Source: Cylicocyclus nassatus
Taxonomy: Eukaryota > Nematoda > Chromadorea > Rhabditida > Strongylidae
Direction: 5' to 3'
Length of the DNA: 64,000 bases
Assembly (NCBI GenBank): GCA_958299035.1
Contig: CATQJL010000316.1
Location: forward strand, 20,871,676 to 20,935,675
Both the position numbers and the translations under genes were made by a program. This document shows, in pieces, positions 1 through 64,000 of the stretch (its first letter is position 1; every line of letters begins with the position of its first letter). The notes below the pieces were generated by a model, which was given only the letters and a program-made list of their open reading frames with translations, was not told the DNA's origin and ran no database searches.

Positions 1-545
1 CAAAATTTGGAATAAATTTTCGAAAGAATCCTACCATACCCACAAAACGCTTAACTTCCTTGACGTTGCGCGGGGTGGGAAATTCTCTAATGGATCGGGT
101 ATTTGTTTCCGCAGGTGAGTAGCTGTGCATATTTACCGTATGACCCAGAAAAGTGATCTGGTGTCTGGCAAAGACGCACTTTTTCGGCGATGCTTTTAGG
201 TGGAATTCGCGCAAGCGGGTTAACACTTTTCGGATGGCGCTAAGGTGTGATGGGAAGTCTTTGCTATAGATTAGAATGTCATCAATATATGTAAGCACAT
301 TATCCTCTAAACCTCCTAACACGCGGGTTATTATGCGAGCGAAGTAACTACTAGCAGACTTTAGACCAAATGGCAGATGTGTCATCTGGTACACCCGATT
401 CTCAGTTATTACGCCGCATTTATAACTACTTTCGTCATCTAGTGGCAGTTGTAGGTAGCCACTAGCGAGATCTAGAGTGGTGTAATACTTATTTCCACCA
501 ATTTTCTTTACCACATCGTCGATGCGGGGGATTGGGTACGGATCA
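1..545 (-). pseudogene. Reverse transcriptase central part, Ty3/gypsy type (retrotransposon copy 1)
   Basis: The minus-strand frame is open from 545 to the window edge. It carries the gypsy-type RT core: PYPIPRID at the upstream end, then TTLDLASGY, LPFGLKSA, the catalytic YIDD at 289-278 and FLGH further on. It would copy element RNA into DNA inside the virus-like particle. The next frame upstream (2382-553) ends with a stop at 553-555, and this segment is in a different frame, so RT is interrupted here. Copy 2 carries the same interruption. The rest of RT, RNase H and integrase lie outside the window. Confidence 0.85.
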
Positions 546-552
546 GGAAGTG

Positions 553-2382
553 TTAAGTCACTTCATTGATTGGGCGGCGCATGTCTAGGCAGACGCGCAG
601 TGAATTGTCCTTTTTACGCACTACAACTAGATTATGCACCCATGGAGTGTGTGACTCCTTCATTACGCCGCATTTTAGAAGCATGTTAACGTGTTTTTGT
701 AGCTCTTCGCGATACTTTACTGGGACGCGGTATGGGCGAATGCGTGCTGGTGGATCATTATTAGTGTAAATATGCACCTTACCAGCTGTACAGCTACCTA
801 TGTCATACTGATGTCTAGAAAATACGTCGGCGAATTCTACAAGCAAATTTGCCAGCTGCTCACGTTCTACATCGCTTAGATCGCTATTGTCAAGATCTAC
901 GCGGTAGCTCGGGTCATCGCTAGTTAATTCGCTTACACACGAGATTGCGGGAGTAATTTGCGTATCATCAGCTTCAGTCACCGTAAGACCCTCTTGAATT
1001 ACCTCAGCGGCATTAGCTATACGCATGCCTGCATATAGAGTTACCGGCTGGTTGCTTGGATTAGACACCAAAATATATGGTGTCTCGAAATTGATTATGG
1101 CCGGAGCTACTACGAGGTCCTTTTCATTTAATTTTGTACATTGTGAGACCAAGACAAAGTCATTCTTTGAGTTTGCGGGCGGGGCTGTGCACACTACAAA
1201 ACTTTCGCTATTAGGTTGCAGGCATACTGTATCCCTCACTCTAATCGGGTACTCTAGCTCGCTCAGATCGTTTTTCTTTTTAGGGGTTGCACCCAGGGGG
1301 AGTACGGTACTACCGAAATGCACTTGCTTTGTTTGATAGTTGATGGTCATGGGGTGTAGCTTGGAAAGAACGTCTTGACCCAGAATTACTTCATAATTGG
1401 AGTCTACATTGGGTACACAATGGCCTTTAGTGAAATGGAGAACCGCGTATAACTGTGTGTCACCTATGTCGAATTTGACAGTTTTAGAACCAGCCATTGG
1501 GATAGGAGTGCCTGCCATGCCTAATGCTGCGAACATGTGGGGTTTGTCAAGATGGAATATTCCTAGAGCTGCGCATATTCCATCCGAAGCTAGTGTTATG
1601 GTTGAACCCGTGTCAATTGACGCTGATACGCTTATATCATTGATTTTTATTCTGATATGCGCGGATGTAACCGGGTGCGTCAGGGATACATGACAAACTT
1701 TAGGGAAGTCATAACGCTTGATCGTTGTTAGTTGCATTGCATTGGAGTCATTGGCTTGGTTATTTGAAGGATTACTCTGATTATTAGGTTGGAAGGTGCG
1801 TAAATATTGCAAGAAGTTGGTTGGAATTTGGGTCGAAAGATAAAATATGAGAGCGCGTGAAAGTATTTGAAAGGTAACGATAGCACAACAGACCACTACC
1901 CAGGGGTGGTAAATGTACTCCAATACGTAATTGAGTAATTTACGCGGTGTTGCAGTAATGAAATTAACGTTTGAGACTTTTTGTACAGGATTAGGATTGA
2001 AGGAGCCCAAGTGTGCGTTCAAAATTGCGTCATGACTTTCGATTGCTGCCCACAATTCAGTAATTTGTTGTTCGGGTATGAACTCACTTAGATTAGTAAT
2101 AACCAAATTATGAAATAGAGTAAGAGCTGGCTTTACGAAATTAGGTGAATGATCACTAGAGAGTTGCAGAGTGGTGATATCGGAGGAAGATATAGATTCG
2201 AAGGTATATGTAAGAGGATAAAATTTAAGAATAGAGTTGTTACAAGGGATTTCAAACGATAAATGTTCAGAGCAAGGAATAGAATCTACCTCATTGGTCA
2301 AAATTCCCGTTATGGGATCGATAAATGTTTTCCATTGTGATTTATTAGGCAAGTTAACAATGACGGAGGGATGTGAAAGCAA
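553..2382 (-). pseudogene. Env-like C-terminus, transmembrane segment, aspartic protease and RT N-terminus (copy 1)
   Basis: One open frame of 609 residues. Residues 1-150 match the C-terminal part of the Env-like ectodomain seen in copy 2, with sequons NKS near 13 and NNS near 48. A hydrophobic segment at about 159-182 looks like a membrane anchor. After a Q/N-rich linker comes a retropepsin: active-site DTGS at 257-260 and the ILGQDVL motif near 345. The frame ends in the first RT block (MRRPINEVT, then stop). It shows directly that the membrane anchor and the protease belong to one continuous frame. A one-base deletion near 2378 relative to copy 2 separates it from the rest of the ectodomain. 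The listed start is only the first Met in the frame. Confidence 0.85.
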
Positions 2383-3485
2383 GAAGAGTTAAATTTTACT
2401 AAAGAATATAACGACGGAGGAATTACAGCGCAAGCTTGCGTAGCGACAAAGTTTTCGCCTATAAAGTTCGCTTTGATATCAGAACGCTGTAAAATATTTC
2501 GCATGGCTACAGTAGGATTTGCGGAGATAGCGGCTGCAAAAGACATGCTCAGAGAATTCATAGACTTGCATAAGGAGAGAATGGTATGATGAAAAGATGT
2601 AGTCAATGAATCTTGCATATTGTCCTCGACTGCTAATAACTGCGCGGCTAATTGGTTAGAAGTTGCGAGGCCAACTTGTTGCAAAACTGTTAGCTTAATG
2701 TGTCTTTTTTGACGAGGCATGGGAGGATAGAATTGAGCAGCGTATCCCTGGTCAGTAGTAACAAGAGAGTGACCACAATCAAGAAATTGAGAACCAAATG
2801 AAGGAAAAGATAGAGCAAATTCTTCAGAGTCGCTTAGCCATACCTTATCTACCAAAGTGCCTTTCATGGGCGAAACCAAAACATACTTACATCTCTCCTC
2901 TGATTCCGGCGTCCATAGTACGGCTGCTCCATCCTTCGTTGTACAGGCTCCCTCCTCATATCGGCATCCCTCCAGCGGTCCTATGGAGCTCTCGATCGTA
3001 GGAGATCCGTGATAACCATATACCGTTACCTGGAATATGATACAATTTGCAACAGTCATGGTATAGTCCGAACAACAATGGAAAGGAGCGGAAGGCCAAA
3101 CAATTTCAATTTTATTCAAAGTTTTCCAAACGTTACCTATTGCTGAAAGTTCGCCATAAGCGCAAACTTTGTGACTGATCATGTGCTGACACACCCCTTT
3201 TGAGACGGTCTGCTCTTTCGTTACAGTATCCTGTGAGCGAGCACCAAAAAAGTTTACGGAATAAGTGACTGTTTGGGTAATTATTCGACAAACATTAGCT
3301 GTGCTCTTATACCTAATTGTGTTTGGTCTAAACACTTTGATTTTTGTTGGGCGTGCTATCGCAGCCCAGCTAGGCAAAATTTTAGTACAGTTGACCCCAG
3401 ATGGTATTTTCCAGTACATATGTGACAGGTGATTTGTTAGAACATAAGTACGCAGGAGGTAACTCGTATGCAGATGCGTAAGCAA
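2310..3485 (-). pseudogene. Env-like glycoprotein ectodomain (copy 1)
   Basis: From about residue 24 of this 391-residue frame the sequence follows the Env-like module of copy 2: many cysteines (including an HCC pair and GC...AC spacing), a furin-type RQKRHIK site, then a helical stretch with few charges. The first ~23 residues and the last ~15 are out-of-frame extensions. They are caused by a 4-base insertion near 3418 and a one-base deletion near 2378, relative to copy 2. I cannot assign the ectodomain to a named fusion-protein family by eye. Its position between Gag and protease is unusual. Confidence 0.75.
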
Positions 3486-3960
3486 TCAAAGCGAGAACTA
3501 ACATACATGTGGATGTGAGTTTAGAAGGACCGGATGTGGAAGAGAATGTGCGAGGAGTTATCTCTCCGCCATCTGTAGAACTGTTCGGTTCACGGGTTGC
3601 AAACGCAATGTCTGCCAACGCGTTATTTCTGACGATTAGCGCCGCAATATGAGCATCTTTTTCCTCTAGCAGAGATTGAGTGCGCGCATTAGTGATATCT
3701 GGCGCTGGTGTCTGCTCTACTGCTAGCACATTGGATCTGTCGTGACTATCTGATCGTTGTTGCGGGATTGAATTACGTTGCGCAAGGGGTCTAGAGTAAT
3801 CTATACGCTCTCTTGGACTTTGTCTATGATTCAAATTTGGTGGGGGATTATTTCTTATTGGAAATTGACGCCGCTGTTGAAAATTGTTGTTAGGGGGAGG
3901 CATACTAGGGCGACAAACATTAGCAAGATGACCGATTTTTCCGCACTTGTAACAAGTCAC
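3382..3960 (-). pseudogene. Gag zinc knuckle (nucleocapsid) fused to signal peptide and Env-like N-terminus (copy 1)
   Basis: The frame opens with a CCHC zinc knuckle (CYKCGKIGHLANVC), followed by a basic, Pro/Gln-rich nucleocapsid tail. A charged helical stretch (LLEEKDAHIAAL) follows, then a hydrophobic signal-peptide-like segment (STCMLVLALIAYASA), and the first Env-like residues. The frame breaks near 3418. This is the key evidence that nucleocapsid and Env-like module share one frame. The upstream capsid frame (4646-3957) is offset here. Copy 2 has a different indel at the same place, so each copy seems to have its own lesion and a programmed shift is not needed. Confidence 0.8.
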
Positions 3961-4646
3961 ATTCGCATTGGATGAACGCGGCCATGAGGATTAAATCTAT
4001 TAGAAAATGATCTTACCTCTCTCGGTCCGAAATTGTTGGTTGGATGGTCTCTCCTTTCACGGTTGAAGTCTCTCCTGACGTCATCGGTTTCTCTCCTTGC
4101 GACGTACGTACGTAGATCTGGATTAAATACCATTACATCGGACATTTCGTTGCATAAAGACTCATATGTAATTGCTTTTACCAGAGCATCTTCAAAGGTT
4201 TTGGGGCTTTGCGCTTTGACGTGCCATTTATCTGGTTTTAGGCGATTGACGAATTCTTCCAAAAGTCTGTCTTGCACAATGTTCTTAGGCGCCCCTTTCA
4301 TTAGAATTTGGACCACTTTTCGGACGCGCTTACTAAAAGAGTCCAAATCTTCATTGGCTCTTTGCTTGCATTCAGCCAGTTCTTGTCTTGCTATTTCGCG
4401 AGAGTATGGCAATTCAAAATGCGAGCGTAGAAACGAAACTACCTTATCATAATTGTTTCTGTCCTCGGGGGCCATTTCTTCAATGATATCGCGCGCGTCG
4501 CCTCTTAAAATAGCATAAAGTGCATTGACTTTAGGTTGTTCCGGCAGAGGTACGACAGTATTGCGCATAATGTCTTCAAACTGGCGATGCCATTCATTAA
4601 AATCTTGGGTGCTATCACCGAAGAAGTATTCAATATGTTTGGGCAC
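3957..4646 (-). pseudogene. Gag capsid region (copy 1)
   Basis: 230-residue frame with retrotransposon Gag features: FNEWHRQFEDIM, the hydrophobic LYAILRGDARDIIEEM block and YDKVVSFLRSHF, followed by an Arg-rich C-terminus. It would form the particle shell. The first codon of the listed frame is GTG. The ATG used in copy 2 (at 33009) lies in a segment of 19 bases that is missing here (junction near 4702), so this copy has no obvious gag start. The frame ends at a stop overlapping the zinc-knuckle frame. Confidence 0.85.
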
Positions 4647-4703
4647 GAGCTTCCCGAGGGCAAGGCCGCTATAAGCTTGACTTAAAACATTAACTTCCGA
4701 TGA

Positions 4704-6947
4704 GTCAATGCCGAATCAACTGGACTTACCGTCTCTGGAGGTGATGATCGAGCAGAGTCGTTGTTGTCCTGTGTTGCGGTCCGCGATCGGGTGTTGATGC
4801 GAGCGATGTTGGCTTGAGTGTGGAAAAGACGTTGCTCCTCCAGATCCTTAGCGTTGGAGTGGGTGCTCGTCTCCTAAGTCGGCTTATTATATACTATTCC
4901 CGATGGTATGTGCTCTTTGTGCGCGCCGCATCTTTGTTTCTGCCATCGGCAACATGTGCTCGATGAAAGCCAAGATAGGGGAAAGCTTTGTATGAGAGTT
5001 TCTCACACAAAGGGACAAAGATGCTATCGCGCTTGAAAACATACCGAAGTTCGCATGAGATCATGAATGGGAATTCAAACATTGAATAGGAATGCTTGAG
5101 ATTGCATGCAGACTATGTTTATAATAGACAAAGAGAAATTTGTTGCGTGATTTAGCCGCGAAAAACCGAGATGGCATGAATGAAACTCAGTTTGGGGCAC
5201 GGACAAAGAAAAATGTGCATAATATAAAGTTTTACGCTTGCAAATTTGAATTTTTTGGAGGTTTGGTACAAGAAACGAAAAGTTATATGGAAAATTTGCA
5301 TAGAGTTTGTTGTGAGTTATACGAGAGATTGCGATCAAGGCTATAAGTTCAAGAAAAGTGCACGAGAAAAAAAGATTTTAGCGAAAACAACACGGAATCA
5401 TGTTTTGCTCAAAACATCGCACATGAGCGGGAGTTTGGATAAGATTGAGGTTATTGAGAAAGACTTGCAAGACAAGGATAGGTCTAATGTTATGAGTAGT
5501 TAGTAGTGAGAATGTAACATGAATGAGCAGATAGTAAGATTATACAAAAATGCAACTAAACGAGACCAAGTGAGAAGAAAACAGCGTTCTACGCGAAAAA
5601 AAAATTTATTATCTGATAAAAACTCACCTAATCCTGGAGGTCCTCGTGATGGATAGAATAGCAGAGAAGTAAGTGGCTGGAATAGAATGATCGATATCTA
5701 TTGAGTGCCACCTTTCTTACCATGTATTGACCGGTTCGCTTAGCTTGCCGTTTCCTGCCAGCTATTGACATGTAAGGATCAATTAGCTCAGGAAGGTACC
5801 TGTTGATAAGCGGCGATGGCGCAAGGCGATCGAGTCTGTCTCTCGCTAGTCCAAGGAGGGTTCAATTCCCCTCCCGGGCCGAAGCTTTGCAATCGTTTCA
5901 GCACCTTACCCTCCATCAAAAACCTTCTTGCAGAGTGGGATGCGCCGACATCCGTCGCTTTTGGGGGGTTCTCTTGGCCCCCCTGCCTCTCGGCAACGGG
6001 GGTGGGGGGGGGGCACTCGTGATTATAAAAAGACCGGGGTTTTGGATGATATAAGAGTGATGTAACGTGCGTTTCTTAGGACACCCAGAGTAATAAGGAA
6101 ACAACTATATCAACAGCAATGTCACCATTTTTTCCGGAATACTCTTTTCAAGTGAAAATCACACATTTTTGGTGAATAATGGCCAGCAAGGACCAATTAT
6201 TTCAACTTGTCTGGCTCCCAGGTCCCCAAATGGGCGACGAGGTTTGAGTGAAGAACAAAAATCATTCATTTCTTGTGTGTTGCCGTGCAGCGACAAAATT
6301 CCAACAAAAAAAAATCAAAAAGACAGATGATTTGAAGAAATTGAGAGAGATTTTGAATCTAGTAGGTGGCCATCCCCCAGACTCTACGCTGCACAATTTT
6401 CCAATCAAACTCACCCCCGGCTGAGGCTAAACGGGTCATCCCATGAGCTACTCTCATGAAGAATTCAATTCCTACAAGAGGTAAGGTCGGTTTGGGTCGC
6501 GGGCTACTACGAGGCCGCACTCGCTGCTACCACTTATGGATATCGTGTCACCCTCTTACATGAACGATACCATATTAACGCGAAAGAACGCCTCAAGGTG
6601 CACCTAACACAATCTTACAAGATGTGTTTATCTCAATAAACATGAACAACTCGCAAATATATCAAGCCGGCAAAAGAAAACAACAGAAACACAACAAGAA
6701 TGAGAAATTGGAGCCCAAACGTGATGGCTCGCTGGTCGTAGGTTCTTCACTGACTCGCCAGACTCCTCCTCTGCTTGGCATAGTTGCGCGTCGAGCTATC
6801 GCTGTGCCATCTGTAAACAAAGAGTATGGGAAGGAAGAAAGCGTACGGTGTTATACAAGTGATAATGGGAAAAGGCAAAAAGGAAAAGGAAAAGAATAAA
6901 TGTAGGTTTACATACCGGATATATACAGATATATACTTCTATTTACA
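4704..6947 (-). mobile_element. 5' LTR and leader region of retrotransposon copy 1
   Basis: About 2.2 kb upstream of gag that matches 33024-35325 of copy 2 almost base for base. The outer boundary is sharp: at 6947 the shared sequence ends with TTTACA on the plus strand (TGTAAA on minus), an LTR-type TG start. No second LTR is available to fix the inner end. A TACA at 5774-5771 would close an LTR of about 1.18 kb with matching TGTA/TACA ends. A 29-base segment present in copy 2 (34111-34139), which holds a possible primer-binding site, is missing after 5774. Small plus-strand frames here are not credible genes. Confidence 0.65.
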
Positions 6948-7217
6948 ATACATAGCGCCCCAGGTCAAAGACCATGCTCACTAAGGGGATGGTCAGAAGT
7001 CGGAGGGGCTACTCCAAACAAGCGGCTTATTACCAAACGCATAACAACGCTGATTCTACTTTCTTTCTTATCTACTAAACGCTTTCGTGGATAAATTACA
7101 TCTCTTACCGCATTACAATTCCTATTGTCGGCGCAAGTCATACGGGAACGTGGTGCAGGACCCTGAAGTGGCATCTGCATTGATGCAAAGGGACACGCAA
7201 CTGACAGTGGTTTGTAG

Positions 7218-7595
7218 CAGTGGCGTACCCAGGATTTCGGCTCGGGGGGGGGGGCGCGACAAAAAAATTTTTCTAAAGAAGGTGCGTGGCGTTAGCCACG
7301 CACTCCGAAAAATTTTTTGGGGTGCTTCTCAAAATTTTTCCGGGTCCCCGACCCCTAAAATCTGGAAAAAGGGGGCGTGGCTGAAGCCACGCCCCCGAAA
7401 AAAAATTTTTTATAAGGCTAAAATGAATTTTTAAAAAATTTTAAAAAATTATTTTAATTATTTACAAGTAAAAACAAGTCACTTGCACATTTTTATAACC
7501 CATGTAAGTAACTTTCAAAAATTTCGCGACCCGTTCTCGGGGGGGGGGCGCGCCCCCCCCCCCCCCCCGCCCCCCCCCCCCTCGGTACGCCACTG
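7218..7595 (+). mobile_element. hAT-type MITE, copy 1
   Basis: 378-bp element with terminal inverted repeats CAGTGGCGTACC / GGTACGCCACTG. A perfect 8-bp target-site duplication, gtttgtag, lies at 7210-7217 and 7596-7603. An 8-bp duplication and CA-G ends fit the hAT superfamily. Just inside each end is a long G or C tract. The middle has two short hairpins (GCGTGGCGTTAGCCACGC and a GGGCGTGGC...GCCACGCCC pair). There is no transposase, so it would need one supplied in trans. Same family as 57985-58360, in opposite orientation. Confidence 0.88.
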
Positions 7596-8041
7596 GTTTG
7601 TAGGTATGTATGCAAGTGCTAGGCTACTGCATAAATTCTGTCGTACTTTTGTTGCTTTGTGTTCGAAGCAATCGGTCTAAGAGATTTTTGCTTCTGATGC
7701 GTTAGTATGAATTATTGAAAAGCATTTTTCTTGCCTCTTCTAAAACATTAAATTTCAACAGAACCATCAGTCTTGAATAAGCACAGGATGAGTCTTTGAA
7801 CCTAAACTTCCAATGTGATTTTGTTAGTACTCCCTTCAGTCAACTTTGAGTATTGTTAGACCTACAATAATAGGAGCCAATTTTCCCTTACCTTGATTTT
7901 TGACCTAGTCCTAGGTAACTCACTTTTAGGTCTAATAGGCTTCCTCACCTATTCATTAGAAAAGAGGAAATAAGCAAAACAAATGCGTAAAAGTTCAATA
8001 AAAGCATGTTCTTAATCTGAATGTTCTCAATTCACTTCTAG

Positions 8042-8325
8042 AAATTCGCCGTCATTTACTGCGAGCACCTGAAGGCTGTTGAGTGGATGCGTCTACTCAG
8101 TACTCCCCACGACTTTGCAATATGAAGCCTCTTGATGACTTTTGATGACTTCAAGAGCTCTAACCCAACGAACCTCTCCAGAATCAACTACTTTGACCCA
8201 ACGGCCCTTTATATGGCCACGATTACGATGAATAGGACCGTAGAAATATTTCAACTCAATGTACTTATTACTATAGTATATAGAAGTAAAACTCAGGGCG
8301 AGTTTATGATTTTCATTAAGTAAAC
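8042..8325 (+). pseudogene. Coding-like fragment, possibly decayed exon, product unknown
   Basis: Directly after a good acceptor (ACTTCTAG, ending 8041) one frame reads smoothly (KFAVIYCEHLKAVEWMRLL...PHDFAI). It hits TGA at 8123-8125, then stays open for about 65 more residues (DDFKSSNPTNLSRINYFDP...). The composition looks protein-like. A GT donor at 8099 could remove the stop, but I cannot find the partner exons. It may be a decayed gene piece or part of an unannotated gene; I do not recognise it. Confidence 0.22.
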
Positions 8326-10393
8326 CTTGCTACAACGAACTGCGAAGGAAGTAGGTCGACACAAAAAATGACCGCCGAAACTAATGTTTTTAATGATAAA
8401 TTTGGGAAAAATCAGGAGTGATCGCAACTTTCAAAGTCAGATGTCTGGGGGGGGGGGGGAGGGGGAGGGAGGGTAATGCAAGAGGAATTAAAGGTCTAAT
8501 GCCTGTAACCACGGGAAAAAAACAGAAGCGCGAACGCTGTGGAGAAGATTTTGGCATCAATCCAGGAAAACATGGCAAACATACCGATTGCGAACAAACC
8601 CTTATAACATTGCATGGAAATAACTTTGGAAGTTATCAAAGACAAATTTGGATTTAGCGTTGAAAGTCGCATTTGCGCGTAATATAACAGTAAGCCAAAA
8701 TTTGACAGTAGTTGTACTAGTAGAATAGTGACTTCAAAAGACCATACCCACTTGTTTCCATGGAATTTCAAAATTTCGATTTTTGATAGGACCGCATTTT
8801 CCTTCAATGCTTATTATTTTGCTGAAACTTGGAAGCAGTTTCTCAAAACAATCAACCCAATTGCCACTACCAAATCAAAATATCATAAAGAAGTATTTGG
8901 AAGCTAGTGTAATAATTAATATGCAGTTCGTCTCGTAACTTCGAACTTGTTTCAATTCTATACTTTGAGACTTTCGTGAGATTCCATAGAAATGGACAAT
9001 GAAACTATCCCCGTGATGCTTTAGGAGTTATATACAACAGCAAAATCATTATTCGCTACTTTCAGTTTTGAATCAGTCCCAAAAATCCCATTGGAACTGA
9101 TCAAGATGTCATTTCATCTGTCGTTTTTTTTCGTTGAACATAGAGCTAGAATAGCGAGAAGAGCTCTTTATACTAAAAAAATTCGCCTTACAATGCTGAT
9201 CCCAAACCTATGCTATATATCTTTCAAAGAGTTATAAAGGTTTGTTTTTAGTGGATGTCCTTGCCAAATTTTCTTGGACCCCTGCCAAAATCTTCTCCAC
9301 AGCGCTCGCGCTTCTAATTTTCAGGCGGCAGGCCTTTGGTTCCTCCTGCACCGCATCCGTCTGGAGGTGCCAGCAACTGCGACTTCATAGATTTTGAAGG
9401 TAACTGTTTCACGCCAAATATTAGAAAAGCAGTTTGATATGAGAGTTGTTTACCGAGAAAAGGAATTCTAGAGGAACACCATCTCAAGTCTGCCCTATCA
9501 GACTTCACTGCCGCGCCGATTCAATTGACATCGCCAAGAGCCAGGCCCTGTGAAGAAACAGGTAAAGGAAAGAATTTTTTTGCAGTTCAACAGCACAAAC
9601 TTCTTCAGAACATTATGAGTCTCGTGGCGACTTTATTGGCTAAATTATCCTATTCAAGAGCTTTCAGATGATACATATGTATATGTGTGGGAGAGGGGGG
9701 GGGGGAGGGAGGGGTTTTGCCTCCTGCGCCTGGAGGAGTCTTTCATCACTGAATTTCCTCTAGCGGTCCCGCAAAGCCACTGAGGTGGAAAGGGGGGGGC
9801 CATCGACTTTCAACCCCAACGACCTTAGCTACTGTAGTCCGAGTAAGGGGGCAGGGAGTTTGATCTAATACTAAATGTCTACTTTTTGGGCAGTAGTGCC
9901 CGGCACTACCTTTCACTATTGGCGGCCACTGGTAGCTGAACTCACTTTCACTTTTGGGGGGCCCGGATCCTCCCATCGCCTTCTGATATGATTTCTTCAT
10001 TTGCTCGTTAATATTAGGGTGTCTCAAACTTTTCTACACTTTTTACTAATACCGTCGTGTTTTTGTGTCATTTCTTCAGTTGATGTGGTTTCCAATCATT
10101 CCACAAGGCAAAGCAAGCTCTACAAGATGGTTCTAAAGAGCCTGCCCAAATCGTAATCCACGCGAAGTTTTGAGCTGAAATCAGATAGCAGTCGAAACAA
10201 ACTTCACCGTCACAAATCGTATCTCCTCCCCCCCCCAAAAAAAATCACGAAAATATCCCATCTAACCTAGCACATGCTTGACACATCCATTCAGTTGTAC
10301 ACTCATACTCTCGATACATAGAGCCACATATTCTGGTAACCTTCATATTAAGGGCTATGAGGGGACACAACCTTCACCTAAAAAAACAATAGT
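8326..10393. other. Non-coding stretch with G-rich tracts
   Basis: No supportable gene. It contains a 13-G run with further G blocks at about 8448-8474, another G-rich run at about 9693-9712 and C-runs near 10210-10220. No long inverted repeats were seen. Confidence 0.5.
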
Positions 10394-10431
10394 CATCCGG
10401 AGCTTCGCCCGGATGTTATTATCCTAACTAG
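10394..10431 (+). mobile_element. Helitron-like 3' end
   Basis: A perfect 7-bp hairpin stem (CATCCGG ... CCGGATG, 10394-10415) is followed 12 bases later by CTAG (10428-10431). This is the layout of a Helitron 3' terminus. The next base is A rather than the expected T, and no matching 5' TC end was found, so this is tentative. Confidence 0.35.
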
Positions 10432-10820
10432 ATCGAAATGAATGTTGATGGAGCAAATATAGGGAACAATTTTCCTAGGTCATTGCAGCGAAACCGAGAA
10501 TTTGCGTTTCATAGCCTTTTTCACGTTAAAAAGAAATTTTCTATGAAATTTTTGCCAGAATTTAGAACAACATTTTTCAGCCAACCACTTATCTGACCAA
10601 AATCGAGTTTCAGAAGTTTAGGAAAGCTGTTGGAGTTGAATAAAAACGAGGAACTGCGCTTAAGTCTTGCGCAGAAAGTCGCGCAAGAAAACGCCGATTT
10701 ATCCTGTTAATGAGTGACTTTCAAAGCTTGGGACGTTGTCAGTTCTCCTCGTCGTGTTATGGAGATCAGAATGATATATAATGTTGCAGGGTTTCGCTGA
10801 GGCCCCGCGGAGATCTACGA

Positions 10821-10930
10821 CCAGAGCCAAACGCCCCGTCGGCTCTGGTCTGCCGCTGCTCGTCTGCGCCTCCGCGCGCTGCGCCCTACCCCGCTACCCT
10901 AAACGCGGGGCGCGGGGCATTTGGCTCTGG
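10821..10930. repeat. GC-rich inverted repeat
   Basis: A GC-rich island in AT-rich surroundings, bounded by CCAGAGCCAAACGCCCC on the left and its near-complement (GGGGCATTTGGCTCTGG) on the right. An inner hairpin is also present. It is probably a small MITE; no clear target duplication was seen. Confidence 0.5.
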
Positions 10931-13312
10931 CATTTTTTTCTTCGCTGTATCGAATCCAATTTTATCAAGCCATATATCATTTTGAAGCTCTTGATCTCTA
11001 TTTTCACGCTGACAACGTCCCAAAACCACACTTTTTGATTTGGTCAAGAAATCCGGCAAAAACCTTGTTTTCGAAAATCTCTTGTTTTTCTTCTAGTTTA
11101 ACTCTTTTCATGCGGTTTTTCCGAGCATTCTATAGACCTTGCTTCTGTTCATAATGCAGACAACCACCCAACCCTTATTCCTTCTATTATGGATTCTTTG
11201 CGAAAAATCGTAAAAAATGCGATTTTCTTTAACTTGTTCTCTTTCAGTGCTTTCGCAACAATTTTTTTCCAGCTTGGACGATTGTTGCTTAGAACAATAA
11301 GCGCAACAATTCAGACAACGTCCCAGGAAGCAGAAACGTCAATGCAGGGGTAAAAATTTAAAGGACGCATCAAAAACTAAAGGCCTTGACGTGCATTTCG
11401 ACTTAGAAAAGAACTTTGTGTATTTATTACCGATCTCTTTCTTGTTTATCTTCTTCTTGATAACCACTACTTCCAAACATGGCTCTTTCTAAAACAATCA
11501 CAAAAAAATTAGCTTTTCCTCGTTTCGCCCCCCCCGTAGCGAATTCCTGGTCCTGGAGCGAAAACCCTGCACCTTGGAAAGCCGCCAAATGAAAGATTTT
11601 AAACCTCATTGCAGCGTTTTTATTCGGTTTTCAGCAGTTTCTTTTGCCTTTTGTACTGTTTTGGGTCTTTTCTTCTTCTCTGATTTTTTATAAACAACCT
11701 TCACCTTTATGTGAAGGCAGATGTTCAAACAACCTTCACTTTTGACGCCCTGTCTCTAGACTATAGAAGGTATGTGTACACTTTTCTATTTTTTATAGCT
11801 AGAAATAAAGACAAATTGAATGGAGTAATGGTAAACTCCTGCCCTAAATGTCTTGAGCTCCTCCCACGCACGTGATCATATAGCTCGGAAGTACGATACA
11901 GAAGTACGATTATGTACTTGTGCCCTTTGTAAGCTCCCCAAATCCCGAAAATGCTGATGTTTGATGTAAAGACGGCAAAAAATTATGAGATACCTTGAAA
12001 ATTTCCTATAAAAGTACGGCTCGTGTTGTACATTCCTAAGATACTGCTCTTGGACCAAACAATACTACAATTTTGAGATTAAGGCAATGGAAACGCACCT
12101 ACTGTTCAAACATGTATGATTCTTTTGCTTTTGAAGTTTGTGCGGAACCTCAAGTTGCAAAGTGTAGAGCTAGGTCACTGTATATTCAAAGTGCAAAATC
12201 AAACAAACACCAGCTTCTGTTCATTATTGTATAATAAGATTGAGACACAAAAATTGAAATAGTGTTCTGCCAGTAAGAAGAAAAGTTTTCGGATATAAAA
12301 ACGCTACGAAGCTGAAGACACCAGCGACGTTAGTTGCATGTCTTGCATTTTTTACCGTAACATTACTTTAGAGCCACTCTAGGTATACCACAATTGCTGT
12401 GTTCTTGATGTTCTCAAGAACTTGATTTGGCACCTTTGCTAAATCTCACAGATAAACTTCTTTGATTGGCGTGCTTTCAATTGCCAGAACAGCCTTGACT
12501 TTTGGCGTTTATGGAAAGCAATGCTTGCTATATCCGCACTAAATTTTAAACAGTCCGCAACGCGTGCTCATGTGAGACCATTTCCACGTTTACCTATCTG
12601 CCATTGTGCACACCTTCCGCGAGGGTGTAAGAGCTCCTGTGGAGGTCAAAGGGGTTTTTGGAATCGGAATATACCTGTTGTCATGAAGGATCACAGGCTT
12701 ATACGCGCCAAATCTCAAACTATGTCGCTTCTTACAGCTTCAGCTGAAGAAACACTAGACTTGAAAACTTTTGAGACAACCTGTACAATTTTTCTGTTTG
12801 GGCCGATCGGCCCAATAGCTTGCACACATATATTTTGCCCCCGGAAGAAGCTACTAGCCTCCATAAGCTACTCTTCGCGACAATTTTTTGAGTCCTTTCA
12901 TCGAATTACTGATTTGTTTACTTACAAATAGGAAGCTGGAGTTTTTGATTGATCTTGATTTGACCAAACATTTTCACATAGTCTGTAAGCAGAGGCGATG
13001 AAAATTTTTGAATCAAAGGTCGGCAAAATGCGGCTATTAAAAAAATTATTCATTATTTGTGTAATTGAGCAGGGAAGCTGTGATTGAATGACCAGGGTAG
13101 ATAAGATAGCTGACTATGATCAACACCATTTATTTGTTTCAACGACTTTTTGCGAACCTTGAGTGGAGAGCTGAAAGATGGTGAATAGAGTACGCTTAGT
13201 GCTTATGGCAGCGGGGATAGAGAACTCTCGGTTAAGATGATAAGAGTGGGAACTGTCGTGATTTACCAAGCGAAATTGGTACCCGAGCGCGAAAGTCTGC
13301 TGGTAGATTTGG
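10931..13312. other. No gene seen
   Basis: AT-rich sequence with no frame I would defend. An open frame of 136 codons at 12521-12931 has no recognisable domain and no splice context. The phrase ACAACCTTCAC recurs at about 10368, 11695 and 11732. Confidence 0.4.
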
Positions 13313-13540
13313 GTTAAGTTATCGCTGTTTTCCAGAATTCTTCGCTGGTTTGTAAAGAGACTTCTTTCGCGTATCTGTCGAACTCCACTTCGTACTTGAT
13401 TGCCTGTTGAAACATCTTGTTCTCCACATTTCACGCGATATGAGCAGCACGAGCATCCCAAAACTTCTTTTCTTCCAAATCAGTAATAGATAATGCAGCT
13501 TTGTGTGACTGTGGCTCGAATTGGACACTTTGATTATATC
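13313..13540 (-). pseudogene. Coding-like fragment with one internal stop, product unknown
   Basis: One minus-strand frame reads like a protein (ITDLEEKKFWDARAAHIA, then TGA near 13434, then NVENKMFQQAIKYEVEFDR YAKEVSLQTSEEFWKTAIT and a stop). The acidic/basic helical pattern continues across the stop, which suggests a recent nonsense mutation or a decayed copy. Further helical-looking text (MRRLEHALHKHEEKML) lies upstream in another frame near 13650-13690. An AATAAA-like signal occurs on the minus strand near 13132. I do not recognise the family. Confidence 0.3.
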
Positions 13541-14052
13541 ATTCTTGAGATTAGAAGACTTGAGAACGTTGCACATGTTGTTTGACAAACTTGAACATGT
13601 TTCTCCCTCAATCTCTAGAAGTAAACCAACCATATGGGGTGAAAAACAATAACATTTTCTCCTCATGCTTGTGCAAAGCGTGCTCGAGTCTTCTCATCTC
13701 AGAATGGATGATATTTTCTGCTGTGCGTGAGCAAACATGCGCTTCACCTTCCCTGCTTGAACACTCTTCATTCGAACACCGCCACCACCTGAAATTGTTA
13801 GTAGTCGATACAAGCACGGAATCTGATGCTTAACAAGAGGATAGAAGGTAAACACGGGGTTAATCAACGCCATGACCCTAAAAACAAGGCTAGCTTTCGC
13901 GCTCAATCCAATCTCCTTCGCTCGCATCGTGCGCGCTGCCTCATCCCCTGGGTACCCACGGCCGATGGTGGCTGGTATGCCCTATACATACAGGCCTTAT
14001 CAAATGCAGTGTCGAGTGCATCAACAACTTCACCCCGGCGCTGGACTCTGCG

Positions 14053-14152
14053 TCTCTTCCACAAACATGCTCTCTAATCACTTCCAATAAACTGAGGCTC
14101 CGCCATTCCCACGCTCGCCTGGGAGTGATCAGAGAGCATGTTGGCGGAAGAG
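14053..14152. repeat. Short inverted-repeat element (ATGCTCTC family)
   Basis: CTCTTCCACAAACATGCTCT on the left and its imperfect complement AGAGCATGTTGGCGGAAGAG on the right flank a GC-richer centre with TGAGGCTCCGCC. A related arrangement occurs at 17574-17685. Probably a MITE. Confidence 0.5.
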
Positions 14153-15125
14153 AAGACTAAGTGGAAAATTCGTTTACAACGTTTCTGAGTCTCTCAATAG
14201 TTTTATGTTAGTTTTCATCAACAGTCAAATAGATTTTTATGTGATTAGCATCGATATACAACAAATAAAATAATTCATAAGGCGAACGCGTTCAGTTCGA
14301 ACAAAGAACACAAAACAAAAACATATAGAGTTGGGGGAAGTTACGAGAAAATTTACCCCGATGAGATATCCTGAAATGCGCGAACACAATTATGAAGTCA
14401 TTATTATGCAATAAAATAGAAATAAAAAATCAAGTCGTTAGGAAATCATGGGAGCGAGAAGATAGAGAGTGGAGTATATAGGAGCAGCAGAGGTCAAACA
14501 ATAGCTCTTTTGGATCGCTTGGATTTGCGACGACTGGTATGTCCGGTGAATTGTCTGAGTCATTGAAATCACCGCATATCGCACTAAGTTGTGAGATCCT
14601 AAAAACGTGTGACTTGGTCGTTTCCTATCTGCAGGATGTCTGATGCGTTATATTCAATGTACGATAGTGTTTTCATGGTACTCTTTCAAAAGCGTCTGAT
14701 TCGTTGGATATACGAACTTCGCAGCTCGTACTGTTCTTTTCTCCCTCATATAGAAACTCATCACATCCTTGTAGTTTAGTCATACTTTGCCAGTTGCAAA
14801 GCATCGATGATTTGCATCGTTTTTTACTACTGGAGGAATTTGCAGATGTTGGCATCAGATGTGAATTGCTCATGGTTTTTAGTTACCAGTAGGATGTCGC
14901 GCGCAGCTGTGGCTTGATGATGTGATCGTACGCATATAAGTAGCTGACAGTGCACACTCAGAGTTATTCACTTGTACTACTTTTGCTCATTTGCTTTAGC
15001 ATTATTCACTCACATATTTTGCCTTCTTCCAATCATAGCATTCCTATTTGTAGTTCATCATTTAATAGTATATTTTGTTATTTGTTCTATCCGTGTTTGT
15101 TGTTGTTATTTGTTTTCTATGATAA
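14153..15125. other. No gene seen
   Basis: AT-rich stretch ending in a T-rich run (about 15000-15120) immediately upstream of the SL1-like sequence. I see no canonical snRNA promoter element that I could name. Confidence 0.4.
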
Positions 15126-15230
15126 AGTTTAATTACCCAAGTTTGAGGTGTGCTCGTGTCCAACCACTCAAGACCCGCGTGGCAGATAATCTTTGTGGTT
15201 GTGGTTCACAAGTGGTATTCGAAGCCTTAT
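15126..15230 (+). ncRNA. SL1-like spliced leader RNA locus (gene or pseudogene)
   Basis: Positions 15127-15147 match bases 2-22 of nematode SL1 exactly (GTTTAATTACCCAAGTTTGA, then G). Only the first base differs (A for G at 15126), and GT (15148) follows at once, as in a spliced-leader RNA donor. Downstream are a small stem (CCAC...GTGG), an Sm-like AATCTTTG at about 15190 and a second possible stem (CTTTGTG...CACAAG), in the order expected of an SL RNA of about 100 nt. The body after the donor does not resemble the C. elegans SL1 RNA, and no 5S rRNA gene is nearby. It may therefore be a variant gene or a dispersed pseudogene. The 21-base match itself is very unlikely to be chance. Confidence 0.55.
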
Positions 15231-15317
15231 AGTTCTGACTATATCCCAACCACTAACTAATACATTGGATTTAGTAGAAGGATGTTTTTTTTAGTCAACA
15301 ATACATCAGGATCATAA

Positions 15318-15476
15318 AGGCTGCTGCATGACGAAGGCGCAATGGCATTAGTTGAGCGGGCGCGAACGCGATGCGCGCGTATCCCCACCGTTGTAGATTC
15401 CGCACCTCATGCGCTCTGCGGCTAATAAAGCCGCGTTCGCGCCCGAAGATATTGCGTCTTCGTCATGCAGCAGCCT
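15318..15476. mobile_element. MITE with AGGCTGCTGCATGACGAAG ends, copy 1
   Basis: 159-bp element with terminal inverted repeats AGGCTGCTGCATGACGAAG / its complement, GC-rich inside. The direct repeat ATAA lies at both borders (15314-15317 and 15477-15480). A second copy in inverted orientation lies at 41562-41731, in an intron of the host gene. Confidence 0.65.
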
Positions 15477-15917
15477 ATAAATGCGATAGATGGAAAATTT
15501 CTCTGATCCCCTTAACTTTAGGGCCGGCATCTGGCTGACCCCTTTCACCTGAGGTTGAGAGATAGAATCAAGGCATAACGGCGGGATAAAACAGGTGTTA
15601 TAACGGCACTTTTGTTTGGGAAGGAAACGTCCTTTGCTTTTCTCCCTCTTCTTTTCAAACATTATTACTGCGAGAGAGCATTGAAGCAACATTTTGTTGA
15701 AAACGCAGGCTTGAGACCTCAAAGTGGCGTTGATAACGAAACATAATCATAAATTGAAATGATGTCTGATTCTTTTAATAACAAACATTCTATCAATATA
15801 TACACATTGTCGCAAAAAAGAGTTAAGCAAGAGTAGAAAATCTGGACTGGATGTTAATGGTGGATGCATGTTTACTGAAAAGAATCGTACTATATCTCCT
15901 TTCAGTAGAGAGGATAA
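15477..15917. other. No gene seen
   Basis: No coding frame with recognisable features and no strong repeat. The minus-strand frame at 15348-15722 runs into the adjacent MITE and is not supported. Confidence 0.4.
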
Positions 15918-16208
15918 TCTTATATATAAAGCTGAATGTCTGTTTGTCTGTCTGTCTGTTTGTCTGTATGTATGTATGTCTGTCTGTGTGTACGTATGTT
16001 CCGAATAAAAAATTCAAACTTGGCACACATACACTCCGGGCCCCGGCGGGTGTCATAGGCTACTTTTCGTCATCGATCGATATCGACTTTATCGATTTTT
16101 TGCAAAATTTGAGCTACGGGGCTGGGAGTTGGTAGAGGGGGTAATCGAGCATGCTGATTACAGATAAAATAATGACAGGGCCGGGCGGAGCCGGGTAAGC
16201 CATTCAGT
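15918..16208 (+). mobile_element. Helitron-like non-autonomous element
   Basis: Begins A|TCTTATATATAAAGCTGAAT, runs through a GTCTGTCTGT-rich tract, TACGTATGTTCCGAATA, a cATCGATCGATATCGA patch and ends near a GC-rich hairpin (CCGGGCGGAGCCGG, 16181-16194). TC at the 5' end and a GC hairpin close to the 3' end fit Helitrons. The exact 3' base is uncertain because no CTAG is present. Related sequence occurs at 24364-24835 (minus) and 54267-55199 (interrupted). Confidence 0.5.
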
Positions 16209-16370
16209 AACAAATAAAAGAGAAGTTAGATTACACGTTTCTCAAGCTTTGGAATAATGTATGAAACTTCGAAAAGACCTTCTTGGTTTCAAAATGAAGT
16301 ATGAGATAAATACTCAGAATTGGCTTATATTGTAAGCTAGATAAAACTGCTCATATCAGGTTTCACAGAA

Positions 16371-16632
16371 AAGCTAGGAAAAAAGACGGCTTACTTCGAT
16401 TTCTCGTGTTCTTAGCTATCGAATGGTGTACAAAGTGTTGGTAAACAAAGCTTTTCCAAGCCAAAAAAGTCTTGCTCCGGCAACCCACAGGAAGCCGGAG
16501 CGGGGTGGAGCAAGCTAATAGTAAATATCTCCACCTCTTGAAAAGCCACGAGTATTTTCACTCAACAACCTTTATACCATAACAGTGCTCACGAAACAGG
16601 GATTCGACCTAGACCGTCTTTTTTCTCTAGCT
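16371..16632. repeat. Inverted-repeat element (AGCTAGGAAAAAAGACGG family)
   Basis: AGCTAGGAAAAAAGACGG near 16371 and its imperfect complement (CCGTCTTTTTTCTCTAGCT) at 16614-16632 face each other. A related single arm occurs at about 16915-16950. Likely a decayed MITE. Confidence 0.45.
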
Positions 16633-17573
16633 CCCCTCTACTTGGAGATTCGTGGCATTTAGCTAAGAACATGTGTGTTTCTGTGATGGAAATTTCTATG
16701 CAAAGAGTGCATGAAAACGCCCAGTTGTTTAACACCCTATTACAGAGCAAGACTTCGCCGGTAAAAGTAGACCGTCACTTTTTATCTAGCTTTCTTCTTT
16801 CTTTCACAAATGGAGCGCAAAGTGATTGCACAAAACCAGCTGATGCTGAAGCTAGATATGTTTTTTTTCTAATATTATTATCTGAACTCATATTTTTCAT
16901 ATATAATTCTGATTTCACAGGAAAGCTGGAAAAAAAGACGGTTTAGGTCGATTTCGTATCGAAGCTCTCGATGTCGACTGATGAAACATAAAGCTTTTCT
17001 GAGTCAAAAAGGTCTCTGTTTGATGACCTTCCAAAGCCTATGTAAGTTGAGAAAATCTTCATATTACATCTCTGTATCACTTATTTTCCTTCTCACTCGC
17101 ACTCCCATTGAGCATTTACGCTTGCGTCAGCATTCATCTTAAGGCTCAGTTAACCCTTCACTTTTCTAGGTCGGAAATAGCCAAAACCACCTTCACCTGA
17201 GAGGGACCCTGCTCCCCCCATCGCACCTATGGTCAGGATTAGCAATAACATATAGAATGACTTTAGTGATGCGTGCTAAATATGAATGAAAAATAGAGGT
17301 ATATTGAATACAAAATTATGTTTTAAAAGGTCGCGTGGAAGATTTTCTTGCATTCGTGACATGAGCGTGTTTTGTACTAGATTTGTAATGTTAAAACCAT
17401 CATTATAGATTCCATAAGGAAAAGATAACCACCGTTTTCTGGACTAGAGGTTGTTACATTTCTAGTTCCGGGACTAGCGAAATAAATTGAATTGCCTATG
17501 CGAATTGGAGTATGGACATAAGGCGGTGTCGGGAGCAGCAGCACCTCCTCTCCCGCGCGGACGCTTTGAGTGG
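16633..17573. other. No gene seen
   Basis: AT-rich stretch with one repeat arm near 16915-16950. No splice-supported or homologous coding sequence was recognised. Confidence 0.4.
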
Positions 17574-17685
17574 ATCTTGCACCTCTTTCACGAACATGCT
17601 ATCTGATCAATTACCCACTCGAACGTGTAAAAGGCGGAGCCTCAACCGATTGGATATGACTAGAGAGCATGCTCACGGGAGAACC
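17574..17685. repeat. Second member of the ATGCTCTC inverted-repeat family
   Basis: Contains CACGAACATGCTATCTGATC on the left and CTAGAGAGCATGCTCACGGG on the right around AAAGGCGGAGCCTCA, matching the plan of 14053-14152. Confidence 0.4.
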
Positions 17686-18599
17686 TTTTCAGAAATTGCA
17701 TTTTAGAATTTACAATGGAAGCGTTTGTAGTCGAAGCGACCTCAGTCGTGTCCTATACCACTTTGTAGAATGAACGGTGATTCTAATTCCGTTTTCGTTA
17801 CCTGCCAATTGCCTCTGCAAGCCCAGTTATGAGCGTTTTTTGAGTCGGAAAATTGAATCCGCAGCTGAGACAAAATCGTCCAGAATTGCTGAAATGGTCA
17901 GGTGATAAATATTACAGCACATCATTCAATAAATAACTTCTATTCAATATCCTCACATTACTGCTCTATTTGAAAGTGGAAAAGTAACCCTAGCTTTTCC
18001 ATAGATATCGCGTTCATTTCAAAAAACACCCACAACTCAACGTCTAAAAGAGCATGGCAGATACTAAAAACACATTTGGACGCAGCGTTCAATGCCCCTA
18101 AAAATGGTATAGAACACAAGTGGAAAGGCCACTTTAACTAAGGACTCTTCCATTGTCAGTTTAAAATAGCGCTTATTCTGCCGCTATTCGTGAGACAATG
18201 TTTATTGAGTATGTTGAGATCGGAGAATGGGAGCCGTATCATTGGGGGACGAGGGCTCAATGTACTATTTTTGCTTTTGGTTCTACAAAATGCTGAGTGA
18301 ACGATTAAAGTAAAGTCAACTTGATATCTTTTTCTTCTGGAGGATTGCCTACTACGTTGGGTGAGTGTATCCTCAAGCATAGCCTTCAAAAAGAGATAAA
18401 TTAACTTTAAAACTAGGAAGAGTTCAAGAAACATTGTTTTGCAACATCGAACTCAGCATTGTTGAGACTCAACACAAAAAGATATCAAAATGCCTAATCG
18501 CAATCATATTGTTTACCCAGCTTACACAGCGATATCGTTAAAACGAGCTAAATCGCAAACATCGTTCTGCAAAAATATATCTAGATAGTATACTTTAAA
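17686..18599. other. No gene seen
   Basis: AT-rich non-coding stretch. The minus-strand frame of 92 codons at 18156-18434 has no recognisable feature. Confidence 0.35.
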
Positions 18600-18845
18600 A
18601 TAGTTGGAATTTTTTTGGATAATCGAATGCTGCTCGAATATATCCAAAATTATTAATAATCTTTGAATAGTTCCAAAAACAAGAAATGTTGATTATCGAA
18701 CATTTTCCAAAACCAAAAATGTCGAATAATCGAATATCGAATGTTTTCGAAATGAAAAATTTTGAATAATCGATTATTTGAAAACGAAAAACTCCCACCG
18801 AATATTTTGCATCGCCTTTGCCGAATATTCGAACAAAAACTTGGT
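18600..18845. repeat. Degenerate TCGAA/ATTCGA-rich tract, cluster 1
   Basis: TCGAA, ATTCGA and CGAATA recur every few to a dozen bases (for example CGAATAATCGAATATCGAAT near 18721-18740). This is far above the surrounding sequence, with no fixed period. Similar clusters lie at 19155-19400 and 20005-20395. Confidence 0.7.
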
Positions 18846-19154
18846 CGAATTGGTATAATGAAGGACTCCATGTAGTATATGTAGATAAACAATCTGCTGA
18901 TATGGCAGTCAAAAATGTGATGCAGTAATTGGACCAAATGACACACTTCGTTCCGTTCGACCCCTGTCATATCACGATAGAAACGTCTATCATAACTTGC
19001 ACACTAATCTCTTTCCTGTTTCCATTGTTAAGAAAACGAAATCAGCAAGTGAAACATGCTCCGTTACGATGAAACAACATCCATCTTTGTTTGAATCTTG
19101 CAAAAAATGCATCTCTTTGGGAGCGACGGGCGGTTCGTTGCTAGTTAGTATGCT

Positions 19155-19400
19155 TGGAAAAATTCGAAATCTTTTTCGAATATTCGAATATCGAATGATA
19201 TTCGAAAATTGAAATTGTCGAATATTACTATACTAACATCAATATTACTGTCGACTATCGAATACTATTTGAAATGGAAATCTTTCTAATCGAGTAATAA
19301 TCGAATATGGAGTATCAGTCGTTATTTGAATTTCGAATACTATTTGGTTCTCGAACATTACTCGATTTTCGAATATCATTCGACTTTCGAACACAAATTT
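19155..19400. repeat. Degenerate TCGAA/ATTCGA-rich tract, cluster 2
   Basis: Dense TTCGAA, TCGAAT and ATTCGAATA words in both orientations, bordered by a short ATT repeat near 19409-19425. The open frames in it (full of N, F, I and R) are by-products of the repeat. Confidence 0.7.
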
Positions 19401-20004
19401 AAATATTGTTATTATTATTATTATTATGCCAGTGTGACGGCCAGAGAGCAAAACATCTAAGAATAAAATGTGAAATAAGTAGTAAAAGTAAAAGCAGTAA
19501 AATTGTAATTGTAAAAATGTAGTTGTTGTTAATAGCAGTTTTCAAATTACCGTAGGAAAACCGAAGAGGAATTTGAGACACCAAGAGCCGTTCGTCCAAG
19601 AAAACTTCTAAAGGCACTCACTATGTATAGATTTTGCACTCATCCGTAACGCTTTTTTACATGCCAGGAAACAAGTGTTTTCCAACTTTTCAGAAACGTG
19701 ATTGCACATTCGAAAAGCTTGAGATCTCGTGCGTAGTAAAATCAGCATACATAAAAACTCTGTTACACATATTTTAGATCTTTTTTTTTTGAAGAAATTC
19801 TTTTGATTCTTTGCAGTTGTTCTATATGCTGGAGCTTCCTATCCTGAGAGCACAATAAGAAAAACATATGTGATTCGCTTTCTGCTGTATTTTTAAGCTA
19901 AAACCATCTCTGCAGGATTATACCCAAAAGTTGGTAAAAGACTTTCTGAGAAATATTAGCGATTAAACAGTGTGAAGATGCCCTTGGGACTTCCCGTTTA
20001 TATT
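19401..20004. other. No gene seen between TCGAA-rich clusters
   Basis: Begins with an (ATT)n microsatellite (about 19409-19425). Otherwise plain AT-rich sequence. Confidence 0.4.
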
Positions 20005-20395
20005 GTGGATATCGAATTTGCAAACATTCGATGCTTATCGAATTCTCGAATAGTCAATATTCATATATTCGGTGCCTATCGAATATCGAAAATTCGATGG
20101 GCATCGAATGATCGAATCAACGACCATCGAATATTCCATCGAATAATATCGAAAGTTGAGATTTTCGAATATTCGCCTTTCGAATATTATTCGAAACTTC
20201 AAATTTTCAACTCTTCCAAATGTCGAATTAATCGAATGATTTATTCGAATGATCGAATAATTATTCGATTCGGTCAAAAGTATACTAGTTGGCCTTTTGA
20301 AATACCAAAGTCATGTAATTATTCGGTTATATGAAACTGTTGAATAACTGCATAATTATCGAAAATAGATGCTCGAATTTCGAATATATTGGGTT
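20005..20395. repeat. Degenerate TCGAA/ATTCGA-rich tract, cluster 3
   Basis: The longest of the three clusters. ATCGAATGATCGAAT-type words recur along almost 400 bases. A frame of 120 codons on the plus strand is explained by the stop-poor repeat and is not called as a gene. Confidence 0.7.
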
Positions 20396-20591
20396 AATTC
20401 ATAATTAATGCACGTTTTTCTTATCTCTTCTTCCAAGAGCTGGTTTTGATGTGTAATCAATTTCCTCAAAAATTTTTTAGGCTATCTGTAAGAACGTTTT
20501 TTCTAGTTTCTGATGTAGCCCTTCGTTTTCGTACATCTCCGTTCATTCCAAAGTTCTGTGCCTTCAAATAAAAGGGACTAAATACCAAAAT

Positions 20592-21168
20592 TTTTGCGTC
20601 ACTGTATCTATTACAAAAAAGATTTTCTGGCCTGAAGATTGCCAACAACTTTTTTCAGAAGCCTCTACTTTGAAAGAGCATAACTCATGTTCAAATGAAG
20701 TAGGATAAAGCAGACTTCGCTCATCGTATAGCCAAGGGTCTCTTGAGCAGTAGTGCCAAGCTTGGTTTACGAAAAAAAGCTGAAAGTAAATAACGTGAAA
20801 AAGTCGAAAGTACTCATTTTTTCTGGCATCTCGTCGGCTTCAAAAATCGGTCATTTTCGAAATCATTTCATCTTTCCAGCGGAAAGATGAAATGATTTCG
20901 AAAATGACCGATTTTTGAAGCCGACGAGATGCCAGAAAAAAATGAGTACTTTCGACTTTTTCACGTTATTTACTTTCAGCTTTTTTTCGTAAACAAGCTT
21001 GGCACTACTGCTCAAGAGACCCTTGGCTATACGATGAGCGAAGTCTGCTTTATCCTACTTCATTTGAACATGAGTTATGCTCTTTCAAAGTAGAGGCTTC
21101 TGAAAAAAAGTTGTTGGCAATCTTCAGGCCAGAAAATCTTTTTTGTAATAGATACAGTGACGCAAAAG
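20592..21168. repeat. Near-perfect ~577-bp palindrome
   Basis: The left arm (20592-20877) and right arm (20881-21168) are reverse complements over about 287 bases with only a 3-base spacer. The differences I can find are single-base length changes, mostly in homopolymer runs (6 versus 7 T/A). The ends show no transposon-type terminal motif and no obvious target duplication. It is either a very recent inverted duplication or an amplification/assembly artefact. Confidence 0.9.
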
Positions 21169-21240
21169 TATCTGTTTCATAGCCACTGATTTGATGGTTA
21201 CAATAGTTTTCATTGCGCCCAGGAATGTGTAAACCATAAT

Positions 21241-21404
21241 CCCTTGGAAGTACAACTATTAATTTTGAGCTCTCAATAAGCTCTGGTTTCCGAGAAATGT
21301 TGAATTAAGCGCGAAACTCCTAAGTGAAAAAAAAGCTAAATTCGATATTTCTCGTGAACCAGAGCTTATTGAGAGCTAAAAATTCATGGTTGTACTACCA
21401 AGGG
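21241..21404. repeat. Inverted-repeat element (CCCTTGG family)
   Basis: CCCTTGGAAGTACAAC ... and the facing GTTGTACTACCAAGGG form arms of about 50 bases. Both contain CTCAATAAGCTCTGGTT. Probably a small MITE. Confidence 0.55.
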
Positions 21405-22733
21405 CTTGTGGCATACTGTCAGTGTAAGAACAGCAAAGCATCACTTTAGTGAAAACATGGAAATTTTCGGTTTCCTGATTTCTAGCCAATGAAAAAATAC
21501 AGCAACAGCACATATGAGTGTCTGATGTGGAGTGTATATGCGTGAGCGAGTAAAAGATCCTGTAGGATTTGAACAAAGATGTAAAAATATTTCAGTTTTC
21601 TGAGCATCCGATAATTTTTAGATTTTGTTTTTCAACTTGAGGTAGGTCGAAGTTGGTGCAGAAGCATAAAAACTATCCTATAGAGCTTGCTTTGCTCTAT
21701 CGAATGGTATCCTAACATCTATTTAGAATAAAAAAGTATAAATTATTACAGCGAAAACTCAAAAATGAAAAGACCTATGGGACAACCTAATATTTAAGAA
21801 TTAGAAATTCGACTGACCTCATAGTCGAATGTGTTCGAAAACGATAAATTTCGAAGAATTCGAATGCTTTATTCAACTACGCGAGTATTTACTGGATTCG
21901 GACCAAAGCTGTAGTAACACAACTTGATAAGTTCGGGAAAACATCGTTTCCGAAATTGGTCAACTAGCACAAAAGAACAGTCATGAGCTAGATAATAGAT
22001 AAAAATACCTTAGCACTGCGTTAATAAATAGCTCCGCAGCAGGAGCGGATGGAAGGAAATCTTTTTTTCAAAAATGATTCGATCTCCATCATCGTAGAAC
22101 AGCGAAGAAACCAAAGCCAAATTAAATATATCTGCAACGGGATTGTCTATTACAACAAAGAAATGAACCTTCAAAACGAAAGGATAGCTACGAAGGGATC
22201 AAAAGAATCTTGCAAGTATCCAAGTATATTAAAACTGCGCCTTCTTTGAAACATTCCCAAACTTTTCGAAATTTTCCAAACTCACTTCCAGAGCATAACG
22301 TGGTGTCGAGGAAGTTTCGCTCAACACATTCACGACAGGCCAATTCGAATGCCGCCGTTCCGGACCAGAGCCTTTTTCGCTTTGTCAAACTTACGATCCA
22401 TCCGTGGGTCGCACTGTCCAAAATGGTAGTCTTTTTGAAAAAAATTCACAATGTGTGTCCAAGAATTTTTTTCAGATGTCGAAGGCGCTGATGATTAAAA
22501 TATAATTTACTTCAGCTTCTGGCATTATATGATAAGGTTATCCCATTAAGAATTGTGTTTAAGTATTTCACGTGCTGATCACGATTATAGTGTCCAATTT
22601 GTTCGCCACTGTTCCACAGAGGGGCTACGGTAGAGTAAGGTAAATTTTCGTGAAAAAAGAAACTGATGTGAGAAGGCGTTATTAAAGCTTGAGACTATCA
22701 TTTTCGTAATCAGCATGCTATAAAACCTATATA
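21405..22733. other. No gene seen
   Basis: AT-rich stretch. Overlapping frames on both strands near 22188-22491 have no domain that I recognise. A few TCGAA words occur near 21810-21870. Confidence 0.4.
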
Positions 22734-23403
22734 CAGGGTGTCCCAAAAAATGTGCACACTGTTTGATCGTCAATAACTTCCTTGCTTTGATGTCTTTCGT
22801 CGACATTCAGGTAGCATTATGTAGAGCAAGGTTCAACTTAGATTAATAGTATGGAGCGAATCACCGACCGCCCTTCATTACTGTAAGGTTACGGTAAGAA
22901 CTTCCAGCATATGGAACCATTGTGAAATATGGCATCTGAGAAAACTTTTCTTCAAAAAATCTGAAAATTCGTATATCAAGGTCTTCGCTCAAGCTGATTC
23001 CATTAAATAACTTTTTACGGGTTTTTCGGCTTTTTTGATCGGTTGGTTTAATCTCATTTCTGATAAATGCTTTACTATGGTTTTTTTTGGATAACTTAGG
23101 AAAGAAGCATCACAGTAAAGTGGACTTTTTATATTCGAAATCGGCGTCTTCAGTTATCACGGTATGAACGCTTTTGGCATTTTCGTTTTGTTCCGAGGCA
23201 GAATATGGCCTCCGATGATCTAAAATCCTTGTCATAGTTTCTACCTTAATTTTGCAGTAATGAAGAGCGATCGGTGATTTGCTCCATACTGTAAATTTAA
23301 GCCAACCTCGCTCTATAGAATAATACCCAAAAGTCGGCGGAGGGCATCAAAGCAAGGAAGTTATTAACGATCAATTAGTGTGCACACTTTTTGAGACACC
23401 CTG
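22734..23403 (+). mobile_element. Tc1/mariner-type MITE (CAGGGTGTCCC family), copy a
   Basis: 670-bp element bounded by TA dinucleotides with long inverted ends starting CAGGGTGTCCCAAAAAATGT on the left. The right end is the complement of CAGGGTGTCTCAAAAAGTGT. TA target duplication and a CAGGGTGTCCC-like tip fit the Tc1/mariner group. No transposase frame is present. Sister copies start at 52754, 53438, 55202 and 57351. Confidence 0.85.
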
Positions 23404-24363
23404 TATGTAAGATTTGATTAAAATTTGAGATTTGAGTTTTTTGGAGTGAATAACGAAAAATCAACAAAATCAACAAAATCAGTCCCTTGCCCGCCTCGTT
23501 TTTCTCATAAATGTATACTTGAGTGCACAAAAGCCGCATCATTCTTCGAAGAATTTGCGCTAAAGTCTGTGCCTTACCTTTATCCACGGTATATCTACCT
23601 TAACATTACATTACAATATTCCAAGCCCGGACCACTCTGGCTATAGCTTCGACTAGGCGTCCCCAATCTCGCGCAAAAACTCCGGACCACAACATGATTT
23701 GTCCTTGATGAGTCCTGAATAGCATTCTTTCTTGTTCGTATTATCTATGTTTTTGCATCAAAAAGGAATCAGAAATAAAATATCTGCATAGCTCTTTTAG
23801 AGCCTTATCGACGCACTTGTTTAGACTAATATGTCCGCGTTCTTTTATAACGGACGGTGCAAAAAAGAGGTCGCTTCGTCCGCCATCTTTTCGCGGGCAC
23901 TGCAATGTGGCATTAGTGCAACAATCACAAAAGTGCTTTGTTTGCAATATCAAATTGTGTGTAGTCAACTGGTGCGAGAAAAATCATAACGTCGACAAAG
24001 TGACACGCACTCAGGTGAACGTAATGCGCATGGACATACAATATAAAGGGGGTTTGGCACAGCTACGGATAACCTTCCAAATGATAAGCCATACGCATGT
24101 GCTTGTGACGGTACGGTGTCCTTTTCTGCCGTACGATACTTACTTACATAAGTAATTCCAGTTAGCGTCAATACCAGTAGTAGAAAGCAGCTGCTTAGCC
24201 AAATTTCTTGGCTGGGAAAATCCGGCAGCACGCAATAGGCGAATTGGTTTCATGTAAGGTCTATGGGAAGGCTGTGGTCTTCACCTACCATGGAAAACAC
24301 TGGTTGGTAATGTTCTACACGGGATTCTATTTTTATAGTTCGAGCCCTTTTTTTATTACTGAG
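23404..24363. other. No gene seen
   Basis: Overlapping frames on both strands near 23817-24231 show no recognisable protein. No strong repeat was noticed. Confidence 0.4.
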
Positions 24364-24835
24364 TAGCTGGTAAACCGGCTTCGCCCGGGCCTCCAAAAAA
24401 TGGAAACATGATTTCTTAGAGGCAACAAGACTCTCAGTCGACCATAGATGTCTTTTTCTTCCTCATAAGATACGAAATGTGGTCGACCTTACCAAATAAA
24501 CAAATACATTCTCACCCCACAGCTAAAAGTTTGCAAAAAATCGATAATTACGGTAATTGATAATTCTAAAACTGATAATGTATTCGTAATGCTCACTTAC
24601 CCCCCCCCCCCCCCTAAGCCACACACTCCAGCCCAAACTTTGCAAAAAAAATTGTTAAAATTGATACCGATCGATAACGAAAAGGCCCACAACATCCGCC
24701 ACGCCCCATATTGTATATGTGCAAAGTTTGGTCCCAATTGATTCAGAAATGTAATTTTCTATTCGGAACATACGTACACACAGACAGACATACAGGCAGA
24801 GAGACAAACACCTGACACTGATTTCAACTTGCTCT
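24364..24835 (-). mobile_element. Helitron-like element, minus orientation
   Basis: On the minus strand it carries the GTCTGTCTGTGTG tract, TACGTATGTTCCGAATAGAA, a CGATCGGTATCAAT patch and a GC-rich hairpin (GGGCGAAGCC) just before CCAGCTAC near 24364. This is the same plan as 15918-16208. The 5' TC end was not located. A 14-C run lies inside at 24601-24614. Confidence 0.45.
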
Positions 24836-26616
24836 ACAGACTCCACGTCTTGGATTGCGCTTCATTATAACTCATTCCAGTACTATGATTGTGAAATCGA
24901 GGGATGGGCCCAGTTGAAACAGAGAGGAACCGACGCAGCTAACGGCTACTTCGGTTATTTGCTACATATCACCGTCAGTGTGCAGTAAGTTATGAAAAGC
25001 TCTACCAAACTCCCTGGCAACGTCTCATTCAGAAACATAACTGATCCAAAGAGCCTTGGGAAAACTCTTGCGGCAAAGTGCAATCTTCTTGGAGGAAGGT
25101 TGTGTGGGGTAAGACGGCATTCCAAATTAATCTCAAAACTAGCGAAGGATTGTAGTAGCAGCGATTTCTGTGTGCATAAACGAAACGATTCACATACAGT
25201 AAGATTAAATTATTTGAACTACGATAAGCAGGCTAGAAAACGCCGGCGAGAGTTTGTTTTGCTTGTTTGCTCTTTTATTTGACTAATCTCCTTTCTTGTT
25301 CTGATACTGATATTGTATTTATCCCAATGACTTTTGTGCCTAAGTCAAGCTTTACGACAATCGAAAAAACAGCAGTAGCACTCAAGTGACTGGTGACTGG
25401 TTTTGAAGCACTAAGGATGCCAGTCGGTTTTAACACAATGACGACAGCTTGACACGCATGGTGTGTCAAGGAATGACTACCGCGTGGGACCGCTTGACAC
25501 ACCAGGTGTGTCAAGGCCTGAATTTTGGTAAAATGACTACTATCCTGAAATAAACTTACTCCATGAACTTTCTTTTGCATAGTATTTAGGGATGACTTCT
25601 GCCTTTCTTGTCAACCTTTCAGATGTACTGTAGGTGTACTGTAGATGGCAGTATGCTCAATTATAGTTAAAAAAGTAGGCTGGTCCGTAAAAAGGGCCTT
25701 GGTCCCAAAAGGCAGACAGCTGAAAATCTGCATGGTCGTCAATGTGTTAATCGCACATAACACTACACTACTTCCACTTCTCGCAAACGTTTTTGCTTGC
25801 TTATCATAGATCAATTTTTCTTTTTTTTCCTTATGCTACTCATCACAGAGGAAATCTCAAACTGATAGTAATGTTTCTGATATTTTTGTATATTCGATTT
25901 TTTTAGAAATTAGACAACATTGGAGGAATGGGCTGCTCGAAGAAACCAGGCGAAAAACAGGATGAAATTGAAGTTGAGTGCCAGTTTCATCCTCGAACGC
26001 ACGTGTATAATGCGATGAAAGGCCAATCTGACTTATGCCGTATGGAATGATTTTTTTTCTTTGAATTTTTTCCACAGCTTCAGATTTAGTAAGTCGTTAA
26101 AAAGTAAACTTTTGGCGAAATGCTGGCAATTTCGAGGACGCAGACGCTGTTACAATACTGTACATCTGATACGCATTTCTGATGTACTTTCTATTTCAAA
26201 AACTCTGAAGTAAAATCCTGCACATCCTAGAGTTTTTCACCAAAAAATGTCGGATTTTCAACTCCGCGTTTTGCAAGTTAGTGTGCATACTTCTTTCACA
26301 TAACGAAATCGTTTAAACTATATTCTCCACATGCTTATCTTCAGCTCTCAGAACTTCGTAGGTGGGGAGTTCCCAGAAATGCCTCCACATTCTCTAATCT
26401 TCACCAAATACCCTTATTTCCTGCTTCAGCTTCAAACCCAAAACATATGTTTATATTTGTTTCGAGATGTTAAGCCTCCATCAAGATTGTTACAACTTTT
26501 ATTTCGGCTGACGTTTCGGCCAACTCGCCTTCGTCGGAGCCTGTAAGTGAGGAACAAATGAGATTTATCCTCCCAAACGTCTCATCAAATGCAAGGAACA
26601 GACAAAAGTTGGCTGA
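24836..26616. other. No gene seen; repeat fragments
   Basis: No supportable gene. Two small palindromes around TTGACAC (about 25449-25517) and, at 26510-26541, a CTGACGTTTCGGCC ... CCTTCGTCGGAG motif of a widespread repeat class. The stretch runs directly into the adapter sequence at the first gap. Confidence 0.4.
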
Positions 26617-26641
26617 GTACTCTGCGTTGATACCACTGCTT
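26617..26641 (-). other. SMART-type cDNA/PCR adapter sequence
   Basis: The 25 bases are the reverse complement of the common template-switching PCR primer that begins AAGCAGTGGTATCAACGCAG. It sits exactly at the gap edge and is laboratory sequence, not genome. Confidence 0.95.
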
Positions 26642-27141
26642 NNNNNNNNNNNNNNNNNNNNNNNNNNNNNNNNNNNNNNNNNNNNNNNNNNNNNNNNNNN
26701 NNNNNNNNNNNNNNNNNNNNNNNNNNNNNNNNNNNNNNNNNNNNNNNNNNNNNNNNNNNNNNNNNNNNNNNNNNNNNNNNNNNNNNNNNNNNNNNNNNNN
26801 NNNNNNNNNNNNNNNNNNNNNNNNNNNNNNNNNNNNNNNNNNNNNNNNNNNNNNNNNNNNNNNNNNNNNNNNNNNNNNNNNNNNNNNNNNNNNNNNNNNN
26901 NNNNNNNNNNNNNNNNNNNNNNNNNNNNNNNNNNNNNNNNNNNNNNNNNNNNNNNNNNNNNNNNNNNNNNNNNNNNNNNNNNNNNNNNNNNNNNNNNNNN
27001 NNNNNNNNNNNNNNNNNNNNNNNNNNNNNNNNNNNNNNNNNNNNNNNNNNNNNNNNNNNNNNNNNNNNNNNNNNNNNNNNNNNNNNNNNNNNNNNNNNNN
27101 NNNNNNNNNNNNNNNNNNNNNNNNNNNNNNNNNNNNNNNNN
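26642..27141. other. Assembly gap of 500 N
   Basis: Exactly 500 N, a placeholder length. It interrupts the integrase of retrotransposon copy 2 on the right, while the left flank shows no retrotransposon sequence. Confidence 0.99.
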
Positions 27142-27596
27142 AATGGAGTGGAAATGACATACCTGGTGAACCAGCATACTATGTTCAAGATGTACTTGTT
27201 ACCTCTATCCGTGGTTTTGAGTGGACCGCACAGATCGAGTCCCACTTTGGCGAAGACGGCTTCGCTATGCACTGGAATAAGTTGTTCTTTATATGCTGGT
27301 TTAGGTTTTCTGCGCATTTGGCATGTGAGACAGCTTTCACACCATTTATGTATGTCACTATAAATTGTTGGCCAATAGTACTTACGCAAAATCTTGGCTA
27401 ATGTTTTTCGCCAGCTGACATGGCCTCCTGAGAGTGCGCTAGAATGATGAGCTTCAAAAAGCAATTGACGCAACGATTGGGGTACCAATAAGAGCAGTTT
27501 TACTGCATCTTTTCGTTCGAATCGATAGTACAAACAACCATCGGATTTTATATGTCTTGTTTGCCATCTCTGATACTTCTTTTTTGATTTGCTCAT
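27142..27596 (-). pseudogene. Integrase N-terminal part (copy 2), truncated by gap
   Basis: About 150 residues before the gap. They carry the HHCC zinc-binding domain (HHSSALSGGH ... CESCLTCQ) and the start of the catalytic core with LDLCGPLK, where the first catalytic Asp lies. The core's remaining acidic residues are lost in the N run. It would insert element DNA into the chromosome. The preceding RNase H frame overlaps in another frame, so a frameshift separates the two. Confidence 0.85.
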
Positions 27597-28866
27597 CAGT
27601 AGAGGGCTCTAAGTTTTCAGTAGTTTTTAGCTGGAAAACTAACCCTAGGAAGCTGTCAGATTTTTGTTCATCTGCAAAGTTAACAGGGTGTTGTAGGCCT
27701 TTTACGAACGTTTTTCTGGGAAATGGTGAAGATTTAGCTTGCACCCCTGTAGCTAAGCAGAATGTTTGTAAACTCACTGGGAATTCGATGATGTCTTGCA
27801 ACTCATCCCTGACTACTGGGATTTCGCTTTTGTCCTCGAAAATGCGCGATAATGCGTCGGCTACCGCATTCTTTTCGCCTTTTACGTGTACAACTTTGAT
27901 GTTGTAACTCTGCAGCTCAATTATCCACCTTGCTAGGCTGTCATGCGTTTTACTTTTATTTAATAAAAATGTGAGCGGCTTATGGTCACTATGTAGAACT
28001 AGCTCGGACATGCAGATATATGGTTTGAATTGGCGTAACGCATATATAATCGCACCTAGTTCTACTTGTACCGCGGGCCAGCGACGCTCGCTATCGCTTA
28101 AAGTGCGGCTACAGTATGCTATGGCATAGTATTTATTTGGCCCCGTTTCGTGCTCCTGCATTAGAGCGCCCGCTTGAGCTACCTGACTGGCATCCGTAAA
28201 AATGTGAAACGGTTTATCGTAATTTGGGTACCCGAGGATGAGTTTTTGCAATAACGCGTCTCTAAGCTCTACGAAGGCGGCTTCTTGCTTGTCGGTCCAT
28301 TGAAATTTATTATCCTTACGCGTTAGCCAAGTGAGCGGCTCAGCAATGGTTGCAAGATTTGGAATAAATTTTCGAAAGAATCCTACCATACCCACAAAAC
28401 GCTTAACTTCCTTGACGTTGCGCGGGGTGGGAAATTCTCTAATGGATCGAGTATCTGCCTCCGCAGGTGAGTAGCTGTGCATATTTACCGTATGACCCAG
28501 AAAAGTGATCTGGTGTCTGGCAAAGACGCACTTTTTCGGCGATGCTTTTAGGTGGAATTCGCGCAAGCGGGTTAACACTTTTCGGATGGCGCTAAGGTGT
28601 GATGGGAAGTCTTTGCTATAGATTAGAATGTCATCAATATATGTAAGTACATTATCCTCTAAACCTCCTAACACGCGGGCCATTATACGAGCGAAATAAC
28701 TACTAGCAGACTTTAGACCAAATGGTAGATGTGTCATCTGGTACACACGATTCTCAGTTATTACGCCGCATTTATAACTACTTTTTTCATCTAGTGGCAG
28801 TTGTAGGTAGCCACTAGCGAGATCTAGAGTGGTGTAATACTTATTTCCACCAATTTTCTCTAGCAC
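27454..28866 (-). pseudogene. Reverse transcriptase and RNase H (copy 2)
   Basis: 470 residues from the RT palm onward: TTLDLASGY, LPFGLKSA, catalytic YIDD, FLGH, VGFFRKFIPN (connection), then RNase H with FTDAS, an ELGAIIYAL helix and LHSDHKPL. Together they convert element RNA to double-stranded DNA. The frame is open upstream to the stop/frame change at 28905, which is shared with copy 1, and ends in an out-of-frame tail after the RNase H-integrase junction. All visible catalytic motifs are intact. Confidence 0.9.
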
Positions 28867-28904
28867 ATCGTCGATGCGGGGGATTGGGTACGGATCAGGA
28901 AGTG

Positions 28905-29546
28905 TTAAGTAACTTTATTGATTGGGCGGCGCATGTCTAGGCAGACACGCAGTGAATTGTCCTTTTTACGCACTACAACTAGATTATGCACCCATGGAGT
29001 GTGTGACTCCTTCATTACGCCGCATTTCAGAAGCATATTTACGTGCTTTTGTAGCTCTTCGCGATACTCTACTGGAACGCGGTAAGGGCGAATGCGTGCT
29101 GGTGGATCATTATTGGTGTAAATATGCACCTTACCAGCTGTACAGCTACCTATGTCATACTGATGTCTAGAAAATACGTCGGCGAATTCTACAAGCAAAT
29201 TTGCCAGCTGCTCACGTTCTACATCGCTTAGATCGCTGTTGTCAAGATCTACGCGGTAGCTCGGGTCATCGCTAGTTAATTCGCTTACACACGAGATTGC
29301 GGAAGTAATTTGCGTATCATCAGCTTCAGTCACCGTAAGACCCTCTTGAATTACCTCAGCGGCATTAGCTATACGCATGCCTGCATATAGAGTTACCGGC
29401 TGGTTGCTTGGATTAGACACCAAAATATATGGTGTCTCGGAATTGATTATGGCCGGAGCTACTACGAGGTCCTTTTCATTTAATTTTGTACATTGTGAGA
29501 CCAAGACAAAGTCATTCTTTGAGTTTGCGGGCGGGGCTGTGCACAC
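28905..29546 (-). pseudogene. Protease-RT linker and RT N-terminus (copy 2)
   Basis: Matches the C-terminal ~213 residues of the 553-2382 frame of copy 1: a spacer rich in Asn and Ser, then an RT start block (ARIRPYRVP, GVMKESHTPWV, LRVCLDMRRPIN) ending with a stop at 28905-28907. It is separated from the protease by a 5-base insertion near 29580-29587 relative to copy 1. Confidence 0.85.
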
Positions 29547-29581
29547 TACAAAACTTTCGCTATTAGGTTGCAGGCATACTA

Positions 29582-30460
29582 TTATATATCCCTCACTCTA
29601 ATCGGGTACTCTAGCTCGCTCAGATCGTTTTTCTTTTTAGGGGTTGCACCCAGGGGGAGTACGGTACTACCGAAATGCACTTGCTTTGTTTGATAGTTGA
29701 TGGTCATGGGGTGTAGCTTGGAAAGAACGTCTTGACCCAGAATTACTTCATAATTGGAGTCTACATTAGGTACACAATGGCCTTTGGTGAAATGGAGAAC
29801 CGCGTATAACTGTGTGTTACCTATGTCGAATTTGACAGTTTTAGAACCAGCCATTGGGACAGGAGTGCCCGCCATGCCTAATGCTGCAAACATATGGGGT
29901 TTGTCAAGATGGAATATTCCTAGAGCTGCGCATATCCCATCCGAAGCTAGTGTTATGGTTGAACCCGTATCTATTAATGCTGATACGCTTATATCATTAA
30001 TTTTTATCCTGATATGTGCGGATGTAACCGGGTGTGTTAGGGATACATGGCAAACTTTGGGGAAATCATAACGCTTGATCGTTGTTAGCTGCATTGCATT
30101 GGAGTCATTGGCTTGGTTATTTGAAGGATTACTCTGATTATTAGATTGGAAGGTGCGGAAATATTGCAAGAAGTTGGTTGGAATTTGGGTCGAAAGATAA
30201 ATTATGAGAGCGCGTGAAAGTATTTGAAAGGTAACAATAGCACAACAGACTACCCAGGGGTGGTAAATGTACTCCAATACGTAATTGAGTAATTTACGCG
30301 GTGTTGCAGTAATGAAATTAACCTTTGAGACTTTTTGTACGGGATTAGGATTAAAGGAGCCCAAGTGTGCGTTCAAAATTGCGTCATGACTTTCGATTGC
30401 TGCCCACAATTCAGTAATTTGTTGTTCGGGTATGAACTCACTTAGATTAGTAATAACCAA
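29582..30460 (-). pseudogene. Membrane anchor and aspartic protease (copy 2)
   Basis: 292 residues. A hydrophobic stretch at about 68-90 is the membrane anchor of the Env-like module. An N/Q/S-rich linker follows, then a retropepsin with DTGS at 164-167 and ILGQDVL near 251. The protease would mature the polyprotein. Membrane anchor and protease are in one frame, as in copy 1. A 28-base deletion near 30470 relative to copy 1 (where the bases lie at about 2112-2139) breaks the join to the ectodomain. Confidence 0.88.
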
Positions 30461-32010
30461 ATTATGATAGGTGAATGATCACTAGAGAGTTGCAGAGTGG
30501 TGATATCGGAGGAAGATATAGATTCGAAGGTATATGTAAGAGGATAAAATTTAAGAATAGAGTTGTTACAAGGGATTTCAAATGATAAGTGTTCAGAGCA
30601 AGGAATAGAATCTACCTCATTGGTCAAAACTCCCGTTATGGGATCGATAAATGTTTTCCATTGTGATTTATTAGGCAAGTTAACAATGACGGAGGGATGT
30701 GAAAAGCAAGAAGAGTTAAATTTTACTAGAGAATATAACGACGGAGGAATTACAGCGCAAGCTTGCGTAGCGACAATGTTTTCGCCTATAAAGTTCGCTT
30801 TGATATCAGAACGCTGTAAAATATTTCGCATGGCTACAGTAGGATTTGCGGAGATAGCGGCTGCAAAAGACATGCTCAGAGAATTCATAGACTTGCATAA
30901 GGACAGAATGGTATGATGAAAAGATGTAGTCAATGAATCTTGCATATTGTCCTCGACTGCTAATAACTGCGCGGCTAATTGATTAGAAGTTGCGAGACCA
31001 ACTTGTTGCAAAACTGTTGGCTTAATGTGTCTTTTTTGACGAGGCATGAAAGAATAGAATTGAGCAGCGTATCCCTGGTCAGTAGGAACAAGAGAGTGAC
31101 CACAATCAAGAAATTGAGAATCAAATGAAGGAAAGGATAGAGCAAATTCTTTAGAGTCGCTTAGCCATACTCTATCTACCAAAGTGCCTTTCATGGGCGA
31201 AACCAAAACATACTTACATCTCTCCTCTGATTCCGGTGTCCATATTACGGCTGCTCCATCCTTCGTTGTACAGGCTCCGTCCCCATATCGGCATCCCTCC
31301 AGTGGTCCTATGGAGCTTTCGATCGTAGGAGATCCATGATAACCATATACCATTGCCTGGAATATGATACAATTTGAAACAGTCATGGTATAGTCCGCAC
31401 AACAATGGAAAGGAGCGGAAGGCCAAACAATTTCAATTTTATTCAAAGTTTTCCAAACGTTACCTATTGCTGAAAGTTCGCCATGAGCGCAAGCTTTGTG
31501 ACTGATCATGTGCTGACACACCCCTTTTGAGACGGTCTGCTCTTTCGTTACAGTTCCCTGTGAGCGAGCACCAAAAAAGTTTACCGAATAAGTGACTGTT
31601 TGGGTAATTATTCTACAAACATTAGCTGTGCTCTTATACCTAATTGTGTTTGGTCTAAACACTTTGATTTTCGTTGGGCGTGCTATCGCAGACCAGCTAG
31701 GCAAAATTTTAGTACAATTGATCCCAGACGGTATTTTCCAGTATGTGACAGGTGATTTGTTAGAACATAAGTACGCGGGAGGTAATTCGTATGCAGATGC
31801 GTGAGCGATCAAAGCGAGAACTAACATACATGTGGATGTGAGTTTAGAAGGACCGGATGTGGAAGAGAATGTGCGAAGAGTTATTTCTCCGCCATCTGTA
31901 GAACTGTTTGGTTCACGGGTTGCAAACGCAATGTCTGCCAACGCGTTATTTCTGGCGATTAGCGCTGCAATATGAGCATCTTTTTCCTCTAAGAGATTGA
32001 GTGCGCGCAT
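30442..32010 (-). pseudogene. Signal peptide and Env-like glycoprotein ectodomain (copy 2)
   Basis: 522-residue frame, the longest view of the module. Residues 5-55 are the end of the nucleocapsid tail. About 57-74 is a hydrophobic signal peptide. The ectodomain has some 17 cysteines and sequons NKS (84), NCT (98), NSS (432), NKS (447) and NNS (482). A furin-type RQKR lies at 324-327, followed by a glycine/alanine-containing helical stretch to about 385. Such a layout is that of a membrane-fusion glycoprotein that is cleaved and anchored near its C-terminus; the anchor lies in the next frame. Which fusion-protein class it belongs to I cannot say by eye. Confidence 0.8.
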
Positions 32011-32281
32011 TAGTGATATCTGGCGCTGGTGTCTGCTCTACTGCTAGCACATTGGATCTGTCGTAACTATCTGATCGCTGATGCGGGATTGAGTTACGTT
32101 GCGCAAGGGTTCTAGAGTAATCTATACGCTCTCTTGGACTTTGTTTATGATTCGAATTTGGTGGAGGATTATTCCTTATTGGAAGTTGACGCCGCTGTTG
32201 AAAATTGTTGTTAGGGGGAGGCATACTAGAGCGACAAACATTAGCAAGATGACCGATTTTTCCGCACTTGTAACAAGTCAC
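31946..32281 (-). pseudogene. Gag zinc knuckle (nucleocapsid, copy 2)
   Basis: CCHC zinc knuckle (CYKCGKIGHLANVC) and a basic Pro/Asn/Gln-rich tail, an RNA-binding nucleocapsid. The frame breaks near 31990, where copy 2 lacks two bases relative to copy 1; the next frame (32010-30442) then picks up the same protein text. Confidence 0.85.
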
Positions 32282-32642
32282 ATTCGCATTGGATGAACGC
32301 GGCCATGATGGTATTTGATCTGTTAGAAAATGGTCTTACCTCTCTCGGTCCGGAATTGGTGGTTGGGTGGTCTCTCCTTCCATGGTTGAAGTCTCTCCTG
32401 ACGTCATCGGTCTCTCTCCTTGCGACGTACGTACGTAAATCTGGATTAAATACCATTACATCGGACATTTCGTTGCATAAAGACTCATATGTGGTTGTTT
32501 TTACCAGAGCATCTTCAAAAGTTTTGGGGTTTTGCGCTTTGACGTGCCATTTCATATCTGGTTTTAGGCGATTGACAAATTCTTCCAAAAGTCTGTCTTG
32601 CACAATGTTCTTAGGCGCCCCTTTCATTAGACTTTGGACCAC
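32241..32642 (-). pseudogene. Gag capsid C-terminal part (copy 2)
   Basis: Matches the second half of the copy 1 Gag frame (LLEEFVNRLKPD ... EVRPFSNRS) and then runs off frame near 32310. Copy 1 and copy 2 differ there by two bases in length, and each shifts the zinc knuckle differently. Confidence 0.85.
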
Positions 32643-33009
32643 TTTTCGGACGATTGGCTCTTTGCTTGCATTCAGCCAGTTCTTGTCTTGCTATTTCGCG
32701 AGAGTATGGCAACTCAAAATGCGAGCGTAGAAACGAAACTACCTTATCATAATTGTTTCTGTCCTCGGGGGCCATTTCTTCAATGATATCGCGCGCGTCG
32801 CCTCTCAAAATAGCATAAAGTGCATTGACTTTAAGTTGTTCCGGCAGAGGTACGACAGAATTGCGCATAATGTCTTCAAACTGGCGATGCCACTCATTAA
32901 AATCTTGGGTGCTATCACCGAAGAAGTATTCAATATGTTTGGGCGCGAGCTTCCCGAGGGCAAGGCCGCTATAAGCTTGACTTAGAACATTAACTTCCGA
33001 TGAAGACAT
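32611..33009 (-). pseudogene. Gag capsid N-terminal part (copy 2)
   Basis: Starts at ATG 33009-33007 (MSSSEVNVLSQAYS), chosen because it is the first ATG ahead of the shared Gag text and is absent from copy 1. It contains FNEWHRQFEDIM and the LYAILRGDARD block, then is broken by a deletion of 26 bases at 32652, relative to 4327-4352 in copy 1. Confidence 0.85.
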
Positions 33010-35325
33010 ACCTTCACCGGTAGTCAATGCCGAATCAACTGGACTTACCGTCTCTGGAGGTGATGATCGAGCAGAGTCGTTGTTGTCCTGTGTTGTAGTC
33101 CGGGATCGGGTGTTGATGCGAGCGATGTTGGCTTGAGTGTGGAGAAGACGTTGCTCCTCCGGATCCTTAGCGTTGGAGTGGGTGCTCGTCTCCTAAGTCG
33201 GCTTATTATATACTATCCCCGATGGTATGTGCTCTTTGTGCGCGCCGCATCTTTGTTTCTGCCATCGGCAACATGTGCTCGATGAAAGCCAAGATAGGGG
33301 AAAGCTTTGTATGAGAGTCTCTCACACAAAGGGACAAAGATGCTATCGCGCTTGAAAACATATTAAAGTTCGCATGAGATCATGAATGGGAATTCAAACA
33401 TTGAATAGGAATGCTTGAGATTGCACGCAGACTATGTTTATGATAGACAAAGAGAGATTTGTTGCGTGATTTAGCCGCGAAAAACGAGATGGCATGAATG
33501 AAACTCAGTTTGGGACACGGACAAAGGAAAATGTGCATAAAGAAAAGTTCTACGCCTGCGAATTTGAATTTTAGGAGTTTGGTGCAAGAAACGAAAAGTA
33601 TATGCAAGATTTGATAGAGTTTGTTGTGAATTATACGAGAGATTGCGATCAAGAATATAAGTTCAAGAAAAGTGCACGAGAAAGAAAGATCTTAGCGAAA
33701 ATAACACGGAATCATGTTTTGCTCAAATCAATGCACATGAGCGGGAGTTTGGATAAGATTGAGGTTATTGAGAAAGACTTGCAAGACAAGGATAGGTCTA
33801 ATGTTATGAGTAGTTAGTAGCGATAATGTAACATGAATGAGCAGATAGTAAGATTATACTAAAATGGTGCATTTTCCTCAAAAATGCAACTAAACGAGAC
33901 TAAGTGAGAAGAAAACAGCGTTCTACGCGAAAAAAATGGATTTATTATATGATAAAAACTCACCTAATCCTGGAGGTCCTCGTGGTGGATAGAATGGCCG
34001 AAAAGTAAGTGGCTGGAATAGAATGATCGATATCTAATGAGTGCCACATTTCTTACCATGTATTGACCGGTTCGCTTAGCTTGCCGTTTCCTGCCAGCTA
34101 TCAACATGTATCGCCACGTCAGGTCACCGGCGCCACCAGGATCAATTAGCTCAGGAAGGTACCTGTTGATAAGCGGCGGATGGCGCAAGGCGATCGAGTC
34201 TGTCTCTCGCTAGTCCAAGGAGGGTTCAATTCCCCTCCCGGGCCGAAGCTTTGCAATCGTTCCAGCACACTACTGCTTGTATTTCCAAGCTTACCCTCCA
34301 TCAAAACCTTCTTGCAAAGTGGGATGCGCCGACATCCCTCGCTTATGGAGGGTTCTCTTGGCCCTCCTGCCTCTCGGAAAGGTGGGGGTGGGGGCACTCG
34401 TGATTATAAAAAGACCGGGGTTTTGGATGATATAAGAGTGATGTAACGTGCGTTTCTTAGGACACCCAGAGTAATAAGGAAACAACAATATCAATAGCAA
34501 TGTCACCATTTTTTCGGAATAATCTTTTCAAGTGAAAATCACACATTTTTGGTGAATAATGGCCAGCAAGGGCCAATTATTTCAACTTGTCTGGCTCCCA
34601 GGTCCCCAAATGGGCGACGAGGTTTGAGTGAAGAACAAAAATCATTCATTTCTTGTGTGCTGCCATGCAGCGACAAGATTCCAACAAAAAAAAAATCAAA
34701 AAGACAGATGATTTGAAGAGAAAATTGAGAGATTTTGAATCTAGTAGGTGGCCATCCCCCAGACTTTACGCTGCACAATTTTCCAATCAAATTCACCCCC
34801 GGCTGAGGCTAGACCGGTCATCCCATGAGCTACTCTCATGAGGAATTCAATTCCTACAAGAGGTAAGGTCGGTTTGGGTCGCGGGCTACTACGAGGCCGC
34901 ACTCGCTGCTACTATGGATATCGTGTCACCCTCTTACATGAACGATACCATATTAACGCGAAAGAACGCCTCAAGGTGCACCTAACACAATCTTACAAGA
35001 TGTGTTTATCTTAATAACATGAACAACTCGCAAATATATCAAGCCGGCAAAAGAAAACAACAGAAACACAACAAGAATGGGAGATTGGAGCCCAAAGACG
35101 TGGTGGCTCGCTGGTCGTAGGTTCTTCACTGACTCGCCAGACTCCTCCTCTGCTTGGCATAGTTGCGCGTCGAGCTATCGTTGTGCCATCTGTAAACAAA
35201 GAGTATGGGAAAGAAAAAGCGTACGGTATTATACAAGTGATAATGGAAAAAGGCAAAAAGGAAAAGGAAAAGAATAAATGTAGGTTCACATACCGGATAT
35301 ATACAGATATACACTTCTATTTACA
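33010..35325 (-). mobile_element. 5' LTR and leader of retrotransposon copy 2
   Basis: Upstream sequence shared with 4704-6947. Outer end at 35325 (minus strand TGTAAATAG). The TACA at 34110-34107 would give an LTR of about 1.22 kb with TGTA/TACA ends; the inner end is unproven because the 3' LTR is missing. The plus strand near 34185-34250 has a tRNA-like B-box (GGGTTCAATTCC), also present in copy 1, but no good cloverleaf forms. Confidence 0.65.
34122..34138 (-). promoter_or_regulatory. Possible tRNA primer-binding site of copy 2
   Basis: On the minus strand this reads TGGTGGCGCCGGTGACC, starting with TGG as expected for pairing with a tRNA 3' CCA end. It is absent from copy 1, where 29 bases are deleted. 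If the LTR instead ends at TACA (34107), the site would lie within the LTR, and a conserved TGGCAGGAAACGGC just beyond it (about 34098-34085) would be the alternative. I cannot name the tRNA. Confidence 0.25.
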
Positions 35326-35777
35326 ATATTAACTTCCCAGTAAAACATTTTCTAGTCTAACAAATTATGGAAATGTGTTCTACTGAACCAACATATAACT
35401 AAGTAAAACAAAGCAACAAGGGAACAAGAAAAAATTACTGGAAATGAGCAGGTTTTAGTTTCGTAGTTCGTAAGTTAGCGTGTATAGTGTGCACTACGCA
35501 TATTGAGTTACGAATGACTCGACGTATCAAATTAAATGTTTTGGAGTTTGATTGATGATAATGCCAAAATGCTCAGTAGCCTCTGATGTAATTTTTATAC
35601 AAGGTTTTATGGTGCGCTGTTTTTTGACCACCAGAAATTGTGATTTTCAAATTTCTTTTCGTTTCTGGTCATGTTCGAATCAGAGTTTATAATATGCATG
35701 AATACAACATACCTTATATGCATCGAACAAAAGCGGTTGACTAGTCATTTTTGCGATTTTTGGAAATTTTTGGTGCA
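35326..35777. other. No gene seen
   Basis: AT-rich, between retrotransposon copy 2 and the composite repeat. Confidence 0.4.
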
Positions 35778-36408
35778 GAAATTAGTTATAACCTAGTAGT
35801 AAGTTTTTTTTATAACTTGGCAAGATTCGCAATCGGAAAGAAAAGTTCATCGGCATAAGTACGCCAAGCAAAAGCACAAAACTTGACTGACAAGCGAACC
35901 ATGTTTAGTTAGAATGGCCTTTTTAGATGGGATGTATGCCACCTTGGAAAGCATAAAACGCTGATTTTAAATCTGCCTTTCTTACTGCGTAGATTCATAG
36001 ATGAGAAGGTGAGCTTTTATTGAGACATAAAATTACGTGTGCATTATTTCTAGTGCTTGAAGGCAGCGTCCAGGCAAGTCTGGACACATAAGGTTCTCAT
36101 GTGGATAGTAACTTGGGGGCCCTAAATAAGCCACTGCCCAACCAGCAGCTCAGGTAGTGCTCTAACGGCTGAGATATTCCCCTCGAAACTACCCTAGAAT
36201 CGTATTTCCATGGATTCTTGGCGCAACGCGTGGGTCCTCGCGTGAAATTGCCATGAATCGACGAATACGATCCTGTGGTCTAGTTTCAAAGGGAATATCT
36301 CAGCCGTTAGAGCACGACCTGAGCTGCCACTTGAGCAGCGCCTTAGTTAAGACTACAAAATTACTTTTCACGTAATGACATAGGTCCAGATCTGCCTGGA
36401 CGCTGCCT
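35778..36408 (+). mobile_element. Composite repeat ending in a palindromic MITE, copy A
   Basis: The distal part, 36061-36408, is a 348-bp palindromic element with ends AGGCAGCGTCCAGGCA / its complement, flanked by TTGA on both sides (36057-36060 and 36409-36412). The proximal 280 bases (from ATTAGTTATAACC) also recur beside the same MITE at 46837-47480 in reverse orientation. The whole unit therefore seems to have been copied together. It ends about 180 bases before the start codon of the host gene. Confidence 0.7.
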
Positions 36409-36590
36409 TTGATGGAGCAATGGTGATTGTCAGAAGACCTCATTCAATAAATAGTCTCACGTAAAAAGGGATAGCACACTTGGTCGCTTTACTGAAGAGC
36501 TAGGAGGTTCAGCAACTTACTTTATCTAGCTGCACTTTTTCTTTTTGCTCAATAAACCCTCATACTCCCTCTTCCACAAACGTTCCGCAA

Positions 36591-39500
36591 ATGAGGAACC
36601 CAGATTTGGAATCAGCTTTTGATGCTCTCCGGTATGGTTTACATCCCATCTAAAAACATTTCAGTTAAACATGGTTCCCTTGCAAGTTGAATCCTGAAAA
36701 CAACTAAATGAAGACTTTTGCAGGTTCGTTGCGATTAAATCCGTTATCCGTAAAGGAAGCTACGAAATTACCGGAAGATGAAGTAAAGAAACTTTTGGAA
36801 TGTCTTTTTGCAAATGCTATGCGATTTTTCGTGCTGTATTGCATGCACGCCATTAGGTAAGTCTCCACTTTAGATTTGCGAAGCCTTGTTGATGGAACAA
36901 ATCCAGAGATCAAACAGTTCTGAAGTTCTCAAACGATGGAAGCGCATTCTTTCGTTTGAAGGTGACATATATTTATAGGAAATGCAGTCCCGGAATTTGT
37001 CAACGTTAGTATATTTTTATACAGGATCCACTTGCTACATCCGCATTCGACAAGGAAGTACATGCTCTCGGCCCCAAGTTTCTTCTATGCGTGTCTGATG
37101 AGGTACAAACTTTTTCGGTTATGCGAGCAGATAAAAGAAGAGCCTTCTTTAGAAGAAAGTTTCACACGTAAAAGCTAATGTAATGATTTCCACTTGCAAA
37201 GAAGTTCTTTGATTGCCTTCACGTTTAGTTCTTATCTAGCAGTTTTGATTTGTTAAACATATCAAGTAAGCCAAGAAGTTATTATATTTCTAGTCAATCG
37301 TTTCTTGGCATGTAGTGCATATACAAAGTGAAAGCGGATGTACTCTCGTATGTGCGTACTATATGTGAGTACATAGGGGGAGTGCTCTAGGGCCAAGGAG
37401 GCGGATTTTGCCATTTTTTAGGTTCTCTTCTTTCCTTATTTTCTTGCGTAAGCTTTGTCCAACACTTTTTCTAAGTTAAAATTTAGCGAAAACTGTAAGA
37501 GAGTATGTCAAATTTCAGCCGAATTTTTTAGATCATAAACCCTTTTACAAATTCATTTATTTTACAAAACAGAAGTTTTTACCTCCTTTCTAACGAATAT
37601 TTAAATGTTCAATTTTTCGTGACACTCTTGGCGAGAAATTCCAAATTAGCATCGAGCCTCAACCAGCTAAAATGGAAAGTGTATAAACTTGAAAGCGAGG
37701 TTAGGTGTTTACAGGTTTAGCATGTGTCGATCAAAAATTTTTGAAGAAGGTAGTTAAAATTTTTTGACTTGAAGTGGGAACCAATTTTGTCGCTTTTCAC
37801 ACGAAAATTAGATGATTAGCTGTTAGAATCCAAAAATCAGCTATTTTGAGATGGAGCTTCGTGCAAAAGAGATTTTAATTGACGTATTCTGGCGAATTGT
37901 GCTGCAAAGACATCCTACTCTTTGGCTTTCAAAATAATTTCGCTTTCCAGAAGATGAAGAGCTGTGTGCCATTAAGCGATCTCTATACACCAACATTTGA
38001 CGATTGGCAATCCGGAAACGACTGCTCATCGTTAGTTTATCAAGTACGTATTGTTTATACATAAGCTTTGGCTTTTATCTTATCCCTATCAGATTGCACA
38101 TCTTCCTGTAGCGGAAATTACTAGACTGATACTTGGAGAAAAGCTATTTTTGGAGCTTGTTTCCAAGTTCCCTGTCTTTGTAGCCCAACTGAATGAATAT
38201 GCTAGATCTTTGAAACATTTTCAATCAAGAGAGCGACACAGGTAAGGCTAAGCTCCTTTTTTTCTAATTTAGAGTTATTGTACTGTTTTGCAGGCAATGC
38301 AAATATGCAATGACAAAGTAAGCTTAATTTCTAGTGATGCTTGAACCTTCTCACATAATTTTGTTGCTAGCCCATTTTGCTTGTGTTGCAGAACAGAAAT
38401 AGTAGTGCTTCGCACATCCGTAGTAAAGGTTTACGTGGAGAGAGTGTTGTTAGCTGCATCTGACTGGTTTGCGTTTGAAAAGGTTGGTCAGCACTTAATC
38501 CTTTCTAGAAGTCATTTGGCGCAATTAATATTATCAGCGACTCTTTAAGCGCTTGCAATTTCAAAATTAGTTTTGCGGATAATGAAGAGTTGCCAAAAAT
38601 GATTTTTTTGACTTTTCACTTCAAATCCCAAGAAATCTGAACGAATATACATTTCTTCTCCTTTATCGCCAGTCCTCTTTAATACAATAAAATGTTCGTT
38701 GGCAATATCCAGACAAATCTTCGTCTCTTCCACTTTTTTGGGCCTTTCCGTAGCCCTTATGAGAGCGATGAAGTGAAAAAATGTTCCAGGTCCATTTTTT
38801 TCATTCAGAGGCCACGTTAGAGGGTCCGAGCACCTAGATATCCTAGTTCAAGGGCCTTCTTGTGGATTAGGTACTAATCGGGGGGACATAGATTTTGCCT
38901 GGACGCTCTCTCTGAGGTCCTTTACGGCATATAACATCGCGAATTAGATTTTTTCCTTGAAAATTTTCGCTAAAATACTTACAGCTGCGTGTGAAATCAA
39001 CAAACGTACTAATTTTCATTTTAGAAAGTTAGTCTACTTAATTATATTGCAAAGTCTTTGCGCACATGGGTCAGACACGAGAGATTATTCAAAGAAGCTA
39101 TGTATGACATGCCTTATGAAGAATATCGTGAGATAGTTTTGGTTTCACTGAAATATGAAATAAAAACACACGTTTACTTTTAAGACTCGCTGCGAGTTTT
39201 TTCGGAGAAACATGGAGCTCTTCATCCACTTTCAGAAGAACTTCTCAAAGAGATCTCGACAAGATTTGATCACTTTTTCCTTATCTATGCGATTCATGCT
39301 CTCAGGTATTAGTGAAAAACCAGTTTCTTTCAAAAAGTGCATTTTTAGAGAACATACTGACGCTTTCGTAGATGAGAAGGGTATTGTGAAATTTCGATTT
39401 AAGCAACAAGATTCTAACGCTTATAGAACGGTGAGGATGTCTAATTTCTGTGTTTTCTCTCAGTGTTTCACTTAATATGTATAATTCAATAGACTGAAAA

Positions 39501-42500
39501 TTGTCACGTTACATTAGACTTCTTTTTAGGATATCTTAATACCTGACGAAGAACTTCAGCACAGGTCTGTATCCCCTAATGATTGGTCTTCTCAACAATC
39601 AACACAGAGTGTCGAAAATCCGGGTAATTCATGGGTAAGCTTGGATATGATTGAATAACACCGTTATGCCGAAAAAACACCAAAAGAATTTTTTCTAAAT
39701 TTTGATTTTGTTTCTGCTTTTTTGAAGGCAGTATCAGCCTCAGAAATAGCATGATATCCTCGATATCCCTATCATTTCTGAAAGAAAAATGTATAATCTT
39801 TTGAAAACCATGCAATTAAACAAGCTAGAGAGTGGGGTCCTTTGAAGAAAAGCTGTCATAAATCCCAAGCATTTTGAATTACCAAATAAGCACAAGCTGA
39901 AAAACTCAAAATCTTCATTTTTTTAAAAAGTCTTATTTTCTCGCTTTTAACGTCGGAGAACAGATACAATCAAGGAATATATCAATGTATTAGGTTGGTC
40001 CGAAAGTTCTTGCGCATCATTTTCAAAAAATCATAACTTCCTTGCCACTCGATGGATTTCGTTAAGATTATACCTGTTCGAAAGAGGAATCCATGCTCTT
40101 TACCGCTGTACCTTCGACATGAATTACTTTGAGAAACTTCGAGAGTTACAAGCAATTGAAGGAAATCAGTCAAAATTGGCATTTTTCGAGCTGGGTCACG
40201 AAAAATTCTGGAAGTATCTTTGTTGGATAGAGAAAATTATGCTCATTACAATGGTACTTTTCTGATGAGTTGAAACGAAAAAGATCGAAAGTTAGGAGCA
40301 AATAAAGAGAATTCCTTCAGTTTTGTAATTTTTGAGCATGGTCAAAAAAGCCCAGAAACGTCACAGAAAAAATGAAAAAGTCATAAACGTGGGTTTTGTG
40401 ATCTTCTCTTTCTAGCTGAGCGGAATTCGTGCTAATCGAGAGCAATTTTGATTTTCGTGAAAAATGCAGGCCCGAAAATCCGAAAAAATCACGTAAAACA
40501 AAATTGCTCTCGATTAGCTCGAAAGTTGCTCAGCTAGATGAGAAGGTCACAAAACCCACGTTCATGGCTTTTTCGTATTTTCTGTGACGTTTCTGGACTT
40601 TTTTGACCATGCTAAAAAATTACAAAACTGAAGGAATTCTCTTTGTTTGCTCCTAACTTTCGATCTTTTTCGTTTCAACTCATCAGAAAAGCACCATTGT
40701 AATGAGCATAATTTTCTCTATAATATAAAAGTACTTCCAGAATTTTTCGTGACCCAGCTCGAAAAATGCCAATTTTGACTGATTTCCTTCAGTTGCTTGT
40801 AACTCTCGAAGTTTCTCAAAGTAATTCATGTCGAAGGTACAGCGGTAAAGAGCATGGATTCCTCTTTCGAACAGGAATAATCTCAACGAAATCCATCGAG
40901 TGGCAAGGAAGTTATGATTTTTTGAAAATGATGCGCAAGAACTTTCGGACCAACCTAATATATAACAGTAAGAAAACTCGTCAAAATTATTAATTCTTCA
41001 ACAGTAAGAAAAAATTAGTCAAAAAGCGAGTTAGATACGCCAAAGTAGGTCAAAAAAATTAGATAGGTCGGTGATAAAAGATGAAAGTTTGATAAGCTGA
41101 TATATAAGGGACAGCGTAGATCACCAAGTCAAAATATCTTATTTTAATCTACACAACTGCCACGAGATCCTTAGGCTTATAAAATTGACCACTTCCCCCA
41201 CGTAATCTGAGAAAATGAAAAACGGTGGAAAATTTTAAAACACGACCAGTTGGGAATTGATAGGTGATTCAATTGAGAAGAAGCAAAATAACCATCCTTA
41301 ATGGACGCTTCAACAAAACCGCGTTGATGTCAAAATTTGCAACAGAAAAAACCATTCAATTTTCAATGTATTTGTAAATTTTTGTAAACTTTCCGGTATA
41401 GTTTTAGACTCCACCATTGGATTGTTTTCCAAAACAACGAATTCCTGCCGTTTAGAATGATTTAGATATCAAGGATATCACACTACCTCTGGGGCTGATT
41501 CGCACCCCTGCGCGACCAATGCGGGCAAATTTCTCGGCAGGAGTCCAGACGACGAACATGTAGGTTGCTGCATGATGCTGCGCGAGGGCGCAATACCTTT
41601 GTGCGCGAATATGGCTATTCTAGCCGCAGAGCGCATGAGGCTCACGATTTACAACAGTAGAGGATACGCGCGCGTCGCGTTTGCTCCCGCTCAACTAATA
41701 CTGCTTCTGCGCCTTCGTCATGCAGTAGCCTTTAATTACTGTATTATCTGCGGCGATATGCCGGCAGCTCCAGCGGCTGGCTGCGGCAACAATCGGCTGC
41801 CCGGCTACCACGTGTACGCCTCCCGCGATGCAAGGACGGCTAGCGGAATCGAGAAGGCCGCTCCGGAAGCTGGGAGCATGAATTCACAGTGAGGAGCATC
41901 CCACCCACTGGCTGTTCCCCTTTTTTGGCCGTTTTCGCTTTCAGGTTTGGATTTTCGGATTCAGCATGACGAATGGGCCTGGATAAGTGCGAATTTTTGA
42001 AATCGAGTTTTTGCCCGGACACTGCCTTTAAGGCAGCAGAGCTTTGTAGTTCTTTGGAGAATATTGGTACTTGAATATTTCAAAGGATTGAAGCTCTCAA
42101 TTAGCTAATCTATTAAAGATGTCAAAACCATTGCTCATTCAGTAACCTTTTTTACATGTCAGGACCCTATGCTTTACCTTCATACTACCTCTGGACTCTG
42201 TGTATTTTATTGTCGCTATCGAGAGTAGTGGTCCATGTTCATTTCCTTAGTGCTGACGTTGGCAAAATTTTTCTTTCCAGTTCTAAGAGTTTGATCTCAG
42301 TCTGAGCTTTGAAAAAGTAGTTCGCTTGATCGAAATGGCAATTTGGAAGGTGATGTATACCCATGGATAGAGCTTTCGCTGATGCTCGATCCTCTTTATC
42401 TGCGATGCGTTTTTCTTACAAAAACGTTATGACCTTTTCTTATGCCAAATTTTCGTGTATTTTTGAGCGTAAAGTTACGGTAGTTTTCACCCGAAAGTAT

Positions 42501-43673
42501 GCACGCTCAGGCAAATCACCTAGTAAGCATTATATCTAATCCGATGCAACTGAACGCTTTCGAATGTTGTCCATCCATGTTGTTATTCATGGGTCGCCAA
42601 TCCCTTCCCATACTTCCATTGTAAGTACAAAAAAACCCATAACTTGCTTTATGACGCTTCGCTATATGTCAATATAGAAGCTATTTGAAATCAGCGTTTT
42701 AAGCTCTATCCATAGGTATGCATCACCTTCCGAAATGCACTTAACCAAGCGAACTTTCTTTGTTGCAGAACCCCTCCCCCCTCCCAATCCTCCCCAGCCC
42801 ATTCTCGCATAGTCCTCCGCTATGAAACATACCATTTGATTCAACTGGCTTGGCATCGGCAAAGGCGGGGCTTCGTGACCTAATTAAGGCTAGGTAATGA
42901 TCAGAGAGCACTCGCGCGAGAGAGACGCAGATGCGTCGCAGGCGCGAGCGGCCTCAATTAGATCACAAAACCCCGCCCTAATATTGCCAAGCCAGTTTAA
43001 TCAAAGGTTATGTGTTCTTATGTGGAATGTACTGGAACTGATTGAGGCAACTTGACCAGAAATGACCTTTATTTTTGCTCCACAAATAAAATTATGTGCG
43101 CAGGTGAAGCTTTGTTGCGGAAGCATAGCCACGAACAATTATATTTATTTCTAAACATCATTTTCCAGCCTGGCGCTTCCAATAGGGTGAGCTCGTTTTC
43201 ATGCCAGGTGTCAAAAAGTCCACACAAAAATTTTGGTCCCTTTCAAAATGTTTTTTTTTTGTGTTGAATAAAGTAACTCAATCTTCATTGTCAGTCATAA
43301 CGTCTCGTCTCTTAGGTGCCATCTCAAGCCGATGAAGATAATGTTCTTCCTTCATTCAAGCCTGAATCGGTGAAATCACCGGAGATTGTGGAAGTAAGAA
43401 GGCCATTTCGATTCATACTTCATACATAATCCTTGATTCTGTTAAATTCAGGCAGAAAACGACAATGATGAAGAATGGGAGATGAAGCTCTTTGAAAGGG
43501 TAAGGGAGGATCCGATTGTGCCAACACATTTCAAAACAATTTTTGGGTAAGTTTATTGCTTCCGCTTATTATCATACAATTACCTAATCAATTTTTTCAG
43601 AATTCTCGCGGCCAATAACCGCAACTTACGGGAAGAGAAAGCTTTTTTGCAATCTAGATTAGGATTGGGTTAG
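36591..43673 (+). CDS. Multi-exon host gene, product not recognised (~449 aa)
   Basis: Exons that join in phase: 36591-36636, 36724-36830, 36874-36961, 37025-37102, 37951-38043, 38093-38241, 38294-38317, 38392-38482, 39025-39127, 39185-39305, 39349-39430, 39530-39634, 43169-43186, 43316-43393, 43452-43546 and 43601-43673 (stop). Introns begin GT and end in TTTTAG/TTGCAG-type acceptors, and several are only 43-57 nt. Two exons are tiny (24 and 18 nt). The one phase conflict is between exons 3 and 4, so that border is unsure. The start ATG begins MRNPDLESAFDALR. The protein is mostly helical and soluble-looking, without signal peptide or membrane segment. Its middle part (ILGEKLFLELVSKFPVFVAQ, HPLSEELLKEISTRFDHFF) looks conserved. 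The tail is acidic (AENDNDEEWEMKLF) and it ends LQSRLGLG. I do not recognise the family and give no function. Confidence 0.8.
39990..40958 (+). mobile_element. Long palindromic Tc1/mariner-type MITE (TTAGGTTGGTCC family), copy A
   Basis: 969-bp element in the large intron of the host gene, bounded by TA. Its ends are TTAGGTTGGTCCGAAAGTTC and the complement. The two arms of roughly 450-480 bp pair almost fully, leaving a short centre near 40450-40490. The TTAGGTTGG tip and TA duplication fit mariner-type elements. No transposase. The right part recurs at 52172-52743. Confidence 0.88.
41562..41731. mobile_element. MITE with AGGCTGCTGCATGACGAAG ends, copy 2
   Basis: 170-bp relative of 15318-15476 in inverted orientation, with ends AGGTTGCTGCATGATGCTGC / the complement of AGGCTACTGCATGACGAAGG. 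It lies inside the 39635-43168 intron. The borders lack the ATAA duplication seen in copy 1. Confidence 0.6.
42319..42755. mobile_element. MITE with AGTTCGCTTG ends
   Basis: Arms of about 57 bases, AGTTCGCTTGATCGAAATGG on the left and its imperfect complement ending CCAAGCGAACT on the right, both including CTCTATCCAT. It lies in the large intron of the host gene. Confidence 0.6.
42833..43006. mobile_element. Small MITE with CAACTGGCTTGGC arms
   Basis: ATTTGATTCAACTGGCTTGG on the left and GCCAAGCCAGTTTAATCAAA on the right, both followed inward by a GGCGGGG(C/T)TT block. A small CG-rich inner hairpin (CGCGCGAGAG...GGCGCGAGCG) fills the middle. It lies about 160 bases before the 18-nt exon of the host gene. 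Confidence 0.6.
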
Positions 43674-45566
43674 CACAGAGTTGTTATTGTAGTTCTGTGT
43701 AAGTGTTTGAATGCTACTTGCCACATTGTTGATTTTTGTTGTCACTAAGAATTGTGTTCATATTTCCAACTCATCCTCATTGAATGGTTCATAAAAGTAT
43801 GGTAGATTTGTGACCTCTAGTCTTTGAAAGCCTTGTACGTTTTTAGTTATATCGTGGTTTGTTAGAGAGACCACTAAATCTACAAGGAATTTGCCTGCTA
43901 GAAGGTACCGGTACTGCAAAAAAATCCCTTCTTCGCCGCTAAAATGGGAAATAATCTTCCGTTGTCTGTTACCGAACGTGGTAATTGTAACTCTCTCTCT
44001 CTCTCCTCTCTCTCTCTCTCCCTCTCTCTCTCTCTCCCTCTGCATACTCCTTTTTTGCGCACAAGATTAGCAGCTGCCATGTAGGTTCTCATTGAGATTT
44101 TTCGGAAAATTTGAATGGTGAATAAGAGTGGCAGAGTTTGGAGTGAGCACATTTTTACGAAGAAAATCCTACTAAGTGAAAATAGATGAAGGAGCGTACA
44201 AAGTTCTCTACGCGTTCAAAATTTTTCTTGGAAAGGTGCATCAGCCGTGCTCTAGCCTTATAGAGGATTGAAGAAACCGCAAAGAAGGTTTGTTTCTTGT
44301 CGATTTTATGCTTACAAGATTTGGCAAGCACAATAACGCTAGAAGTGTATCAAATCTAAATCGGAAGCGCTCGAGGTCAGAAATTTACCGACCCTGTATG
44401 TGCACTCTACTGTAGCTTTTGATTGTGGTTAAAAATGCAGAGCATAGAGAAATTTTTTACTTCCAAATGTAGTAAGTGCATGTTCGTTTATGTGTTAGCA
44501 AATGATATAAAATTCAGTTTAACTTTACCAGCCAATTAGTTTGCTACTGTACATACATACACCTACTGCTTATCTTGCTGATTAAATTGTGAAAATATTT
44601 GCGTTTCCTGTTAATCTTTGCAAAAAAGGTCTTTAGAAGTGAAGAGCTTAAAAATCCCATCTTTTTGGGCGGAATTATCACGTGAACATAATACTCGAAA
44701 GCACAACTTACTAAAAAAAATCACTGTGTTCAGTAATTCCTATCTACAGGATAATTGTTACTTGCAAATCCCTTGAAATGATCAGGAAAAAGAATTGAAC
44801 TAATACCCCTCAGGATGTATCGCAAATGAATAAAGAGCAGTTGCATCAGCTACGATGACAGAAAAGGACCGAGAAAACTGAGAAAAGCACGAGAGAAGCT
44901 TAAATGAGTCAAAGGATTAGTTTCTCCTTAAAAAATCTAATGGAAAGACAAAGAAAAGAAACATGTTGCCGAAAGTACATAGGAAAAACTCCCCGACAAC
45001 AAATGACTTCATTGCTTGCAGAAGAGGATCGATGCTGGACGAGGTTGGAATATTTGCAAATGTTGCTTCTTACAAAGTGCTACTTTATATACAATTTTCA
45101 GGTTTTTTACTTACCTGCAGAAGATCTTGCGAGTCTTTTTGTGGCGCCCGCATTTTTCGTTTGATTTGCAATTCAACCGCCGATTTGAAAACTCTGAATT
45201 TCTGTCGAGTTCTCAAAGAAAAGCATGGTTGCCCGAATTTGCAGTTTGCTTTCGAAGTCTTAGGAACGGATGAACATCAAACAGATGTTTTGTGAGTGAT
45301 TGCAAATGAGCCTCACATACGTTAATTGCGCCCGTCTCCTTTTGCACGGAGACTGTTCGTAAATTCCCTTCTTTTTGTAGGTCTCTCTGTTTTGCATGAT
45401 TGACATCTGACCTTTTTTCTTCTACCAAAGGCTTCGGTCATAACCCTCATTACAGATTACTAGTGTTAGCATTTTAGCAGTTTACTAGTGTTACAAGGTT
45501 TACTGGTGTCACCGCTTTTACAGCTATTGATTAACGAGATGATAACCTCCTCTCTTTATTCACCAC
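43674..45566. other. Downstream of host gene; no further gene supported
   Basis: Holds a CT microsatellite at about 43991-44043. At 44904-45295 three overlapping frames look partly protein-like, with an acceptor TTACCTGCAG ending near 45120, but no frame is clearly right and no partner exons were found. Confidence 0.4.
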
Positions 45567-45605
45567 CTAGCTGGCTTACCCGGCTCCGCCCGGCCCTGTC
45601 AAAGC
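45567..45605 (-). mobile_element. Helitron-like 3' end
   Basis: On the minus strand GGGCCGGGCGGAGCCGGGT, then AAGCCAG and CTAG at 45570-45567, matching the hairpin end of 15918-16208 almost base for base. The body on the plus-strand side (45606 onward) is a different sequence, so this is another family or a capture with the same terminus. Confidence 0.45.
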
Positions 45606-45944
45606 ACTATGATAATGGTCCCCATTCCTCTCCTTGTACAACCTTTCCCTGTCATTTCTATATGCCATTTCTATAACAGCTGAATCATCCCAAAACTCAG
45701 GTTGATTTCCAGGAAAGTACCATGCCCCAGAAAACATCAACTTACTTCCAGCAGCAGAAAAACCCAAATATATAGATAAAAAGGAAGCAGCTATTACAGG
45801 ATTCATGAAACTAGCTCAAAACGAAAATATTCTTTTCTATGATGTCTTGCCAATAAACCGACTCATTTTTTTAGAACGAGGCTGAAGCTGGCTCAATGCG
45901 TTTCGAGGAGCAATCTTAGAGAAACTGTCCTGCCATAAAACTCT

Positions 45945-46310
45945 GGGTCGTTCCTTCCAAGCTCCTCGTGCTTTTTTGCTTTTGGGGGCAAGATATGCTT
46001 TTTTCGAAGTAGAAGGGCTGAAGTATGGTTTTTCTGAAGTAGAAGGACAAATATGAGTTGCAAGCATCTGCATGATTAAACATTGACAACTATAATTATT
46101 TGACGAAAATATCAGGTTGTCTAAGCCTATGAGTTTTTTCTTCCCTCTAGACCAAGCTCGTTGTGCTTTTTTGCTTTCAGGGGCCGAAGTGTGATTTTTG
46201 CGAAGCAAAAGGGCCAAAAATCTTGGCAAATATTTATTGTCGCATGAAGCTCATGGGTCTGTCCTTCCTTCGAGACCAAACCTGTGCTTTTCTGCTCTAA
46301 CACTTTTCGC
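45945..46310. repeat. Diverged tandem repeat (~120-190 bp spacing)
   Basis: The phrase CCAAGCTC(C/G)T(C/T)GTGCTTTTTTGCTTT recurs near 45958 and 46152, and in decayed form near 46275. Each is followed by GGGGC and GAAG-rich sequence. The repeat keeps a minus-strand frame with repeated S-K-K-A motifs open, so I do not call that frame a gene. Confidence 0.5.
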
Positions 46311-46836
46311 CGGTGCATGGTGCAGCACCCTGTTTTGAAGGATCTTTTTGACGTTTACAGGAGGTTTTCTTCTAGTTCAAGGTTATCATGTCAAAGGCCT
46401 AAGCTTCTACTTTTTAATTGACTCTGTAGAGTTGTGCCACCGATATTTGTTTAGGAAATATGAGCACAAATCGAACAACAGTTGCAACGAAGTGCGGCAA
46501 CGCGAACGACGCGTGCGACGTCGCAACTTTCCTTTGCTTCGATATCAAAGAGAAAAACCGTACTTTCAATACTGATGTGTACCGTCTACAACATGATACT
46601 TTTGGATACTATTAGAAACTGAGTTCTTGTTCCTATCTTCCAGGAAAACAGAAGCCCTTCACAAGCGACAAAATTCAAACACTTTGAATCCACTCGGAAC
46701 CTTGTGTATGGAACTTATCTGACAAGCTGATCACAGATGTAGGACACAGTTTGCGAAATAAGGTCCCTTTGTTGGCTAATGGCTGAAAGTGTACTCTTTT
46801 TTGCCGCGCGCGATTTCGCGATCCGAAACGTGTTGA
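46311..46836. other. No gene seen
   Basis: Unique-looking AT-rich sequence between repeats. Confidence 0.35.
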
Positions 46837-47625
46837 AGGCAGCATCCAGACAAACCTGGGCCTATGCGGATCTCACCTGGAGGGTAATCTTGGAGCTCTG
46901 ACTAAAACACTGCCCAAGTGGCAGCTCAAATGGTGAGCTCATAGTTAAGATATTCGCCTCCAAACTGGACCTTGAGACCGTATTCGCATGGATTCATGGC
47001 AGTTTCGCGCGAGGACCACGCGTGTCGCGCCATGACCATGTGAAATACGATCGCGGGATCCGCTTTCGAGGCGAACGTCTCAGCCTTTAGAGCACTACCT
47101 GAGCTGCTGGTTGGGCAGTGGCTTATTTAGGGCCCCCAAATTACTATCCACATGAGAACCCCATGTGTCTAGACTTGCCTGGACGCTACCTTCAAGCACT
47201 AGAAAAAAATGCACTTGTAATTTTTTGTTTCAATAAAAGCTCACCTCCTCGTCTATGAATTTGCGCAGTAAGTAAGGTAAATTTGAAATCAGCGTTTTAT
47301 GCTTTGCAAATGGTATACACCCCATCTAAAGAGGCCATCCTAACTAAACATTGTTCGCTTGTCAGTCATATTTTGTGCTTTTGGTTGGCATACTTATGCC
47401 AATGACCTTTTCTTTCCGATTGCGAATCTTGCGAAGTTATGAAAAGAAAAACTTGCTACTAGGCTATAATAACTAATCCCGAGGTACAGTCTGGAGGCGA
47501 ATATCTCAACTGTGAGTTCACCGTTTCAGCTGCCGCCTGGGCAGTGTCTTAGTTAGCGCCCCAAAATTGCTTCCCACTTAAAAACCCCGTATGTCCAGAT
47601 TTGCCTGGACGCTGCCTTTAAGGGC
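46837..47625 (-). mobile_element. Composite repeat, copy B, with a second MITE half
   Basis: 46837-47480 is the reverse-oriented counterpart of 35778-36408. From 47480 to 47625 follows an extra half of the same palindromic MITE, ending GCCTGGACGCTGCCTTTAAGG. On the minus strand the unit is therefore bordered by the AGGCAGCGTCCAGGCA motif at both ends, which copy A lacks. Confidence 0.65.
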
Positions 47626-47794
47626 AGAACTATAGTTCTTGAAAGTAGAAGGAGCCAAAAGTTAATCTCGGGCAACTTTTTGTAAGATTCAGAATTGAAA
47701 TACATTTTGAAATTCTTACCGAAACAGTCTTGCCGTTTAGAGCCCTTTCGTCTTTTCTTTTAGCGGGTTCCTCTGCTTTTGCAAAGCCAAAGTA

Positions 47795-48010
47795 CAGTCG
47801 AGTAGGTTTGGCGGTAAATATAGTGTGCTTGCACAGAAGGTGAAATGCGGTGAAATTTGCGCGTGAACAAGTAGCCACGTCAATACCGCGGGTATTTTGC
47901 GCGCGCAGTTGGCCGGCGTCATAGTCGAAATCATTTCTTCACGCGCCAATTTTACCGCATTTCACCTTCTGTGCAAGCGCACTATATTTACCGCTAAATC
48001 TACTCGACTG
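47795..48010. mobile_element. Tc1/mariner-like MITE with CAGTCGAGTAG ends
   Basis: 216-bp element bounded by TA on both sides. The arms of about 65 bases start CAGTCGAGTAGGTTTGGCGG and are nearly perfect. Inner sequence has CCGCGGG and GCGCGCGC. Confidence 0.75.
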
Positions 48011-50138
48011 TAGAATTTCCAAGAGGTAAAGGCGGACGAACAAAAGTGAATTTTTAGCAACTTTTGGTGAATTTTAACCTTGTTTCCTCCAGCGAAACTT
48101 GGCTCCCTCCGCCTTTCTGATTTTGGATCAAAAAGTACGATTTTCACAAGGCAGAAGCACCCAAACGTGAATTTTAAGCAAACCTCCGTGAAACTGATTA
48201 TTATATTATCTTCAGCTACCCTTCTTGATGTATGAAATCATTCATGGTGTAAGAAATCATGTTTTTCTCAAGAACTACTTGTAAGAAGCATCAGGCAGGA
48301 GGCGATTACCAGTGAAAGTACGCCGTAGTAATTCGGAAAATCTGTCGCCTTATCCGAATTGTGATAAGGTCAGACATCTGCGTTACTTTGGAAGTCTAAA
48401 TTTATATTTTGCAATCGCTCTTGTTTGCGCTTTGTACACTTCACTTCGCTTCACTTACACTTGTTCTTCTAGATTCCCTTGCATGCCTTTTGCAACTGAG
48501 AAGATGATTTCAATTTAAGCCATTCCGAAAGTTCTTCTTTCGAGCTGTCATAAAAACATGTGGAAAAGATGGGTAAACTGTCTAAAGACAGTTTGATGCA
48601 TATTTTCTTCCCCCTTTCAACAGTCATGCTTCCAAATCATTTGCTTTTGCGAGTATCAAAATAATCGCCAAAATTCCAAACCTGAGGTTTTTGTCGTACA
48701 AGGTTTGGCATTTTCCTAAATCGGTTTTAACTTCTGAAAGAGCTGTAATAATATTTAAATAGAGCAAAGAAAGTGCAATGTAACAAAATTTTTGCGCATC
48801 CTCAATAAGCTTTCCAGTATTTTTTAAGATGCTTTTCTCAGAAGTGTTTACTTTGGCAGTGTCTTATGATACGCAAACGCATCAAACGCCGAGGAATCTT
48901 CGGAATTTGAGGGTTTCAAAACTCGATTATCATTTACCACTAATTCGAGCTTTTACTGCCACGAAAAGTCGAAATTTGAGATTTCGAGTATAGCCATAAG
49001 TGAATCTAAAAATACACGATTTTTATGTTTTCATCTCATCTGAACAAATCGGGAACAAAAAAAGCCCATCAGAAAGAGGAGATAAAGCTGCATCAAATAA
49101 CACCCGAGTCGCTCTTCGGATGATGTTCTGTGAGGCTTGGCTGAACCAAATATGGAATTTGATGGCATCAGAAAAATGATTTTGTTTACTTTGGAAAGCT
49201 AGCTGGAGATGCCAAAAAATTCATTACGTTGCACTTTGTTTGCTCTATCCAGCTGTTAAGCAAAATCTTCCAGAAGTTCAAAATGAAAAATGTGAAAAAT
49301 TGTCAAACTTGGGCATGGTAAAAATCATGGGTTCAAAACTTCTGCACTTATCCTTGTGACCAAAAGAGGAAATGGCATTGAAACACAACTGCTAGAAAGA
49401 GGAAGAAAAACCGCGTCGAATAGTTCTTAAAATGCTTTCTCCATTCTTATTCCATGCGGTTTTGTGATAGAAAAAACGGAAAGAACTTTGGGAACGACTT
49501 GATACAATACCACCCGTAATTTGTGAAAAAAAATGGCGGCGGCACTCAACTTACGCGGCGCCGCCGAAGTTAGGTGACTTTTGCCGCGTCGCGCGGCAAA
49601 AGTCAGCGGAAAAGCGGCCAAAGTCACCTAACTTTGTCGCGCAACGCCTAACTTTTTATAAAAAAAGACCTTATCTTGATTCAAAATTTATGAATTCTAT
49701 ATATAAGAGTACCATTCAACTCAGCTCGGCGAGGCGCATCTTCCAATATACGGATGTGCCTAGTTGTGGGATATAAGTTTCTTTCCTGGAATTTTAGTGT
49801 AAATGGACCATTCAGTGTGCTTATTCCAGAGGCTACGTACACATTCTATTGAGCACAGCAGAAATAGGGCAGGTATAGTTTAAGAGCTCATTCTGTATGG
49901 ATATATGTGAAACTGGGCAGCTCATTCTGCATGGATATGTGTGAAAGTGGGCTTCTCTCGGCGAAGTATGACGGGTCCCAAAATGCAGGAAGAAAAAGGG
50001 AAATGGTTGGAAATCGCATGAGAAGCACATATCGCGGAATGCCGCGCGTGCTGTGCAATGTACAATACCACTCACAGAACGGGAATTGCGCGAAATTCCA
50101 GAAATTTCGCGATTCCGGATTATCGTAAATTATGCAGC
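48011..50138. other. No gene seen; one inverted repeat
   Basis: No supportable coding frame. At about 49552-49640 a GC-rich inverted repeat built around TTAGGTGACTTT and AAAGTCACCTAA stands out. Confidence 0.4.
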
Positions 50139-50770
50139 GCCATAACTTCCTTCGGAATTAATATATTCTAAATTCGAAAGCAGCACTGTGTTCATCTCGT
50201 CAAGGCGAATCTTTCTACATACGTCATGTCATCTATATCTTGTTTTCAGTTTTCTCAAATTGTTCTGAGGAGGTCCCTTTGCAAGTATGTAACGCAGCGC
50301 CTATCCAATTTGAAAGCTTCCAGTATGCACCATTCGATAGTGCTCTTCTTGTGCATTATAGTGCGCTAGTAAGCTGCCGCAGGCTTCTTTTCAAAAGAGA
50401 AAAAAGCGTTGGTAAATTCTGGAAAAATCACTCGTTTCCAGATTCTACTTGCCGTAACTTTCTTTGGAGTGGATATTTTCTGAATCCGAAAAATGCATTG
50501 TGCTCAGCTCATCAAGGCAAATCTTTCGGTATGCAGAATGTCCTTGATATCTCGATTTCAGTATTCTCAAAACTTTCTGCGGACGCCTCTTCGCAAAGGT
50601 GTGAAGCAGCGCGTATTGCCCCCAGTACATTCAGAAAGAAATTTTCAATAGTACTTCTTTTGTAGATTATGGAGCGCTAGAAAGTAGCCGCACACTCCTT
50701 TTCAAAGGAGTTAGAAGGGCTGGTGAATTCTGGAAAAATCATGTCCTTCTAAATTTTTCTCAACGTAACT
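50139..50770. repeat. Diverged tandem repeat, ~310-bp unit, two-plus copies
   Basis: The text GCC(A/G)TAACTT(C/T)CTT ... CGAAA ... CATT/TGT GTTCA ... CAAGGC(G/A)AATCTTTC recurs about 310 bases apart (about 50139 and 50451), with the start of a third unit near 50757. Each unit contains AATTCTGGAAAAATCA. Confidence 0.65.
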
Positions 50771-51124
50771 CTAAAATATGAAGCTCTCTTGCTAAGCAGA
50801 TGTGATTTTCGTAACCAGCAGGTCGGATAACCACTATGAGCAAGTTTTCCGAGATTTTCGGGTCATTTCATTTTTTCTCGTTTTACGCTCTGGAAGCTCG
50901 CCGATGGATTTTGGTCAAAATGTTGATGCTCCTGGATTGTAAGGAAACTTCGCTTATAGAGGTTTTCGAACACGCTCTTTACGAAAATCGTGGTCTTTGA
51001 GGATTGCAGGGTCTTTTTGGTGAGATACGGTGAGGTGACTGTAACTGCATCACGAAAGTGCGTAAATTGGCCCGCACTTCTCGTGTATCTGTCAGCAACC
51101 TTGCCTGCTTGCTTTTCTCAGCCA

Positions 51125-51620
51125 AAGTTACTAGGAACTGCGCTACCGAATGGTGCATGAATCAGGCTCCAGTCTGTAAAAATCACCGAGTTACGAGCCT
51201 ATGAAAACACGTCCTCATGAATTTTGCCCAAAATCTAAAGATCGCAAATCTCGTCGAAATTCCACCGTGAGCGCTTGTACAACACGCTGATCAAAATCTT
51301 TCGCGTCCTTAATGGATCCTATTGTGTTAGATTTAGTAGTTTGAGTTCTAGCCACTGAAATAGCTCTGATATTCAACTGAGCAGCTGAAGCATATGCAAG
51401 TACCATATTCAATACAGTGGGAGTTTTTGGGCGAAGCGAACACAATATCCGCAATGCGAGTGTCATACAAGCGCTCACGGTGGAATTTCGACGAGATTTG
51501 CGATCTTTAGATTTTGGGCAAAATTCATGAGGACGTGTTTTCATAGGCTCGTAACTCGGTGATTTTTACAGACTGGAGCCTGATTCATGCACCATTCGGT
51601 AGCGCAGTTCCTAGTAACTT
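51125..51620. repeat. Perfect 155-bp inverted duplication with 186-base loop
   Basis: 51125-51279 and 51466-51620 are exact reverse complements. One base beyond the right arm the adapter sequence begins. The loop 51280-51465 has a minus-strand frame with a protein-like text (RPKTPTVLNMVLAYASAAQ), not recognised. The pattern suggests a chimeric molecule from amplification. Confidence 0.9.
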
Positions 51621-51621
51621 A

Positions 51622-51646
51622 GTACTCTGCGTTGATACCACTGCTT
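51622..51646 (-). other. SMART-type adapter at left edge of gap 2
   Basis: The same 25 bases as at 26617-26641, ending where the N run begins. Confidence 0.95.
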
Positions 51647-52146
51647 NNNNNNNNNNNNNNNNNNNNNNNNNNNNNNNNNNNNNNNNNNNNNNNNNNNNNN
51701 NNNNNNNNNNNNNNNNNNNNNNNNNNNNNNNNNNNNNNNNNNNNNNNNNNNNNNNNNNNNNNNNNNNNNNNNNNNNNNNNNNNNNNNNNNNNNNNNNNNN
51801 NNNNNNNNNNNNNNNNNNNNNNNNNNNNNNNNNNNNNNNNNNNNNNNNNNNNNNNNNNNNNNNNNNNNNNNNNNNNNNNNNNNNNNNNNNNNNNNNNNNN
51901 NNNNNNNNNNNNNNNNNNNNNNNNNNNNNNNNNNNNNNNNNNNNNNNNNNNNNNNNNNNNNNNNNNNNNNNNNNNNNNNNNNNNNNNNNNNNNNNNNNNN
52001 NNNNNNNNNNNNNNNNNNNNNNNNNNNNNNNNNNNNNNNNNNNNNNNNNNNNNNNNNNNNNNNNNNNNNNNNNNNNNNNNNNNNNNNNNNNNNNNNNNNN
52101 NNNNNNNNNNNNNNNNNNNNNNNNNNNNNNNNNNNNNNNNNNNNNN
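51647..52146. other. Assembly gap of 500 N
   Basis: Exactly 500 N, bordered on both sides by adapter sequence in opposite orientations. Confidence 0.99.
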
Positions 52147-52171
52147 AAGCAGTGGTATCAACGCAGAGTAC
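52147..52171 (+). other. SMART-type adapter at right edge of gap 2
   Basis: Reads AAGCAGTGGTATCAACGCAG and five more adapter bases, then genomic repeat sequence starts at 52172. Confidence 0.95.
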
Positions 52172-52743
52172 TTGGGTTTCGCGATCTTCTCTTTCTAGCT
52201 GAGCGAAAATCGTGCCAATCGGGAGCAATTTTCATTTTCGTGAAAAACGCGGACTCGAAAATCCGATTGAATCACGAAATTCAAAATTGTTCCTGATTGG
52301 CGCGATTTTCGCTCAGCTAGAAAGGAAAGGCCACAAAACCCATGTTTATGACGTTTTCGCCTTTTCTGTGACGTTTTCAAGCATTTTTGAGCATGCTCAA
52401 AAATTGCAAAAATGAAGAAATTCTCTTTATTTGCTTCTAACTCTCGATCTACTTCGTTACAATTCATGAAAATGGCACCACTGTAATGTGCAAAATTTTC
52501 TTTATCAAATAAAAGTACTTCCAAAATTTTTCGTGATCCAGCTCGAAAAATGCCGATATTGACTGATTTCATTCAATTGCTTTTAACTCTCGAACTTACC
52601 AACGCTAGTTCATGACAAAGGCACCGCTATAAAGAAAAAGGTTTCCTCTTTCATACAAAAATAATTTTGAGAAAAAATCGTTGAGAAGAAAGGAAGCTAT
52701 GATTTTTTGAAAATCCGACGCAAGAACTTTTGGGACAACCTAA
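52172..52743 (+). mobile_element. Mariner-type palindromic MITE (TTAGGTTGG family), copy B, left arm missing
   Basis: Corresponds to about 40392-40958 of copy A: the centre and the full right arm, ending GGGACAACCTAA followed by TA. The left arm is lost at the adapter/gap. Confidence 0.75.
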
Positions 52744-52753
52744 TATATATATA

Positions 52754-53429
52754 CAGGTGTCCCAAAAAGATGTGCACACTGTTTGATTGTTAACAACTTT
52801 CTTGCTTTCATGTCTTTTGCCGAGCTCGAGGTACCATTCTGTAGAGCGAGGATAAACTTAGATTTACAGTATGGAGGGACTTACCAGCCGCTTTTCATTA
52901 CTGTAGAATTACGGTAAGAATTTCGAGGAGGATTTTCAGCAATGGAAAGCTGTATTTTGCCTCAGAAAAAAGCCAAATAAGCCAGAAACTCTTGAACTGG
53001 GTTAATCATAGTCGCTGATTCTAAATATGAAAACTGCACGTCAGTACAATGTTTCTTTCATGAGTTAATACAATTTAGGGTAACAACTGATTTTCTAATG
53101 TTCATCAGAAATGTGAATACGCCATCAAGAAAGCTCGAAAAACTGATGGAAAGTTATGTAGTGAAATCAGCACGCCTGAAAACCTTGCTACACAATTTTT
53201 TAGATTTTTTTGAAAATATCTCATCAAAAGTCTTATCCCACAGTGATGCTGTATGCTGAAAGTTCATACCGTAATCCTACAGTAGCAAAAAGAGATTGGA
53301 GTTTCGCTTAATACTATAAATCTAAGTTTATCCTCGCTCTAAAAATGATACTTCAGGCTCGGCAAAAGACATGAAAGCAAGAGAGTTATTAACGATCAAA
53401 CAGTGTGCACATCTTTTTGGGACACTCTG
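52754..53429 (+). mobile_element. Tc1/mariner-type MITE (CAGGGTGTCCC family), copy b
   Basis: 676 bp, TA-bordered, starting CAGGTGTCCCAAAAAGATGT and ending with the complement of CAGAGTGTCCCAAAAAGATG. Long outer arms. Close to copies a and d. Confidence 0.85.
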
Positions 53430-53437
53430 TATATATA

Positions 53438-54106
53438 CAGGGTGTCCCAAAAAAATGTTTCGAACGTTTGATCGTTAATATCTCTCTTCCCAAGAAGTCT
53501 TTTGCCTTGCTTAAGGGACCGTTTTGTAGGGCTGGCTTCAAATTAGATTCGCATTATAGAACGAATCACCCATCTCTCTTCATTACTGTAGGATTACCGG
53601 TAGAAACTTGAAAAAGGGTTTTAAGCAATGAAAGGCCATATTTTGCCTCAGAAAAGAAACAAAACAGCCTGAAAGCTTCTACACTAGGCTAATTAGAGTT
53701 GCTGATTATAACTGTAAAGTCGACTTATTATGATGCTTCATTGAAGAGTTATCCCAGGTTAGAGGTAGCGACCATTTTTTCAATGTTCCTAAAAAGTGCG
53801 ATTACACCGTTTAGAAAACTTCGTAACCTTGTGAACAGTCGAGTATTGAACTCAGCGTCCATAAAAACCCTATTACACAAGTTTTCAAAATTATTTGAAA
53901 ATTTTGAAACGGCAGCTTTTTTCCAACCACATGTTTCAAGTTTCTACCGTAATACTACAGCAATGAAGAGAGCTGGGTGATTCGTTCTCTAGTACAAATC
54001 TGAGTTGAAGCCAGCTCTACAAAACGGTACCTGAAGCAAGGCAAAAGACTTTTTGGGAAGAGAGATATTAACGATCAAACGTCGAAACATTTTTTGGGAC
54101 ACCCTG
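53438..54106 (+). mobile_element. Tc1/mariner-type MITE, copy c (divergent subfamily)
   Basis: 669 bp with the same CAGGGTGTCCCAAAAAAATG tip, but a different subterminal sequence (TTTCGAACGTTTGATCG rather than TGCACACTGTTTGATCG). It is separated from copy b only by TATATATA (53430-53437). Confidence 0.85.
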
Positions 54107-54266
54107 TATATATTGTACCTTCAAATATTTTGGGAAAATACGCATGAGGCGCTCATATAATTTGTCATTTTATCCATACTGCAAAAGACAATGTGGTCCA
54201 ATCATTTGTTTCGTATTGCCCTTTTTCTTTACATTTGTTTCTGCGGCGTACTCTATATCACATGAA

Positions 54267-55199
54267 TCTTATATTTAAAGCTGAATGTCTGTTTATCTGT
54301 CTGTATGTCTGTATGTGTGTATTAGGTTGGCCCAAAAAATCTGTCGTTTCATTTTCAAAAATTTGTAACTCCGCGATAAATGCTGTTCCGTTGGAGCTGT
54401 TTGGAGCTTCTGTTTCACACTGGGTGCGGAAATAAAAATGGAAAACTAAGACCATATAAGCTTTGACCATTTTAAGTTAGGTCACCAAAAATCTGGAATG
54501 CTTCAGAAAAATCTGAAATTGTCAGCACATATGTTTTTGGCCTACTCTTTGCATCTGCAAAAAGTTTGTGCTGTTTGGATGTCTCTGTGAGAAGTTATGA
54601 ATATCGAGTTTACTATGGAAAACGCCAAAATTGATTCATTTTTCAATTTTCGCGAAAATCATAACTTCTCACAGAGACGTCCAAACAGCACAAACTCTTC
54701 ACTGTTGCAAAGAGTAGGCTAAAAAACATATGTTTTGACGATTTCAGATTTTTCTGCAGCATTCCAGATTTTTGGTGACCTAACTCAAAATGGTCAAAGC
54801 TTATATGGTCTTACTTTTCTATTTTTATCTCCGCACCCAATGTGAAACGGAAGCTCCGCAAAACAGCGTTTGAAAGCGAAAGACTTATTCTTTCTAATAA
54901 AATTAAATTACAAGCAAGCACATCCGTTGAAATTTCTCGGAGTTACAAATTTTTGAAAATGAAACGACAGAACTTTCGGGCCAACCTAATATGTCTGTGT
55001 GTACGTATGTTCCGAATAGAAATTTTAATTTTTGAACCGATCCGGACCAAACTTGGCACACATATCTTCGGATCGGGGCGGGTGTCGTGGCTACTCTTCG
55101 TCATCGATCAATATCGATTTTATCGATTTTTATCGACTTTTTGCAGAGTTCACCTACGGGGCTAAGATGTGGCATGGGGGGGGGGGTAATCGAGCATTA
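54267..55199 (+). mobile_element. Helitron-like element split by a MITE
   Basis: The left part 54267-54320 starts A|TCTTATATTTAAAGCTGAAT and enters the GTCTGTATGT tract. The right part 54992-55199 resumes with GTCTGTGTGTACGTATGTTC and follows 15985-16155 through the ATCGATCAATATCGA patch to a 9-G run and AATCGAGCAT. The element between them is 54322-54989. The 3' hairpin is missing; copy d of another MITE starts at 55202. Confidence 0.65.
54322..54989 (+). mobile_element. Mariner-type palindromic MITE (TTAGGTTGGCCC subfamily)
   Basis: 668 bp between TA dinucleotides, tips TTAGGTTGGCCCAAAAAATC and the complement of TTAGGTTGGCCCGAAAGTTC. Much of the element is a long inverted repeat around GGAAAACGCC. 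It is inserted in the GTCTGT tract of the Helitron-like element. Confidence 0.85.
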
Positions 55200-55201
55200 T
55201 A

Positions 55202-55879
55202 CAGGGTGTCCCAAAAAATGTGCACACTGTTTGATTGTTAATAACTCTCTTCCCAAGAAGTCTTTTGTCATGCTTTAGGCACCATTTTGTAGAGCGAGGT
55301 TCAACTTAGATTTGCAGTATAGAGCGAATCACCGAGCTCTTTTTATTACTGTAGGATTACGGTAGGAACTTCGACAAGGATTTTAGGTCTTTGGAGGCCA
55401 TAATCTGCCTCGGAACAAAACCAAACAAGCCGGAAACTCTTGCACTATGGTAATGGAAGCCGCTTAATTTCGAATATGAAATTTCCGCTTTACTGTGATG
55501 CCTCTTTCCTAAACTATCCCAGGTGAACCGTATAATTGACCTTCCAGCATTTTTCAAAAATGTGATTACACCGTCAAAAAAGCTGAAAATACCCGTAAGA
55601 AGTTGTGTAGTGGAATCAGCGTGCGCGAAAACCCTAGTACACGATTTTTCAGATTTTTTGAAAAAAATTTTGTCAGGCGGCATATTTCACGATGGTTCCA
55701 TATGCTGAAAGTTCCTACCGTAATCCTACAGTAATAAAAAGAGCTCGGTGATTCGCGCTATGCTGCAAATCTAAGTTGAACCTCGCTCCAAAAAATGGTG
55801 CCTAAAGCATGGCAAAAGACTTCTTGGGAAGAGAGTTATTAACAATCAAACAGTGTGCACATTTTTTTGGGACACCCTG
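55202..55879 (+). mobile_element. Tc1/mariner-type MITE (CAGGGTGTCCC family), copy d
   Basis: 678 bp, TA-bordered, with tips CAGGGTGTCCCAAAAAATGT and a perfect complement. It sits at the right end of the Helitron-like remnant. Confidence 0.87.
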
Positions 55880-57350
55880 TATAAATAGTAACTCATTTCA
55901 TGATTTAGGACATGCGGTGACTCGAAACGAGTGAGAAAGTAGGTTCATCATAAAGGAGAGGGGTGGTCAGAGGGAAAAGCACAGCGGTGAATATGAAGAG
56001 GGCGGATGCAAGCAGAGGGAAGACAGTCCTCAAAAACAAACAAAGAGGATTTCTGTTCTTACAGTATATACAATGTCTCAGCCAAAGATCATATGGCCGG
56101 GCTGAACAGGGACACGCCCAGCAGCCAATAGATAGCATCTAAGACCTGAGAGGAAACTCATCAACTATTTGATTGCCCGCTCGTGATGCCGAAGCTGGTT
56201 TCCGTTCGCGCTCTTGAGCTGTCACAAACTTAAAGGAAAGATCGGATAACGCAGCGAATGAAGCTGATGCGATACCAAGTACGCTTACTGGCGCAAAATA
56301 TACTTTTTGTATTTGCTCTTTCTTTGTTATTCTTCATCCATTGTATCGCTCTTCTGTGCAAGTTCAGTGAACCTATCAGAAATTTGGTATTGTTAAGTAG
56401 TATCAAGAGATTAGTCTTTGCGAAAACTTCTATCCTTAAATAAACGATGCGATGTTTTCGAGGACAATCCATATACTTAAAGGCAGTGCTCCGGCAAGAT
56501 TTGCGCCCTGGGGGATGCTACGGTGGGGTTCTGGTCATCCCACTGACCCCCAGGCACAGTCCGGCTGGTTGATGTTCCCCTGTCTCGAGAAAAGAGCCCT
56601 TGAACCGGCGCGCAACCCCAATCGGCGCGCGCCCGGACGACTTCCTTTACCGTTACGGCGCGGGACCCCATGACTGCTCTCCCACATTGTGCATGCTATC
56701 CAAGGCAGAAATTCCAGGCAGCAGGGTCTTCGTGCCAGGGCCCTCCCAACTTTCCACTGAGATTCTTGTCCGAGCTGCCTTTTGGAAATTGGGTGAACGC
56801 CTCGAAAAAGGTCTTTTCACCCGTTTTAAAGCTCAAATTCGGGGTCAACCGTCGAGAAGACCCAAAATATGCAAAAAGGGAATGCAAAATCTGCCGGGAC
56901 ACTTCTTCTAAGTGTTTGTTAACCGACTTTTGCATGCAAGATGTTCACCATTAGAGGCGAACTTTTCTGTTAAACCTATCAATGATCTTCAATGCCTTGC
57001 AATTTTGAGATGAAAGTATCAATATTTTACTAGCTGGTACCCTGTCTTGCCCTGCTGTTGTGTGACGTAAAAATTTCCATATTGAAATTGCTGAGGATAG
57101 AAATAAGTGAAAGAAAAAAAAAGAAGATTCGCTTTAAGGTGTGCCTCACGTGTGCTGACTTTTTCTCTTCTGTTGTCATTCTTAATCTTAACTCGAAATT
57201 AATTCTTCCAATGCATGCTCTCTTATTAAGCGGTATTGTTATGACTGGCGAAAAAAGTTGGAGATGTTTCGTGTCCACCCCTCCTATCAAGGCCGTTAAG
57301 TTACCACTATGCGTGAGCATACAAAATGGATGCGACAGGTTTTTATTACA
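55880..57350. other. No gene seen; GC-rich repeat piece
   Basis: Between two MITEs. A GC-rich block at about 56478-56680 (CCCAGGCACAGTCCGG, GGCGCGCGCCCGG) stands out from the AT-rich surroundings, but I cannot assign it. Frames on both strands there are explained by the GC content. Confidence 0.4.
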
Positions 57351-57981
57351 CAGGTGTCCCAAGTGCCTACTGTTTGATTGTTAATAATTCTCTTGTAGTG
57401 AACTCTTTCGAGAAGCTTTGGGTACCGTTATGTAGAGCTGGCTCCAACTTAGGTTTACAGTATAGAGCGAATCACCGATCGTTATTCATTACTGTAAGAT
57501 CACGATAGAAACTTCAAGCATATGGTGTCATTGTAAAAAAGCTGCCTTTTCAAAACTTTTCAAAGAATTGCGAAGACTTGTGTAATAGGGATTTCATGGA
57601 CGCTGAGTTCAACACTCAACTGTCTACAAAATTGCGAATGGATGGTGTAACCGCACTTTGTAGGGACATTGAAGAAACGGCCGCTACTGCTTACCTCACT
57701 TAACTTTATAATGAAGCATTATGATAAGTTGCGCGCTTCAAATTTGAAACCAGCAACTCTGGTTAGTCCAGTGTGATAGTTTTCTGATTGTTTCGCTTCC
57801 TTTTTGAGACGAAATAAATTTTTCAACGCGAAAACCCTCTTCAAAGTTCCTACCGTAATGCTACAGTGACGGAGTGCAGTCGAATCCGCTCCATGACGTG
57901 AATTTATGTTTAAGCCAGCTTTTCAATATTACAAGAGAGTTTCAACAATCAAACATTAGGCAAATTTTTTGGGACACTCTG
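57351..57981 (+). mobile_element. Tc1/mariner-type MITE, copy e (right end hit by hAT MITE)
   Basis: About 631 bp, starts CAGGTGTCCCAAGTGCCTAC and ends GGGACACTCTG, followed by TA (57982-57983). The next element was inserted so that its 8-bp duplication covers this end. Confidence 0.78.
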
Positions 57982-57984
57982 TAG

Positions 57985-58360
57985 CAGTGGCGTACCGAGG
58001 GGGGGGGGCGGGGGGGGGGGGGGGCGCGCGCCACCCCCCGAGAATGGGTCGCTAAATTTTTGAAAGTTACTTATAAGAGTTATAAAAATGTGCAAATGAC
58101 TTGTTTATACTTGTAAATAATTAAAATAATTTTTACAAATTTTTAAAAATTCAAATTAGCCTTGTAAAAAAATTTTTTTCGGGGGCGTGGCTGACGCCAC
58201 GCCCCCCTTTTCCAGATTTTAGGGGTTGGGGACCCGCAAAAATTTTGAAAAGCATCCCTAAAATTTTTTCGGAGTGCGTGGCTAACGCCACGCACCTTTA
58301 TTTGAAAAATTTTTTTGTCGCCCCCCCCCCCCCCGAGCGGAAATCCTAGGTACGCCACTG
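57985..58360 (-). mobile_element. hAT-type MITE, copy 2
   Basis: 376 bp, inverted ends CAGTGGCGTACC / GGTACGCCACTG and perfect 8-bp duplications ctctgtag at 57977-57984 and 58361-58368. G and C tracts inside both ends, and the same two hairpins as 7218-7595 in opposite orientation. Confidence 0.9.
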
Positions 58361-58368
58361 CTCTGTAG

Positions 58369-58665
58369 GTATCATTTACAATGTCCAAAATCATTTTCTA
58401 TCGTGCCTCTCCGCTATCGGGTCGTTTCTTTACAACCCAATGCACATTAGTTTGTCTCTCAGTTCATGGAGATCCAGCAATAGCTGCTCATTTTTTTAGG
58501 TATTTTCTCCAGTAACACTTGCCATTTGAAAGTGAATTTAGCCTAAATTTCCTATTCTACGCCTTTTAAACATTTCTGCATCTGCTTAGTCCATTAGAAC
58601 ATTATTGCTTCAAAAACTTCTTATGTCTCCTATAAGAGTGTCAAAAATGGTTTTGATTTTTGTTA
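58369..58665. other. No gene seen; 3' flank of the LINE
   Basis: AT-rich. There is no tandem 3' tail of the kind that ends CR1-type elements. Confidence 0.4.
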
Positions 58666-60810
58666 TTATTGATCAGCCATAAAGACGCATGTACTATATA
58701 TACGTGGTGTAGACTTGGGGCTTTTCACACCATCTAAAGCTTTTTGCATCAGCCGAGGGGAATTGCAGCAGTATAGTTTGGTATCATCTGCATAAATAGA
58801 ACAGGTGACACCATCATGAAGAGCTAATGGTAGATCATTTATGTACAGCAAAAACATGAGAGGCCCTAAGCAGGTCCCCTGAGGAACTCCGCTGCTTGTT
58901 TGATACGTAGAAGACAAGGATTCATTGACTATGACTTGTTGAGTACGATTTGATAGAAAAGATTGGAGAAATTTCAGAAGACAACCTTTCACTCCATATG
59001 CATTGAGTTTGTTGAAAAGTAGTTCTAAATTTACTGAATCAAAAGCTTTCTTGTAATCTAGATAGCATACGGTAATGAATCCTTTTTCATTCATTATCTT
59101 ATGCCATATTGATATAGTGGACATGAGAGCTGTAAGTGTCGATCTTTTAGGTAAAAATCCATGTTGTGCTGCATTTATGAGTTGGTTATTTCCGAGATAT
59201 TTGCGAATTTGTTTGCAAATTATTCTCTCAAACACTTTGCTAACTGAAGAAGTTAGGCAGATGGGCCTATAGTTCTTGGGTTGCGATCTGTTGCCTTTTT
59301 TGAAGATCGGTTTCACGATCGCTGTACGCCAAAGTGCTGGGGTTTCCCCGTGGAGTAAGAATCTTTGGAAAAGAAGGCTGAGGGCAGAAGAAATGCCAAG
59401 CGCTGCTTTTCTCAGAAATATGTAGGGAAGTCCATCAGGTGACGTAGATCTTCTAAGAGGTAATTTTTTCAAAATTTGGTAAACAATGTCACCAGTGATA
59501 TCCAAAAAATCAATTTTCTCATTTGTAAACTGTGGACATTGGGTTTTAACATTTGTAGGTTTTTTGTAAACGTTCTTAAAAAATACGGCGAATGCTTCAG
59601 CTTTTTCTTTATCTGATTTACATATGTTACCTAATGAATCATAGATAGTTCCAATATTGTTTGTCACCTTTAGGTTTTGATTACAAAAGCGAAAGAAATT
59701 CTTGATATTACGGCTACGTGCAATGGCATCTTCCTCAGAAAGCCTGCATTGGGCCAACTCGCGTTTGAGCTTTCTAGAAAATCTTTGATACTTTTTAATT
59801 CCGGTTCTATGTCTGGTTTGATACAATCTGGAAACTTTGGCTTCTAACATTCGGATCTTTTTAGGATATGCAAATGTGTGTTTTTGGTCAATCTTAATTT
59901 TGGGTACAAACTTATTTATCAATGCTTGGCAATGAGTAACAAATGATTGATAACACTGGTCTGCTGAGGTTGTGTTCAGTATAGCATTACGCCAGTTTAC
60001 TCTCAGCAAATCAGCGTTTATTTCATTGTATTCTGCATGGAGAAAGTCAGGCAAATATTTTGACGATGCACCACTCAAATGATGTTTGCTTAGCTGAAAT
60101 GAGATGGAAGAATGGTCTGATGTAGAAAACGGTAGATGAAATTTTAGTTTCTTAATCATTTTGTCATTGTTTGTGAAAATGAGATCTAGCATATGTACAT
60201 CATGAGTGGGAACATTCACAAGCTGGCGTAAGTTATAAGTCTCCACTAGCTGCCGTAGTCTCATAGAAGAAGAGTCATGTTTTTGAAATGTTGATATGAC
60301 ATTGGACCAGTCACAGTATGGAAAATTAAAGTCTCCTAAGATGATACAATCTTGGTTTCTGTCAAGGATTTCACTAAAGAATAGTGATGCTTCTTCAAAC
60401 GAGGCATTATTGCATGAAGGACTTCTATACGTTAATATCAAATTTGTGCATGTCATAGTATTTGTGAGGCAAAGACAGAGGCTTTGACAGTAAGGAGAAA
60501 AATTCTGAGTAGAGATTAGGTGATGCTCAATGTCTTTACGCACAAGAGCAAGAACGCCTCCTCCATGAGTACTGCCTTCTCTATCACATCTATAAATTTC
60601 ATACTGGAATTTATGGCATATGTTTGCATCATGTATCAGTTGTGGTTTACACCAGGATTCAGTAATGAGCACAACGGATGGTCCAAAATAAAGAAGTCTA
60701 TGTAGATCTGGTAGTTTGTTACAGATAGAACGTGCATTGAATAAAATTACATGACCTTCGATATTATTATTGGATAGAAATGACGTAGAATGGTTTTTGT
60801 TATGGTGCAA
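58666..60810 (-). CDS. LINE ORF2: endonuclease and reverse transcriptase, C-terminally truncated
   Basis: 714 residues. The N-terminal AP-type endonuclease has LFNARSICNK near 23-32, LITESW at 48-53, HGGGVLALV near 84, LGDFNFPYCDW near 158 and SDHSSISF near 230. The RT domain starts near 480 with SPDGLPYIFLRKA, then PIFKKGNRSQPKNYRPICLT, FLPKRSTLTAL, YLDYKKAFDSV, SSGVPQGTCLGP and YADDTKLY at about 673-680. Endonuclease nicks the target and RT primes there. The frame ends about 35 residues after YADD with an unrelated-looking tail, so the thumb and C-terminal region are absent. The order and motifs fit CR1/Jockey-type LINEs. Confidence 0.9.
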   Translation of the reverse strand: MHHNKNHSTSFLSNNNIEGHVILFNARSICNKLPDLHRLLYFGPSVVLITESWCKPQLIHDANICHKFQYEIYRCDREGSTHGGGVLALVRKDIEHHLISTQNFSPYCQSLCLCLTNTMTCTNLILTYRSPSCNNASFEEASLFFSEILDRNQDCIILGDFNFPYCDWSNVISTFQKHDSSSMRLRQLVETYNLRQLVNVPTHDVHMLDLIFTNNDKMIKKLKFHLPFSTSDHSSISFQLSKHHLSGASSKYLPDFLHAEYNEINADLLRVNWRNAILNTTSADQCYQSFVTHCQALINKFVPKIKIDQKHTFAYPKKIRMLEAKVSRLYQTRHRTGIKKYQRFSRKLKRELAQCRLSEEDAIARSRNIKNFFRFCNQNLKVTNNIGTIYDSLGNICKSDKEKAEAFAVFFKNVYKKPTNVKTQCPQFTNEKIDFLDITGDIVYQILKKLPLRRSTSPDGLPYIFLRKAALGISSALSLLFQRFLLHGETPALWRTAIVKPIFKKGNRSQPKNYRPICLTSSVSKVFERIICKQIRKYLGNNQLINAAQHGFLPKRSTLTALMSTISIWHKIMNEKGFITVCYLDYKKAFDSVNLELLFNKLNAYGVKGCLLKFLQSFLSNRTQQVIVNESLSSTYQTSSGVPQGTCLGPLMFLLYINDLPLALHDGVTCSIYADDTKLYCCNSPRLMQKALDGVKSPKSTPRIYSTCVFMADQ

Positions 60811-60837
60811 AATTTTCCCGGGTTGAAGACTTTTGGG

Positions 60838-61473
60838 CTAATGTATGTGTGTTTTGGGTGTATATTGTGAGCAAGTGATTGGGGATAGAGTCAAATTAGT
60901 TGCAAGAGAATTTTCATGCTCTTCTTCCATGTCAACAGTGCTTTTCATGCAATGTGCGTTGCTCGCAATGTTGCTGCGGAAGCTAGTCAAGGTTAAGAAT
61001 CGCCTGGGAAGTTCGCGTGGCGATTTGAGTTTCACGATCTCGAAATCGCGAACAACGTAAGCTAGTCTCCTCTCTCGCGCATTCAAATCACCAGCTTGTT
61101 TACGGAGGGCTCGATCTAGTTGCAGCTCCTCGAAAGTGTAGTCGCGTCTGGCATATGAATGAACAAATTTTTGCGTAAGACTTTGGCGCCCACTTTTCAT
61201 GTGGCGCAAAAGCTTGTCCCTAAGTTCTTTTGAACGAAGGCCGATCTTAATGATGCGGCCACGCGCATGAGAATTTTTTATGTTAGGTGGGAAACGCTGT
61301 ATTGTTACATGCCCTTGTTCAAATTCTTCTGTTAGATCTTGCTCGCCGGACGTGTAGATATACTCTTTTACAATTTCAAGATCAAAACGGCGAGTTAGTT
61401 TTTCGTCATTTTGCTCGTCTATTCCCACAAGTTTACTGTGGTCTTTCTTCTTTTTTATGTATGTTATTTTCAA
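60838..61473 (-). CDS. LINE ORF1-like protein
   Basis: 211 residues, highly charged. A basic/acidic middle (IIKIGLRSKELRDKLLRHMK, LDRALRKQAGDLNARERRLA) followed by YVVRDFEIVKLKSPR resembles the C-terminal region of ORF1 proteins of CR1/L2-type LINEs, which bind element RNA. No zinc knuckle is visible. The start could be further upstream if the 5' end is incomplete. It directly precedes ORF2. Confidence 0.65.
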   Translation of the reverse strand: MKITYIKKKKDHSKLVGIDEQNDEKLTRRFDLEIVKEYIYTSGEQDLTEEFEQGHVTIQRFPPNIKNSHARGRIIKIGLRSKELRDKLLRHMKSGRQSLTQKFVHSYARRDYTFEELQLDRALRKQAGDLNARERRLAYVVRDFEIVKLKSPRELPRRFLTLTSFRSNIASNAHCMKSTVDMEEEHENSLATNLTLSPITCSQYTPKTHIH

Positions 61474-61693
61474 AACGATGTACGACGCAAAATCTAATTA
61501 AAGCCGTTACGGTGTTTTCAGCGCACATAGGGCCGTAGTGAACGTGAGTGTATTAAAAAAGTGAAAAGTAAAAATCGTTTACATTGCCTTGATATCCGAC
61601 GCTGGCTCATTCAAGCAGATGTAAATAAATTTGTTCAAATCGTTTTTGGTTCAATCCAAAAATTATAACTCGGCGTTCAGTGCATGACAGATA

Positions 61694-61905
61694 AGCTCAG
61701 ACAATCGCAAATGACTTCCGGGGGAGATTAAACGCTTCTAAAACTTCGGGGGAGACACTCCCATTGGAGCTGCCAGGTACAGGGTAATGTGCCTCGCCCT
61801 ACCTGGAGCCAGGTAGGGCGAGGCACATTCACACGGCCCAATGGGAGCGGCCCCCGGAAGTCTTAAAAGTTCACCCTCGGAAATTATTTGCGACTGTCTG
61901 AGAGG
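61694..61905. repeat. Nested inverted repeat with perfect 21-bp central hairpin
   Basis: The inner arms 61786-61806 and 61809-61829 (AATGTGCCTCGCCCTACCTGG and complement; first 20 bases AATGTGCCTCGCCCTACCTG) are perfect with a 2-base loop. Outer matches such as CAGACAATCGCAAAT and ATTTGCGACTGTCTG extend the fold to about 210 bases. It may be a MITE; no target duplication was identified. Confidence 0.6.
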
Positions 61906-63438
61906 AAAGTCAGAAAAAGTTCATCGTAACTTTTTTAGGGTGAATTTGAGCAAATTTGTACTTTCGGTGCTGCCAGAAGCAAGTTCTGTTACTTTCCCCA
62001 CGCCAACTGATGCCAAAACAATAACAAGGGTACTTTGTTTTTTCTCGCATTTTGTTTTGCGGAAACACCTAATGTTTACCGGCGAAGTTGACACAATGGC
62101 GTTATTGGCGGGCACCTAGAACAACATTTTTCCAATAGCAAGCAAGGAGTTTGTGTGAGCAGATTTTCAGTGATTTTCCTTGTAACTTGCCAATTGCGAC
62201 TATTAAAACGCAGGTACAAGTAAAAAAGATATAGGCTTTGCTAGTTGTACAAAAAATTTTTCACTGTATTATAGCGGGAGTTGATGTATGTCACGCAGTA
62301 ATAAAGAATTTTGGATATGAGTGATTTAGTGTACTTATTGTTAGAAGCCCAGTGGTGTTGGGAAGAAAGTTCAAACCGGAAGTCTTTATTCACTCAGCAG
62401 AGCTTCATTTCGTTCGTAAAAATTTCCATTCAACAAATTTCTATCGCTTGTGCAACATGCGGAGTAGGACTCCGAACGCGCTGAGATTAGGACAATGGGC
62501 TGGAATACATACAATATTGACTTCATTTGTAATAACATGAGGGGAAGGCTTTAATTGCCTGTGCTCTTTGTTTGAATTTTCGAGATTCAAAAGAGCACAA
62601 ATGCTATAGGCTATAGTTGATTTCATCCTCATTTTCGGGCAACTCAAGAGGCTTGTAGCAATCCATCGAAACGTCACAACATAAACAAGCTAGGGCCGCG
62701 ACAGCTTGAACTGAACTGCGAACCTAGTTTGAGCTTGAGATTTCCCAGCCTCGTTATGCAGGCCATTGAACAATACACCGGCTATCTTTCAATACTCCCG
62801 TCAAATCTTGTCGCAGGTCGGGACCCAGCGCGAGGTTTGCAAATGTTTCCGCAAAACTTGGCGTCAAATCTCTTCGCAGCATCCACCATCATAGTAATAA
62901 CGAACATTAACAATATGCTATACCAAACGCTTCGATGGCTTCCATTTGCAGTGGATGAATGAAAAGATTTTGTGGTAAAAGGTAAATGAACCAAGATATT
63001 CACAGATTTTCGTTTTGTAATTCTACAAGTTTATAATCTATGATTGCTAATATTCTCGATTACCCAGTCGCGACTTGATGTGGTTAAGCTCTAGTCTATT
63101 CTCTACGTCTCTTACCAATGCGCACCATCACTACAAAAAAGGAAGTCAGGTTCTGGCTCGCGACGTACGTCTCGTCTATACCGCCTGACGTTTCGACAAA
63201 TATTCCTCGGAGGCCTGAAAGGGAATTGCAATTTCATGCTTGTCAATCTGGACAACCAAATGCCTCCTCTAACTTGCAACGTTCAGATCTTGTCTAATAT
63301 CAACGTACTGGGAAACTAATCGAAATAACAGTCACCAACCTTCTATCCACTGCCGAATCGGTCAGTCCGCTCGACTGTGACGGACGTCATTGAGCCCAGT
63401 GCGTCAAAGATCCTACTATAATAACGCGCTAAGAGTGT
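61906..63438. other. No gene supported
   Basis: A plus-strand frame at 62729-62962 (ending LYQTLRWLPFAVDE) and one on the opposite strand both look faintly protein-like, without domain or splice support. At 63185-63225 is a CTGACGTTTCG...CTCGGAGGCCTGA motif akin to that at 26510-26541. Confidence 0.35.
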
Positions 63439-63936
63439 TTACGTTTTTTGTGTGTCTGTCTGTGTGAATGTCTGTCTGTCACGAAATTCATAGCGCGACC
63501 AGCCAACCTCCTGGGCCCAAATTCTGCACAGCGCTACCCGCAAGAAAGTCCAACATGCAAAAACACGAGCAGATTTGTTGAGTGGATCCCTCAGAAACTG
63601 CCCGTCAAACGGATCCAATTTGCATTTGGGCCGCTGAATGGGGTCCATAATTCCACTTTTTGCAGAGTCGTGGATGTTTATGCCAAGTAAATGTGCAAGC
63701 CATGAACTTAGGCCAAAAAAAGTGATCAAAAGTCCATTACTTTGCAAAAACGGCGCTAAAAAGTATTGATTGCGTAAATAGTCAATTTGCCGAGGTTTTA
63801 GCTGAGCATTTAACGAGATTTTTGCACAAAGATGCAGATCACGGTGACCACTGTTCTCACTGCAACTGTCAAGACCATGGGAATTCAAAAACCCATAAAA
63901 ATTTGCGTTTGTTTTTCTGCAAAAAGTCTCATCCAC
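63439..63936 (-). other. Open frame of 165 codons, unknown
   Basis: The minus-strand frame starts MDETFCRKTNANFYGF and ends inside a GTCTGTCTGT-rich tract like that of the Helitron-like elements, so at least its C-terminus is repeat. It has no recognisable domain. I leave it as an uncertain frame rather than a gene. Confidence 0.2.
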
Positions 63937-64000
63937 GCGAAATCACCGATTTCACATAAAAAAGCTTTCGGAATGAGTAGTTGTTCACATTTTGTTCGTA

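What the first reader, a model, noticed from the sequence alone, without database searches (positions are those of the whole stretch)
29582..32281. Env-like glycoprotein module lies between Gag zinc knuckle and protease of an LTR retrotransposon
Seen: in copy 2 the order is zinc knuckle, signal peptide, cysteine-rich ectodomain with RQKR site, membrane anchor, DTGS protease. In copy 1 the zinc knuckle and signal peptide share one frame (3960-3382), and the ectodomain end, anchor, protease and RT start share another (2382-553). Known: in retroviruses, errantiviruses and nematode Bel/Pao elements with env, the order is gag-pol-env. Inferred: the ancestor made a Gag-Env-Pol polyprotein in which an internal signal peptide and an anchor would place only the Env part across the membrane. 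This is a new genome plan, or a rare one that I do not know.
Basis: partly seen in the sequence, partly recalled or inferred. Interest (0 to 1): 0.92.

Follow-up and report, generated by a model that had tools for sequence, protein, structure and literature searches.

The report
Retroelement with Env inside its Gag-Pol
A family of retrovirus-like elements in nematode worms carries a herpesvirus-gB-like membrane-fusion protein in the middle of its polyprotein, between the capsid part and the enzymes, instead of at the end where retroviruses keep it, which points to an unfamiliar way of building an enveloped particle.

The parts
32611..33192 (-). copy 2 Gag capsid, first open piece
   Evidence: Retrotrans_gag 0.0021 and DUF1759 3e-5, both under cut-off; the copy 1 piece is over cut-off
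32241..32690 (-). copy 2 Gag capsid C-terminal piece, in another frame
   Evidence: Ty3_capsid 0.0015, under cut-off
32234..32275 (-). copy 2 CCHC zinc knuckle (Gag nucleocapsid)
   Evidence: zf-CCHC 1.8e-5, over cut-off
31933..31986 (-). copy 2 conserved Gag-tail motif (E-K-D-A-x-I-A-A-L-I-x-R-N-N type), shared with env-less relatives where it leads to protease
31792..31845 (-). copy 2 predicted internal signal peptide
   Evidence: hydrophobic core also in 15 of 25 relatives that have Gag upstream
30469..31791 (-). copy 2 Env ectodomain, class III (gB-like) fold
31030..31041 (-). copy 2 RQKR furin-type site; RxxR at this place in 31 of 33 aligned rows
30194..30256 (-). copy 2 membrane anchor after the stem
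   Evidence: anchor core also in 13 of 18 relatives with protease downstream
29720..30013 (-). copy 2 aspartic protease (DTGS)
   Evidence: gag-asp_proteas 2.3e-6, just over cut-off
28905..29597 (-). copy 2 dUTPase-like linker and N-part of RT
   Evidence: Herpes_ORF11 2.2e-4, under cut-off
27454..28914 (-). copy 2 RT and RNase H, gypsy type
   Evidence: RT_RNaseH 9.4e-28, RVT_1 1.1e-23
27144..27608 (-). copy 2 start of integrase, cut by the N run
3957..4715 (-). copy 1 Gag capsid
   Evidence: Retrotrans_gag 1.5e-6, over cut-off
3382..3990 (-). copy 1 knuckle, Gag tail and signal peptide in one frame
2310..3485 (-). copy 1 Env ectodomain, most of it, in another frame
   Evidence: 88% identical to copy 2
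553..2388 (-). copy 1 ectodomain end, stem, anchor, protease and RT start in one frame (611 codons)
2..562 (-). copy 1 RT continuing to the window edge

Best explanation
This is a Ty3/gypsy-like LTR retroelement of nematodes that carries a viral class III fusion glycoprotein (gB / mononegavirus-glycoprotein fold) inside its polyprotein, between the Gag tail and the protease. The most likely working: unspliced genomic RNA is translated as Gag-Env-Pro(-Pol). Gag emerges in the cytosol; the internal signal peptide is met by SRP, the ectodomain is threaded into the ER and cut from Gag by signal peptidase; the anchor stops transfer, so protease and Pol stay in the cytosol. A furin-type enzyme cuts at RQKR and the element's own protease frees the rest. 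Gag, Env and protease thus come from one message in one ratio and start at one membrane, much as flaviviruses arrange capsid and envelope (recalled comparison). Shown: order, frames, homology, predicted fold, conservation across hosts. Inferred: translation as one precursor, topology, cleavages, budding, fusion activity.
For: 51 of 70 relatives carry Env; 25 have capsid or knuckle upstream, 18 protease downstream, 7 both, 0 have PR, RT or IN before it. P0048 (C. remanei, 2243 aa) and P0050 (C. brenneri, 2362 aa) hold Gag, Env, RT, RNase H and IN in one predicted protein. Copy 1 has open frames across both borders of Env. Class III fold. Signal core clear in 15 of 25, anchor in 13 of 18. In 4 of those 15 (P0009, P0011, P0017, P0048) there is no Met between knuckle and signal core, against a separate Env start. 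Env-less relatives show the insertion point, Gag tail to protease, and form one clade. Ectodomain between copies: 20 amino-acid changes against 26.4 expected by random placement, 22 of 2000 as low.
Against: Both window copies are broken; no unbroken Gag-Env-Pol DNA was seen. The long relatives are mostly gene models that can skip introns or stops. 10 of 25 Gag-Env proteins lack a clear signal core and 5 of 18 Env-protease proteins a clear anchor. P0042 (Heligmosomoides) is a gene model that goes from knuckle to protease without Env, as splicing would give. In strongylids the frame changes inside RT, so one uninterrupted polyprotein up to integrase is not what their DNA shows.
Confidence: 0.66

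Rival explanations
1. The Env block acts as a facultative intron: unspliced RNA gives Gag-Env(-Pol), spliced RNA gives Gag-Pro-Pol, so that most Pol is made without membrane insertion.
For: P0042 is a gene model of knuckle joined to protease without Env; Cer1, another nematode gypsy element, does make a spliced mRNA (PMC10309623, passages).
Against: No donor closer than 2 mismatches to AGGTAAGT and no acceptor closer than 2 to TTTTCAG at the Env borders in either copy (consensuses recalled, crude test, two near-identical copies). P0042 may be a predictor's artefact.
Confidence: 0.18
2. Env is translated on its own from an internal start, by leaky scanning, reinitiation or a subgenomic message, and the shared frame with Gag is a by-product.
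For: Several members have a Met within or just before the signal core.
Against: 4 of 15 clear cases have no Met between knuckle and core; a separate Env start would still run on into protease and Pol (copy 1 ORF 2388-553).
Confidence: 0.1
3. Env is a decaying passenger with no present use; the plan is a fossil.
For: Both window copies are broken; an env-less clade exists in Caenorhabditis.
Against: Cysteines and RxxR are kept across hosts. Between copies the ectodomain shows dN/dS about 0.40, weaker constraint than the stem-anchor-protease ORF at 0.10.
Confidence: 0.1
4. A chance nested insertion or assembly artefact joined an unrelated viral glycoprotein to these two copies.
For: The window has N runs and other repeats.
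Against: The same order occurs in relatives from many nematode species.
Confidence: 0.01

Closest known systems
Atlas virus and other nematode Belpaoviridae with env (PMC9094657, passages)
   Same: Nematode retroelement with captured viral fusogen; Atlas too is a single polyprotein without stops or introns
   Different: BEL/Pao; class II phlebovirus-like Env at the C-terminal end (Gag-Pol-Env)
Tas of Ascaris (PMC9094657 passages; PMC7642597 passages)
   Same: Nematode element said to have a gB-like env (PMC9094657; the sentence in PMC7642597 assigns the sources of Tas and Cer-7 the other way round)
   Different: BEL/Pao, env downstream of the polyprotein; not compared by sequence here
Anakin of mosquitoes and Jingchuvirales-derived glycoproteins in arthropods (PMC7642597, passages; PMC10084718, passages)
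   Same: Glycoprotein of the same broad class III group; PMC10084718 reports Gypsy fragments beside such glycoproteins in Hymenoptera and other insects, and such EVEs in Nematoda flanked by simple repeats
   Different: Anakin is BEL/Pao; no passage seen places the glycoprotein between Gag and protease
Errantiviruses (gypsy of Drosophila; recalled)
   Same: Ty3/gypsy backbone with a captured viral env
   Different: Env after Pol and from another fusogen class (recalled)
Cer1 of C. elegans (PMC10309623, passages)
   Same: Nematode gypsy element, gag and pol without a stop between
   Different: No Env; extra protein CERV is encoded after pol and made from a spliced mRNA
Flavivirus-type polyprotein (recalled)
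   Same: Capsid, internal signal peptide, envelope and enzymes in one polyprotein: what it may work like
   Different: Unrelated virus and fusogen class; no membership claimed

Membership tests
Ty3/gypsy (Metaviridae) | Protease, RT, RNase H, integrase in this order, gypsy-type RT | tested here: met
   Window: PR, RT, RNase H, start of IN; full order in P0048 and P0050. No tree with named gypsy clades was made
Ty3/gypsy (Metaviridae) | Two LTRs and target-site duplication | tested here: inconclusive
   No LTR pair in the window; both copies are cut
Class III viral fusion proteins (gB / Monjiviricetes glycoproteins) | Characteristic ectodomain fold with long central helix | tested here: met
Class III viral fusion proteins (gB / Monjiviricetes glycoproteins) | Bipartite fusion loops and trimeric post-fusion form | not tested
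   Conserved SVNFFGAR and WPSAPF stretches are candidates only
Belpaoviridae with env (Tas, Cer7/13, Atlas, Anakin) | BEL/Pao backbone with Env at the C-terminal side of Pol | tested here: not met
   Pfam matches are to gypsy-type RT/RNase H models and Env precedes protease; no direct comparison with BEL/Pao RT was run
Retroviridae and errantiviruses | Gene order gag-pol-env | tested here: not met
   0 of 51 Env-bearing proteins have PR, RT or IN before Env

The most novel reading that the evidence does not exclude
A nematode lineage of retrovirus-like elements has a stable, old Gag-Env-Pro-Pol genome plan, present in strongylids, Caenorhabditis and Meloidogyne. Gag, a gB-like fusogen and protease are made as one membrane-threaded polyprotein; in strongylids a frame change inside RT keeps RT-IN scarcer than the structural part; some lineages add an UPF1-like helicase after integrase. 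The env-less Caenorhabditis elements would then be secondary losses.
Probability: 0.42. Interest if true: 0.92.

Novelty: new variant of a known kind. Interest (0 to 1): 0.84.

Why it matters
It departs from the rule that env follows pol in retrovirus-like elements, and suggests a second way for a retrotransposon to become an enveloped particle: putting a fusogen inside the structural polyprotein instead of adding a gene at the end. It makes concrete questions testable: whether a Gag-Env fusion can be threaded through a membrane and still assemble, how Pol is spared, and how gB-like fusogens moved between mononegaviruses, herpesviruses and nematode elements. Caenorhabditis species carry such elements, so tests are feasible in laboratory worms.

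Tried and rejected
Rejected: nested unrelated insertion (order constant in relatives); non-glycoprotein Gag extension; membership of the env-after-pol groups. Splicing of Env was not excluded; only a crude scan was made.

Led nowhere: phmmer of the Env ORF against the PDB gave nothing significant; the A1 profile later gave EBV gB at 7e-4, where most other matches came from the Gag part of the rows. IMG/VR scans with the Env ORF and with A1 found no relative; with A2 they gave one distant gypsy contig, L001, with no long Env block seen between knuckle and protease. L001 served as outgroup, but its long branch left the root of the RT tree unresolved and support for the single change fell to 50/95, so gain against loss of env is open. 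RNA folding at the RT frame break gave no clear signal (copy 1 -24.3 against shuffles -19.7, sd 3.3; copy 2 -18.8 against -18.2). tblastn of helicase parts of relatives found none in the window. No tRNA in the window.

Rows dropped: A1 left out 6 of the 37 first hits (P0030, P0032, P0033, P0035, P0036, P0037). RT trees used 23 rows (9 Env-bearing, 5 env-less, 9 unknown) and 27 rows (12, 5, 9 and the outgroup); P0042, which has no RT, was in neither. Mantel tests used 12 and 14 elements with boundaries set by hand; a subset of 8 gave Env-RT r 0.58, p 0.009. The first dN/dS for the ectodomain (381 codons) included out-of-frame ends and was replaced by the trimmed one (346 codons).

Literature: ten searches, seen as listings with starts of abstracts; passages of seven papers (PMC12440569 with its abstract, PMC9094657, PMC7642597, PMC10309623, PMC10084718, PMC5563155, PMC5408684). 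One search ('gag-env-pol' with 'retroelement') gave 0 papers. Nothing I saw describes Env between Gag and protease, but most listed papers were not opened, and the library holds open-licence PMC papers only.

Full report
What is in the window. Two copies of one element lie on the minus strand, 1-6950 and 28353-35328, 94% alike. In both the order is Gag capsid, CCHC knuckle, a short Gag tail, a hydrophobic signal peptide, a cysteine-rich ectodomain with RQKR, stem and anchor, a DTGS protease, a dUTPase-like linker and RT; RNase H and the start of integrase are visible in copy 2 only. Copy 1 is cut by the window edge inside RT, copy 2 by an N run (26642-27141), so no LTR pair can be seen; both outer ends of the shared stretch begin with TG. 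Both copies have frame breaks. Copy 1 has knuckle and signal peptide in one frame (3990-3382) and ectodomain end, anchor, protease and RT start in another (2388-553, 611 codons): direct DNA evidence at both borders of Env.

Is the place of Env real and general? Three protein searches gave 70 proteins. Mapping pieces onto all 70 (BLAST E <= 1e-4): 51 carry Env; 25 have capsid or knuckle upstream in the same polypeptide, 18 have protease downstream, 7 have both (P0041, P0047, P0048, P0050, P0051, P0052, P0054), and in none do PR, RT or IN precede Env. The searches were seeded with Env or with Env-Pol proteins and had length limits, so this is no census. Hosts named by the sources for Env-bearing proteins include Ancylostoma, Haemonchus, Nippostrongylus, Oesophagostomum, Cooperia, Ostertagia, Heligmosomoides, Cylicocyclus, Caenorhabditis remanei, briggsae, brenneri, japonica and nigoni, Acrobeloides and Meloidogyne. 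The fullest are P0048 (C. remanei, 2243 aa) and P0050 (C. brenneri, 2362 aa), with Gag, Env, RT, RNase H and integrase in one predicted protein. These are gene models. P0001 and P0002, from contig collections, join capsid, knuckle, signal peptide and ectodomain and are less likely to be spliced models (inference from their sources).

The insertion point. Five relatives (P0043, P0044, P0056, P0058, P0061) have no Env between Gag and protease; four of them have a knuckle by pattern, P0044 not. In P0061 the motif KDQQIQSLIIRNNLL, like the KDAQIAALIKRNNELA of Env-bearing P0039, stands in the tail before protease; P0043 has a similar stretch, in the others it is weaker. In the RT tree these five lie in one clade (98/95) with 3 rows of unknown state, and the nine Env-bearing rows on the other side: one change. 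With a distant outgroup one change still suffices, but support falls to 50/95 and the root is unresolved. Gag and Env distances correlate (14 elements, r 0.77) and Env and RT distances too (12 elements, r 0.65), each p 2e-4 by permutation, as long co-inheritance would give; Mantel tests on related sequences are indicative only.

How it probably works. Open frames across both borders in copy 1 and, in 4 of the 15 Gag-Env proteins with a clear signal core, no Met between knuckle and core argue that Env is made as part of a Gag-Env-Pro precursor. A signal core is clear in 15 of 25 Gag-Env proteins and an anchor in 13 of 18 Env-protease proteins; the rest are low, some of them visibly cut gene models. 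SRP targeting, signal peptidase and stop-transfer would then place only the ectodomain across the membrane (established secretory biology; inference here). Splicing is the main rival: P0042 joins knuckle to protease without Env, but a crude scan finds no good splice sites at the borders in either copy.

Selection. Between the copies the ectodomain has 37 nucleotide and 20 amino-acid differences in 346 codons (dN 0.027, dS 0.069); random placement of the same changes gives 26.4 amino-acid changes on average, and 22 of 2000 placements gave 20 or fewer. The stem-anchor-protease ORF is under stronger constraint (dN/dS 0.10).

Known or new. Env capture by LTR elements is known: Atlas (class II, Gag-Pol-Env in one polyprotein), Tas (said to be gB-like) and Anakin (chuvirus-like), which are BEL/Pao elements (PMC9094657, PMC7642597; passages). 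PMC10084718 reports Gypsy fragments beside Jingchuvirales-type glycoproteins in insects, and such elements in Nematoda flanked by simple repeats (passages). None of what I read puts Env between Gag and protease; the searches and their limits are under Tried and rejected. I call it a new variant of a known kind: known parts, unfamiliar genome plan.

Limits. The window's own genome was never searched. The host is inferred from relatives: nearest RT is Haemonchus contortus P0068 at 72%, nearest Env P0001 at 71% without a named organism, so a strongylid-like nematode is likely. There are no RNA or protein data.

Noticed in passing
window 553-562 (copy 1) and 28905-28914 (copy 2), minus strand: The frame changes inside RT at the same place in both copies: ORF1 ends at ..MRRPIN(E/K)VT and RT resumes in another frame. 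P0004, P0038 and P0039 (three other strongylid species) end at the same residues, and P0045 (Cooperia) changes frame there; 14 other relatives listed read through. This could be a programmed frameshift inside RT or a split RT.
   Followed up: partly
relatives P0052, P0069, P0065, P0057, P0046, P0037 (not found in the window): Gene models of relatives carry an SF1 helicase, UPF1-like (P0069 against UPF1 1.3e-27), downstream of integrase or other element parts. P0052, P0069 and P0057 also share the region around it (38-59% identity). It may be a 3' gene of some of these elements or a predictor's fusion of neighbours.
   Followed up: partly
window 22722-23415 and 52748-55887: A family of repeats of about 175-700 bases in direct and inverted copies, 70-82% alike in most pairs, outside the element.
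   Followed up: no
window 26642-27141 and 51647-52146: Two N runs of exactly 500 bases, probably scaffold gaps; the first cuts copy 2 inside integrase.
   Followed up: no
window 39985-40408 and 40540-40963: Inverted repeat with arms of 424 bases, 96% complementary, 131 bases apart; a related copy at 52272-52675.
   Followed up: no
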